Part shown: positions 1 through 64,000 of the stretch, piece after piece | Layout of the letters: every line of letters starts with the position of its first letter | Numbering within the stretch: the first letter of the stretch is position 1 | DNA from: Scolanthus callimorphus | Lineage: Eukaryota; Cnidaria; Anthozoa; Actiniaria; Edwardsiidae | Assembly: GCA_033964015.1 (NCBI GenBank) | Contig: CM066922.1 | Span: forward strand, 25,538,961 to 25,602,960 | Direction of reading: 5' to 3' | DNA: 64,000 nucleotides | Translations under genes and position numbers: made by a program | The notes under the pieces: model-generated | The model's database searches: none | What the model was told of the DNA's origin: nothing | What the model saw: only the letters and a program-made list of their open reading frames with translations

Positions 1-150
1 TAGTGGTTCCCTAACGTGCTTCTGGCTCAGGTTAATGTAGTACATGTGAGAGGCGGGACCTAAGGTTTCATGCCGCTATCCCAGAAGGCGCGAAAAAGAT
101 CCTGAGTGTTGGTCCGGCCGAGGTTTTGAACCCATGACCTTGCAAGACAG
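1..150 (-). repeat. SINE-like dispersed repeat with Pol III B box
   Basis: On the minus strand GGGTTCAAAACC (133-122) fits a tRNA B box. The rest matches 19450-19640 (ACGGGACCTACGGTTTAACG-like core). A tRNA-derived SINE fragment is likely; cut by the window edge. Confidence 0.45.
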
Positions 151-398
151 ACAGGCGTTTTTAATTTCATTAGCGCGATACAAGTGATACGGGCAAAAAC
201 AGAAACAAACCGAAATGAGAAAAAAAAAGAAAATCACAGAAAAAGAGTTATATAAGCTGTTGACTAACGAATATAAAAGAGCAGAAAAAGGAAAGTTTCA
301 ATCAAGTTCATTAATCCGCCTTTAGTTGTAATCATGTATCGTTTCTAACGAGAGAGCCAAACACTTCCTCCTTTTAGTGCAATATTTTAAAAGCTTCT

Positions 399-500
399 TA
401 GATCATATCTAGATCTGGATCTTAACTAAAGTATACATCATATCTAGATCTGGATGTTAACTAAAGTAATATATCATATCTAGATCTGGCGTAAAGTAAT
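399..500. repeat. Short tandem repeat, about 3 units
   Basis: CATATCTAGATCTGG recurs three times at about 37-40 bp spacing. The flanking 151-398 and 501-1326 are AT-rich with no gene seen. Confidence 0.7.
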
Positions 501-1326
501 ATGTTAAACACTTGGACATTTTGCCAACTGTTAAAGTAAATATCACCCCTCAGAGGAGAGAACATTCTACTTGAAAATTCTACTTGAACAAATCAAAATG
601 TGCGAAAATGCAAAATATTTTCAAAACGTTCAAGCTTGTAAAAGCCGTATGATCTTTAAAAACCGTATGATTTAAAAGCCTATGGTATTGGACCGTCTAT
701 TTTTAAATCGTCGATACTTTGATAACCATAAAATTATTCCTCCCTATCCATCCATAAAAAGCATTTAATAAATATCATATTAGCCTTCACTGCAGGGCTA
801 ATCAATAAAGAGCCAAAGCAGCCATTTCTGTAAACCGACATTTCTGAGAAAATATTAAAAGCACTTTCGGTTTGTGCCCCTCAAGGGAATTAAACAACAG
901 CAAATTCGTTTTCTAGGTTTCACTTCCCGTCACGTGTTCAGGAGTTCAGAACTCAACAATATCAGTAAAGCTATATCTATTATAAAAAATCCTTAGCGTC
1001 TGTCCGGGAAACGTTTTCGAGTTGATGATTTTTTTCCCGCCAATTTCAGCGCGCGCGGTGCAACACAGGAAGTCCGACACAAATATTTTGTTGACCTATG
1101 AATTATTGTTGGCTGATTTTTCCCGCCACTTTTGGTGCGCGCGCAAGTTAGTACGAATTTGAAGATTTACGGAGTCTTCTCTACATTTCTTCCAGTGAGA
1201 ACAGGAAGTAAATAATTTAAACTTTTTCGACACCTACTGGTTATATTTTCTGGTGCTATTTAAAATCTCCAATGTGTCGGTGCAAGCAACGTTAATCATG
1301 GGCTGAAATTTTCTCGACTAAACAAC

Positions 1327-3100
1327 GGTCAAAACAACGGTACTTTATAAGTATCCAGTTTAGGGGGTTGGGTACCCGAGACCCACCACCTCTCTCAATT
1401 TTCCTAAAAATCGGATTTTCAACTGCCGATATCTCGATAAATAATTGATGAATCATAATGAAAACCCACCATTGTGCTCTACATGAAGAGAACAACACAT
1501 TTCTGCAATGAAATCGGGTATCCCTTATTTGTGACTCTCCACGCGAAAACCCGTATTCATGAAATTTGCGTTTAAATGCTTTACAACGCGATGCCAATGC
1601 ATTGACAACGCTTCACAACGCAGTGGGAATGGTTCACAACGCGTTGCAAATGATTGCCAACGAAATAGCAATGCTTCTACAACGCATTGTCATCCGATCT
1701 CCAATGGTTCTCAAAACAGTGAAATGCTTTTAAGTTTTTATGCAACGCTTATGATAGATTCTCAACACTCGGGGGTTATCATTAGCAGTAATCGAACCGA
1801 CTGTAGTTTGACAAAGAAAACATTTCCGACAGCGATAATTAGGATACACTTCAAGTGTCAGATATCTCATGTACACTAGTTCTCCCCGAGTGGTTTTCAT
1901 AACCCGTGGAATACACTTTAGCATATTAGTACAACACGCTCTAATTCCTTTGTTCTCTTTTGTCCGGGTTTGACTATTACACTTTGACTATACTCTTTGT
2001 TCCACGGTTTTATGAAAACCACTCTATTACACTCATTCTCAGTCAACTGTGCGTTCGCGAATTTGTTTCACATTTCGCGACTCGTTCTTAGTAGACGTCA
2101 ATCAAACTTCGTTCGCCTAGTGATTGCCCGCCGTATCGGCCCGCATTGAATGAAACACTTCTTCTTTCACACACCGCCAAGAATAAAGCGCTGGAGGTTT
2201 CTCTTATGCCTTCAGATGAAGAGTTATTTATCTGAGGGGAAGAGGCTGATCGAACAAAGAGATAACGGGCATTCTAGTGTTTGTGTTTGCAAGGCGATTC
2301 TTCTCTATGCAAACAACAAAGATATGAGTCTACGAAAATCGATTCAGCGAACAATTCAACAAATCCTTATTCATTTTTCCTTTGCCAAGGAAACTTTCAT
2401 AGTTACAGTTTTCGCTTCAATTCAATGTTTTTCATCAGAATGATTTGCAGAATAGCGGCTGTTGTTATTCTCTAACTTTCAGTGTATAGAATTACTCGTG
2501 GATTTAGGTCGAAGGTGCTTCTTCTCTAAGAAAATTCTCAAGCGTTCTACCGCCGCACAAAGGAAAACAAGTTTTCCTCCTCGTTTCTTGTTAGAATGAA
2601 AATGAGACTCAAAAAGTAGCCTCTGTAGCAAGCCTTTCCCGTGGATTTCAGAGGTCAGAAAACATACGAGCTTCGTTATCAATGTTTGCTCTTTGCACGC
2701 TTTCGGATACCTAGTTTGATTTAATTGCATGATAACCTTGCAAGACTAGACAAAGCGTTGACAACAAATGTTAATGGAGCAAAACGGAAATTCAATGAAA
2801 TTTCAAAAGCATTGCAACGCTATGGCATAATGCTCTCAACGAAAAGGAAATGCATTGGCAATGCAGTATCAATGGTTTCCAACGCGTTGGCAACGTTCTC
2901 CAATGCTACTAAATGCATTGCAACGCGTTGTAACGAAAACCTGTCAAGAGCCAGAAATCGTCAATGCGGGTTTTCGTATGGAGAGTCACATTTGTTTTCG
3001 AGAAAAAAACCACTGGATACTTATGGGGGTAGGTAGTATCCGGTACCCACCACCCTAATGCACCATCCCTGGATACTTATCGAGTATCGTTGTTTTGACC
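1327..3100. mobile_element. 1.77-kb non-autonomous TIR element
   Basis: Ends GGTCAAAACAACGGTACT / CGTTGTTTTGACC, with ATAAGTATCCAG and GGTACCCACCACC-type blocks also inverted. TGTGACTCTCCA at about 1530 mirrors TGGAGAGTCACA at about 2978. The interior has two fields of degenerate CAACGCATTG/GCAATG words (1575-1700, 2745-2940). No transposase. Confidence 0.65.
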
Positions 3101-3375
3101 TCTTCCCTAAATTCCCACGCCATTTTTGGCACGTACTTGGTCGCAAAGGAAGCCCGCAACATAATATTACTTAGTTTTATTTTTTCCAGCCCTCGGTCAC
3201 AGTTTTTCCCTATACGGAACTCCCAGTCTGTAAATAACATATATGTATTCTTTGTTGTGCGATGCGAAGAAATGAAAAGGATCAAAATATTTCGTCACTT
3301 TTTTTCTGGTAGCTTTTCTATGACATAAATATTTATAATGTTTTACAATGGAAACAAACAGAGCCTAGACAAAAT

Positions 3376-3668
3376 ATTACAGCTGTTTCAGGTAACACGC
3401 GACTTCGCCGAGTTTGGCAGTTGGGTTTTCTGTGCTGTCTATCAATGCAATCCGTGTCCGTGTGAGCCAATCATATCCTTACTCAGTGCATTCGATTGGC
3501 TTCCCTTGCGAGACATGTCGCAACAGAAGCCAATTCACTGCACTAGGCGAAACTAGGCAAGGATCTGATTGGCTCACATGGTTTGATTGACTACACAGGA
3601 AAACCCAACTGCCAAAACCCTCTCGTTTGAACACGCTGGGTCGCGTGTTACCTGAAACAGCTGTAATG
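3376..3668. mobile_element. MITE, 293 bp
   Basis: Strong inverted ends ATTACAGCTGTTTCAGGTAA / TTACCTGAAACAGCTGTAAT. It lies 37 bp from the PITRM1 donor at 3705. Diverged relatives are at 24393-24621 and 57030-57260. Confidence 0.8.
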
Positions 3669-3705
3669 TAACTTTGCATTACAAAATAAAGGGAACAGCA
3701 CATAC

Positions 3706-6700
3706 CAGAAGTCTAACTCTCGTAGTCTTGGAAAGAAAACTGCATCCAGATAAACAGACAGCAGATTCCAGAAATCCTTGGAGTTTTGAGTTGAAAATGG
3801 ATACATGGTGAAATCACTTGCTGAAAAAAGAAATGACATTTCTATCACAATTCATTAAATTGTGGCACAAATTGAAATCTACATATTCGGAAGATTCCCA
3901 AATGGCCTTTGTTCAGCTCCAACATCCAGGGACGTCAACCCTGCCGCTCGAAAAACCTTGAGACACCAAAATATTTTGCTTTTGAGACAGGAAAAGACCT
4001 AAATATGTCCAAACTTTTGCTGTATTTTAGCGTTTTTTAAGGTCCAGAAGCGATTTTTCTAAGAAAACCGGGAGATTTTACTTAAAAACCGGGAGTCCGG
4101 GAGATGAGTTAAAAAACCGGGAGACTCCCGGCAAAACCGGGGAGTTGACATCCCTGCATCATTCAGGAAGATGCCAAACGCACAGGTCGCGTTACGTAAA
4201 CTTCGCGCACTTTACATTTCCGAACACCAAACTGCGTTTTGGTTTCTGCCCATCAAAGTTTCGTTTACATTTTATGGTAAAAAATTGGTTTTTAAAGCCT
4301 ACGTAGTCATATTATTCAAGGCTTCTTTAATATTTCGCACGGTCGCGGAGTCGCTAAATTGTGTTAAATCTGCGAAACCCCGCGAAATTACCAAACACGC
4401 GAAATCTGGTAAAATTTGCTCTTAGAGCGGATTTCAGATGACTGTCGTGAGTAATTCGCAATAGGAAATTTTCATTATGACGTATTTTACTACAACTACC
4501 AGAAACCTTTGCGTTGTCCCTTTTGTTCGTGTAATTACCGCCTATTGTTTCCAACAGCGGTTTATCTGCATGTGAAAAGAAAACTGAAAAGGATTCTGGT
4601 AGTCGTAGTCAAATGACGCAATAGTGCAAATGTCCTATTACTTTGTAATTACTCCTATATATAGGTTCTGTTCAGAATTGGTGTAATTACTTTGCGATTT
4701 GTTTCACGACAGTCATGTGGAAAGCGCTCTAAAGCGAATGCATAATGACACAGCGTTTTGGCTATCACTTTGCGCAAAAAACAGGTAAACTTGAGAATTT
4801 ATGTGGTCATCCTTTGTTTTCCCCCAGTGTTCAAACTGCTCCCTCTGCCCCCTCCCTCCCTCCCACCCCTGCTAGCTATGGCAATGCATATGCAGTATTC
4901 TAATCAAATAATTACAGTGCACCATAAAACATTGTTAAATGCATACTGCTGGGCCAAGAAGTCTTAAGAAACGTTATTATAACTTCGAGCAATAAGCGGC
5001 CAAAAATTACATTACAGAAAAGTATGGAGTCAATCGACAAGATTTTAGTTTCTTTTTAAGGTTTCCGTACAGGTAGTGACTTGTATTTAGGGCGCAAAGA
5101 AATTTTAATGGAAACCTGAGAAAAAATTTCCAACGATTATTCAGGACCTATGGGGACTGAGTGCTATACCCTGGGGACCAGAGGCTGAAACTCTGCCCTT
5201 TCGCGTTTGTGTTGTTTCTCGGGAAAGACTTGTGTTCGCGACTGAATAGTCGTATATCTTCACTCGGTACTATTGTGCTCCATATGATATAAGTTATGGG
5301 AAGGAGACCTGGCGAAGCTCAAAAAGGCAATTACTAGCAAAGAGGGAGGGAGGGTGGGTGGGTGGGCAAAAGCTGGCTCCACCAGGCCTCTAGATGAGCA
5401 CAATAAGGCCCTCTAACCTGCTACACACAGACATACTATTCCCATGTGCAGACCTACACCAGGGTCGCCATCCTGGCGCTACGATCTCAAAACCAACTGA
5501 ATTGATTATGTAAATTTATATCTTATATGTCGCACACTATTCCCAAGTGAAAATAGTCGTATATCTTCACTCGGTACTATTGTGCTCCATATGATATAAG
5601 TTATGGGAAGGAGACCTGGCTCCGCCCCATTGACACTTACAGTGTTCAGATACCTTCCCATCCTAATGCAACCCCTAACCCAAAATATCCTAAATCCTCT
5701 CCAACCTTATTCCCTATACCCATAACTCAAAACCTCTCTTGACCACACCCATAACCCAAGCCTCTCTTGACCATACCCATTACTCAAACACCTCTCGCGA
5801 CCACACCCATACCTCAGAACCTCTCGCGACCTCGCCCATAACTCAAAGGCCTCTCGTAACCACATTCATAATTCAAACTGCCCTTGACCACACCCATAAC
5901 TGATAACTAAACCGGTTTTGGGCATACCCATAACTAAACATTTCTCTAGGACATACCCCCAATTAAAAATCTCTCTTGGACACGCCCATAACTCGAGGCT
6001 CCTCTTGGACACATTCATAACTCAACACCTCTCTAGAACATACCCATAACTCAACAAAACCTTTCTGAACGCACCCATAAGTCAAGGCTTCTCTGGGCGC
6101 ACCCAAAACTCAAACCACTCTTTGGCATACCCATACATGTTTGTCCGGTGACGACGTCACACCACATGACCAAGTGCTGTTGCACCCCTTGTTCCTTAGG
6201 GAACTTCACCCAAGCGCGGTTGTCTTAGGTTCATCCCTTCCCAAGATATAAACCTCTTATTTCGCTCCGCTATAAAACTGATCATGGGTTGCCTGTGCAA
6301 CGACGGACACGCGGAAAACCATGACAGAATGGGTCGACGCATATATACACTATAACAGGTCCAACGAAGGGTTGGGCTCCCTGTGTAAGGAATGAACACT
6401 CAACTCCTAAACTTGGATAACTTGGCGAACAAAGGGAGATATGGCATACATAAATAATATAGCAAAGAAAAGCCAAACACAGGGAACCCAACCCTTCGAT
6501 GACCAGGATTCAGACTATGTCTGCAGAGATCCTGTTTTCAGACCCCCCCAGTCATCGAAGGGGATTAAAGGTTCCGTTCCTTTTTTTTTTTTTTTTTTTT
6601 TTTTAATACGGTACATGACCCCTACGCACATACGGTACATGACCCCTACGCACCGCGTGGGACACCATCCTCTCGCGCCAGATGTATATAGTACATGCCT

Positions 6701-9700
6701 CCACGCACCGCGTGCGACACTATCCCTCCTACATATGGCGCATGTCCCACCGCACCAATGCGGTACATCCCTCCTAGCACCACGTGCGGTATCCTCCTCG
6801 TCCACGTGCAGTATATCTCCACCCTGTCCTTCCCCTTCCCTCTTCGCACCCCGTGCGGTATTCTCTTCGCACTACATGCGGTAAACCTCCTCGCACCACG
6901 TGCGGTACGTTCTTCCTCTTGTGCCCCCTCCTTGCTGTCTAAAGATTGTGCCCCTAACACAAACGTGCCAGAAAAATTGCTTCGCACCGGGTGCGGTAAA
7001 TCTCCTCACACCACGTGTGGTAAATCTCCTCGCACTACGTGCGGTACGTTCATCCTCTTGTACCCCCCTCCGTGCGGTCTGAAAATTTTGTCCCTGACAC
7101 AAACGTGCCATAAAAATTGCCTCGCACCACATGCGGTAAATCTCCTCGCACCACGTGCGGTACGTTCTTCCTCTTGTGCCCCCTCCTTGCGGTCTAAAAA
7201 TTTTTGTCCCTGACACAAACATGCCATATAAATTGCCTCGCACCAGGTGCGGTAAATCTCCTCGCACCACGTGCGGTAAATCTCCTCGCACTACGTGCGG
7301 TACGTTCATCCTCTTGTACCCCCCTCCTTGCGGTCCGTGACACAAACGTGCCATATAAATTGCCTCGCACCACGTAACGCACATAATAAGACACATAATT
7401 ACGACATAATTACGGCATAAGGACATAATTGCGACGAGGTATTACCAAAATAACATACAACAGCCAGCGTACACAAAGTGAGCCTAACGCTAACTGCAGG
7501 CGACTGACAATAAAAAATCACGATACAACCCAGTGAGTCGGGCCTGCCAGCAAAACGCGGACAAACACACAGAAGCCACAAAACCAACAAACTACAAAGC
7601 AAACAGAAGACATAAATGCACACAACGTTATGTACAAAAAGGCTCTCGAATCTGCAACCCACAGACATCTATATTTCCATGTATAGGCGAAGAGCAAACG
7701 ATATACTGATGTTGCAATCCAAACATGTAAACAAACTGACTAGCACTCCGGATAAAAGTTCATGACGCGGATAAGGAAATGTGACACGAGAATGCAGGAC
7801 CTACCACACTAATACACCTCGTTACTTCTACTTTTCCCGGAGCAGTAGCCGAGTTCTGTTCCGGCGAGTTTCTTTATGAACGACGAAAGATGCCAGAAAC
7901 AAGTAGAGCTCGTGAGAGTGGAAATGTCCCGAAACACCGACGGGAGACGCGTGTGGTCGTAATCTTGCGTAATAACTGGCCAAACTCTGACGAACTCAGG
8001 ACAGTTTAAGAACGAGTGAACAGAGTGAAATGCGACAGGCAAAGCACATGGGCTCCACTGGAAACCTATAAAACAAAATAGAACAAACTCCGGTTTTAAG
8101 CTAATAGCCGAATAACATAAAGTGAAGCACATTTAACACAACGCACCGAGCCAAGCGACCACAAGCCAGGCCAAAATAGCACCAAATAATACTTAACTCG
8201 AGCCCACGGGAAAGGAGAAGAGATGTAAACGAAGAAGGAGGAGACATTTATTCTTGAAGGTGGATTTGAAGGAAGTCTTGGCCGTGTTGAGGAGCGGAAC
8301 CAGAAAGCGGCATCTGGCGCGAGATCTCAAAACCAACTGAATTGATTATGTAAATTTATATCTTATATGTCGCACACTATTCCCAAGTGAAAATAGTGGT
8401 TGTGGTAGCTACTCTTCCAAGCCAATTCTCCTAGTAATTTGTCCAATGTTGTCGGTAATAACGTCTCCCAACTGATCGAAGTTCTGAGTTCCAACAAACG
8501 AGGGGGCAGGATACTTTTCGACCAAGAAGTAGACGAGGAGGGATTCTACATATTTCTGTCGAACTACTCGTAGCGTATTTTACCGGCGTTCTTTTCATCG
8601 CCAACAAAAAATATCTCAGTACTATTAAAAAGTGTAGAAACTGTCGTACAGTCGAAGCTCTCGTAAGCGACCACCTCCGGAACTAAAAATTGCGGTCGTT
8701 AACGGAGCTGGTCGGTTACGAGAACGGCTCGCGTAAGCGACCACCAAGCAGCTTCCTACTTCAACAATAGGTGTTGGTCGCTTACGAGAGCTTAGTACAA
8801 TAAATCTAGAAACTATCACGTGATACTAATGCTTAAAATAGTTTAATCTAGAAATTAGAAAGGTACTCTGTTGACACTTGCCACACTACGGATGGCATTT
8901 TCGTTGTTCATGTGATTTCAACTAATACATGATATGATATTTATCAGGTGATGACTGATGTTTAAAAGACAAAAAGTTCTGTGGTCGCTTACGAGAGCTT
9001 AACAACAATAGAAAATCTATGTTGGTGATTTGAAATTGTGGTCGCTAACGGAGCTGGTCGCATCGATAAGGCGGTCGCTTACGAGAGCTTGAAATAACAG
9101 AGTTTGTGTGACAATTCAAACGGGTTTCGGAAAAATGGTCGTTATGGGAGCTGGTCGCTTACGAGAGCGGTCACACAGAGAGCTTCGACTGTAACTCGAA
9201 CGGAGTTTGACTTATGGTCGTGGGTAGCGGGTACAAGTCGTGGGTGTGGGTACGAAGTCGTGGGTGTGGGTACGAAGTCGTGGGTGTGGGGTCCAAGTCG
9301 TGGGTAGGGATTTTTCGGATTTTTCAATTAAGCGTTTGCAGAATATTTTTTAGTATAATTCATATCATTCAAGTGGCTTTTCAGATTTTGACAAAAAAAT
9401 CGCGTTAAGGGATATTTTTTTAGTTCTCGTAATAAAGTGCCGCGCTATACCCGATGCTTTCAAACCGCAAAATATGAGAAATCATTTATATTATGGTATC
9501 ATAGTTTTTTGCAAGGTACTTTCCTGGTCAAAGGGTCCACAAAAATGCACCAGAGGTTCTGAGTCAGTGTTTTTCTCGCCATTGAATATAAATAAATACA
9601 CCAGCATTTTCGCACATTCTGTTATTTTCCACCGCGAGCAGTCGTTCGAAGTCATATATTTCAATTTCCAACAGTTTTATCTCTTAAAACAATGCAAAAA

Positions 9701-12700
9701 CACCTAGAAAGCCTGGGTTTCGAGATTATTCACGATCCCCCAGGCGACGGAGACTGTTTTTACTCATCAGCCGCGTTCCACTTGGCCGGCTGGAGACCCT
9801 GGCATTGGATGTGGTTTTCAACCACATTCTAGCTCATCCGTTTGATGAAAGTACCTATACTCACTTAAGTAGAAGCTTCATTTTTTATTCATCTTGTACG
9901 ATATCCAGGAACGGACGACCTGGATTATTTAAATGATATAATAGGAAACGATCGCGACATGGATCGAGATCATTCATGCTGGGAGTGGAGATTGTGTCGA
10001 CGAGACGGAAGCATTGATCGCTCCAAGTTTTTCTTTTAGATCTGGACAAGTTTCCAGAGAATAGGTCAACACTGAGTAATATAGTGGGAGACTGTAGGCT
10101 GTGAATCGAAATTCGTTTGGCGTCCCCAAAAAGATATCGTGTCAAACTCTTGCGCGAACGCTTACAAAAATAATTCACACATTTTCGACATTTTCCTCTT
10201 CAGCGCATGGCGGAAGGCGGTGCTGAGCATTTTACTTGTACACGAAATCACCAAGTCATCATTGAAAGCAAAGGAATAAAAGCAGTTTTCACAACAGTTG
10301 CAAGATTGCCGTTTATTTTCCCTTTTGGGATATTGATCAAGACGGTCAATGTGATGGTGTGAACTAAACTCTCGTAAATTTCGAAACCCATGCGCGGCAC
10401 TTTATTACGAGAACTAAAAAAAATACCCCTTAATTTTTGTGAAAATCTTAAAAGTCACTTGAATCATATGAATTATACTAAAAAACATTTTCAACAAACA
10501 CTTCAATAAAATATCCGAAAAATCCCTACCCACGACTTGGAACCCCGGTTGACAGTTATCCAATTAGCGTGTCGGGAAAAACCGGTTTTCCTTCACCTAC
10601 CCGCCGCGCCTGTCGTGACAGCTGTCAAAAAGTGTGTTTACATTTAGATTTTGTGCCACGTTCGAGTGAGTTTGACTTATGGTCGTGGGTAGCGGGTACG
10701 AAGTCGTGGGTAGCGGGTACGAAGTCGTGGGTGTGGGTACGAAGTCGTGGAATCGTACCAGATGCCCCCAGAGGCTTGTCTCTCTTCGCTCCTCGTCTCG
10801 CTGCGCTCGACCTTGCCTAAAATTTTATCGCTTCGCTCGAAAATTTTAATTATTTGGACCTCGAGCCTCTGGTTTCCAGGGTACGAGTGCTATTTACTTT
10901 GGAATCAAATTTTTCACCCCATTTTTCCTTGGGTCGGCAAATTTCAAAAGTTCAGTTTTTTTAGAGTTTTCTTTATCATTTCTTCGCGGCCTAATGACGA
11001 GTCATTTCCTATATTCTCCCCTTTCAAAAGATACCAAAATCTAGTCAATACATGTTATACTAATCTGTAACCTCATTTTTGACCGTTTGTCTATAAAATT
11101 GCTTGAATTTCTAGACCATGACACAACACTCACCTGTGAAAGCATTCATGAAGTTTGCAAGCGATCTGTTGAGCATTTTGAAAAAGGGATCTCGGCAGGG
11201 AAACTTGTCTGAACCACAAAGAGCTGTGTGTTCCAAGATGTGTGGGACCCCTGTGCTGTCCATGGGTGTAGTGCGCAAGCCAACCCTGATATGATAAATA
11301 ATGATGATTTATGAAGGGCCCAATAGGGCTTATAATAGTTAAACAACAATATACACACTAAAAACACTAAATATTTACATTGGGTTCTAAAAACAAACAA
11401 TTAAGGAGGCTGCCTACAATTTTTTCTGCTCTCCACCACCAAACTTTGTTTGCCTGCTGTTCAAGCTCAAAAACCTGTACCGGTCTGAACTTTCACATGG
11501 TTACCCTGGAGGGTTACAGTTCGAGTTACAGTCGAAGCTCTCTGTGTGACCGCTCTCGTAAGCGACCAGCTCCCATAACGACCATTTTTCCGAAACCCCG
11601 TTTGAATTGTCACACAAACTCTGTTATTTCAAGCTCTCGTAAGCAACCGCCTTATCGATGCGACCAGCTCCGTTAGCGACCACAATTTCAAATCACCAAC
11701 ATAGATTTTCTATTGTTGTTAAGCTCTCGTAAGCGACCACAGAACTTTTTGTCTTTTAAACATCAGTCATCACCTGATAAATATCATATCATGTATTAGT
11801 TGAAATCACATGAACAACGAAAATGCCATCCGTAGTGTGGCAAGTGTCAACAGAGTACCTTTCTAATTTCTAGATTAACTATTTTAAGCATTAGTATCAC
11901 GTGATAGTTTCTAGATTTATTGTACTAAGCTCTCGTAGCGACCAACACCTATTGTTCAAGTAGGAAGCTGCTTGGTGGTCGCTTACGAGAGCCGTTCTCG
12001 TAACCGACCAGCTCCGTTAACGACCGCAATTTTTAGTTCCGGAGGTGGTCGCTTACGAGAGCTTCGACTGTACGACAGTTTCTACACTTTTTAATAGTAC
12101 TGAGATATTTTTTGTTGGCGATGAAAGAACGCCGGTAAAATACGCTACGAGTAGTTCGACAGAAATATGTAGAATCCCCTCCTCGTCTACTTCTTGGTCG
12201 AAAAGTATCCTGCCCCCTCGTTTGTTGGAACTCAGTTTCGATCAGTTGGGAGACGTTATTACCGACAACATTGGACAAATTACTAGGAGAATTGACAATG
12301 ACAAAAACCGGCTCGAGCAAACCGAAGAGTGGTGAAGTTTAGCATTTTTTCTCGGTGCCTTAAAATACTTCAATGAACTCGAGACTTAGAGGGTTATTTT
12401 TGGTATATATTCAAGATTAATTTACGGAAGTATCAAAAAAAAAATCATATGAGATTTTTGTCAGAGGCGAAAAGTGTAAACTTTATAACAAACGTAAGAT
12501 TTATAATACAATTTCTCAAATTTTGCAGTTTGCTTGAACACATGCCAAACAAAATCGGAAGCATTCCAAGAAGTGAAATTTGGCTGGTACATTGCCTTGG
12601 GTTTGTAGATTATTCGGGCGGCAAGGATCTTTTAATTCCGCAGATATTAGCCATTCTTTTTCAAGGAAATCTTTGCGGCATAAATAACTTTGACATTTTG

Positions 12701-14854
12701 GAGCCTGAAAAAGTCCGTTCGAATAACATAAAATCGGCCCAATGAATGCTCTCCAAACTTGCTGTGATTTAATGTTAGCTACTCAGGGATTAGTGCGAGG
12801 GGTGTCATTTGAAAAGTTTAGGTCGCGCAACGCGTCCGATGGCTGCTAATTATAAACAAGGGTGTGGTTATAACGTTGCTATAGCAACTCCGATCACAAC
12901 AAAATGCACACTACAATAAAGTTCAAACCCTCCAGGGTAACCATGTGAAAGTTCAGACTGGTACAGGTTTTGAGCGTGAACAGCAGGCATACAAAGATTG
13001 GGCGTTGAGGGCAGAAAAAATTGTAGGCAGCCTCCTTAATAAATAAAATATATCATCTTGCATGTAATGATCTTGTATCCTATGAGATCAGGGTTTGAAA
13101 TTAAACCAGAGGCGTAGCCACAGGGGTTCCGGGACCACCCTCTCACATCATAGATCCCACTTCCTCCTCTCCTATTTTTAGTGATTTTATCACAAACCTA
13201 CCGAATAACCAAGGAGACTTCTGTTTGCATGTAAAATGCCAAAGACTTTGCAGCACTGGCTATTCAAATGAACATTAAGAGTACAACCTTCACAATTCGA
13301 GAGCAATATTTTGCAACCTAATGTGAAAATTGTTTGTCCCTTTTGTGGCTGTATCAGTCACGAATTCCAGCCCTGTAGATCCTGCTTAACATACCTGGCA
13401 ACTCTCCAGGTTTCCCCGGAGTCTCCAGGTTTTTTAACAAATCTCCGGTCTACAGTGTTAATCTCCCAGTTTTTCAAAATATTCTGATTCATAGTCAGAC
13501 ACAAAAAAGGCAAATGAAGTCTCACACCATTGGCAAAGATTTGGAGATAGTTCAGACGTTTTGTCAGCAGGGTTTTGGAAAGGTTTCGGGAAAGGCTCGG
13601 GAAAATGAGATGTGTCCGACGAATTCTCCAGGTTTCAGAGCCTCTGAGGTTGACAGGTATGCTTTTATAATAGGTTTTTCACAATAGTTCTGAAGAATGC
13701 TAAGGAAAATTGAGTCATTCTTTGTGAGAGGAAAATTTATAGGAAAAATGTGAGCAAATTTTATCTTAAAGATAAATTGTTTTATATAATGGGGCCTCCT
13801 CCTTCGGTGCCCCTCCCTAACCAAATGTCTTGAACCTTTATTCATTTACTGAAGGTATAAACCTACTCTCCAGGTCAAGATTTTCAACGTACCCAAATAC
13901 ATTATGGCATCATCTCTAGCAATGTGCAAATGCTCTGCACCTGTCGCATCATGGGTAAGTTGGACAGACACAAGTGACAACTCTTCCACGGAGTGACCTG
14001 CAAGATGTGATGCAGCAAAGCAAAATGCTAAATGAATTCTTGCTCATCACTACACTGCTTATGGATTTAATGTTGTGCTTCTAACTAAATTAGACTGAAA
14101 GTGCATAGGATACAATTTCATTTTTGGACCATGAATGAATGACAATGACAAGGCCATGAAGGACAAAATATTCATTAAAGAAAAGTGCAATGTCAACAGG
14201 TTTTATAAGGTTTGCCAATCCAATTATGGTCTCTTAATTGTATCAGATTATATTAAACACATGAAAATTTCTGAAGAAGAGCAGCTGAAGTAAAGCTTGA
14301 ACTGTTGGCTAATTTAATTCATCTGTTTCAGTCTCTTTCTGTCATTTCCCAATACCCTTTCCCATGCAGATTGGCATTGCATACTATCACAAGTGTTGAT
14401 CAATTCCTTGGTTTAAAGAATATTGACCATGTATAGAGTGAGTGTTATTTAATACCTTGGTTACAGTGTAGCCATGCAGTTTGTCCCCTGTATTAAGCTC
14501 ACCTAAAATTAACAAATAATATGAAAAAGAAAAATATTAACCAATCAAAATCAACAATTAATATGTCACCAGCATTTTGATAATCATTATCATTATTACA
14601 ATCAAGGGCTTGTTATTTGTCTTTTCAGTCACAAAAGTGAATAGAAAATCCACAAAAATGCCTGGTGCCCACAATTTTGATAAGGTTGCACAGAATGTCC
14701 AGACAATCAAAGAGTTAGTATCTGAGAAATTTAAAAAATGTGCCACATGATGATGTGTACTTACCTGCTAAATCTAGTACTGAGCTTGTTGTTGCTTGTT
14801 GGTCAGATTCTGTTTTGGCACACAAGTATCTTGGTCTGATAATGCAAGAGGATT
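3706..14854 (-). CDS. PITRM1: Presequence protease, mitochondrial (PITRM1-like), N-terminal part, runs off left edge
   Basis: Zinc metalloprotease of the pitrilysin M16C family; known members degrade cleaved targeting peptides in the mitochondrial matrix. Exons seen on the minus strand, 5' to 3': about 14854 (or 14835)-14765, 14502-14456, 13997-13893, 11285-11134 and 3820-3706, all bounded by AG/GT. The order of conserved blocks matches animal PITRM1: [46 protein letters not shown], then a block with FSTQN and RLRELDF. HILEH is the inverted HxxEH zinc-binding and catalytic motif. The first listed exon is poorly conserved and may hold the presequence; no start codon was found, so a further 5' exon is expected between 14.9 and about 17.4 kb. 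The third zinc ligand and the remaining three quarters of the protein lie beyond position 1. Splice phases fit except around exon 13997-13893, which carries two apparent frameshifts, so the gene may be damaged or mis-sequenced. Family certain; functional state open. Confidence 0.85.
4425..4729. mobile_element. TA-flanked MITE, GAGCGG family
   Basis: Ends GAGCGGATTTCAGATGACTG / CAGTCATGTGGAAAGCGCTC, flanked by TA on both sides, as in Tc1/mariner-derived MITEs. About 305 bp. Confidence 0.75.
5245..5313. repeat. Direct repeat R1, copy 1
   Basis: 69 bp, identical in large part to 5552-5620 (AGTCGTATATCTTCACTCGG … GGAAGGAGACCTGGC). Confidence 0.85.
5483..5557. repeat. Direct repeat R2, copy 1
   Basis: 75 bp starting GATCTCAAAACCAACTGAAT. 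The second copy at 8323-8397 has the same orientation, so the two flank 2.8 kb of satellites. Confidence 0.85.
5552..5620. repeat. Direct repeat R1, copy 2
   Basis: Same sequence and orientation as 5245-5313. It directly follows and overlaps the end of repeat R2 (5483-5557). Confidence 0.85.
5695..6140. repeat. Minisatellite, about 31-bp unit, about 14 copies
   Basis: Degenerate tandem units resembling ACCCATAACTCAAACCTCTC, then TTGACCACA. No coding potential. Confidence 0.8.
6141..6350. repeat. Single diverged unit of the 128-bp CRE satellite family
   Basis: Contains GACGACGTCACACCACATGA, TTCACCCAAG, GGTTCATCCCTTCCCAAGAT and a CCATGACAGAATGG tail, matching the order of units at 60646-61480. 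The main arrays are more than 50 kb away. Confidence 0.6.
6364..6501. repeat. Short inverted repeat
   Basis: CGAAGGGTTGGGCTCCCTGTGT at 6364 faces ACACAGGGAACCCAACCCTTCG at 6478, enclosing about 90 bp; a small foldback or MITE. A 25-nt poly-T tract follows at 6580-6604. Confidence 0.6.
6609..7375. repeat. Higher-order satellite with CACGTG-centred units
   Basis: Short units CTCGCACCACGTGCGGTAAA alternate with a longer block (GGTACGTTCTTCCTCTTG … GACACAAACGTGCC). The composite repeats about every 117-140 bp. Long frames here come from the period and are not genes. Confidence 0.8.
7376..8322. other. No gene seen
   Basis: Unique-looking, A-rich sequence between the satellite and repeat R2. Both strands are closed by stops within about 110 codons and nothing is recognisable. 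Confidence 0.5.
8323..8397. repeat. Direct repeat R2, copy 2
   Basis: Essentially exact copy of 5483-5557, in the same orientation. It abuts the left foldback arm at 8423. Confidence 0.85.
8423..9200. repeat. Left arm of a 3.9-kb foldback
   Basis: Reverse complement of 11518-12294 (about 777 bp). It contains at least five copies of TGGTCGCTTACGAGAGCTT in both orientations, interspersed with AACGGAGCTGGTCG. Confidence 0.85.
9206..9306. repeat. G-rich minisatellite, left block
   Basis: About five units of GTCGTGGGTGTGGGTACGAA, roughly 20 bp each. A direct-orientation partner lies at 10668-10750. Many G-triplets could form a quadruplex. Confidence 0.75.
9293..10540. mobile_element. TIR element carrying the OTU remnant
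   Basis: Inverted ends begin CCAAGTCGTGGGTAGGGATT and remain complementary over about 145 bp (9293-9442 against 10395-10540). It lies between two direct G-rich arrays (9206-9306 and 10668-10750). Confidence 0.7.
9692..10180 (+). pseudogene. Decayed OTU-type cysteine protease ORF inside a TIR element
   Basis: ATG at 9692 opens [19 protein letters not shown], then [14 protein letters not shown], the OTU catalytic signature (Asp next to the nucleophile Cys, D-G-D-C-F). After about 40 codons the frame breaks. The next frame continues [19 protein letters not shown], which fits the following OTU helix, before further stops. OTU domains are often carried by eukaryotic DNA transposons and retroelements. 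The ORF sits between 145-bp inverted termini, so it is a transposon passenger, now dead. No transposase was recognised. Confidence 0.6.
10668..10750. repeat. G-rich minisatellite, right block
   Basis: Same unit and same orientation as 9206-9306, starting with the same GAGTTTGACTTATGGTCG. The OTU element appears to have inserted into, or duplicated, one array. Confidence 0.75.
10751..10890. repeat. Small inverted-repeat element
   Basis: TCGTACCAGATGCCCCCAGA faces CTCTGGTTTCCAGGGTACGA across a GCTTCGCTCG-rich centre; a MITE-like hairpin. Confidence 0.5.
11134..11285 (-). CDS. PITRM1: PITRM1 exon carrying the HILEH zinc-binding motif
   Basis: A 152-nt exon with acceptor ..tatcag and donor GTGAGT. 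It encodes 50 full codons, [12 protein letters not shown] through LANFMNAFT, with one base on each side. H-I-L-E-H supplies two zinc histidines and the catalytic glutamate. It joins in phase to the exon at 3820-3706 ([10 protein letters not shown]). No stop or shift is present. The intron between these two exons is 7.3 kb and packed with repeats. Confidence 0.9.
11400..13040. mobile_element. 1.64-kb TIR element overlapping the foldback arm
   Basis: Ends ATTAAGGAGGCTGCC / GGCAGCCTCCTTAAT, with about 118 bp of inverted similarity at each end. The foldback right arm lies just inside the left TIR. A 98-codon ORF at 12449-12745 is not recognisable. Confidence 0.7.
11518..12294. repeat. Right arm of the 3.9-kb foldback
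   Basis: Near-exact inverse of 8423-9200, separated by about 2.3 kb holding the OTU element and the HILEH exon of PITRM1. The exon is thus enclosed by the arms. Confidence 0.85.
13390..13661. mobile_element. MITE with CATACCTGGCAAC ends
   Basis: Ends CATACCTGGCAACTCTCCAG / GAGGTTGACAGGTATG. Related CCGGGAG-rich pieces occur at about 4040-4160, 47385-47440, 55677-55757 and 55960-56010. Confidence 0.65.
13893..13997 (-). pseudogene. PITRM1: PITRM1 exon with two apparent single-base deletions
   Basis: The upstream exon ends in phase 0 (…TVTK) and the downstream exon needs two preceding bases before its first G. The exon should therefore be 107 nt, but it is 105 nt. One base is missing just after the acceptor (expected V-H-S-V-E-E-L, read only after a shift). 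A second is missing near the donor (expected ARDDANNVF; the raw bases give ARDDAIMYL). Read in phase 0, the exon reaches a TAA near its end. Both gaps fall in short repeats (CC and TT), so assembly error is a real alternative to true decay. Confidence 0.6.
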
Positions 14855-15440
14855 CTTTTAGATTTATCATAATTTATTAATTCAAAACATAAAATATCCA
14901 TGACCCGCAGAGCACATTTTCAAGAGAGGGAAGGAGGAGTGAAGCATAAGAAAGAATGGATTGTATCACCAATTTGGGGACTGAATATTAGAAAACTATA
15001 TCCATCAATATTTTTGATATTTTTGATAGCTTCAGCCACTCCCTGCAAGTCCCACAAGGTTAGATTGATTCTCATCCACTACAGTTTTGTAAGTACTTTG
15101 CCTTTCTGCGCATGCCTCTCATAAGCATCATGGTGTCAAGTGTCCTGCAAGGTCGACATGTCACAAAATCTTCATCTTTTCAAATTCTAAACATATCTTT
15201 TCCATATCTTTTCCTCAATGTGTCATATCGTCAACTTGTCATGTGTCAACTGGTCAACACGTTCAATATATAAACATGCCAACTGCTTACATAGTCCTCT
15301 CAAGCACACTGTAGAATGAGGCTATGTGAATAATGAATAAGTTATCCTGAGCATGTTGATGTGTTGACGCATTTCTTTTGGGGTATAGCGCTATACACAA
15401 GGGGGTATTCTGCAGCCTTTCCCGAATATGTTGATGCAAT
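14855..15440. other. No gene recognised
   Basis: Expected to contain further 5' sequence of PITRM1, but no start codon with donor could be chosen with confidence. Confidence 0.4.
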
Positions 15441-15714
15441 GGCCGTTTTCAGACTAGAGAAGAACAAATCATCTGGACAGACAAATAATCTTAAGATGAA
15501 CAAATTGTCTGAAGTGAAAATGGGATGAACAAATTTACACACGAACAAATTGTCTAAATTTGTTTGGCTGTTTGGCTGTCTAGGAAGAGGTTAGGGTTTA
15601 GGGTTTAGACAGACAAATCGACCAAAGTTCGACCTAAATTCACATTAGACGAACAAATCATCAGACGATTTGTCTGTCCAGACGATTTGTTCATCTTCTA
15701 GTGTGAAAACGGCC
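15441..15714. mobile_element. MITE, 274 bp
   Basis: Ends GGCCGTTTTCAGACTAGA / TCTAGTGTGAAAACGGCC. Inside both ends, AACAAATC and TCTGGACAGACAAAT are also inverted. The internal TTAGGGTTTAGGGTTTAG is short and not a telomere. Confidence 0.75.
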
Positions 15715-15931
15715 AATCCCACATGACAGCAAAATAATATGCAACGTACTCTACAAATTCCAACAGATATGAATATGGAGTTGATATGAATATGGAGCAG
15801 TAAACTATTGACTGCTATTGACTGCTGCCAGAGGCCAAAACCCGAGGAGGCATTATAGAATCCCCCGCGTAAAGAGAAAATATAAGGGTATATGGTACAT
15901 ATGGCAGAAAAAATCTTGATCCGTCGGAGCA

Positions 15932-16058
15932 GGGCCCGCAAAAGGTATCGGGTAACGTTTATGATTGGATGATCAGATCACGTGACTCGCAAAGGGCCCG
16001 CAAAAGGTCTTGGGTAACGTTTATGATTGGATGACGAGATCACGTGACTCGCAAAGGG
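15932..16058. repeat. Tandem duplication, two 62-bp units
   Basis: GGGCCCGCAAAAGGT … GATCACGTGACTCGCAAA occurs twice in direct tandem with a few changes. Confidence 0.85.
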
Positions 16059-16658
16059 ACGCAAATTAAAAAGAGCTGTTCTTCATAAACGAGGGCTTGA
16101 GACCTCTGAGACTGTTGTCACTGGCGGACAATAAAAATTATAAACATCACAACAAACTGGTCGTGACATTTAATAAATCACCAAAAACTCTAAGGAGACG
16201 CTCAGCCGAAGTCAGTCAGTGCAATCCATAGTTCAGAATTAGCAAATGTGAGCTGCTGTGGCTGTGTAGTCTAGAGAAAAACTTGAATGTTCAGAAAGCT
16301 AAGAGCTCTAACTTCATAATAGTAGTAAAGCATTCAAAATGGTTGCTATTGTGCTTAACAATAGGTCAACTCTATAAAATCCTCTCTAGCTTTCGCTACG
16401 AAAGAATGTGATAATTTACTGACAAGATTTCATAAGTTCACAAAACTCAGAAAGAGGACTTTAGAATTATTATTTTTTGCTTCAGCACAAGGGAGAAGTC
16501 GGCGTTTTTGTCTTCTTCCGTTGTGTGCGCTGTCTGCTGTGTAATGGTTGCCGCTAAAGTATTCTAAGCCGGAAATCTGGCAAGGGCGGAACGCGTTTTT
16601 TTCGTTCTGTTAAATTAAGTTCTATTATAAGCTCTTTAGCAGCTTTAGGTGATAGTTG

Positions 16659-16777
16659 GTATAAAAACGCAGATATAGGTTATTAGGGAGCAGCGATTGA
16701 AAAAGAGCAAAAGCAGAGAAGTCGCGAAGCAGAGACAGCCAAACGAGAGTCTAAAGTCTTGTGTTCTGTTCTCCGTT
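16659..16777 (+). promoter_or_regulatory. TATA box with a possible spliced non-coding first exon
   Basis: TATAAAAACGC at about 16660 is followed after roughly 110 bp by a strong donor (CTCCGTT|GTAAGT, GT at 16778). This could be an alternative leader exon for CEP57 or a repeat-derived promoter. No protein is encoded. Confidence 0.25.
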
Positions 16778-17379
16778 GTAAGTATTTCCGGAAAGATCAA
16801 TTGGCTTTAGGCTTTCAAGTATTCACATTCATTAATAGTCGTTTTGGAATTGTGACACAATAGTTTTCAGAAGAGTTTTCGGTATTTCGCTAGAGTTTCA
16901 GAAGAGTTTTGACGGCTTTAAGTCCTTTTGGTTAGAATTGTTTGTAGAGTTTCGCCTTATAGAATTTCAATGTATCTTAACGGTTTTGTAAATACAACTG
17001 ACCAACTCCAACAAGCTGATAACGGTGGGTTCGTGGGTTGTCTGCAACAGCTGTAAAAATGTTAATTGAATACTTATTACATCTGCAGTTTAAAAGCACG
17101 GGGGCAGCTCTAGTGAGAACTATTACTAGTTAAAATTATGCAACAACTTTGACGTCGACCGGGTTAGATTGAGCGAAGTTGCTGATTCATTCTTTCTGGC
17201 ATTTTGTTTTGCACGTGCGTCAGGGAAGTCAACAACCGGTCAAATATTTACCCACCTCAGCCTTGACAAACAACTCGTCACGTCTCCAGTTACTAATCGC
17301 CTCAGAGAGCGCCACATTTTATTCCAGGATCTTGCAGGAATACTGGTTTATTTATTGCAGTAAAGTTACACACCACTTT

Positions 17380-17801
17380 CAAGATTGGCCGCCATTTTTA
17401 ATTCTGATGTGCGCGCAGAGGACGATGGGAGAAACACAGGAAGACCGTGGGTAGCATTTTTTTATGTCCTAGAATTTATTTGTATTGAGCTAACATCTTA
17501 CTATCGTTTATATTCCTGTAAATTTTTCTCAAAAATGTTTTATCTTACCTTTATAATTGCAAAGTCAATGTTAAAATTGAATTAAAACAGAATAACGCGG
17601 TTCCGCCATAGTACCTGAGCCTACGTTTTAGTTGTCAAGCGGTAATCCCCTTAAAAAAAAACGGACATTAGCTACAAAGCGTCAAAAGTTGTAAAGTCGA
17701 GCACAAACACAACTGAGTTTTATACGGATTTATTTACTATATCTGTGCTAAAGCTGACGAGGAATCATCAGAAATAGTTATTTAGTTTGTAGAAGTGTTC
17801 G
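17380..17801 (+). promoter_or_regulatory. CEP57: Candidate CEP57 promoter/5' UTR
   Basis: An inverted CCAAT box (ATTGG, 17384-17388) abuts GCCGCCATTTTT (17388-17399), the reverse complement of a YY1-type AAAATGGCGGC site common in TATA-less housekeeping promoters. The first proposed coding exon follows at 17802. PITRM1 runs the other way from about 14.9 kb, so this may serve both genes. No start site can be fixed from sequence. Confidence 0.35.
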
Positions 17802-20800
17802 ATGGAGGACCGAGATGTTGGGGTGAGTGGTTTATTATGCTGAACTGACTCATCGCGTCTTCGCCTCATCACAAACACAACTCGGTGCGTTGTTGCAGTG
17901 TTTGTTTGCTCAGACGCTGTGAACCAGTGAAGCGGTTTATGATCTATTGAATTATACAGTAAACTGGTTTTAGCCTGCAGGAGCTCCGTAAACTTTCCTA
18001 CACGCTTCTTTCATTGATATCTCAAGATTTGTCTAACCTTCTGCATTTAAGTTATACCGAGCTGAAGCCATGCAACAGCCATGAACTTGAACATTATTTT
18101 TTTTTGTAATTGTAGTATGAGAAAACGAAAGAAGCCATAATAACCGACTTTGTGTCCAGGAGATCAAAGTTTTGTTTGTCGCTGAAAATTATGTTATAGA
18201 AAGGATCATATCTCATTCCAGAACTTCATTTTATAATCTTTTTTCTTCTTACAGTAGTTTAAGTGCCCTTTCTAAAAATTAAGTTTTGTTATCCTGAGTT
18301 TTGTAATTGACATTGTTGTTATTTTTAACCTTTTGTATTTGTTAATACCAAATCGATTGTTCCATTCTTATCTTGAATTATCACTCGGCATAAGTGGACA
18401 AAACTGCAAAGCCATTGATGGGCTTACTGACCAGGGTTACCTTTTGTTTAGATTAAACAGAGAGACATTTTGCAGAGTTTCCTTTTTTACCATTGTGTGG
18501 TTCCAAAAAATATCCATACCCCCCCGACGGAAGGGTGTTGAAAAGTGACCCCCCCCCCAACCCCCCCACCCATCCCCACCCCTCTGGAATTTCCGAAGAA
18601 AATACAGTATTTGTATGGAAAAGATCAGGTAAATTGACCCTCCCACCCCTCCGGAATTTCCAATCCCTTCCGTAGGGGGGGTATGGATAATTTCTGGAAA
18701 CACACATTAGCTGGCCAGGGACGGATCCAGCATTTTGGAAAACGGGAAGCATTTCCTGTTTTGAAGAGCCAGATTTGTCAATAGGGCTACTAAACCTACA
18801 GTCTTGGACTACATTTTGCCATTTCAAACCATTTTTGCATTGCAAAGGGGGTGTGTCCGCACCCAAAGCACCACCCCTGAATCCGCCAATGCTGGCTCCA
18901 GATAGGGACTTTGTATGAGGAAGGATATCTATTTATTTATTCCACTCTTATCATGAGATATTGCCTCTAGCGATTCAAATGAGAATCAAGTTATTTTTCA
19001 ACTCTTATTTACCATATGGTCCATGTCATCAACATGTTCAAAAATGTTGCGGAAATTTTGTAGACCATGTATTTTCATATTGGTGTCCTCCAAGAAATGT
19101 TCAGAATCCTTTTACTTTAACTGTAGCTCGTAAGAAAAAAGATAATTAAGAAGATTTAAGTGAAGATTTCAGACTACAGTCATGACAATGAAAACCACTG
19201 GAAATGTGTTTCATTTACATGCATTCAACAAACATGTATTCAACAAACAATGTACTGGTATTCAAAACAGTAATCATTTTCTGAAACACAATCAATCACC
19301 TTAAAACATTAGTCAACTCTGAGGAATTCAGATAATTTCATACCCTGAACTGCTAGAAGCTCACATCAGTTAATCGTCTGAATAAATTAAAAAAAATAAA
19401 ATAAATTGTAACATGTTTAATAGCGCTTAATTCCATAAGCCTCTAAGCACTTTACAAATTGCGAGATGTCCGATCTCTAAGATGCGGACTGCAGTTGTAC
19501 AGTGCAGTTACAATCTCGGATAAGGACGTTAAACCGTAGGTCCCGTCTCTCACATGCACTACACTAACCTGAACCAGAGGGACGTTAAAGAACCACGGGG
19601 ACGTCGGAAGTTGCCCATCCTCAGTGTAGGACTTACATACTAACCCACTACACTGACAAGGGAGCCTCGTCATGTGGAGCCTCGCTCTGTGAGGATTTCC
19701 CGGCCCTCGGGCAAAAGCTAGTAAATAAATAAATGAGTCAGGGGTCCATTCATATATTGTTTAAGAGAGTTCTGTCACTGAGCATTTGGCCACCAACTTG
19801 CGTGGACTTGCGATGACTTGTGTTCACTTGCGTCCACTTTGAACATGTTCAAATTAATGTGCAAGACCAGGTTATTTAACATCCCTCATGATTAGCTTTG
19901 GTGTTGTGTATAAAATCCTGATGAACCCAATGGAGGTGTCATCTTTGAGGTGAAAAAAATTGGGCCACCCTTTGCCATAGGCCAAATTTTAAGGGGGTCC
20001 CAGAAGGTGCCAGCATCAGGTGCATTGTGATTCTCAACATAAAACAATCTAAAGCCCTGGCCAAACGAAACACAAGTTCGCACAAGTTTTGCTACTTGCA
20101 TTGACTTGCGCTCATTTGGCTACCAACTTGCGTGGACTTGCGATGACTTGTGTTCACTTGCATCCACTTTGAACATGTTCAAATTTTTGTGCAACTTGCG
20201 ACAACTTGCGTCTCGTTTGGCCACCACGTCACAAGTGTACGCAAGTTGATGCAAGTTTCCAATTTTCTTCGTTTTCCAAAATAACGAAATATTATGACCC
20301 AAACAAGTCATGAAAATGTTGTTTATATTTCTAGCTGTTATTTACAAGACAGTGGGTGAGATTATTCATTTCTTTCATATTTTTAACAAGAAAAACCCCA
20401 GCTTGAGCGTGCGCTCTGTGTTCGAAAGTGGTGTGATCATGTCATCATTACAAGCGCAAAAGCACCAAAAAACTCAACTTGCATCAAAACTTGCATCTCG
20501 TTTGGCCACCTCAACACAAGTCAGTGCAAGTCACAACTTGCATGAACTTGCGTTTCGTTTGGCCAGGGCTTAAAACACTCCTGCTAGCAAGCAAATCAGT
20601 TCATTTTGCTCATTTTAATCCAATGATGTTGTTCCAGTTAAACCCAGCAGGCTTGGGCGCATACTCACCACACAGGAGTAGCATCAGATCTGTGGCCAAC
20701 AGTTCTATTTCATCATATCAAGACTTCCCTCATGTCACCAAGTATCGCGCTGAGGGGCTGGCCACACCCAGGGGTAGTGCCCCACAAACAAACAGCAGAG

Positions 20801-23800
20801 GTCCGTTGATCATTGTTGATTTTATTCTGTCCTTTAATTGATTAGCCTCAACTCATTTCTGTCCAAGAACCCATCCACAGCTTAAAATGCCCACTCTGAG
20901 ACTATTCCCAAGCACATCGAGAAACCTTTCCCACCCTTCCACTTGTGTGTGGGACAATAGTCTTTGTCCATCCTACCCCACCCCAAGTGTGAGATGGAAT
21001 TGTTTTTCCTACCCTTTCCAAGTGTGAGACAAAATGATTTCCTAACCCTTCCCCCCAAGTGTGAGATGAAAGTTTTTCCTACCCTTCCTCCCAAGTGTGA
21101 GATGCAAGGTTTTTCACCCTTCCTCCCAAGTGTGAGATGCAAGGTTTTCCACCCTACCCCTATGTGTTAGATGGACCTTTTTCATTCTACCCCAAGCAAT
21201 AGAAAAAGGTTTGACTCATCCTTACTCCCTCTTTGTTATAAATCAGCTGTGATATCAGCATTAAAGGGGCTACAAGAAAAGATCCGCAATTTAGAACTTG
21301 AAAGGACTGAGGCAGAAGAGAACCTGAAGAGACTGGCAGTGGAGTCTAAGCATTACAAAGAAGTGTTACAGAAAGAGAACACTGTTAGAAGCATCAACAC
21401 TGGTGTTATCAGCAAACAGAATGAAGGTAATCGAATATGCCTTTTTTAATAAGATTTTTTATTTATTTTCAATAATTATTACTAATAATTACAACACATA
21501 GGGCACAACAGGCAAAAAAAAAAGACAAAAAAGTGTGCACTCTAGTTTTCTAGTTTTTTTGTAATTTCAGAGCTGCAAACTGACCTGCATTCAGCAGAGG
21601 CCAGATGCAACTTACTTGAGAAACAGCTTGATTACATGCGTAAGATGGTCCATTCAGCCGAGAATGATCGCGACACAGCAGTACAGAGGTCGGCCGTGCT
21701 AGCTCAGCAGATGACACAGCACTCAGCAGATGAAATCAAGGGGCAGCTGGGCAAACTAACGGGACTAGAGAGGGAACATATGAAGCTTACTGCTTCACAC
21801 TCACTCGCTGAGGTGAGGTTTTTATCCTGGCTTGTACCCTCTAAGAAGAGAGACACTGCCTGATGTCAACCTCAGGAAACGTCTTCATATAGTCAGGGCC
21901 CGTGGTTTGATGCGGTTTTTTTTCTGAAATTATGCGCTAAAAATTCTAAATTATGCGCTAAAAATACGAAATTATGCGGGATTGCGCAATATTTTTTAAC
22001 AAATGCCGTAACATATTTTGCTCTTTTCGCCTGTTTTGTCAGGGGCACCCAACGATCATTTTCGGTAAAATAGTATCTGTTCGGATGGTGGAATGAGAGC
22101 TAAAACTTTCGCTTCAGAATTTCAAGCTTTAACTTTCGTATATAGATCATAAGATCCCCTGGATTTTTCGAATTGCACAAAAACCGTAAATTTTACTAAT
22201 TTTTGGGTGACTTTTGCCGTTAAAAAGGTCACCTAAAATTTTCGGATAGAGTTTTTCCCCTACCATTTTCGGAAGACTTGATTTCAATCCCTAAAATTTT
22301 CGCAATCCAAAACTTTCAGCTATGAAATCCGAACAGATATAAAATTTGTAGGGATTAAAAATACCCAGTTTACAGTCATTTGTGTGCTCAGCAACGACTT
22401 ATAATGGCATTCTGAGCTGTTTTACGATATTGTCTCGTTGGGTGCCCCTGTTTTGTTACATGGATATAGCTGCTACTTAACTTTAACAACTTTTGTTTGT
22501 CTATAAAATGCTCTGTGATGAGTTCCAATCGCCTCGCTTTACTCACGTTATGACGCTACGTTTTCTTCCAGGGAAGCCCGTGTTTTCGCTGTTAATAAAG
22601 CTTATTACTTTCTTACAAAAAAGCGTTACAAACTACCGGTAACTTCCGTTACACGGTAGTAAAGATTATTAAGTTTGGTCTTCTTTCGTTTACTTGTCTC
22701 AGACCAAGGCGCACTTTTTTCATACGGCAAGGATCGTAACAACGCACTCCTATCCAACCATGAACTGAACGATCACAAGAGCTAAACGGTCACAAGAGCT
22801 ATCATTACGATCTCTCATTATCACAAACATCGTTGCGCTTGTTTGCCGTCGTTCTGCACGTAATTATCAAAATAAATCCTCATCGCGAGAGCGATCTGTC
22901 GGAGGTAGTGTAAGAGCTTTTATAAAACCAAAAACGGGCAACGTAATTCTGTCAGTGTTTTGTTTTTGTTATCGAGGGAGCTGTTTATGTGCCTTGCTTT
23001 TACTTGTAAAATATCCAAAGCGCAAGCGTGTTTGAATCTATCTTGCTCAGCCAATTAGGCACGTTTTATTGCTTTTCGATATCAGTTCCCAGCGCTCCTT
23101 GTTATTCTCATTTCTATTGAGTTGTTTTGACGTTGGACAGACGATTTCAGAAGAAATGTATCACTTTGTGAGAACAAATAGGAAAGAAAGTTTGAAATTC
23201 ACCAAGTAATGATGCCTTTTTGATGTTTTTCACAAAAGTTTGGGAAATTATGCGGGATTTGACGGATTATGCGCATTATGCGGAAAAAGCCAAATTATGC
23301 GTTTCCGCACCAGCGCATCAAACCACGGGCCCTGTATAGTTTATAAACATGATAATACATAGAAAGAGGGAGGGTCTTCAAATTGTCAAATTTGGAGTGA
23401 ATCGTGTAAATATTGATCAAGATAAGCCATTTCAAAAAGCATGACCACATTCAAACACGTCAAGGTACAAATCTTTACCATATTTGGAAGCGGGTTTTGA
23501 CAATAAAAAAATCGCAAAAGCCAATCGTGTGCTAAATGCATAATAATTAGTTCTAAACACAGCCCATAATTTCCTCGCTTCATGCTTTCCATTGTTTCCC
23601 AAATATGGTCACGATTTGTACCGACCATTGGTCATGCTTGTTACGTTGTTACACGTTTCAACTGACTTTGTTTCTGGTTCCATCTGATCACTTTAGTTTT
23701 TCTTTGCTTTAATCTTGCCACAATTTTGTTATTTCGATGTTGAGCTTGTAACAACAATCCTTTCGTCAGAAGGCTCTCAGTAGTGCGTAAGTCATCTCAA

Positions 23801-26800
23801 TTTTGTCCCTTTGTTTGGTAAATCAGGGTAAAATTAGAGACTTGGAAGAAAGACTTCGAGATGAAGCACATCACCGTAAACGATTAGAAGACAAGACTGC
23901 TGAGGTGAGAATCAAGGTTGGTTCTAGAAAGCCAGCAACGTTTATGGAAATTCCAATTTCCTCAGGTAATGCCATCTAAAATGTGTTGTTCAGTAATTGT
24001 AACATATTTTTGGTTCAAATATATTTTTTGCAGCTACAGACAGCAGCGGAAACCAATAGAATATTAATGAATATGGCATCACCACCATCTCCCAAACCCA
24101 AAAAGAAAAAGAAAAAAGTAAGAGTATTTAGTAAAATACACTCCTTCCGGCGGATTGGATATCGGCAGATAATGTCCAAGGATAAGAAATGGTACGAAAA
24201 ATGAACAGTTGAGCTACGAAGTTTTGAGGACCATTTCTCATCCGCCGATATACCAGTGAGCCAACAAGGGGTTTGACATTCAAATTTCTAGAGCGGATTT
24301 CAGATGAGTCATTCGCACTTACTTTGCGTACGTTTTGTTCAGAAGTGGGTTTTACTTTGCGCTTGGTTTGACACAGTCGTGTGAAATCGGCTTTTACAGC
24401 TAAAACCGTTGCATCGCACCATTGAAATGAAATGAAACTCCTGTCTCGCCTAGTGCAGTCAACTGGATTCCCTCTGAACTAAACCAGACAACGTCGCGAC
24501 AGAAAGCCAGGCAACTGCATGGGCGAAACAAGGCAAGAATGTGATAGGCTCACAAGATTTGATTGGCGGAACAGCAAAGTTTTGAACACGCGGGTCGCGA
24601 TGGAAAGATTTTAGCTGTAAAGGAAAGACTCAGTTTTGTTAGTATTATCCAGTATGTAACTAATGACTCTTTGCTCTCTGTTTTCAGTTAAAACCCAAAG
24701 TAAAGCGCCCTCCAGCGACGACATACCCTGCAGGGCATTATCATCTAAACCTTGGAACTATACCATTTGTTGTTGGCAAGGTGAGGCTGCATTTCCAAAC
24801 CCTTTTGAAAATTACAGGCACAAAACAAAAGCCGAAAGGTAGTTGAAGAGTTGTAATAAACCCGAGACCTATGGGACTCGATGTTTCCTGCTCTTGGTTT
24901 ATGTACAAAGTACTCCAAACACGACCTCAAAAACGAGCGACGTTAAAAACGTAACCAAAATACACGACTGCTAATACGTTGAATACCTGCCAACCTAAGT
25001 TTCCAGGTTTATAAGATTTACCCAAGTTTCAAGTTTTATTAAGATTTTTTAGACAGATTACAAAATATTACCGGCTGATCCGCAAAAAGTATAAACTAGT
25101 CGAGGCGGATCAGCCGTGCTTCTTTGAAAATAAATTAAATAGCTAAATAAATATAAATAATTTTGATAACAAGAGAAAAGGAGACAAGACCTAATTATAC
25201 AGAAAGCAACGAACAGTATAACATCATCAACATAGGTGATTTTTTTCCAAGAACAACATCAGTGGCACTATAAAAATCAAGTAAAATGTATATTCTTTTT
25301 CATATGTTGTAAAATTTATTGAAATTCAAGGTAGGGGTCTGATTCCTCTAGGATATCGATTGGTTCACAGAACTGAAAGGGCGGCATTGAATCTACGATT
25401 GGCACATTAGCACTATAACAGCGACTAGAAGGGGAGAAAATTCCAGACTGCGTTACTTAGCGCATCGTCGAAATGAACGTGAAAAAAAACACATGATTAT
25501 GAGGTTGATTTTTATATATTTGTGTCTCGTCTTTCCCTAGTCGGCCACCAAGTCACACTCAGTGGGTGCTAACATCCAACAAGCAATCCACTTACTAAAA
25601 GGGCACAACCCTCCGCTATGTGACGCAGTCTCTCGCGTCCAAAGACAGCACAGGCGGCCCAGCAGTACGGCTAGTTCTAGTGACTCCGAGTCAGGCTTCG
25701 AGGAATTGCTGCATGGGTTGCAAGATGAATTTGGACACATGAGCTTGTAAGTAAAGATCGCCTTGGACATAGATGAGTTCAAGCTGTCAGGTGCATTATG
25801 GGTAATCTTGTAATTCTCTGGTGCCAGACAAAACCGGATGTCCCAGATTATCCGGCTTGTCCATGTATGGTGATCGTCTTTGTCGGTTAGGCAGTTTCAA
25901 AATGGCGAGTGTGAATATCGGCCAATCAGAATCGGCCTATGATTGTCTGCCGCCAGAGCCTACGACGACAAACAGCAATGTGTATGAATGAACACTCTAA
26001 AATAGTCCGAACCAACAAAAAAAAGACCTAGAACCCCCACCACCTGCGCCCTTACCAGAGCGTTCTACACAAGTGTACTTCTGCAACCTACAACCATGTG
26101 GGACACTTGTGCATGTCAACTAACTATTGCAGTGTATTAGGGATAATCACTAAAATAAGTGCATTTGCAATTAAGCCTGGTGCACATTTGCGACATAACG
26201 ACATAAGAAAAATACCACAAAAAATAACTAAGATTGCTTTGGTGAAGTAATCTAATGATGATCCATGGGAAATACTGATTCTTTCAGTTGTTTTCCCGTG
26301 CTTTTTTCGTTACAACAAAACGTCGTTATGTCGCTAGTGTGCACCGGGCATTAGGGATAATCCCTATAATCTGTTCTTTACAACATGTTGGACGGAAATG
26401 TAATTCGAATCTTAGAGGAAATAGCATTCTCTGGCGTAAGAACCCGGCGTAAGAACTACTCCCATAGGGCACCATCGTGTTCGGTTCATATTTCATCATG
26501 ATACGATTCGTTGTACAAAACAAAGAAGCTTTGTAACGCAACTCGTGAACAATACACAGGTTCTTACACCGGGTTAAGACCAGCATTCCTATCCGAATTA
26601 TCTCCAACCACAGCAGCGATTATCAATAGTGCAACCTGGAGCGTCTATTGGCAGTAGCAAACATAATTTCTTGAGGAAACCTGTCATTTTAGCTTCGTGG
26701 ACGATTCCCGCTATAATGTATGCGAGCGCTGTATGTTGGTTCATTTGGCGACGAAAATGCAAAGGACGCTCACGCTGCATCCTGGTAGTTTTGACTCGAA

Positions 26801-27661
26801 GATCAAGGGCCCGGTTTGCAAAATGTGAACCCGCATTTACTACTCTTCCTAGGAGACCGTTTCACCTCTCGCGTGATCACCTTTTTTGTACCACGTGATG
26901 AGTTGCTCATGTACCACGTGATCAATGTTTGTGGGCGAAAACTTTGAGCGTTTGGTCTGCTACATTGTTGTGCTGCTTTCCAACAAAGTCTACGCCGAAA
27001 ACGGTTGATCACGTGGTACATAAGCTACCCATCACGTGGTACATAAAAAGGTGATCACGCGATGAATTTCAGAACAGCCGCCGGCGGGCTGAAATAGTAA
27101 ACCGAGAGGTGTAACGGTCTACTGGGAAGAGTAGTATAGTGTCCGCTTTGTCAGGACATATCTCATTCTTGGTGGTATTCGGGTTGCCCCGTCTCATGTC
27201 AAACAGTTTCGTTTTTGTCAAAACAATAACTGAAACAAAACGTTCGATTGATTTACTTTCCCAGTGAACATCAGGAACTAGCGCGACAGATCAACGAGAC
27301 GCTTGACCCACGACTACGAGAGGACCTTGAGCGCGAACTGGAACAACTAGTGGCGCGAATGGAGGCGAAAGGCGAACAAATTGCCATGGTGAAACGCCAA
27401 CAGGGCAAGGTGAAAGGCCAGCCAAAGAAACGAACGCGCCCGCGCTCAGCGGTCAGGCCCAAAAGTGCAAGCGCCGTCATACCATCCAGGGGCGGTCACG
27501 TGGAGATCATCACGACCGTCAAGACTAAGGGTTCAAAAACGGAAGTGGACAATAGAGTTGAGAAGCGAGCAGGAGTTAGGGCGGGGGAGAAATTAAAGGT
27601 TTTAAAAGGAATGCAGAATTTACAGAGCTCGTTAACTAAAGATGATTTACATTGGGATTGA
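17802..27661 (+). CDS. CEP57: CEP57/CEP57L1-family centrosomal protein, complete, nine exons
   Basis: Centrosomal, microtubule-binding coiled-coil protein; the family (CEP57, also called translokin, and CEP57L1) acts in centriole and pericentriolar organisation. Exons: 17802-17822 (MEDRDVG), 20638-20800, 21247-21426, 21571-21812, 23827-23904, 24034-24117, 24688-24780, 25541-25746, 27265-27661. All have GT/AG borders and compatible phases. They sum to 1464 nt, or 487 aa, close to human CEP57 (500 aa). Residues about 62-245 form the heptad-rich centrosome-localising coiled coil ([31 protein letters not shown]). A lysine-rich linker and GTIPFVVGK follow. The C-terminal microtubule-binding helix is [15 protein letters not shown] and [11 protein letters not shown]. 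The protein ends like the human one (LHWD). The tiny first exon rests only on its ATG, donor and phase and is the weakest part. Introns contain several transposons. The last three exons are duplicated downstream. Confidence 0.9.
18495..18705. mobile_element. MITE, 211 bp, C/G-rich ends
   Basis: GTGTGGTTCCA plus ATATCCATACCCCCC faces GGGGGGGTATGGATA plus TGGAAACACAC; the centre also pairs (CCCTTCCG / CGGAAGGG). In CEP57 intron 1. Confidence 0.75.
19450..19640 (+). repeat. Second copy of the dispersed repeat seen at 1-150
   Basis: Contains AAGGACGTTAAACCGTAGG, then GGACGTTAAAGAACCAC, the reverse-complement order of the first copy. It lacks a clear B box. Located in CEP57 intron 1. Confidence 0.5.
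20051..20572. mobile_element. MITE with AAGCCCTGGCCAAACG ends
   Basis: AAGCCCTGGCCAAACGAAAC faces GTTTCGTTTGGCCAGGGCTT. The interior is rich in ACTTGCG words. A related 75-bp piece sits at 19786-19860 and a diverged piece at 30420-30525. It ends 65 bp before CEP57 exon 2. Confidence 0.8.
20925..21190. repeat. Minisatellite, about 36-bp unit, seven copies
   Basis: Units centred on CCAAGTGTGAGATG then TTTTTCCTACCCTTCC, in the intron between CEP57 exons 2 and 3. Confidence 0.85.
21894..23334. mobile_element. 1.44-kb TIR transposon with 6-bp target duplication
   Basis: Ends CAGGGCCCGTGGTTTGATGC / GCATCAAACCACGGGCCCTG, flanked by TATAGT at 21888-21893 and 23335-23340. Subterminal AATTATGCG words repeat near both ends. 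No transposase ORF. It sits in the intron between CEP57 exons 4 and 5 and hosts another insertion. Confidence 0.88.
22040..22450. mobile_element. 411-bp MITE nested in the 21894-23334 element
   Basis: Ends CAGGGGCACCCAACGA / TCGTTGGGTGCCCCTG, flanked by TTTTGT on both sides (22034-22039, 22451-22456). A truncated relative is at 58032-58075. Confidence 0.88.
24291..24385. mobile_element. Partial GAGCGG-family MITE
   Basis: TA then GAGCGGATTTCAGATGA starts it; an ACAGTCGTGTGAAATCGG end is degraded. It abuts the next MITE. Confidence 0.5.
24393..24621. mobile_element. MITE, 229 bp
   Basis: Ends TTTACAGCTAAAA / TTTTAGCTGTAAA. The internal CGACAGAAAGCC and GATTTGATTGGCGG match the layout of the element at 3376-3668. 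It ends 45 bp before the duplication border. Confidence 0.65.
26173..26352. mobile_element. MITE, GTGCAC/CGACATAACGAC family (unit A)
   Basis: AAGCCTGGTGCACATTTGCG and CGACATAACGAC are inverted at the other end (GTCGTTATGTCG, GCACCGGGCATT). The unit B copy is at about 32629-32809. Confidence 0.75.
26841..27133. mobile_element. MITE with TACTCTTCCTAGGAGACCG ends (unit A)
   Basis: Inverted ends TACTCTTCCTAGGAGACCG / CGGTCTACTGGGAAGAGTA. The inner CGCGTGATCACC and TACCACGTGAT are also palindromically arranged. The unit B copy is at 33297-33561, with internal changes. Confidence 0.75.
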
Positions 27662-27750
27662 CGTAGGAGTGTTTGTAAATATTTCGATGAGTGTATATCT
27701 CCGGGGAGCGAAACATGGTTGCAGAACGATTCTGATGCGCTTGGGTTTGC

Positions 27751-27974
27751 CTAATGCCCGGTGTACACTAGCGACATAAGGACGTTATGTTGCAAAGGAT
27801 AAAGCATGGAAAAATAATTGAAATAATCGAAAATTTCCATGGATCATCATTAGACTACATCATCAAGGCAGTCTTCTGTGATTTTTGTGCACTTCATCTT
27901 TTTGAAACCACTAAATTTTGCTCGCGTGATATATTTTCTTATCTCGTTATGTCGCAAGTGTGCACCAGGCTTAA
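27751..27974. mobile_element. Second MITE of the CGACATAACG family (unit A)
   Basis: AATGCCCGGTGTACACTAGC faces CAAGTGTGCACCAGGCTT. The unit B copy is at about 34179-34408. It lies about 90 bp after the CEP57 stop and may overlap the 3' UTR. Confidence 0.75.
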
Positions 27975-28621
27975 AGACTGGTTTTCATATGTCGGGAACC
28001 GTTGGGGATGGTGGGGGGATGGTTGTTGCCCATCCATCCACGACAGTTCCCGACATACGAAAACACAGCTTCGCGGATGGTCGGCGATCGTTTCTATTCC
28101 CATCGCATCCCATTCAATCGCCGATGTCGCCGCCATTTCCCGATATGCGTTTTCATAAGAATTGGATTTACGGGGAAACCACGAGTGTGAACAGCATAAA
28201 GGCAGGGGTGGATCTAGGAATTTCAGAAAGGGATGGTGAAAACATGGAAGAAAATTTTCAAATTACAGTAAACGTATGGGGAAATCTCCCGAGAAGGGGG
28301 GGGGGGGGGGGGGGCGAAAAATTATATTTGTGAAAAGAAAACAATTCATAGTTCCGATCAAACAATGAAGCCATTTCACGCTATCTGGAGATACCAATCA
28401 GAGTTAGAAAGATTCTCCCATGGGAACTGATCGTGTCCCACAAACAGTATTTCAGGACTTCCGAAATCAGTCCGATGTGCAGCACTTTTTTGGCTTTTAT
28501 GACAGTATAAACTGAGATGATCCGAAGATAAAGATATCTGGTGAACCTAAGCGGGATCGGAATATTTTTGGAGGTTTTTAAAGTAAAACCCTAGTTTGTT
28601 TGTGGGACATAACAACAGTAA

Positions 28622-28948
28622 CTATGGCTTTGAATGACAGGTCGGAACTATGAATAACAGAGATGGCTGACTAATGCTCTTGGACGGTGTAACTCCATAT
28701 CGAATGAACCATGTTTTGCTTCCTACATGTAAATTATTACGGTAGTAGCTTCTAGTATCTCTATATACATCTTTATCTATTTCATAATAAAGGTTCAGGA
28801 GTGGCCTCATAACATTGTACCTGCCTTCACTAAACAGGGGAAATTTTCCTGGTCGGAAATTTGTCGACGCTGACAAATGAATGCGGGCGCATCCAAGAGG
28901 GCAGGCTTGTGAGTTTGCGCAAACGTCGCATTCCTGGCAAATTTTCAT
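28622..28948 (-). CDS. Hypothetical Cys-rich ORF inside unit A (doubtful)
   Basis: 108 codons starting MKICQECDVCANSQACPLGC. A possible donor (GGCAG|GTACAAT) lies after about 42 codons, so it could be a first exon. The same ORF exists in unit B (34556-34945). The two copies differ at about seven residues within 97, mostly non-silent, which argues against constraint. Not recognised; may be chance. Confidence 0.15.
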   Translation of the reverse strand: MKICQECDVCANSQACPLGCARIHLSASTNFRPGKFPLFSEGRYNVMRPLLNLYYEIDKDVYRDTRSYYRNNLHVGSKTWFIRYGVTPSKSISQPSLLFIVPTCHSKP

Positions 28949-29216
28949 GCTCCGGGTTAACTAAATCTCTGTTTTATTGCATTGGGACGGATTAATTTTT
29001 GCGGTCAAGACCGCCTAACAAAAGAAGTTCCGTATGATAGAACGCCAGGAGTAGACAGAGTTTGATTTCATGCAAATATACCAATACAATTTTTTCAGCC
29101 GACGAAACTAGCAAAAATAGTTCTGTTTCAAAAATGCAAGAATGAATGTATTCCGCCGCATTGTAAAGACAAAGGTTATGGGTTGCCTAGAAATTTAATT
29201 CAGAGTACGCTTTGAA

Positions 29217-29567
29217 ACATTCCCGAACCCAGAGCTCCCCGGCTCGTCGCCTCGCGGGGGAGGCTCGACCTCGTCCCCAGGGTCTTTCGGTCGTTTTTCA
29301 AAATGGCTTTGTTTCGAGATGGTCATGTGACTCAGCCTCCCCCAGGGTCTTCTCCCGAGCTAACCGCCATTTTGAAAACGACCAAAGACCCTTGGAACGA
29401 GGTTGGGGAGGCTCTGGTGACAGCCAATGACGCATGCGCGAGATTTAATACAGAGCCGCTGACAGAAAGATATTTCAACGCTTAAAATCAACCAATCAGC
29501 GACGGCCCTCAAATGGATGTCCCCAGAGCCTCCCCTGCGAGCTGGGGAGCTCTCGGTACGAGAATGG
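29217..29567. mobile_element. Foldback element (unit A)
   Basis: GAGCTCCCCGGCTCG and GCGGGGGAGGCTC mirror GAGCCTCCCCTGCGAGC and GGGGAGCTCTCGGT. The unit B copy is at about 35205-35592. Confidence 0.6.
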
Positions 29568-30211
29568 CTTTGAAAACACAATAAAGTCAAATTCGCAGAA
29601 TTATGGAAATCATGCAACGTTTACCTCCCGAGTAGTTCTCGTAAACATGAACCGTATAGTAAAGTGTCTGTTGATGTCGTCTTAGGCCAAGCACAAACGT
29701 CGAACTACTGTAGAACTAGTTTCCTTTTCCAAAAGATGCCGCTTCAATAGACTTCGCGATAGAAAACTTTGTTTGTATTGGTACGGCGCGACTCTGGCCC
29801 GTGTCATCAAACAGCACGCACAATTTGTGTAGAAGTGTTTTCTTTATTCAAATCTACAGTCATTCTACATTATCTTTCTACGTCTGACTAAATAGTTGGT
29901 TATCATTACCATAGATGCAAACCCAACAAGTCAAGAAAGGAAAATTTAGCGGTAGAAATGTTTGAGGAAAAATGAAATTTTTAGCAGGAGGTAAGGACAA
30001 GAAACCAGGGGCCGGTTCCTGAAAGGTTGGATAAAGTTATCCATGGATAAAAGTTATCTGTTGTATAGGACTTGTTCAGGATTTATCCGTTGGATAAGCG
30101 TTTATCTAAAGATAACTCTTAACTGACCTTCTAGGAACCGACCCCAGGAGAACCCCAGGAGACTCCCGTCAAAAGCGGGTGAGTTCGCATCTCTGCATTA
30201 CCTAGAGTAGC

Positions 30212-30351
30212 GCCCCCGGGGGGGGGGGGGGGACTCCCAGGATGATCGTCGGAAATTTTCAGTTTCACCCCTAAAGATATTATTCTTATTCCCTTAAGAT
30301 ACCTGGAACCCGAATTTTCCGACGACACTTTATTGGGAGTCCCCCCTGGGG
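30212..30351. mobile_element. Small MITE with C/G homopolymer end
   Basis: CCCCCGGGG run then ACTCCCA at the left faces TGGGAGTCCCCCCTGGGG at the right. GTCGGAAATTTTC and GAATTTTCCGAC are also inverted. Confidence 0.6.
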
Positions 30352-30559
30352 TTTAAGTGTGCTGTGTTCAAAAGTAGGGTGATCATATCATCAGCACGTG
30401 GAAGGGAGGAAAATGAAGTTGTTTATAATATTTTGCATCTCGTTTGGCTACGACAGTCCAAGTTTCTGCAAGTCTGCACAAGTCTAATCTTGGATCAACT
30501 TGAATCTCGTTTGTTCCAGGCCTTAGTATTGGACCTGAAGCTTACGGTTCACTTTCTGG

Positions 30560-31308
30560 TCAACTTGTTTTGTGTCGAGACTTTTGAAGATGAGCCTGTA
30601 GGCCCTTATTGAATGCAAATGTTTTGTCACATTGAAGACAGCGATGTAACTTTTCAACATGCAACTGTGAATGCCTTTTAACTGCTCCTTTGCGTCGGAA
30701 TCTCTTGCCACATACAGAACATTCGAATGGCTTTTCGTCGCTGTGAACCAGCTGATGTCTTTTGAGGTTGTCGTTTCTGGCAAACATTTTATCGCATGCA
30801 GGACATTTGTATGTTTTGATTCTTGACACTTGTACATGGTTCCAGTTATGCTCATCAAAAGCCCGTTCATTGTCAAACTGCTTGTCGCATTTTTCACATT
30901 TAAAATGGCTGCCACTGACCATGGAATGACTTGCAGATCTCAACCGCTGCAGTCCCTGAGCAATCGGTACCACCCTCCCTTGGGTGACAAGAGTTGCCCC
31001 ACCCTGGCTCTGTCTGTCTCTACCTACCCCACTCATCTGCTGAGAGTCAGCACTCATGCCCCCCTGACTCTGATTATCATCCCTCTCTCTATCTTCAGTT
31101 CGGCACACATTTGCACTTGAACTCTGAACCATGCCCTGGGAACTCATGCTTTGCATACATACTCCACTTAGGACTAAACGTTCAGAACTGCACGTTGCTG
31201 TATCATGACCAGGTAACTTTAGATGTGTTCCATTTTTGCCACCTATGTTATCAATTTCCATAACTTCTTCTAAAGGTGCTCCACTATTAGTATCCTCGCT
31301 GCAAGTTG
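30560..31308 (-). pseudogene. 5'-truncated C2H2 zinc-finger gene copy at the duplication junction
   Basis: This is the 3' part of the large exon of the neighbouring zinc-finger gene, cut at 31308 where duplicated CEP57 intron sequence begins. All four C2H2 fingers and the stop remain open. The N-terminal region, the ATG exon and the promoter are absent. Compared with the intact gene at 36962-38767, it has about 14 amino-acid differences, some inside fingers (TCDKT to ACDKM), and only a few silent ones. That pattern suggests relaxed constraint. An internal ATG at 31261 could start a 233-aa protein if the region were transcribed. Confidence 0.8.
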
Positions 31309-31330
31309 ACTCTTTGCTCTCTGTTTTCAG

Positions 31331-34089
31331 TTAAAACCCAAAGTAAAGCGCCCTCCAGCGACGACATACCCTGCTGGGCATTATCATCTAAACCTTGGAA
31401 CTATACCATTTGTTGTTGGCAAGGTGAGGCTGCATTTCCAAACCCTTTTGAAAATTACAGGCACAAAACAAAAGCCGAAAGGTAGTTGAAGAGTTGTAAT
31501 AAACCCGAGACCTATGGGATTCGATGTTTCCTGCTCTTGGTTTATATCCGCATGTAAAAAGTACTCCAAACACGACCTCAAAAACGAGCGACGTTAAAAG
31601 CGTAACCAAAATACACGACTTTGCTAATACGTTGAATACCTGCCAACCCAAGTTTCAAGTTTTATAAAGATTTTTTAGACAGATTACAAAATATTACCGG
31701 CTGATCCGCAAATAGTATAAACTAGTCGAGGCGGATCAGCCGTGCAATGCTTATTCTTTTTCATATGTTGTAAAATTTGTTGAAAGTGAAGGTAGGAGTC
31801 TGATTCCTCTAGGATATCGATTGGTTCACAGAACTGAAAGGGCGGCATTGAATCTACGATTGGCACATTAGCACTATAACAGCGACTAGAAGGGGAGAAA
31901 ATTCCAGACTGCGTTCATTTCGTCGAAATGAACGTGAAAAAAAAAACATGATTATGAGGTTGATTTTTATATATTTGTGTCTCGTCTTTCCCTAGTCGGC
32001 CACCAAGTCACATTCAGTGGGCGCTAACATCCAACAAGCAATCCACTTACTAAAGGGACACAACCCTCCGCTATGTGACGCAGTCTCTCGCGTCCAAAGA
32101 CAGCACAGGCGGCCCAGCAGTACGGCTAGTTCTAGTGACTCCGAGTCAGGCTTCGAGGAATTGCTGCATGGGTTGCAAGATGAATTTGGACACATGAGCT
32201 TGTAAGTAAAGATCGCCTTGGACATAGATGAGTTCAAGCTGTCAGGTGCATTATGGGTAATCTTGTAATTCTCTGGTGCCAGACAAAACCGGATGTCCCA
32301 GATTATCCGGCTTGTCCATGTATGGTGATCGTCTTTGTCGGTTAGGCAGTTTCAAAATGGCGAGTGTGAATATCGGCCAATCAGAATCGGCCTATGATTG
32401 TCTGCCGCCAGAGCCTACGACGACAAACAGCAATGTGTATGAATGAACACTCTAAAATAGTCCGAACCAACAAAAAAAAAGACCCAGAACCCCCACCACC
32501 TGCGCCCTTTCCAGAGCGTTCTACACAAGTGTACTACTGCAACCTACAACCATGTGGGACACTTGTGCATGTCAACTAACTATTGCAGTGTATTAGGGAT
32601 AATCACTAAAATAAGTGCATTTGCAATTAAGCCTGGTGCACACTTGCGACATAACGACATAAGAAAAATACCACAAAAAATAACTAAGATTGCTTTGGAT
32701 GAAGTAATCTAATGATGATCCATGGGAAATACTGATTCTTTCAATTATTTTCCCGTGCTTTTTTCGTTACAACAACGTCGTTATGTCGCTAGTGTACACC
32801 GGGCATTAAGGATAATCCCTATAATCTGTTCTTTACAACATGTTGGACGGAAATGTAATTCGAATCTTAGAGGAAATAGCATTCTCTGGCGTAAGAACCC
32901 GGCGTAAGAACTACTCCCATAGGACACCATCGTGTTCGGTTCATATTTCATCATGATACGATTCGTTGTACAAAACAAAAGGAGCTTTGTAACGCAACTC
33001 GTGAACAATACACAGGTTCTTATACCGGGTTAAGACCAGCATTCCTATCCGAATTATCTCCAACCACAGCAGCGATTATCAATAGTGCAACCTGGAGCGT
33101 CTATTGGCAGTAGCAAACATAATTTCTTGAGGAAACCTGTCATTTTAGCTTCGTGGACGATTCCCGCTATAATGTATGCGACCGCTGTATGTTGGTTCAT
33201 TTGGCGACGAAAATGCAAAGGACGCTCACGCTGCATCCTGGTAGTTTTGACTCGAAGATCAAGGGCCCAGTTTGCAAAATGTGAACCCGCATTTACTACT
33301 CTTCCTAGGAGACCGTTTCACCTCTCGCGTGATCACCTTTCTTGCACCACCTGATGAGTTGCTTATGTACCACGTGATCAATGTTTGTAGCGGACCAAAC
33401 GCTCAAAGTTTACGCCCAACATTGTTGTGCTGCTTCCCAAAAAATTCTACGCCCAAAGCGGTTAATCACGTGGTACATAAAAAGGTGATCACGCGATTAA
33501 TTTGAGACAGCCGCCGGCGGGCTGAAAAACCGAGAGGTGTAACGGTCTACTGGGAAGGGTAGTATAGTGTCCGCTTTGTCAGGACATATCTCATTCTTGG
33601 TGGTATTCGGGTTGCCCCGTCTCATATCAAACACTTTCGTTTTTGTCAAAACAATAACTGAAACAAAGCGTTCAATTGATTTACTTTTCCAGTGAACATC
33701 AAGAACTAGCACGACAGATCAACGAGACACTTGACCCACGACTACGAGAGGACCTTGAGCGCGAACTGGAACAACTAGTGGCGCGAATGGAGGCGAAAGG
33801 CGAACAAATTGCCATGGTGAAACGCCAACAGGACAAGGTGAAAGGCCAGCCAAAGAAACGAACGCGCCCGCGCTCCGCGGTGAGGCCCAAAAGTGCAAGC
33901 GCCGTCATTCCGTCTAGGGGCGGTCACGTGGAGATCATCACGACCGTCAAGACTAAGGGTTCAAAAACGGAAGTGGACAATAGAGTTGAGAAACGAGCAG
34001 GAGTTAGGGCGGGGGAGAAATTAAAGGTTTTAAAAGGAATGCAGAATTTACAGAGCTCGTTAACTAAAGATGATTTACATTGGGATTGA
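31331..34089 (+). CDS. Second copy of the last three CEP57 exons
   Basis: Exons 31331-31423, 31996-32201 and 33693-34089 repeat CEP57 exons 7-9 with identical lengths (93, 206 and 397 nt), phases and splice signals. They encode GTIPFVVGK, the Ser-rich segment and the whole microtubule-binding C-terminus up to the stop. The upstream six exons are not duplicated. By eye, the three exons differ from their partners at 15 sites: 14 silent and one Gly-to-Asp change (QQGK to QQDK). Exon 6 of the parent ends in phase 0 and exon 7' starts in phase 0, so the parent transcript could splice into this set. Alternatives are an unexpressed fragment or a chimeric transcript. Confidence 0.8.
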
Positions 34090-36114
34090 CATAGGAATGT
34101 TTGTAAATATTTCGATGAGTGTATATCTCTGGGGAGCGAAACATGGTTGCAGAACGATCTGAGCTGCTTGGGTTTGCCTAATGCCCGGTGCACATTAACG
34201 ACATAACGACATAAGAACTTTATGTTGCTAAGAAAAAAGCATGGAAAAATAATTGAAATAATCAAAAATTTCCATGGATCATCATTAGACTACATCACCA
34301 AAGCAGTCTTATGTGATTTTTGTGCACTTCATCTTTTTGAAACCACTAAATTTTGTCCGCGTGATATATTTTCTTATTTTGTTATGTCGCAAGTGTGCAC
34401 CAGGTTCAAAGACTGTTTTTCATATGTTGTTGCCCATCCATCCCCGAAAGTTCCCGACATATGAAACCACAGCTTCGCGGATGGTCGGCGATCGTTTCTA
34501 TTTTTCCTATCGCATCCCATCCAATCGCCGACGCCGCCATTTCCCGATATGCGTTTCATAAGATTTGGATTGACGGGGAAACCACTAGTGTGAACAGCAT
34601 AAAGGCAGGTGGGGGGGGGAGCGAAAAATTATATTTGTAAAATGAAAATAATAACAGAAATGGCTGACTCATGCTCTTCAACGGTGTAACTCCATATCGA
34701 ATGAACCATGTTTTGCTTCCTACATGTAAATTATTACGATAGTAGCTTCTAGTATCTCTATATACATCTTTATCTATTTCATAATAAAGGTTCAGGAGTG
34801 GCCTCATAACATTGTACTTGCCTTCACTAAACAGGGGACATTTTCCTGGTCGGAAATTTGTCGACGCTGACAAATTAATGCGGGCGCATCCAAGAGTGCA
34901 GGCTTGTGAGTTTGCGCAAACGTCGCATTCCTGGCAAGTTTTCATGCTCCGGGTTAACTAAATCTCTGTTTTATTACACTGGGACAGATTAATTTTTGCG
35001 GTCAAGACCGCCTAACAAAAGAAGTTCCGTATGATAGAACGCCAGGAGTAGACAGAGTTTGATTTCATGAAAATATACCAATACAATTTTTTCAGCCGAC
35101 GAAACTAGCAAAAATAGTTCTGTTTCAATGAATGTATTCCGCCGCAGTAAGACAAAGGTTATGGGTTGCCTAGAAATTTATTTCAGAGTACGCTTTGAAA
35201 CATTCCCGAACCAAGAGCTCGTCGCCTCGCGGGGGAGGCTCAACCTCGTCCCCAGGGTCTTCTCGGTCGTTTTTCAAAATGGCTGAGTCACATGACCACT
35301 GTTTGAAAACATGGGAACGAGGTTTGCCCTTTGTTTCGAGATGGTCATGTGACTCAGCCTCCCCAGGGTCTTCTCCCGAGCTAACCACCATTTTGAAAAC
35401 GACCGAGAAGACCCTGGGAACGAGGTTGGGGGAGGCTCTGGTGACAGCCACTGACGCATGCGCGAGATTTAATACAGAGCTGCTGAGAGAAAGACATTTC
35501 AACACGCATAATCAACCGATCAGCGACGGCCCTCAAATGGATGTCCCCAGAGCCTCCCCTGCGAGCTGGTGAGCTCTCGGTACGAGAATGGCTTTGAAAA
35601 CACAAAGTCAAATTCGCAGAATTATGGAAATCATGCAACGTTCACATCCCGAGTAGTTCTCGTAAACATGAACCGTATAGTAAAGTGTCTGTTGATGTCG
35701 TCTTAGGCCAAGCACAAACGTCGAACTACTGTAGAACTAGTTTCCTTTTCCAAAAGATGCCGCTTCAATAGACTTTGCGATAGAAAACTTTCTATTGTTT
35801 TGTATTGGTACGGCGCGACTCTGGCCCATGTCATCAAATGCAGCACGCACAATTTGTGTAGAAGTGTTTTCTTTATTCAAATCTACAGTCATTCTACATT
35901 ATCTTTCTACGTCTGGCTAAATAGTTGGTTATCATTACCATAGATGCAAACCCAACAAGTCAAGAAAGGAAAATTTAGCGGGAGAAATGTTTGAGGAAAA
36001 ATGAAAATTTTAGCAGGAGGTAAGTACAAGGAACCAGGGGCCGGTTCCTGAAAGGTCGGATAAAGTTATCCATGGATAAAAGTTATCTGTTGTATAGGAT
36101 TTGTTCAGGATTTA

Positions 36115-36680
36115 CCTTTCTTGAAAAGAAAGGTGGTGGTTTTGCCAGGCACGGTCTATCACTAATAGACCATTAGTAGCTCAGCCAATCAGAATGCAGG
36201 ATTTGTAATAGACCATTAGTTGGTTTATACTAATTGTAATTATTATTCAGCACATCGATGCACTGCCCAAATATGGTCATTGAAACGCCAATAGCTGTCT
36301 TCTGTACATGACAGATATCCTGCGATATCCGTCGCCTGAGGGAAATATGTTGTGTTGAGCTCGTATTTAATACGCAAAAGTAAATAATTTCTCGGATTGT
36401 TTTGTGCTATCGATGTGCTGAATAATAAAACCATTATCCTTCTCGATTTTTGCAGAATATCGTCTGATTTAGACAACTCGGGACTGCGTCCCTCGTCGGC
36501 TAAGTATCAGACGATATTCTGCGCAATCTCGCAGGATAATGGTTAACTGTCCCCGGCTCACTGGCGGCGCTTTTAACCCCTAAAAGATACCATTTTCAAC
36601 ATGGCTCTCAAATTCCAGCCACGATCGCACAATACAATACCATTTTCTGGGAAAATTAGCGTTTTTTTCGTCTTATTCCC
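36115..36680. mobile_element. Unit-B-specific insert with inverted segments
   Basis: This segment replaces 30083-30290 of unit A. It contains repeated CTAATAGACCATTAG-type palindromes. CAGCACATCGATG and CGATGTGCTG form an inverted pair, and AGAATATCGTCTGAT pairs with ATCAGACGATATTCTG. It probably represents one or two foldback elements inserted after the duplication. No ORF of note. Confidence 0.5.
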
Positions 36681-36961
36681 TTAAGATACCTGGAACCCGA
36701 ATTTTCCGACGCGCACCCCCGTCCGACGACACTTTATGGGAGTCACCCGTGAGGTTTAAGTGTGCTTTGTTCAAAAGTAGGGTGATCATATCATCAGCAC
36801 GTGGAAGGGAGGAAAATGAAGTTGTTTATAATATTTTGCATCTCGTCTGGCTACGACAGTCCAAGTTTCTGCAAGTCTGCACAAGTCTAATCTTGGATCA
36901 ACTTGAATCTCGTTTGCTCAGGCCTTACTATTGGATCTGAAGCTTACGGTTCACTTTCTGG

Positions 36962-38767
36962 TCAACTTGTTTGGTGTCCAGACTTTTGAAGATGGGCCTG
37001 TAGGCCCTTATTGAATGCAAATGTTTTGTCACATTGAAGACAGCGATGTAACTTTTCAACATGCAACTGTGAATGCCTTTTAACTGCTCCTTTGCGCCGG
37101 AATCTCTTGCCACATACAGAACACTCGAATGGCTTCTCGTCGCTGTGAACCAGCTGATGTCTTTTGAGGTTGTCGTTTCTGGCAAACGTTTTATCGCATG
37201 TAGGACATGTGTATGTTTTGATTCTTGACACTTGGATATGGTTCCAGTTGTGCTCATCAAAAGCCTGTTCATTGTCAAACTGCTTGTCGCATTTTTCACA
37301 TTTAAAATGGCTGCCACTGACCAGGGAAGGACCTGCAGATCTCAGCCGCTGCAGTCCCTGAGCAATCGGTGCCACCCTCCCTTGGGTGACAAGAGTTGCC
37401 CCACCCTGGCTCTGTCTGTCTCTACCTACCCCACTCATCTGCTGAGAGTCAGCACTCATGCCCCCCTGACTCTGATTATCATCCCTCTCTCTATCTTCAG
37501 TTGGGCACACATTTGCACTTGAACTCTGAACCATGCCCTGGGAACTCATACTTTGCATACATACTCCACTTAGGACTAAACGTTCAGAACTGCACGTTGC
37601 TGTATCATGACCAGGTAACTTTAGATATGTTCCATTTTTGCCACCTATGTTATCAACTTCCATAACTTCTTCTAAAGGTGCCCCACTATTAGTATCCTCG
37701 CTGCAAGTTGCTTTTGGAGATAGCTCACTGCAACCAGACCTTGGTACCAGTAGTTCGTCATTATCCTCACTGTAAGTTGCATGTAAAGATAGCTTACCGC
37801 CACCAGGCCCTGGTACTGGCAGCTCACTGCTACACAAACTATTGTCATCCGTGATTATGACGTTTGGTGAGTCATTACTCCCCATCTCTTGCCATGTGCT
37901 ATTACTGCGTGTCTCCTTGTTACTGTCATTCTCTAACTGGGAATTACTTGCCTTAGTTTGGATTGTAGAGGAGCTTCTATTGCTACATGCAGTAGCAAAG
38001 CTCGCTCCACCAAAATGTTCAGTGTCACTTAGGATAGGGATGTTTTCAGATGTACAAATGGCCAATGCCCATCGTAGTAATGCTTCTAGAGTTTTCCTGT
38101 CTCCGACAGCATTCAGGTCAGTTTCAGTTGATGTGTTTGTCACTGTATCCCTATGGATGACATCATCGGTCTGTGTTCCTACAGAACAACATGCTACTTT
38201 CTTGCTATGGTAACTCAAGATGTCAGAAACTGTAGCCTGAAAAAAGAAAGAAGCAGGATTCTTACATAATCAAGGCTAAAAATGGTCCTGGGTCGCCCAT
38301 CTTAGCCCTGGAAATTCCGAGGGGAGGAGGTCTATCACAGCTATGGAAATTTCAAGGGGAGAAGTTGAGGACCCCTGGAAATCCTGGAAATTCCAGGGGG
38401 GAGGGACCTGTCTCAGCTGTGGAAAAGGGGGGTATTTAGGCAACCTCAAAATTCCAAGGGAGGGAGTGTTGAAATTCCAGGGGAGGGGGGTGTTGCAGGC
38501 CCCTGAAAATTCCAAGGGAGGGGAGAATCAAAGACCACAGGAAAATTCCAGGGGAGGGGGGCTTTTAAATGGTAGGGTTCTTGATTCCCCGGTGTGGAAA
38601 AAATTGTGATAAGCCAATGTTATGGGACTTTTCCTACCCTAGGCTGGGTAGCCTCCTATTACCTCCTTTTGCTGTGCACTATACTCTGTTGTGTGGTCAC
38701 TGAAATAGACAACAGTTTCTCCTGCTTTTAGTGTACAAGAGTACCCTTGGGCCACCTCTCTCTCCAT
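36962..38767 (-). CDS. Four-finger C2H2 zinc-finger protein (paralogue 1)
   Basis: Probable nuclear DNA-binding protein of unknown targets. Coding exons are 38767-38663 (105 nt, starts MEREVAQGYSCTLKAGETVV) and 38236-36962, joined in phase 0 (QQKE|ATVSDIL), giving 459 aa. The second exon has no ATG at its start; its acceptor (..ttttttcag) and the conserved partner exon define the real start. The N-terminal half is acidic and Ser/Thr-rich, with a CSVGTQT stretch. Two imperfect 23-residue repeats (ELPVPGPGGGKLSLHATYS-like) follow. The last 115 residues hold four C2H2 fingers: one atypical (CEKCDKQF), two classical, and a final one with a long His spacing. A 5' UTR exon lies near 41231-41340. 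The gene converges on CEP57. I do not recognise an orthologue. Confidence 0.85.
38305..38575. repeat. Purine-rich minisatellite
   Basis: Recurring GGAAATTCCAGGGGAGGGG with variable spacers, in the intron between the coding exons of zinc-finger paralogue 1. Confidence 0.75.
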
Positions 38768-39521
38768 TGCTGTAATTAGTAAGAAAACAAATTAATTGGA
38801 TTATTTTGACATCCTTATAAACAGAGCTATAAACATTGTAAAAGCACACACATGATCATGTGTACTTATTCTATTGGTTTTCAGTTGACACATGACTAAA
38901 TGTATCTCTCAAAATATACTTTGAAATGCTGTATACTCGACCGAACTGTAAAGAGAACACAAGATTGTGTTTTCTTGGTAAATTTGAGACCTATCGAGTA
39001 TTTTCCGAGCGAAATATATGGAAATGAATTTCTGCCATTTTGTATAGGAAATGTATGTATTTGTCTTTTTACGAGTTGCTAGATTATGACACAAACTTTA
39101 ACTTCAGCTGAAAAAAGAAAAAAAAGAATTGCCTCGAAGGTTGACAGTAGCCTTAATATTATATGATTCACACGTCAAAAGGGTTCAGGAAAACATGGGA
39201 AAAATATCAAGATTTTATAACTACAGGGGTTGCAGCTCAACAAACTTGGCCGAACGGTTTTCCATTTTTCAAACAGTTCTTCTTTAACAACAACATATGA
39301 TGATGCAAGCATTGTTATCAGCATTGTTATCTATCTGTCTACCATAGCAAATCACCTAGTCAGAATACGAGACAATGTAAGCTACTATAAACCAGTCATG
39401 CTAATAAACACCCAGCAAAGCCAATCGATGAAAATCGATCATCGGAAAACCAATCGATCAATCAATATAATTACTTAATTGGTATTGATTGTTATTGATC
39501 AATCGATAGGTCACACAAATA

Positions 39522-39947
39522 GAGCGGATTTCACATGACTGTCAAGACTTGTTATGTAATTGCGATTGCTTTGCATTCTCATTGGCTACTCGTTTTTCTC
39601 GGTCATGGCTAAAAGGGATGACTCAGAAGGACCAGATTAATAATTCATAGGCTTCACGGTAGAACGAAGCTACATATGCCATGTTATGCAATGTAGCTTC
39701 GTTCTATTGTTTGTCCTATGAATTATTAATCAGGTCCTTCTGAGTTATCCCTTTTAGCCATGACCGTTTTTCTCAGCCAATCAAATTCTGTAGTAAATAC
39801 AATTGTGTAATTACTTAGTAATTGGTTCGGCTTGCAATAGGCTGAGAAAAAAGCCATCTAGGAGCAAGTCGTGATTTCTCTTGATCCTGATTGGCTAGTG
39901 ATTGCTAAATTGCAATTGCTTTCACGACAGTCATGTGAAAACCGCTC
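39522..39947. mobile_element. TA-flanked GAGCGG-family MITE, nested
   Basis: GAGCGGATTTCACATGACTG / CAGTCATGTGAAAACCGCTC with TA at 39520-39521 and 39948-39949. It carries a hairpin element at 39601-39765. Confidence 0.85.
39601..39765. mobile_element. 165-bp hairpin element with 9-bp target duplication
   Basis: Arms of about 75 bp begin GGTCATGGCTAAAAGGGAT and fold almost completely. GTTTTTCTC occurs on both sides (39592-39600, 39766-39774). A 9-bp duplication suggests Mutator-like mobilisation. Confidence 0.8.
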
Positions 39948-40024
39948 TAGGGTTGATCGATTGTGATAAGTCACTTAATTGACACGTTATATTATCCCTC
40001 TGGTACGGGTTATATTGTCCCTCT

Positions 40025-40219
40025 GCAGTTGATTTTGTCTGCGTTCCGCGAGGGCATAAATCAAGGAAAATGTTTTTTTCCTGCGGCACGCTTGGTATTT
40101 GTTTACAGTGTCGAGTTACTCAGGAAAGGGTGGGACATGCCACGGGGGGAAACAGGCTGTGAGTCAAAAAACATTTCCCTCGATTCACGGACGTTCGCTG
40201 AACAAGGGGCTGCATTAGC
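40025..40219. mobile_element. MITE related to 44541-44753
   Basis: Shares CAGTGTCGAGTTACTCAGG and AAAAAACATTTCCCTCGATT, and the ACGGACGTTCGC end, with the element at 44541-44753; the left end is eroded. Confidence 0.6.
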
Positions 40220-40503
40220 AGTCTATAGCCGGTGACTGGCTGCTAACACTGATTAGTGAAATGATACCATGAGTGCTCATTTGAGGTATGCGTTACCAGA
40301 AAGAGAAGGGGAATCGATTTCAATCATATTGATTTCCAATATCAATCAATAAGGGTCACACAGAGAACCAACATTGATTGATCATCAACTTTCAATATCA
40401 ATCGATTAATTGATATTGATTGATACCGATTTTTATCGATTGTTGATTTCATCGATTGGCTACGCGGGTAAACAACATCTAGAAACGGGCTGCCATTCAG
40501 ATA

Positions 40504-41109
40504 ATGCACCAGTCAATTGACAGCCCCGCACCCCCCCATTCGCGCATTAGCGGGGTACTAGCGGGGCTTTCGTACAGAATTCACACTACATTACTGCCCC
40601 GTTGGTCGGGAGATGCACTTTCTTTCACGGCTTCCACACAGTACATCGAGCGGGGAGTCACTCTCTTCCCCGGGACACAACACAACAGAAACCAGCCCGC
40701 TTTCCGGGCTGCTTCACCTCCATATGAACACCCCTTTACTTCACAAAGACACGACAAATACAGATTTTTGTTACTTGAATTAAACGTATTAAATTTTAAT
40801 CTACACTAGCAAAAGTACATGCAAGTAGAAAAATATGGTTTTATTGCGCTTTGCGATCGGCTGCGACTGCATTGAAAACTGGGCACCATTGACATGACTC
40901 TTTTCAGTGAGTAAAAATCCTTTGTGTTATCTTCTAAATTCATTGGGCAAGGAGCGCATTCACTCTTAATTATTACCCTTTGGACGGTGCATTCACCTCT
41001 CAGATTGTCCCCGCAAACCGAGGCGCTCACTGCCTTTCATTTGCCAAAAAGTGAATGCCCCGCTAATGCGCGAATGGGGGGGTGCGGGGCTGTCAATTGA
41101 CTGGTGCAT
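40504..41109. mobile_element. 606-bp TIR element
   Basis: ATGCACCAGTCAATTGACAG / CTGTCAATTGACTGGTGCAT, with GCCCCGCACCCCCCCATTCG also inverted. About 50 bp of near-perfect TIR. In the leader intron of zinc-finger paralogue 1. Confidence 0.88.
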
Positions 41110-41230
41110 AACGGCCTTGAACACCCGGGAAATAATTACATCAGAGTGCAGATAAAGCGGCAAAAACATCCACAACAATATATTTATACATCATACGTCT
41201 AAATGTATCTATTGGACGTCTAAAGCTTAC

Positions 41231-41350
41231 CTGAAATATACAAAATACGCAGAATTTTCTTCTCTTGTTGCTCTTTCTTCTTTCGTTTGAGGGAAAAGCC
41301 TTGCTCGTGTCAGCGGTTTAGTTTGCGGGCGCATTTAGTAGTTCCCAGGC
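41231..41350 (-). other. 5' UTR exon of zinc-finger paralogue 1
   Basis: A minus-strand donor (ATTTCAG|GTAAGC) ends a block similar to the one at 48804-48920. Similarity continues into the intron side as well (TATACAAAATACGCAGAA), showing that both genes descend from one ancestor including its promoter. The transcription start is not determined. Confidence 0.5.
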
Positions 41351-41433
41351 CTCGCAACCCAAGCAAACACAGGGTACCCGGTCCCACTATTCTCATCAGT
41401 CAGTAATATCATTGGAACATTTGTTTATATAAT

Positions 41434-41583
41434 AGGACTCCATGCTGTCCAATTAAGAAAAAATTGGATGAGAAAATTCAGTGGAACTCCAAAATTGGAC
41501 GAGGCCGCAGGCCGAGTCCAATTTGGAGTTCCGAGGAATTTTCTCATCCAATTTTTTTCTTAATTGGACAAGCATGGAGTCCT
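41434..41583. mobile_element. 150-bp hairpin element
   Basis: AGGACTCCATGCTGTCCAAT faces ATTGGACAAGCATGGAGTCC, with complementarity to the centre (GGCCGCAGGCC). The flanking TCCAATT words to 41700 may be a related remnant. Confidence 0.75.
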
Positions 41584-41826
41584 GTTATTGATTAATTATA
41601 TAGCATCCATGTTCAAATCCAAACTGTCCAATTTTAACGTGCGAAGTGTCCAATTAGAGCGCGCGCGATCCAATTAAAAAATATTTGGACAATTCAAGAA
41701 AAATCAATCTGCCGGCACAATGGGATTTCGAGCTGGCTATATAATTAGTCCTTGTAATGGAGCGGATTTCAAGTCGAAAGTAAATAAGACTTGAATTTTG
41801 TTTCTACATTTATATATATAGAGGAT

Positions 41827-41961
41827 ATTACATGGCCGCGCGGAGATACGAATTTTATCTTCGAGTGTTGAAAATTTATCTCACGAGTGAGCGCAGCGAA
41901 CGAGTGAGATAAATTTTTAACACGAGAAGATAAAATTCGTATCTCCAAGCGGTCATGTAAT
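41827..41961. mobile_element. 135-bp hairpin element
   Basis: ATTACATGGCCGCG and GGAGATACGAATTTTATCTT fold onto AAGATAAAATTCGTATCTCC and GGTCATGTAAT. Confidence 0.8.
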
Positions 41962-42180
41962 GTTCTGTTTATTATACAAACATCAATGAAATACCAAATT
42001 CAAATTTTATTTGAGTTAAGCTTAAATATCGAGCATTCAGCAAAGGCGAGTGTGATATTTTCACATGTGAAAATAACATGATATTTTCACGTGTGAAGAT
42101 ATCAAGTTTTCGCGCGGGAGATCACCTGGTATTTCATTGGTGTTTATATAATAAATATATATATATATATATATAGCAAC

Positions 42181-42852
42181 AACACCACAAGAGAAATTTT
42201 GAAATCTTGACTCCACCAATATTTCAACTGTACAAGACAGCCTTCATCAGGGTGAATGGCTGATGGCGCGTTACGCGTGATAATATGAAACATAGTTGAA
42301 ACTGCGCGAGCTACAAGTAGAGTTAACGAACTAACTAGCGCGCGCTAATAAACAAGAAACAAACACATTACGTGTTACGTGCGCGACGATTCTGACTATA
42401 AAAAAAGTCATTGTCATTAAGTCCCTCAGGAATAAGAGTTTTAAGGCGGTATGCCCATTGGCCTTCCCTATCCCTAATATTATAACTCTGCCCTACTTTA
42501 TCTATAATTGTGACAGTAACATCCTTAACCATGGTGACCCTCCATAAAAAAGTGCTTATAAATCGCATCATCATTCTTTCTCTCTTCTTCACTCATCCTT
42601 TCGTGGACGCGTATTCGGCTTTTGTGGTTGTTGAACCTCATACGAAATTTAGTTGTTGTCGAGCCGACATATTGTTTCCCACACGTTTTACAACTCATAA
42701 GATAAACAACATTCCGACTATTGCAGTCCATGGGAAAATTGATAGTGTATGTCTTCCCTGTAGAGTAGCTCTTGAACGTGTCCCCAATATCCAGATATTT
42801 CTTCTTCTTGCATATCTCACATCTATTCGACGAGCACTCGTGACACCCCTTG
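42181..42852 (-). mobile_element. 5'-truncated Penelope-like element with GIY-YIG domain
   Basis: Minus-strand frame from about 42850: a Cys-pair linker (CHECSSNRCEICKK), then the GIY-YIG nuclease core NVVYLMSCKTCGKQYVGSTT and RFNNHKSRIR, as in the C-terminus of Penelope-like reverse transcriptases. A frameshift at about 42527 ends that frame. The tail continues as REGQWAYRLKTLIPEG to 42368. The reverse-transcriptase part is missing. The following 3' region (42181-42367) includes CCCTGATGAAGG. Confidence 0.8.
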
Positions 42853-43186
42853 TCACAATTATAGATAAAGTAGGGCAGATGTTATAATATTAGGGATAGG
42901 GAAGGCCAATGGGCATACCGCCTTAAAACTCTTATTCCTGAGGGACTTAATGACAATGACTTTTTTTATAGTCAGAATCGTCGCGCACGTAACACGTAAT
43001 GTGTTTGTTTCTTGTTTATTAGCGCGCGCTAGTTAGTTCGTTAACTCTACTTGTAGCTCGCGCAGTTTCAACTATGTTTCATATTATCACGCGTAACGCG
43101 CCATCAGCCATTCACCCTGATGAAGGCTGTCTTGTACAGTTGAAATATTGGTGGAGTCAAGATTTCAAAATTTCTCTTGTGGTGTT
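42852..43186 (+). mobile_element. Inverted copy of the Penelope-like element 3' end
   Basis: 335 bp nearly identical to the reverse complement of 42181-42514. It gives a head-to-head pair around the GIY-YIG segment. CTGATGA (43117-43123), a short stem, and GAAA (43142-43145) resemble a hammerhead core. Confidence 0.8.
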
Positions 43187-43473
43187 ATTATTATTAATCG
43201 AGAAATAGTCTGTTGACATTTAGGATACTTGTGAGTATTTTATATATATAGCAACGATATAGTACACGCGCTCGCGCTCTCAGAGTGCAGTATAAAGTAG
43301 GCTTATCTCTCCTCCAATGAATGCAATGAGTGAGTGCAAACAGGTGCAAATATTTGGAAATACTCCTGAGCGGATTTCATGACAGTCGGAAGTATGTAAA
43401 TCAGACTTTAGTTAAATCTAAATCTAAATATTACTGTGCGAAAAGTCCTATTCGATATATGGCACAGGCCCCA

Positions 43474-43497
43474 GGGGGGGGGGGGGGGGGGGGGGGG
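43474..43497. repeat. Poly-G tract
   Basis: Uninterrupted G run of about 24 nt. Others are at 28296-28314, 30220-30232 and 49594-49616, with C at 53340-53354. These are likely length-unstable and assembly-uncertain. Confidence 0.9.
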
Positions 43498-43978
43498 AGG
43501 AGGCAGGGGTGCTCGTCGTACCTTTTAGGATTTAAAAAGGCCTCTGGTACCTTTTAGGGGGTAAAATTCAAAACTCAATGGTTTACCCCCAGCGAATGTA
43601 TTCCAAAAAATTATAAAACTAAATCAAAACGGAAGTACCCAAAAGCAAATCGCGAAATTTATATGGGACAGTAGACAGAAAGAAAAAAAAACACATTACT
43701 GGCTGAACAGTAATCGCATCGCCTCGCCCCGCTGGCACTTTATCTGTATTTTTTGTTTTTAATCTCTCATTTTTTGGAACCTAACGCCTATGTATTTTTA
43801 TATACACGGTACCAATAAACCATGTCTATGTTGTACAGGGCCGTAGCAAGCCTCCAAAAACTGGGGGGTGGGGGTCGACATAGGCGCGCCGACCGAAAAT
43901 TTAGAGCCAAGCATGTGAAATTTGTGCATGATTTGGGGAACTTTGAGAAGCAGAGTGCAAAATCTACGGCCCTGATGT

Positions 43979-44231
43979 ATATACCGTTTCCGGAAAACGT
44001 TGTCACCAAAAAGCCTATAAGCGTGAAGCGCAAAGGATGATGGGGGCATCTAAACTGCTACTGTTTGATCTGAATTTAAACAGTCATCGGTAAAATCATT
44101 CAATTCAGCACATTTCTAAGCATGTTTGTTTCTAATATTTACAGAAATTCCAATAAATCTATACCCATACTCCCTAGCACACCAAGCTTTGTTGCATTTT
44201 CAAGTGACAACGTATCCCGGAAACGGTATAT
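43979..44231. mobile_element. MITE, about 253 bp
   Basis: ATATACCGTTTCCGG and ACGTTGTCAC face GTGACAACGT and CCGGAAACGGTATAT. Confidence 0.7.
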
Positions 44232-44239
44232 GTCTATGT

Positions 44240-44490
44240 CTAACATTAGTAGTAATGGCTAAAGTCAGCGCTTTTATTGGTCGAGAGCAAAGTATTTGAT
44301 TTTCGTCTTTCAGCCAATCAAATTACGAACTAAAATAAAATGCGCCATTGCTCGCTTCGTCACTAAACGCAAGTCTGACTAATACTTCAGGCCTCCTGAT
44401 TGGTTTGTTGTTGAGTGGCTTCAGATCCACTCCTGATTGGCTAGTAGTTGTATTTGCGTTTAGTTTTCGAAATTCATCTGAAATCCGCTC
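44240..44490. mobile_element. GAGCGG-family MITE, one clear end
   Basis: TTCATCTGAAATCCGCTC followed by TA at 44491-44492 is the right end. The left end is not clear; isolated left-end-like motifs also occur at 41761 and 43371. Confidence 0.45.
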
Positions 44491-44540
44491 TAATAGCTGT
44501 TTCCACAAATGCGGAAAAATTATTGGGTCCATAACTTACC

Positions 44541-44753
44541 TTGCTTGCAGCCCCTTCTTCGGTGAACGTCCGTAAATCCAGGAAATGTTTTTTCACCGTA
44601 GGCGCGCTTCGATTTGTTTAAAAGTGTCGAGTTTCTCAGGAGAGGGAGAGTGCTCTCCTTAGCACTCGACACTGAACAAATCGAAGCACGCCGCGGGTAA
44701 AAAAACATTTCCCTCGAATTACGGACGTTCGCCGAAGAAGGGGCTGCAAGCAA
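44541..44753. mobile_element. 213-bp MITE
   Basis: TTGCTTGCAGCCCCTTCTTC / GAAGAAGGGGCTGCAAGCAA, with GTGTCGAGT / ACTCGACAC inside. A lone end recurs at about 54762. Confidence 0.88.
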
Positions 44754-45244
44754 TCTAATCGGGCCACGCCTATTCTTACTTTCAGCGCTTTTTCGGGCAG
44801 TTAAACCTCGAGATTTAGTGATTGTCTCCGCGTAACCGAATTTTGACTAAATTCTACAAGCCCGATCTGAAGGTATTTTTAGGATTTCTAAATCAGGGCT
44901 ATAATTTATGTAAAATTTAGTGTAGTGAATTAACACGGCAGAGTTTGGTACTTCAGTCATTCTCTTTGTATATGTTCAAGCTTTTTTATTATCCAAGTAA
45001 TATTCAATACTGAGAATACTGGAGATATTTGGCGGACCCAGAAATACACATCATATTACATTTACTAACAATGATAATATACATTGGGGAAGTTGCAACA
45101 ATTCTATTTCATGGAAGCATAGTTAGAAGTTTTCCTAAAGATGTCAAAATATTAGTTTTCGGATTCAAAAGGAATGGCAAATAAATCATGCCTTTAGAGA
45201 AAGTCTTTTATCCGAGTTGTGTAAGTCAAATAGTCTTTTCTTTA

Positions 45245-47149
45245 TCAACTTCTTGTGTGCCCAAACCTTTGAATATGGATCTGTAGGCTCTCATTGGATG
45301 CAAACGTTTTGTCGCATTGAAGACAGCGATGCAACTTATCAACATGTACCTGTGAATGCCTTTTAAGTGAGTCTTTGCGCGGGTATCTCTTGCCACATAC
45401 TGAGCATTCAAATGGCTTCTCCTTGGTGTGAGTAACCACATGTCTTTTGAGGTTGTCTTTCTTTACAAATGTTTTATCACATGTAGGACATTTGTATGCT
45501 TGGTTTCTTGACAGTTGTATATGATTCCAATTGTGTTGATTGTAATCCTGTTCATTGTCAAACTGCTCGTTGCATTTTTCGCATTTTAAATGATTGGCAA
45601 AGGTCATGGAATAACCCGTAGATCTCAACTGCTGCAGTCTGTGAGCAATCGGTGCCACCCTTCCTTGAGTGACAAAGGTTACTGCACCCTGGCTCTCGAT
45701 ATCACTACCTACCCCACTCATCTGCTGAGAGTCAGTGCTCAATTCCCCCTGACTCTGATTATCACTGCCCTCTCTATCTTCTCTTGGGTACATATTTCCA
45801 CTTGAACTCTGAACCATGCCCTGGGAACTCATGCTTTGCATATTACATACATGTAAGTCACTTAGGAGTAAACTTTCAGAACTGCATGTTGAAGTATCCT
45901 GACCACTTAACTTTAGATATGTTCCATTTTCGCCACCTATGCCATCAACTTCCATAACTTCTTCTAAAGGTGCCCCGATATTATCATCACTGTGAGTTGC
46001 ATATAAAGATAGGTTACCTCCACTAGGTCCTGGTACTGGCAGTTCTCCATTACCCTCGCTGCAAGTTGCATATAAAGATAGGTTACTGCCACCAGACCCT
46101 GGTACTGGTAGCTCGTCCTTATACTCACTGCACGTTGCATATAAAGATAGCTTACTGCCACCAGCCTCTGGTACTAGCAGCTCACTGCTACCCAAACTTT
46201 TGACATCTGTGATCATGACTTTTGGTGAGTCATTACTCCTCACTTCCTGCCATGTTTCGTTGTTACTAACATTTTCTAACTGGAAATTACTTGTCTTAGT
46301 TGGGATTGTAGCGGAGCTTGTATTGCTAAATGCAGTAGCAAAGCTGGCTCCAGCAAAATGTCTAGTGTCACTTGGGATAGGGTTGTTTTCAGATGTACAG
46401 ATGGCCAATGCCCATCGAAGTAATGCTTCTAGAGTTTTCCTGTCTCCCACAGCATTCAAGTCAGTTTCAGTTGATGTGTTTGTCACTGTATCCCTGCGGA
46501 TGACATCATCTTCGGTCTGTGTTCCAACAGAACAGCATGCTCCTCTGTTGCCATGGTAACTCAAGATGCCAGAAACTGTAGCCTGAAAAGTGTAAGAGGA
46601 AAATTATTAAGGAATAACTTCTCTGAAGCAGGGTTCTTACATAATAGGCTAAAAAATAAATGGTAACCCTTTTTAGTCACAAACAGCTGCAAGATTTTTA
46701 TATGCAGAGACTAACTTTTCATCTCAATTTTGCAGTCTGGTTGAATGAATGAATGTTGTTATTTGTTATTTGTTTGATTTGCTAGAGCGGACCTCTATAT
46801 ATACATGACCCCACAAGCAGCATCGCTTTAATTTATTATCGTGTTTAAATAAATATTATTGTTATCATTATTATTAACAGGTACCTATCTGGAAAAAAAC
46901 TGCATGTGTTTGCATTTTACCCCTAAAAGGTACCAGAGGCCTGATTTTAAATCATAAAAGGTACGTCAAGCACCCCTGCTGCAAAAATAGAGGAGTCCCC
47001 ACCCCCCCGGATTTTCCCCTTAAAAGCTGGGGTAGTTCAAGTACCTTATTTTGCTGTACACTAGATTCTTGTGTATGATCGCTGTAATAAACAACTGTTT
47101 CTCCTGATTTTAGTGTGCAAGAGTACCCTGGGGTCACCTCTCTCTCCAT
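45245..47149 (-). CDS. Four-finger C2H2 zinc-finger protein (paralogue 2)
   Basis: Paralogue of the gene at 36962-38767 with the same structure. The ATG exon is 47149-47045 (starts MEREVTPGYSCTLKSGETVV) and the large exon is 46582-45245, joined in phase 0 (QQNK|ATVSGIL), giving 480 aa. Residues about 169-237 are three tandem 23-aa repeats with core VPGSGGSNLSLYATCSE; the paralogue has two, which explains most of the length difference. Fingers fall at about 369-389, 400-420, 428-448 and 455-476, with Cys/His ligands intact in all four. A TGEKP-like linker (HTKEKP) joins fingers 2 and 3. A non-coding first exon with donor at 48804/48803 lies upstream and is conserved with the paralogue. Role unknown; a sequence-specific transcription factor is the family expectation. 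Confidence 0.87.
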
Positions 47150-47178
47150 TGCTGCAAATAATAAAATAAATCAATGTC

Positions 47179-47370
47179 TTAAGCCCCATTTACACGACAG
47201 AAAAGTTTGGCACGGCTCGGATAAAAATGGTTCTTGGACTACCTTGCCGGTCCAGCTCTGACAAAATGTAATACGGCAAGGTCATTTACACAGCGCAAAT
47301 ATACCGGAGCCGTGCCATTAAGTTTGGTTCCCTTACCACTTTTTATCCGTCATGTAAATGAGCCTTTAAT
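47179..47370. mobile_element. 192-bp MITE
   Basis: TTAAGCCCCATTTACACGAC faces CATGTAAATGAGCCTTTAA. It lies about 30 bp upstream of the zinc-finger paralogue 2 ATG exon. Confidence 0.7.
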
Positions 47371-48120
47371 AACTACTGTACACCTGTCAACTCTTATTGA
47401 ATCTCCCAGTTTCCGGGATGGAACCCCAAATCTCAAGATTTTTTAGCAAAAATATTATATGATTCAGTCAGAAAGGGTTCAGAAAAACATTGGAAAAATG
47501 GAAGTGGAAGATGATAGGCCACATGCCAGGGCTGGAAATTAAGGGGAACAAAACAGGTTGCATTTTGGAAAATAGGTTTTCCTTTACACTTCGGGTAATG
47601 TGCTATGTTCTGGTCGGCAAGGATAAAGTGCTTTTGCAGACAACAGTCAACATTTCTAAATATCATTGCAGATTCGCGGGAATTCATCCTCTCAATCTTC
47701 AGCTATAATTTGAACGTAAGCATTGCGTTGAGGCATCAGCATCATATTACACACCACATGGGTTTCTTGCGTCAAAATCATCAAAATCTATATAGTAACG
47801 GGCTTATGATGCAATGACGCTCAACTGAAATTCTAATCGGGTTGCGGCAGAGGTTTTTCCCGAGTGCAAATCAAAACAACCACCTGACATACCAGACACG
47901 CAAGCAACTTAAAAGACTGACAGAAAAAAAACCTCTGCTAGCAGGGTAAATGCAGGAATGGCGTTGTATATTCGGCGGTATTCCACTCAACCTTCCCATC
48001 GTGCACTGCGTTTACGTAAAATGTTGATTTGATTTTCTGTAGCATGGTATAAAATAGTTGTACAATGATTTCTCATGGCATACTGCAGAATATCCCACTT
48101 GTCACTTGTATTTTCTAAGC

Positions 48121-48496
48121 ATATAGAGGGGGACATTGGGGTTGGCGGTTCCGCGGTTTTGGCAGTTTTTATTTGCGTTTTTTTTCGGTTTTCTTCAATT
48201 TTCAATGCGGTTTCACGGTTTTTAAAAAGCCTGCGGAGCACGGTTTTGACATTTTTCAATCACGATTTTTCGGATTATGTCACTTTTTAATGCGGTTTTA
48301 CGGTTTTAAAATTTCTACAGAGCACAGATTTTTCTGCTATGACCGCCTTCTACTCCCGTCACTTTTTCTAAAAGAAATCTAATTTGTGAATTTCGGTTTC
48401 GGTTTTGATACGATTTTGTGAGCGGTTTTGCGATTTTGATGTAATTTTTGGGCGGTTTTGCGGTTTCTGTACCTCCCCAATGTCCCCCTCCATATA
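48121..48496. mobile_element. 376-bp MITE with GCGGTTTT repeats
   Basis: ATATAGAGGGGGACATTGGG faces CCCAATGTCCCCCTCCATAT; the interior has many GCGGTTTTGCGG words. In the leader intron of zinc-finger paralogue 2. Confidence 0.75.
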
Positions 48497-48803
48497 CACT
48501 CGCCTGGTGGCTTGTGTGTATACCAGAAAATACAAGTGACGCGTTGGATATTTTGCAGTATGCCACTCAAATGCATTGTATAACTAGTATGTATATGCCA
48601 AATACAACATGCCGGCGAACAGTCGAAAGAGAGAAAAGAGAAGCATTTGGGTTGGCAAGTCTAAAGGGACAATGGAGGAAATTTGTTGAGGCCTTTTTAT
48701 TTGGCAAGTAGGCGCGAAGAAGACAGATAACATGAAAAAAATATCCACAACCATATACTTATACATTAGATGTTTAAATGTATCCATTGAATGTCTATAG
48801 CTT

Positions 48804-48920
48804 ACCTCCTGAAATATACAAAATACGCAGAATTTTCTTTACTTTTTGCTATGTTGTTCGAAGAAGCCAGCTCATTTCAGCGGTTCTGCTTGCGGGCTCA
48901 TTTCTAAATGTAGTTCCCAG
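48804..48920 (-). other. 5' UTR exon and promoter-proximal region of zinc-finger paralogue 2
   Basis: On the minus strand a donor (CAGGAG|GTAAGC) ends a stretch that aligns with 41231-41350 upstream of the other paralogue, including an ATACAAAATACGCAGAA block in plus orientation. An acceptor (..ttatttgcag) directly precedes the ATG exon at 47149. A spliced leader exon is therefore likely. The 5' limit is approximate. The stefin start codon lies only about 340 bp away on the other strand. Confidence 0.55.
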
Positions 48921-49255
48921 GCTTTGTCTTACTGATTCCAGTACAGGCAGCCCAATCAGAAAATGTTATAAATTTGAAGAAAATGTATGTTTATTTATGT
49001 AAAAAAAACTATATCTATCTATCGGGCAAAGTACTCGAAGAGAGTTACAAGTTCAATCTATGGAATGCTCAATTTTAAGTGCGTTTCCTCCCTATCACAT
49101 AGTACTTTTGGCGGGCATCCTGTGGAGTCGTGCTGCTCAGTCGCTCATGAAATTGAAACGCTCGTGATTGTCTTGTGACTTTGTTCGATCACACGCTACG
49201 ATCTGTGCCACCTTGGAAGTCTTTGTAAAGAACCTGCATTTGACCTATAAGCATT

Positions 49256-52200
49256 ATGAAGTGTGGGGGGACAACACCGGCTAAAGAAGCGAACAAAGAA
49301 ATTCAAGCAATTGTTAATAAGGTGCGTTTTTCTTTCACGAAACTAGCTACTTCTTTCTCGATGGCAAAAAGCAACTGAGCTTAATGTGATCTCGATTGTT
49401 ATGTAGAATCCAGTGGAAAATTGTTCGTTTGCACGTTTGCACGCCTTGCTTTTATGGAGCGAAGTAAGAATAGACGAATGTGCCACTGGATTCTCTCTGA
49501 ACTATTGCCAAAATCATTCGCGCGTGCTATGAAATTCTTCTAGTTTTAGGGCTGGGTGGGACGCCTAGGGGGGTACTCGGATATAAAAATGACGGGGGGG
49601 GGGGGGGGGGGGGGGGTTCCGACGTATTTATTTGGGTATGAAATTTGTAGTAAAAGTAATTTTTGGGTTGAAAATTCTGACAGGCTAGTTGATCATCAAG
49701 ATACTGCCTTAAGCTGTAGCTATTTCCAGGAAACATAATGGACAGGTGGTGACAGGCAAAGAAAAAAGACAAATGACTCTTTGTAATAAGAGAAGCTAAA
49801 AAAGTTTTTTATTTTGAAATACATAAACAAGCAAAAGCATAAAGCGGAAATGTCCGACGTTTCGGCGTCATCATGGCCACAGGTGACCCAGGACAATTGT
49901 TTGTGTACTACAACATCGAAGTATTGACAGTAATATAGTGTTTATATGGGGATTGTGGTAAGGGATGTTTGGACCTGGAAATTTTTAGGAAATTATCAAT
50001 AAATGTTACTGAAACTTACCATGTTGTTAGTTGTGGTTGTCCTTGATGCTCATGTGAAGTTTCACGGATTTATCTGCAATCCGCCCCCCATACAGAGAGA
50101 AAGCCAAGGTGGGAGGCTGAAGCCAAAAATCGGACCGATCGGCAGAACGCACTTCGAGACGGATTTTTTCACAAAATTCGAATTCCACAACCAAACAAAC
50201 ACACCACGATCGTAGATATACATGTTACCGACGCAGCAAAATCAATAAATATCCTGCAGTTACATACGTGAAGGTAGCAGACCCCGTTAAACTCGCACGA
50301 CCCCCTTTTCAACTGTCGTTAAAAGTCCGGTGTACGCACAGCTTGGACAACCAAAATGGCGGCCGTTAAAAACAAAATGGCGGCCGTTACCAAAAACTCC
50401 CCAAGGGGGAGGGGGACCTAGCGCAAACTCATGCAAATCAAATTGTGCGACTCTAAAATAAATCCATTACCTCCCGAACAAAGGGATTTATTTTTTTTAC
50501 TGGAGAAGAATGGATTTGTAGCAATTTTGGCCTAAGGAGCAGCCGCTCGGCTAGTTTGCGCTAGGTCCCCCTCCCCCTTGGGGAGTTTTTGGTAACGGCC
50601 GCCATTTTGTTTTTAACGGCCGCCATTTTTGTTGTCCAAGCTGTGCGTACACCGGATTTTTAACGACAGTTGTAAAGGGGGTCGTGCGAGTTTAACGGGG
50701 TCTGCTACCTTCGCGTATGTAACTGCAGGATATTTATTGATTTTGCTGCGTCGGTAACATGTATATCTACGATCGTGGTGTGTTTGTTTGGTTGTGGAAT
50801 TCGAATTTTGTGAAAAAATCCGTCTCGAAGTGCGTTCTGCCGATCGGTCGATCGAGCCGATTTTTGGCTTCAGCCTCCCACCTTGGCTTTCTCTCTGTAT
50901 GGGGGGCGGATTGCAGATAAATCCGTGAAACTTCACATGAGCATCAAGGACAACCACAACTAACAACATGGTAAGTTTCAGTAACATTTATTGATAATTT
51001 CCTAAAAATTTCCAGGTCCAAACATCCCTTACCACAATCCCCATATAAACACCATATTACTTCAATACTTCGATGTTGTAGTACACAAACAATTGTCCTG
51101 GGTCACCTGTGATCATGGCGCCATTATCAAGGGTAGTAAATTAATTGAATTTACAGGTCATCTATAACCCAAGGTTATGACCATTGTCTCTTTTTGTTGG
51201 GTGAGCTACAGCGGGTGTTCTGCCCTGTAAAGAGCATTCCCAGAGGACACCATTGTGTTCAGCTCTTCTTTGTTCTACTAAACAAAAGCTTTTGTGACAC
51301 AGCTTGTGAGTTGTTTTAGGTTCGTACATGGGAGAGCAGCCGCTTCAACTAAATACATAAGTTGTTGGAACAGCAAGACCTTCCTTCCCCTCACAATGTT
51401 GAGCGGGAAATACATGTAATACTGGAAATATAATTTTGAACAACATTGAAGGGAGGACAGGGAGAGTGTGTTTTCTCTGCAAAGTGTTCCAACATTTTGC
51501 ATTTGATTGTAGCTCCTATAGAGGCCCTGTATCTTCAAGTATGGAGTGCCAGTTTTTAATCAATCTAAGTTTTGAGATAATGAAGATTCATCTTTCCAGG
51601 AATATGATAATTATATTTTTGTTTTGGCAAAGAGATCAAGGTGAGAGCTTTATTCGTGAATTATTCATGTAAAACTGTATTCCCTTTGTTCCTTCGAGCA
51701 TAATTAATCAATGCCAAGAATGGTTTAGTGACGATAGTGTGGGTAAACAATATTATTTGATTAGCTTTTCGACCTTGTTATTTGCTTTTATAAACGCAGA
51801 TTGAGCTTGATCGGGGGTCTTTCATCCAACGACTTGATCAGATTAAGTCTTGTCACTGAATAATAGAATATAGTTTATACCTTATACTATCACATCACAT
51901 CGGTATTAAAATGACAATACCACGGGGCTGACTCTCTCTGACTAAATATTGTTCACCTTGTTTCCTGAGCTTTTGTAATTGTTGTATGTTTACTGTGTTT
52001 ATTTTTATGTATGATTACTGATGACAGCCGACTTTTCGGCTCACTTTTTCCTTTGCGTATTATAATATACTGTCTCTCGAGAGAACAAATTTCCTCTAAA
52101 ATGTTAAATCTAAAAAGAAAACCGTAAAAATCACCCGACCTGCATTATAGACTCAACCTGCATCCAACCTGCACCTGACCTGCAACCTGCGACCTGCAAA

Positions 52201-55200
52201 TTAGACCCTCCGTTTGTTTTGGCAATCTTCGGTGAAGTTCCAGCGAGGATCGAGCCTAGAGATTCCCTGCTAGCAGAGGCCTCTAGTGAAATGTAGAGAA
52301 AAGAGGCCTTTAGCAGGAAACCCAAGAGACAACAACAAGTTATAATTTATAAGACTTAGAACAGTGATGAACTTGGGGTCTTAGTGTATAGCGCTCTCAG
52401 TTGACGGACGGTGTAAGTTGCAGGGTGCAGGGTGCAGGGTGGGTTTTATAAAAATACCTTAAAATATTGGAACTTTGAGAAATACACACGAGCCGAAAAA
52501 ATCCTGAAAGTGCTTGGTCCTTCATCGTTGACGTTTCTTTTCACATTCCTTTAACGTAACAAAATAAAAGCCCCTCATAATGTGCTTCTGAGTTTCAATG
52601 CCATATGTTCCTAATTAGCCAGTTAAAAAGTGCCAAGCGCCCCTCTCTTATTTCATCTTCTGTCGTTTAGCGGAAATGCCTCACATTCGCATTCAAAACT
52701 TATCGGAAAACTTAATTTACCGGGATCGATAGAGCATGTCTCAATGGTCTTGGGAACTTCACGGTAGTTATCGGGCCCCAGAATAATAATCCAGACAAGT
52801 TAGCTTTTTGTCACGCGTCTGGTTCACGTGTTCGAGAGACACCTAAGCCCGCTACTATAGAGATTTTGATGGATTTGACGTGGTGTTCCTGTTATTGTTA
52901 TTTTAGACAACACTGGCGATAAGCAGAACAGCATTTTTACCCCCGGGGGGGTTCTTCACATGTCGACCTGATAGGGGTGCTCGTCGTATTTTTTAGGGGT
53001 CAAAATCGAATCTCAGGTATTTTTTAAGGGGTATCGGAGAAACATTGTGGCTTTCACTAATAAATGGTATTTTTTAGGGGTACGCAAATGAATGAAAAGG
53101 TCACAAACCAAGTAAAACGTTTTCTTTCTTCTTTGTTCATTTATAGCTTTAAAATAAGCTTGTTTTGAGATGAGAAACAATAAACAATAACAAAAAAGGT
53201 TTATTGTTGGTATTTTTTAGGGGTCATTTTGTTTTATAAGGTATTTTTAGGGGGTGGATTTTTTTATGTCTTGGTATTTTTTAGGGTATATTTTCCGATG
53301 TCCCGACGAGCACCCCTATCACTCTTTACATGGGAGAACCCCCCCCCCCCCCCCGGGATTTTTACGATACTTCACGCTGTACTTGCACGGAAAGTTTATT
53401 AATACAACATTTCAGGATTTTTTCGGCTCGTACGCGCGGAGCGTGTGTGTGTTTTGCCGGATTGAAAAAATGCAAAGTTCCATATTCTAATTTATATATT
53501 GTTGTATTTATTTGTTTTACAATACCCACCCTGCACCCTGCACCCTGCAACTTACACCGTCCGCTCAGTTATCTATATTACACAATCGAGTATTTCCCAG
53601 CGAAGAACAGCAAGCACTCAGGCCAAGCGATTTCAATTCCAGAATCAGATTGGCAATGATGCTCTTTAGCGAGTTGATACCAAGGACTAAAGATTTGATC
53701 TTCATTTTCTTCCGAGAGAGAAACACAAGCGCCGACTGGAAAACAGAACTCGACTTGCCAAATCTCGTTGGCATAAGGGCGAAAATATCATTAAAGCAAA
53801 ATAATTGGTACAGACATTGAATCTGCACTTCTTAAAACACAAAATCTGGCCCTTTAAGTTCCTTAAACACGACAAAATAACCGCTAAACAGGCCAGAAAG
53901 TTATCCTCTTTATCGTCCACCATTTCTGAAGTTGTGAACATGATAAAGCCACGCGACCTGTCACTCATCTTGACTGGCTTGACCAATGGCATTTCTCGTC
54001 CTCTCAGTGAACGAGTAACAAAGTCCAAACAATGGTCCTCTTGCAGGCTCTCCCTTTCTCCCTTCTCAGAACCTCTTGCGGCCCTTGCTATTTCCAGTTT
54101 TTGCTTCCCCTTACTCCCTCCCCTTCTTTTTTAGAGCCGCTATGCAGGCTACATCCAAGCTGACTGAAGACTTTGGTGACAGCTCCAGGAGTGTAGTCCC
54201 AATAATTCCCACTCACAAAGCATGCTGACCTTCGTTTGACTTTTTCCAGCTCTGATATTTAAGCTGCACAGTGTAGGGATCCCAGCAGCTGGAGGTATAT
54301 TCGAGTAGGGGTCTCACAATCCCAAAGTAGGCAGTTTCTTTGTTCTCTGGGCTGCACGTGGATAGATTACATCGCAGCAGCCTTAACAACTTGTTAGCAC
54401 GATTAACAATGTCCTGGACATGAAGGTTCCACATGAGGTCATCACATACTGTTATGCCTAGGTATTTGGTATTACTTAACAGATTCCAGAGCAGTATTCT
54501 CAAGAGCGTACAGGTTATAGATGCTGTTTCAAGTTTTCCTGGAGATTCTCATCATACTTTGACAAATTAATAAGCTTTCGAACAGTTATTTTTGTTTGGT
54601 TATCTTATTTTCATTTTCATTTTCAAAACCAAAACATAAACACCACGGCATGCAATGCAATGCATTATAGAAAGGTGTAATGGGCCTTTAAGGAACACTT
54701 TCGTCAGGGGTTACTTCAAGGTTAAAATGGTAGGAATGACCGTTGGAAAGCCCATAGACTGCTTGCAGCCCCTTCTTCAGCGAATGTTCATAAATCAAAG
54801 TGGTGGGGATTTGAACCAGTGTTTACCTGTGGGTAAGCAATTTGACTGTTAGTTTCATCCTAAGGGGGAGGCCATTGGATGTCTGCCTTGCCCTTTGCCC
54901 TGGGGTGAGGATTTTTGACAATGAGTTTGCTGGCAGGGGGTTTTCCAGGGACACGAAAAAGTGAGTGAAAATACATTTTGAAATACTTTACAGTACCTTG
55001 AACTCTTGATGTTGATTTCATTGCCTTTTTATATTAGTGCTAACCTGCACACAAAGTGACAGATGATCATGTAATCCCTTCCCTTCGGAAATTTGATCAT
55101 GACAACAAATTAATAGCCCTGGGTAAGGATTTAACCAAGTTGTGACAAAGAACTTTGGCCTGAGGGTAGGGTCAATTTGGCCACCAATAAAAACAAAATG

Positions 55201-56542
55201 TGAAATCCAGAATTTCAGGAACAAGCTTCTTTTTACACATTCGGCCAATGAGGTACCAATTATCTCAATCTTTTTTGGTATTTGTTGGTCATTCTTGAAA
55301 CATTTTATCAAATCTCAGTCAGAAGTCGGGGAAAAGATTTAAAGTGAGGCTTAAAAAGTGACCAACGTAGCACCCCCACTACACAGGCTATTGTTTTACA
55401 ATTATATGAATTATAAACATTTCCAATATAATAGTAAGTTGATGCATTTGATAGATCAGCAAAATCTCTAAGACCATGTTAAATCAGTCTGTCAGCTCAA
55501 TCCATAGTTCAGAATTAGCAAAGATTGAGCTGTACTATTGGCTGCGTAGCCTGAGTATCAGGCAGAATTTAATTTTTCCAAGAGAAAATGAAGGAGGAAA
55601 AGGGAAACGAGGAAGGGCGCTATCTTCAGGTTATTGCCGGACTGAGAAATTGACTGAGCGAGTTGATTCCCAGGAGATTTACGGTGAAAACCGGGAGACT
55701 GGGAGATTTGACTCAAAACCGGGAGTCTCCCGCGTAAACCGGGAGAGTTGGCAGGTATGCTAACCTCTCCTCCCCACAAAGACATGGACATACACTTATT
55801 CAGAAAAGGTTGCACCGTCACAACTGCCAACCTTGGACAAGTGAAAACCAGGAGATAGGGGAAAGTGTTGTCATAACCTTGTCTCAAAAACCCCAAAAAA
55901 ACATTGCTTGCTTAAAATCTTGAGGTTTTAATGCAGAAATTGACTGTGCGAGTTGATTTCCCGGGAGATTTACGGGAGTCCCCCACGTAAACCGGGAGAG
56001 TTGGCAGGTATGCTAGCCTCTCCTCCCCACAAAGCCATGGACATACACTTATTCAGAAAAGGTTGCACCGCCACAATTGCCTGTTGTAGGCCGCAGTGTG
56101 TCATGGGAGAACTAGGAAGAACTAAATTATTGTGTTATCCAGTACAAAATTTGTTGCAACTGATGTAGTCTATTGTAGAATCATTTGGTGTGAATTTGGT
56201 GTAAGCAGGGTGATAAGTATGACTATTTATCGTAAAAACCAGTATCCATGATTCTGTTTTGGTAAACCCATTTCCTCAACCCATGTTGCATTGCAGGCTA
56301 CAAGGGACAGCTGTGATGGTGCAACCTTTTCTGAAATTGGTGTATATACAACATACAATATGTATTTATGCAAAAGAAGTTTTTAGATTAGGTTTGAGGT
56401 CTTAAATGCACCAATTTACCGAATCCATGTTATATTTTAGGTAAGAGATAAAGCAGAAAAAAAAAATGGGTCACCATATCCAGAATTCGAGGCAACTCAT
56501 TACAAGAGCCAAGTTGTAGCAGGGACCAACTATTTTGTCAAG
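49256..56542 (+). CDS. Stefin (cystatin A/B) cysteine-protease inhibitor, exons 1-2, exon 3 not found
   Basis: Cytosolic inhibitor of papain-like cathepsins (cystatin family I25, stefin type). Exon 1 is 49256-49321 (22 codons, MKCGGTTPAKEANKEIQAIV). Exon 2 is 56441-56542 (34 codons) and contains the reactive loop QVVAGTNYFVK, a perfect QxVxG motif. The conserved N-terminal glycine (Cys-Gly-Gly) is present and there is no signal peptide, as expected for stefins. Both introns are phase 0, at codons 22 and 56, exactly where human CSTB is split. Exon 3 (about 42 codons, the second hairpin loop) was not recognised up to 64000 and should lie beyond the window. Intron 1 is 7.1 kb and carries a giant palindrome, nested TIR elements and a LINE fragment. 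The gene is head-to-head with zinc-finger paralogue 2. Confidence 0.9.
49868..51122. repeat. 1.25-kb palindrome, arms about 550 bp, spacer about 115 bp
   Basis: 49868-50430 is the reverse complement of 50547-51122 at high identity. Each arm carries AAAATGGCGGCC motifs, the word CAACATG followed by a GTAAGT donor, and the same open frame (MLLKLTMLLVVVVLDAHVKF). In stefin intron 1. Confidence 0.88.
52403..53562. mobile_element. 1.16-kb TIR element, interrupted
   Basis: GGACGGTGTAAGTTGCAGGG faces CCCTGCAACTTACACCGTCC. TTTCAGGATTTTTTCGGCTC at about 53412 mirrors the left arm at about 52490. A (GGTGCAG)n run lies in the TIRs. Contains the insertion at 52941-53357. Confidence 0.75.
52941..53357. 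mobile_element. 417-bp MITE with 8-bp target duplication, nested
   Basis: CCCCGGGGGGGTTCT … AGAACCCCC-run-CCCGGG ends, flanked by ATTTTTAC at 52933-52940 and 53358-53365. The interior repeats GGTATTTTTTAGGGG. Fragments with GGTACCTTTTAGGGG occur near 43530 and 46920. Confidence 0.85.
54213..54503 (-). mobile_element. LINE reverse-transcriptase C-terminal fragment
   Basis: The frame reads TKYLGITVCDDLMWNLHVQD, then NRANKLLRLLRCNL and FGIVRPLLEYTSSCWDPY, the thumb and post-domain 7 region typical of jockey/CR1-type non-LTR elements. No upstream catalytic FADD box is nearby, so it is 5'-truncated. In stefin intron 1. Confidence 0.85.
55650..56081. repeat. Two-copy direct duplication, about 255 bp apart
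   Basis: GTAAACCGGGAGAGTTGGCA then GGTATGCT and CCTCTCCTCCCCACAAAG recur at about 55730-55830 and 55985-56081 with small differences. Related to the CATACCTGGCAAC family. Confidence 0.7.
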
Positions 56543-56629
56543 GTATATATATTATTTAAAGTGGATATTGACTGTTTGAAGTTCATGTGTATCTTAGCCC
56601 TGATAATCATACCAATTAAGGGATTTATT

Positions 56630-56665
56630 ATTATTATTATTATTATATATATTTTTAATTTATTA
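56630..56665. repeat. (TTA)n/(TA)n microsatellite
   Basis: Simple tract just after stefin exon 2. Confidence 0.85.
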
Positions 56666-57029
56666 ATTAATTGCATCATATTTAAATGCAATACAATGAC
56701 TGGAAGCAGCGAGGTGGTACTCAAAACCGTCACATGCGTGTTTTGCGACATATTTTCTTTACTTATAACGTTTTGCATTTGGCTATTTTGTACTATCGTT
56801 TATAGAGAAATACGTCGAATTATCTACTTTTCGACTGAATTTGATAAATATTTCTGATAATATGAGCAATTTTATCTCCTTACCGGGTGGGGCCTGGTAA
56901 CTAGTCAAACGCAAGATTCCTTTCTTTTGCAAAAAAAATCCACTTGCACTCTCTCAATATCAAAAATTCGAACGGTACATAACAGTTGGAAAAATCACCA
57001 GTCACAACGTTTATAATATATACCTTTCT

Positions 57030-57265
57030 TTTAAAAATGCCATTTTCAAGTGTTTCAGATAACACCCGACTTTGTAGGTTCAAATCTAGTGAGCCTTTGA
57101 CAGTTAAGTTTGCTGCGTAGTCAATCACAATCGTGTGAGCCAATCGGATCCTAGTTCAGTTCACTCCTTTGGCTTGTTTTTCGAGACATGTCGCAACAGA
57201 CATGTCGCACTAGGCGAAACTAGGAAAGGATCTGATTGGCTCACGATTTTGATTTACTACGCTTG
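57030..57265. mobile_element. Eroded relative of the 3376-3668 MITE
   Basis: Shares GTTTCAGATAACACCCGACTT, GACATGTCGCAACAGA and GGATCTGATTGGCTCAC in the same order; the right terminus is lost. Confidence 0.55.
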
Positions 57266-58342
57266 ATTTTCTTGACCAAAAAATGGTCTTCGAATCGCTC
57301 TTGGCCTCTTTCTTCAAATTTATAGTCTGACCTCATTGGCGTTGGTATTGCGAAAAGTTATCTTGCATGTCTGGGTGGATTCTTCAACTCAAAAAATGGA
57401 GGGCCGCCATTTCGTTGCCATGGAAGCGTCAATTTAAACAAATCATGTAAACACATATAACGATCAATTGCATGTTTCTTGCAGAGTGGCTTGCCTTTCT
57501 GTGTATGTATAGCACGTGAGATACAGGCCATACCAGACCGAAGAGTCAACTAAAAACTGCTATTTAGCCACCTTAAAGTGCAAATTTTTAGTTTTTTTAT
57601 TAATAGCACGCAAAGGCAGTGGTTCAAAATACCTATTTTTTTGCAAAATATAGACAACGCTTAAAATGTACTAAGATACCTATTGTCTTGAAAGAACTCC
57701 CGTTGATTTGCGGTAAATGTGAAAGTAATCGCGCGCTAAAATTATCTGAAAAACAGAAAAAATGAAGAACTTTTTCTAAACTGTAATGAATTTCTTCCGA
57801 ATTGCATAAATTACAAAAATAACATTGTGAGTTTTAAATCTCCTGTGTTATAGCCTAAATCTACCTCATCGGTGCGAATGAAATCTCAGATGTATATATT
57901 TAAATAGTTTGAGCAAAAAACCTTGATTTTTTTAAAATGTAAACGAAGAAATTAGAAACAAACTTCGGTAGCAGTCACATTTGCTGTCGTTTGTTTAGAT
58001 ATGCAAATTTTATGAAGTGGGGGACAAAACTCAGGGGCACCCAACGAGACAATACCGTAAAACAGATCAGAAAGCCATTAATATGTAGATTTAGCCACTG
58101 GCTAAAAGCGGAGCTCCCGGTTAAATATTTTTATAGGGTGCGTTTACCTATCTTGTTGGGCCGTTGCTAGGGAAGAAAATTATAAGTCCTGCAAAACATT
58201 CATCATTTGACGTATCGCGACGTCACTTATTACAGAAAACATTCTTCTTGTTCTCCATTGCATACTTGCAAATTCAGATTTTTTTTGTTGGCATTTCAAA
58301 GAGCTCCATACCCACAGACTCACGGATGCTTTTCTCGACTGT

Positions 58343-59435
58343 ACCCAAGTTTGTTCGCCTACCGATGTTGCCTTCTCGAGATATAGACTTTTCTAGTTTT
58401 GAAGACGTCATCGAGGACGTCATGGCACGTGACCTTGGTAGTGCATTCCCTTTCCTCCAAATAACTTTACCCAAGTTTGGTCACCTAGCGATGTTGCCTT
58501 CTTGAGATATTCACTTTTCTAGTTTTGATGACGACATCGATGACGTCATGTAACGTGACCTCGGTGGTGCACCCCCCTGTCCTCCAAAATAACTTTACCC
58601 AAGTTTGGTCATCTAGCGATGTTGCCTTCTTGAGATATAGACTTTTCTAGTTTTGATGACGACATCGATGACGTCATGCCACGTGACCTTGGTGGTGCAC
58701 CCCCCTTGCCTTCAAAATTACTTTACCCAAGTTTGGTCACCTAGCGATGTTGCCTTCTCGAGATATAGACTTCTCTAGTTTTGATGACGTCATCGATGAT
58801 GTCATGTCACGTGACCTCGATGGTGCACCTCCCCTGTCCTCCAAAATAACTTTAACCAAGTTTGGTCACCTAGCGATGTTGCCTTCTTGAGATATCGACT
58901 TTTCTAGTTTTGATGACGACATCGATGACGTCATGCCACGTGACCTTGGTGGTGCACCCCCTTGCCTCCAAAATAACTTTACCCAAGTTTGGTCACCTAG
59001 TGATGTTGCCTTCTTGAGATATTGACTTTTCTAGTTTTGATGACGACATCGATGACGTCATGCCACGTGACCTTGGTGGTGCACCCCCCTTGCCTCCAAA
59101 ATAACTTTACCCAAGTTTGGTCACCTAGCGATGTTGCCTTCTCGAGATATTGACTTTTCTAGTTTTGATGACGTCATCGATGACGTCATGTCACGTGACC
59201 TTGGCGGTGCACCCCCCTTGCCTCCAAAATAACTTAACCCAAGTTTGGTCACCTAGCGATGTTGCCTTCTCGAGATATTGACTTTTCTAGTTTTGATGAC
59301 GTCATCGATGACGTCATGTCACGTGACCTTGGTAGTGCACCCCCCTTGCCTCCAAAATAACTTTACCCGAAGTTTGGTCACCTAGCGATGTTGCCTTCTT
59401 GAGATATTGATTTTTCTACTTTTGATGACGTCATT
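58343..59435. repeat. 128-bp satellite array A, nine units
   Basis: Unit starts (ACCCAAG) fall at 58343, 58469, 58597, 58725, 58854, 58981, 59109, 59237 and 59365, a period of 126-129. Each unit has CACCTAGCGATGTTGCCTTC, then a CRE block (best form TGACGTCATCGATGACGTCA) and CACGTGACC. It ends in (CGGA)n and CCATGACAGAATCG. A TTTAGCCACTGGCTAAAAGC block flanks it in direct orientation (58088, 59517). Confidence 0.93.
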
Positions 59436-59861
59436 CCGGACGAACGGACGGACGGACGCACAAACCGGAAGTCCATGACAGAATCGTTTGATTCAAACCC
59501 CGGTCGTAATATATAGATTTAGCCACTGGCTAAAAGCGGAGCTCCCGGTTACAATGACGTCATCGATGACGTCATACCACGTGAAAACACCATCTCACCC
59601 TCCTTACCAGGGTGTTCGGAAGCGTGGTTGCTAGGGAAATTTGAAACAGCTTAGAATTAGTGTTTTAAAGAAACACGAATTGATGCCCTAGGAGGCTTGG
59701 TTACCAGGAAGTGTAAAACAAATTTATATTTTATTTTCCACCAGAAAATAAAAAAAACAAGGAAGCAATGGAAGAGAAATACATCGTAACATTGTTTAAG
59801 AAGCGAAAAAGAAAGTTCAAACCCGAAAAAGAAAAAAAAATCGAAAAAGAAAAAAGAACGC

Positions 59862-59945
59862 ACGCAGGGTTTGAACTCAGTACCTTCTGTTTTCTAGCCC
59901 AAGACCTTACCAAACGGCCACGAAAGCTGAGATGATGTATCTTCA
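59862..59945 (-). repeat. tRNA-derived SINE head (Ser/Leu-like)
   Basis: On the minus strand, TGGCCGTTTGGTAAGG (A box, about 59921-59910) precedes GAGTTCAAACCC (B box, about 59878-59867). Arms do not fold into a good cloverleaf, so it is a SINE or tRNA relic, not a working tRNA. Confidence 0.6.
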
Positions 59946-60645
59946 GAAATTGTATATAAACCTTCACTCGAGAGACTGCAAGTTCGTAGGCTGAATAAAG
60001 CTACAATTTAGGCATTTTAGACTGTTTCTTCCTTCTTTAACGCCGTAGAAACAATAACGGTATGATTTCCTAGCATGGTATGATTTTCGTCTATACAGAG
60101 TTGCTAATTACTTTTCAAAATGGTATAATTTTTGTCAAAGTAGGCAACTTTTTCGATCGCCGAACGTTCGCCGAACGATATTTTCTCTTCACAAAAGCCA
60201 CAAAAAGTAAAGAACTCCAGAAAAACTGAAATACAATAGATACAACAATGATAGAAGATATATCTTTGATGCTAGTTTGGCCATAATTTTTGGTACTTCA
60301 GCGGAATTTCGGGCAGTTTCCAGTGGCGACATTTTACAAATCCCGCGCTATAGTTTGCACTTTAGACAACAAGTCACGGCAAAACGCTCCAACAAAACTA
60401 TGTTTTTCAATTCTTTTGACAATGAAAATGAACGTTTTTTTCTACATTGAACCAAAATAATGAAATAAACTTTAGGAAAATGAAGTTACTTTTGAAAAAT
60501 CATTCCTCCAGAATTAACATATGTTGGAAATAAAACCATCTTGTTGTTTGATTTTGAGAAAAGACTGCCGCCGAAGTCACGCAATCTTCGCTAGCAACGA
60601 AACGTAACTTAGCAACCAAACTTCCGAACACCCTTAAACAACTTA

Positions 60646-61480
60646 ACCCAAGTTTGGTTGTCTGAGAGTCATCCCTTCCCAAAATAATACCTTTTCTCGT
60701 TTGATGACGTCATTGATGACGTCATACCACGTGACTAGGCTGTTGAACCCCCCTTGCCACTTAGACAACTGCACCCAAGTTGTTGTCTGAGGTTCAACCC
60801 TTCCAAAGATATATACCATTTCTCGTTTGATGACGTCATCGATGACGTCATACCACGTGACTACGCCATCACACCCCCCTTGTCACTTAGACAACTTTAC
60901 CCAAGTTTGGTTGTCTGAGGTTCATCCCTTCCAAAGATATAGACCTTTCCTCATTTAATGACGTCATCGATGACGTCATACCACGTGACCAAGCAGTTGC
61001 ACCCCACTTGCCGCTTAGACAACTTTACCCAAGTTTGGTTGTCTGAGGTTCATGCCTTCCAAAGATATAGACCTTTACTCATTTGATAACGTCATCGATG
61101 ACGTCATACCACGTGATCACGCAGCTGCACCCCCTTTGTCACTTAGACAACTTTACCCAAGTTTGGTTGTCTGAGGTTCATCCCTTCCAAAGATATGGAC
61201 CTTTTCTCATTTGATGACGTCATCGATGACGTCATACCACGTGACCAAGCAGTTGCACCCCCCTTGCCGCTTAGACAACTTTACCCAAGTTTGGTTGTCT
61301 GAGGTTCATGCCTTCCAAAGATATAGACCTTTACTCATTTGATAACGTCATCGATGACGTCATACCACGTGATCACGCAGTTGCACCCCCCTTGCCACTT
61401 TGATAATTTGACCCAAGTTTGGTTGTCTGAGGTTCATCCCTTCCTTAGATATATACCCTTTCTCGTTAGCTGACGTTTGG
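60646..61480. repeat. 128-bp satellite array B, seven units
   Basis: Unit starts fall at 60646, 60773, 60899, 61027, 61155, 61283 and 61411. It shares the CRE palindrome and CCACGTGA with array A, but the rest differs (TTGTCTGAGGTTCATCCCTT). It also ends in (CGGA)n and CCATGACAGAATCG. Confidence 0.93.
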
Positions 61481-61835
61481 GTTGCCTGTGTTACGCCGGA
61501 CGAACGGACGGACGGACGGACGGACGCACAAACCGGAAGTCCATGACAGAATCGTTTGATGCATATACACTTTTGTTTTGTTCCTTTTTCTCCTGCATGT
61601 AGATAATCGGATTGTCTGCGCAAACGTTTCTGATTGGCTAAATCGTTCGCATTCACTCCGCTTAGGCCCGAAGCTGTGTCGCCAAAAGAAGTTCACAAAC
61701 CTGCAGAGAAGGTGGAAATCTCGAGAGTGAGCGTGTTTTGGTTGGAAAAGATTCACCCGGGCTAAGTTCTAATTCAAGCGATTTCTTAAGCGAGGGACAA
61801 AGCTGCCGTCGCCGCCATTTTGAAATCTCCCACAG

Positions 61836-62315
61836 AAACTAAAAAAGAACTCAGTTCGCACAGCCGAAAGCACCATAGTCATTCAGACCTAAATGGTTCT
61901 GTCACAGATTACTGTCAGGAATGTGCAGGGATAATTGTTATTCGAAAGCTTTCAGTTGAGAAAATCTCATTCAGCTTGAACAAACGTACACCAGTGCCTT
62001 GCTTTCCTGTTCGCGCGAAGGCGAAATGAGTGACAAATTTACAGAAAGCAAATCCATGAATAATATTCTCAAAGTGTAAATCCTTACGCTGTATCGGAAA
62101 ACGAAGGACACACCCGAAGAGAAGAAGGAAATTGAAATCTACTACATAAACTAAAAAAGAACTCATTTCCCTCAGCCGAAAGCACCATAGACATTCAAAA
62201 CTAAATGGTTCTATTACAGATTACTTACTATTGTATGTGCAGGGATAATTTTAATTCGAAAGATTTGAGCTGAGAAAAATTTTCATTCAAGTTTGAACAA
62301 ACTTACACCACTGCC
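61836..62315. repeat. Two-copy tandem duplication, about 313-bp spacing
   Basis: AACTAAAAAAGAACTCA … GCCGAAAGCACCATAG … TGTGCAGGGATAATT … GAACAAAC occurs at 61836-62002 and 62149-62315 with moderate divergence. Confidence 0.8.
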
Positions 62316-64000
62316 ACTGCCTACAGAGCGCACGCTAAGTCATGAATGAAATTCTCTAAAAAAACCTATGTTAAACTAAACATTTCTTAGAACAATTTTA
62401 CTTTACCTGTTTCTTCTCTTCCCTTTCTGAGATATAATAAGAATACAAACAATTTCGAAGTTAAATAGTTTTTCTGTGTAATAGGCTTGCGTTAGGCCAA
62501 GTTAAAAAAATACATGTTTATCGTCCCCGCCCGCATCGTTTTTTGGAGCCGCATCCTTTTTTATTTTATTTTTTATTTTCACAAATTGTCTCTAAAACGA
62601 AGTCAAACGTCACAAGTGGGTAGAAACTGCTTTTAAATGTGACTTTAATGAGCATGGAAATGCTTTATATGAACATAAATTGCCCTTAAGAATAGTTTAT
62701 GAAACAGTCGTAGTCATTTTGTACACAAAATACGGCATAAACCAAATAAAACAAGGCATAAACAAGGAGCAAAAAGAAATAATAAAAAAAAAAAAAGGGC
62801 CGCATGGACACTTTGTTGGAAAGCTCCGGACGATAAACATTTTTTTTTTACTTGGCCTTATCAATTTTAGCGGGTTCTTCGGACTTAGACAGCCATTTTC
62901 TGCACCAAAATCAGGGAGACCAGTGCAAAACATACAGAAAAGGCTCTGGGCTCACTTCATTTATTTCGGCATGCGGCAGGGGGTCTTTCTTGAAGGGAGG
63001 TCATTAGTAATGTAAATCAGCAGTTTATGGAAGGGGAACTCAGGTTGAGTCTTCTAGCGTCACGAAGTGACGGGCTGTTTTCTTGTTATGCTTTAAATTT
63101 TGGTGGGGACAATGCTTTCAGTAAACTTTGAAATTTTATATTTCCAAGAACTTATTTCCGATCTCAGTCAGAATGCCACATTTTGACATAAAAATCTATA
63201 GACCACAGTTGGCTCAGTTTGTTTCATTGCGGCATTGCTTATTTTGACAATAAATCTAAAAACCTGAAATACGCTAAAATTATCAAATTTTTGGGACACG
63301 AAAATGGCAAAGACGTTTTCAATAATAATATCGAAGAAGATGCATATATTGAAGAAAATACCATATAATTTATTTCATTTAGGATTGGAACTTCGATTTA
63401 TGGCAAATTTTGCGTTGTATGTTTTAACCACGAAGAAATAAGAAAAAAATATGTTTACACCAGGCGCTGAACGTGTGACGCTGGGACATGCAAATTTGCA
63501 TAAAAACAGAGATATTTATAATGATTTTTCGATCCTGAAAAACTTTTCTCACAAAAATTATTTTATCCAGGGAAAGTTGAGTATTAGGTGCATAGACTTG
63601 TGCTTAGAGAATGAGCTTACTGCAAACCGATGCTTTAAAAATTGATTTTAACTGCAAAAAATGGCGCATTGTCTAAGTGTACACCACCTCGCTGCTTCCA
63701 GTCAAATACGGTTACAATATTTCAAATAATTTACGGTTTGAAGTTTTTAATTAAGGGATGGTGGCCCAAAACTGTCACACAGCAAAGGGAAAAAAAGCTG
63801 AGTATGAAATACTGTAATAAACCCTCACGGATAAACAAAATTCACCGCATAACAGCATAATAAGGTAACACAGTTTTATTGCTATGAACGGCATCAGAGC
63901 ACAAGGAAACAATGAAGCAGACACGGGTGGATACAGGAGTGAAAGAAGTAGAAGTCCATCTTCATGTTTTAAATAATATAATAAATAAATTCTCAAGCTC
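62316..64000. other. No gene recognised
   Basis: AT-rich. The stefin third exon was searched for by eye here and not found. A short inverse match (CACCTCGCTGCTTCCAGTCA at 63684) mirrors 56698-56722. Confidence 0.4.

Follow-up and report, generated by a model that had tools for sequence, protein, structure and literature searches.

Two sets of exons 7-9 of CEP57 lie one behind the other on contig C12 of a 597-Mb assembly of 302 contigs, and they encode almost the same amino acids even though the second set has no upstream exons of its own. Is this second set (copy B) maintained by selection, for instance as another 3' half of the gene, or has its clean appearance been inherited from a time before it was a duplicate? 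We address this question within a window of 64 kb, that is, the whole stretch of DNA analyzed (C12:25538961-25602960), in which the two copies are compared with each other and with a further contig, C85, that carries the locus once. Positions are those of the window unless a contig is named.

Anatomy of the tandem duplication

Self-comparison and the letters at the breakpoints delimit a direct tandem duplication of ~6.5 kb, with unit A at 24664-31307 and unit B at 31308-37710; the limits in Table 1 count the letters common to both units twice. The left breakpoint is located 23-24 nt 5' of CEP57 exon 7 and the right breakpoint within the minus-strand open frame of a C2H2 zinc-finger gene. Because both breakpoints fall inside genes, two headless half-genes (ZNF-A and CEP57 exons 7B-9B) meet back to back where the units join, and a longer zinc-finger frame, ZNF-B, and a complete CEP57 (exons 1-6 with 7A-9A) are both left intact. 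The window holds 0 N letters, and there is no gap between the units. Adjacent direct copies with sharp common boundaries within genes, together with a probable second chromosome copy in the same single assembly that has the locus once between colinear flanks, place the feature among partial tandem segmental duplications. Tandem duplications that are polymorphic and give rise to gene fragments and chimeras have been described, for example, in Drosophila yakuba (PMC5460883). They match the present locus in the tandem copy, the intragenic breakpoints, the gene fragments and in being segregating rather than fixed; they differ in that no chimeric CEP57 frame is evident here and that the present case is known from the sequence of one assembly.

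Table 1. Features of the duplicated CEP57 locus, in window positions
Feature	Position	Strand	Basis or remark
Unit A of tandem duplication	24664..31308	+	Self-comparison, breakpoint letters; 2 bp (TG) common to both units at junction
Unit B of tandem duplication	31307..37710	+	Self-comparison, breakpoint letters
Unit A/unit B junction	31307..31308		Inside of antisense zinc-finger coding frame fused to CEP57 intron 6; 2-bp microhomology
CEP57 exons 1-6	17802-17822, 20638-20800, 21247-21426, 21571-21812, 23827-23904, 24034-24117 (span 17802..24117)	+	Outside duplicated unit, which begins at 24664
CEP57 exons 7A-9A	24688-24780, 25541-25746, 27265-27661 (span 24688..27661)	+	3' end running on from exons 1-6
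CEP57 exons 7B-9B	31331-31423, 31996-32201, 33693-34089 (span 31331..34089)	+	Headless second 3' end
ZNF-A	30560..31308	-	Headless C2H2 zinc-finger fragment, same breakpoint; matches only 560-1308 of longer ZNF frame; zf-C2H2 65.3 bits
ZNF-B	36962..38269	-	Longer open zinc-finger frame; 435 aa counted stop to stop
ZNF-C	45245..46603	-	Older paralogue; DNA ~81-85% identical; on both C12 and C85

The unduplicated contig

Except for indels, the 587-kb contig C85 runs colinear with C12, C85:107110-171311 corresponding to window positions -8041 to 63981. With repeat and paralogue hits set aside, the two contigs mismatch at ~0.6-3.9% in colinear segments of at least 400 bases outside the unit and at up to 4.8% in shorter ones. 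The duplicated locus is present once on C85: all nine CEP57 exons are in frame and give a 487-aa CEP57, and a single match, with a one-base deletion, covers the whole ZNF-B frame. We infer that C85 represents this animal's second haplotype and, taking it as such, the duplication is probably heterozygous in this one assembly.

Several other differences between the contigs were observed. The deletion splits the C85 zinc-finger frame (C85:142780-144086) near codon 100 relative to ZNF-B, marking either a truly broken allele or a sequence error. Window positions 21893-23721, in CEP57 intron 4 of C12, are nearly missing from C85 (62 bases there), and their inverted ends (GGGCCCGTGGTTTGATGCG) resemble those of a DNA transposon. 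Relative to both A and B, C85 also carries an insertion of ~5.8 kb (C85:135330-141115), in which a scan for open frames of at least 150 aa gave none.

CEP57 and its second 3' end

Joined together, exons 1-6 and 7A-9A form an open 487-aa frame that belongs to the CEP57 family, matching Pfam Cep57_CLD at 62-240 (203.6 bits) and Cep57_MT_bd at 332-400 (72 bits), both above the cut-off. The closest of the matches listed is CEP57 of Nematostella vectensis (P0001; 82% identity, 100% of the query covered), followed by Actinia tenebrosa at 70%; judged from this one protein, the DNA would come from an edwardsiid-like sea anemone. The Nematostella protein likewise has both Cep57 domains, and the present gene stands apart by a second 3' third, which one of two contigs carries. 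Exon 9 was matched three times in the genome, by A, B and C85. Copy B alone encodes only Cep57_MT_bd (74.7 bits, at 76-144 of the B frame).

The sequence-only reading of this locus had copy B without upstream exons and exon 6 ending in phase 0, and both points hold: the duplicated unit starts in intron 6, leaving exons 7B-9B headless, and exons 1-6 sum to 768 bases. It had further described exon lengths, phases and splice signals as all kept. This is correct for the coordinates, for the 696 coding bases in both copies, for the phases and for AG/GT at the internal boundaries, but the splice context upstream of exon 7B has changed. Because the breakpoint lies so close to exon 7, the candidate branch site CTAAT (at -25) is lost in B; a chance branch-like TTGAC, formed by the junction itself, is found at -22 of exon 7B.

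Intron 7 contains a dispersed short repeat (25040-25350 and 31660-31820) with ~50 partial matches elsewhere among those scored. The B repeat is without ~165 bases of the middle present in A, and a similar spacer is seen in several other genomic copies.

Constraint on the duplicated exons

Over the 696 coding bases of exons 7-9, A and B differ by 14 silent changes and 1 amino-acid change, exactly as counted in the sequence-only reading. With S of 163.8 and N of 529.2, this gives a dS of 0.091, a dN of 0.0019 and a dN/dS of 0.021. Across transition biases of 1 to 6, at most 1 nonsynonymous change out of 15 would be seen with a probability of 3e-8 to 1e-6 were both copies neutral, and of 1.5e-5 to 2.4e-4 were A alone constrained. 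The single replacement, a G-to-D change at position 403 of the complete protein, says little, since this column varies among aligned relatives (judged on the first 30 of 120 listed, from 679 found).

These values bear out the signal of constraint from which purifying selection on both copies had been proposed. The step from that signal to selection on B as a duplicate does not follow, because the unduplicated C85 allele is similarly diverged with a similarly low dN/dS: A and C85 differ by 17 silent and 1 replacement changes (dS 0.111; dN/dS 0.017), and B and C85 by 13 and 2 (dS 0.084; dN/dS 0.045). Exons 1-6, taken as allelic between C12 and C85, show 12 silent and 2 replacement changes (dS 0.072; dN/dS 0.047), and the A/B counts are in line with them (Fisher p 0.60). 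Judged by these counts, the A/B pattern is the ordinary allelic pattern of CEP57 in this assembly. Since C85 is about as far from A and from B as A is from B, the differences can have arisen in full-length working alleles; most simply, the low A/B dN/dS would be inherited from allelic history and is no demonstration that B works. We therefore set aside post-duplication constraint as the sole reading of the dN/dS, the comparison with C85 having made it unneeded. The lesson is that a low dN/dS between tandem copies can mislead, for in this case a maintained duplicate would have been inferred had the other haplotype been missing. Where alleles differ by several percent at silent sites, constraint on a copy should be judged against the unduplicated allele, and not against neutrality alone.

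Private changes in exons 7-9 (silent/replacement) number 9/0 in A, 5/1 in B and 8/1 in C85. The B changes do not stand out from those of A and C85 combined (Fisher p 0.45), a comparison to which six changes lend little power. Were the B branch neutral throughout, 1 replacement among 6 would have a probability of 0.004-0.014 across the same transition biases of 1 to 6, and the neutral fraction of the branch is at most 0.31-0.44. This is the pattern expected if B had long been a functional allele and only briefly a fragment, and it leaves room for selection since.

The introns had also been said to carry many more changes and indels than the exons. They do have more indels, but their divergence per site is no higher than that of silent sites: introns 7-8 differ between A and B at 64 of 2048 aligned sites (3.1%) versus 14 of ~164 synonymous sites (8.5%; Fisher p 0.0013). 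The same was observed between C12 and C85, with 12 changes at ~175 silent sites and 36 at 2898 intron sites (p 9e-6; segment 23721-26173 left out), such that CEP57 silent sites are ~3-6 times more diverged than nearby introns (C12/C85 for exons 1-6, A/B for exons 7-9). CpG-type transitions make up 6 of the 14 differences in exons 1-6, 4 of the 15 between A and B in exons 7-9, and 3 of the 64 in introns 7-8; CpG mutation accounts at best for part of the excess at silent sites.

The cut-off zinc-finger half-gene has no stop in the 249 codons compared and an A/B dN/dS of 0.44; ZNF-B and ZNF-C give 0.59 over the same stretch. Polarized against ZNF-C, 5 silent and 10 replacement changes fall on the ZNF-A branch and 3 and 4 on that of ZNF-B, with 1 of each kind not assignable. 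These are too few to tell decay from weak constraint, and we rejected the pair as a decay control.

Mosaic relations among the three sequences

The affinities of B change along its length. Of 5762 ungapped columns in the three-way alignment, 4840 remained once those near gaps or in dense mismatch had been masked, a filter that makes the most divergent stretches look less divergent than they are. B and C85 differ by 2.2-7.7% over exon 7 through intron 8, then by 2.0% in exon 9 and 6.2% just 3' of it. Within intron 8, B is nearer A (2.3%) and C85 is far from both (7.1-7.7%), with 57 sites private to C85. Just past exon 9, it is B that stands apart, with 18 of 353 sites private to it. Rightward of A-coordinate 28097, as far as the zinc-finger end, B and C85 are only 0.8-1.1% apart and A is ~3% from both (a replaced stretch, A 30086-30283, left out). 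Among the gaps, one in intron 7 is private to B and several in intron 8 are private to C85. The sharing pattern differs between left and right along B with a Fisher p of 3e-16, or 3e-4 without intron 8, values that serve as guides given that neighboring sites are non-independent. A, B and C85 thus behave as three allele-level sequences, with B a mosaic, and this fits either exchange among haplotypes or the joining of two haplotypes. Since A and B are sisters in intron 8, some A/B differences may postdate the duplication.

Origin and status of copy B

From the anatomy, the colinear unduplicated copy on C85, the similar allele-level divergence in all three comparisons and the mosaic relations of B, we consider it likely that this is a real, heterozygous partial tandem duplication of ~6.5 kb whose B differences come mostly from functional alleles, and that B is young and most likely functionless. 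A non-homologous or microhomology join would have made the duplication on one of two chromosome copies. Most of the differences now seen in B would stem from normally constrained, full-length functional alleles: units A and B would have had separate haplotypes as their sources, or else the duplicated chromosome would have recombined afterwards with single-copy alleles. B itself would be a young duplicate, most likely without a function of its own. Counting against this reading are intron 8, whose grouping of A with B stands in the way of dating the duplication, the private branch of B, which leaves room for constraint after duplication, and possible errors in C85, of which the one-base zinc-finger deletion may be an example. 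The private changes of C85 in exons 7-9 are nevertheless unlike random errors, being almost all silent.

The duplication could instead be an artefact, with alleles from one highly heterozygous animal, or from several pooled ones, stitched in tandem on C12. The divergence between C12 and C85 and the retention of a haplotig-like contig in the assembly are in keeping with this; heterotype false duplications appear where haplotypes diverge (PMC9516828), and heterozygosity in the edwardsiid E. elegans is estimated at 2.5% (PMC12053456). The locus resembles the false duplications described in PMC9516828 in its allele-level copy differences, its single scaffold and high heterozygosity, and departs from them in having no gap between the copies and a third distinct sequence on C85. 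A, B and C85 are three distinct sequences, one more than the haplotypes that a diploid can supply. Had both haplotypes of a single diploid been stitched together, A or B would be identical to C85, and neither is, so a simple two-haplotype error is disfavored provided that the assembly represents a single diploid animal; pooled animals could still mislead. The gapless join, with only 2 bp in common, is also unlike an overlap join. We regard an artefact as unlikely.

Selection on B after duplication, for instance because it is spliced to exon 6 to form an alternative 3' half or encodes a short fragment that binds microtubules, would agree with the low A/B dN/dS and the constrained private branch, with the kept frame, phase and splice dinucleotides that an alternative 3' terminal exon set should have, and with the encoded microtubule-binding domain and the branch-like site made by the junction. 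The unduplicated allele, however, is similar in both divergence and constraint and manages without copy B, and the original candidate branch site is gone. Exon 7A directly follows exon 6, A carries a stop of its own as well as two AATAAA signals (28786 and 29580), and B begins 3.7 kb beyond that stop; its use would require skipping three exons and passing both signals. In the B frame, no Met precedes codon 98, which lies within the microtubule-binding domain match. We consider selection on B very improbable on this evidence, and its use as an alternative 3' half is unsupported. The particular form of such selection in which exons 7A-9A would be skipped via the junction-created site, CEP57 thereby gaining a new isoform from a segregating duplication, seems scarcely credible.

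The strong mosaic structure along B would also be produced by an older duplication in which recurrent gene conversion, with A and single-copy alleles as donors, has kept the B copy clean. Conversion from A alone predicts near-identical exon tracts, in conflict with the 8.5% difference at silent sites; this objection covers A as donor, and other alleles could still have served. We hold such a history to be highly unlikely, and the best reading of the feature appears to be an ordinary segregating partial duplication.

Other repeats in the window

A long tandem array of ~128-bp units occupies 58338-61476 in two blocks, the units being ~85-93% alike within a block and ~72% alike between blocks. 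Two inverted pairs were also found, one at 8423-9201 and 11519-12294 (98.6% identical) and the other at 42178-42515 and 42851-43189, the latter 99.4% identical over 339 bases with 335 bases between its arms.
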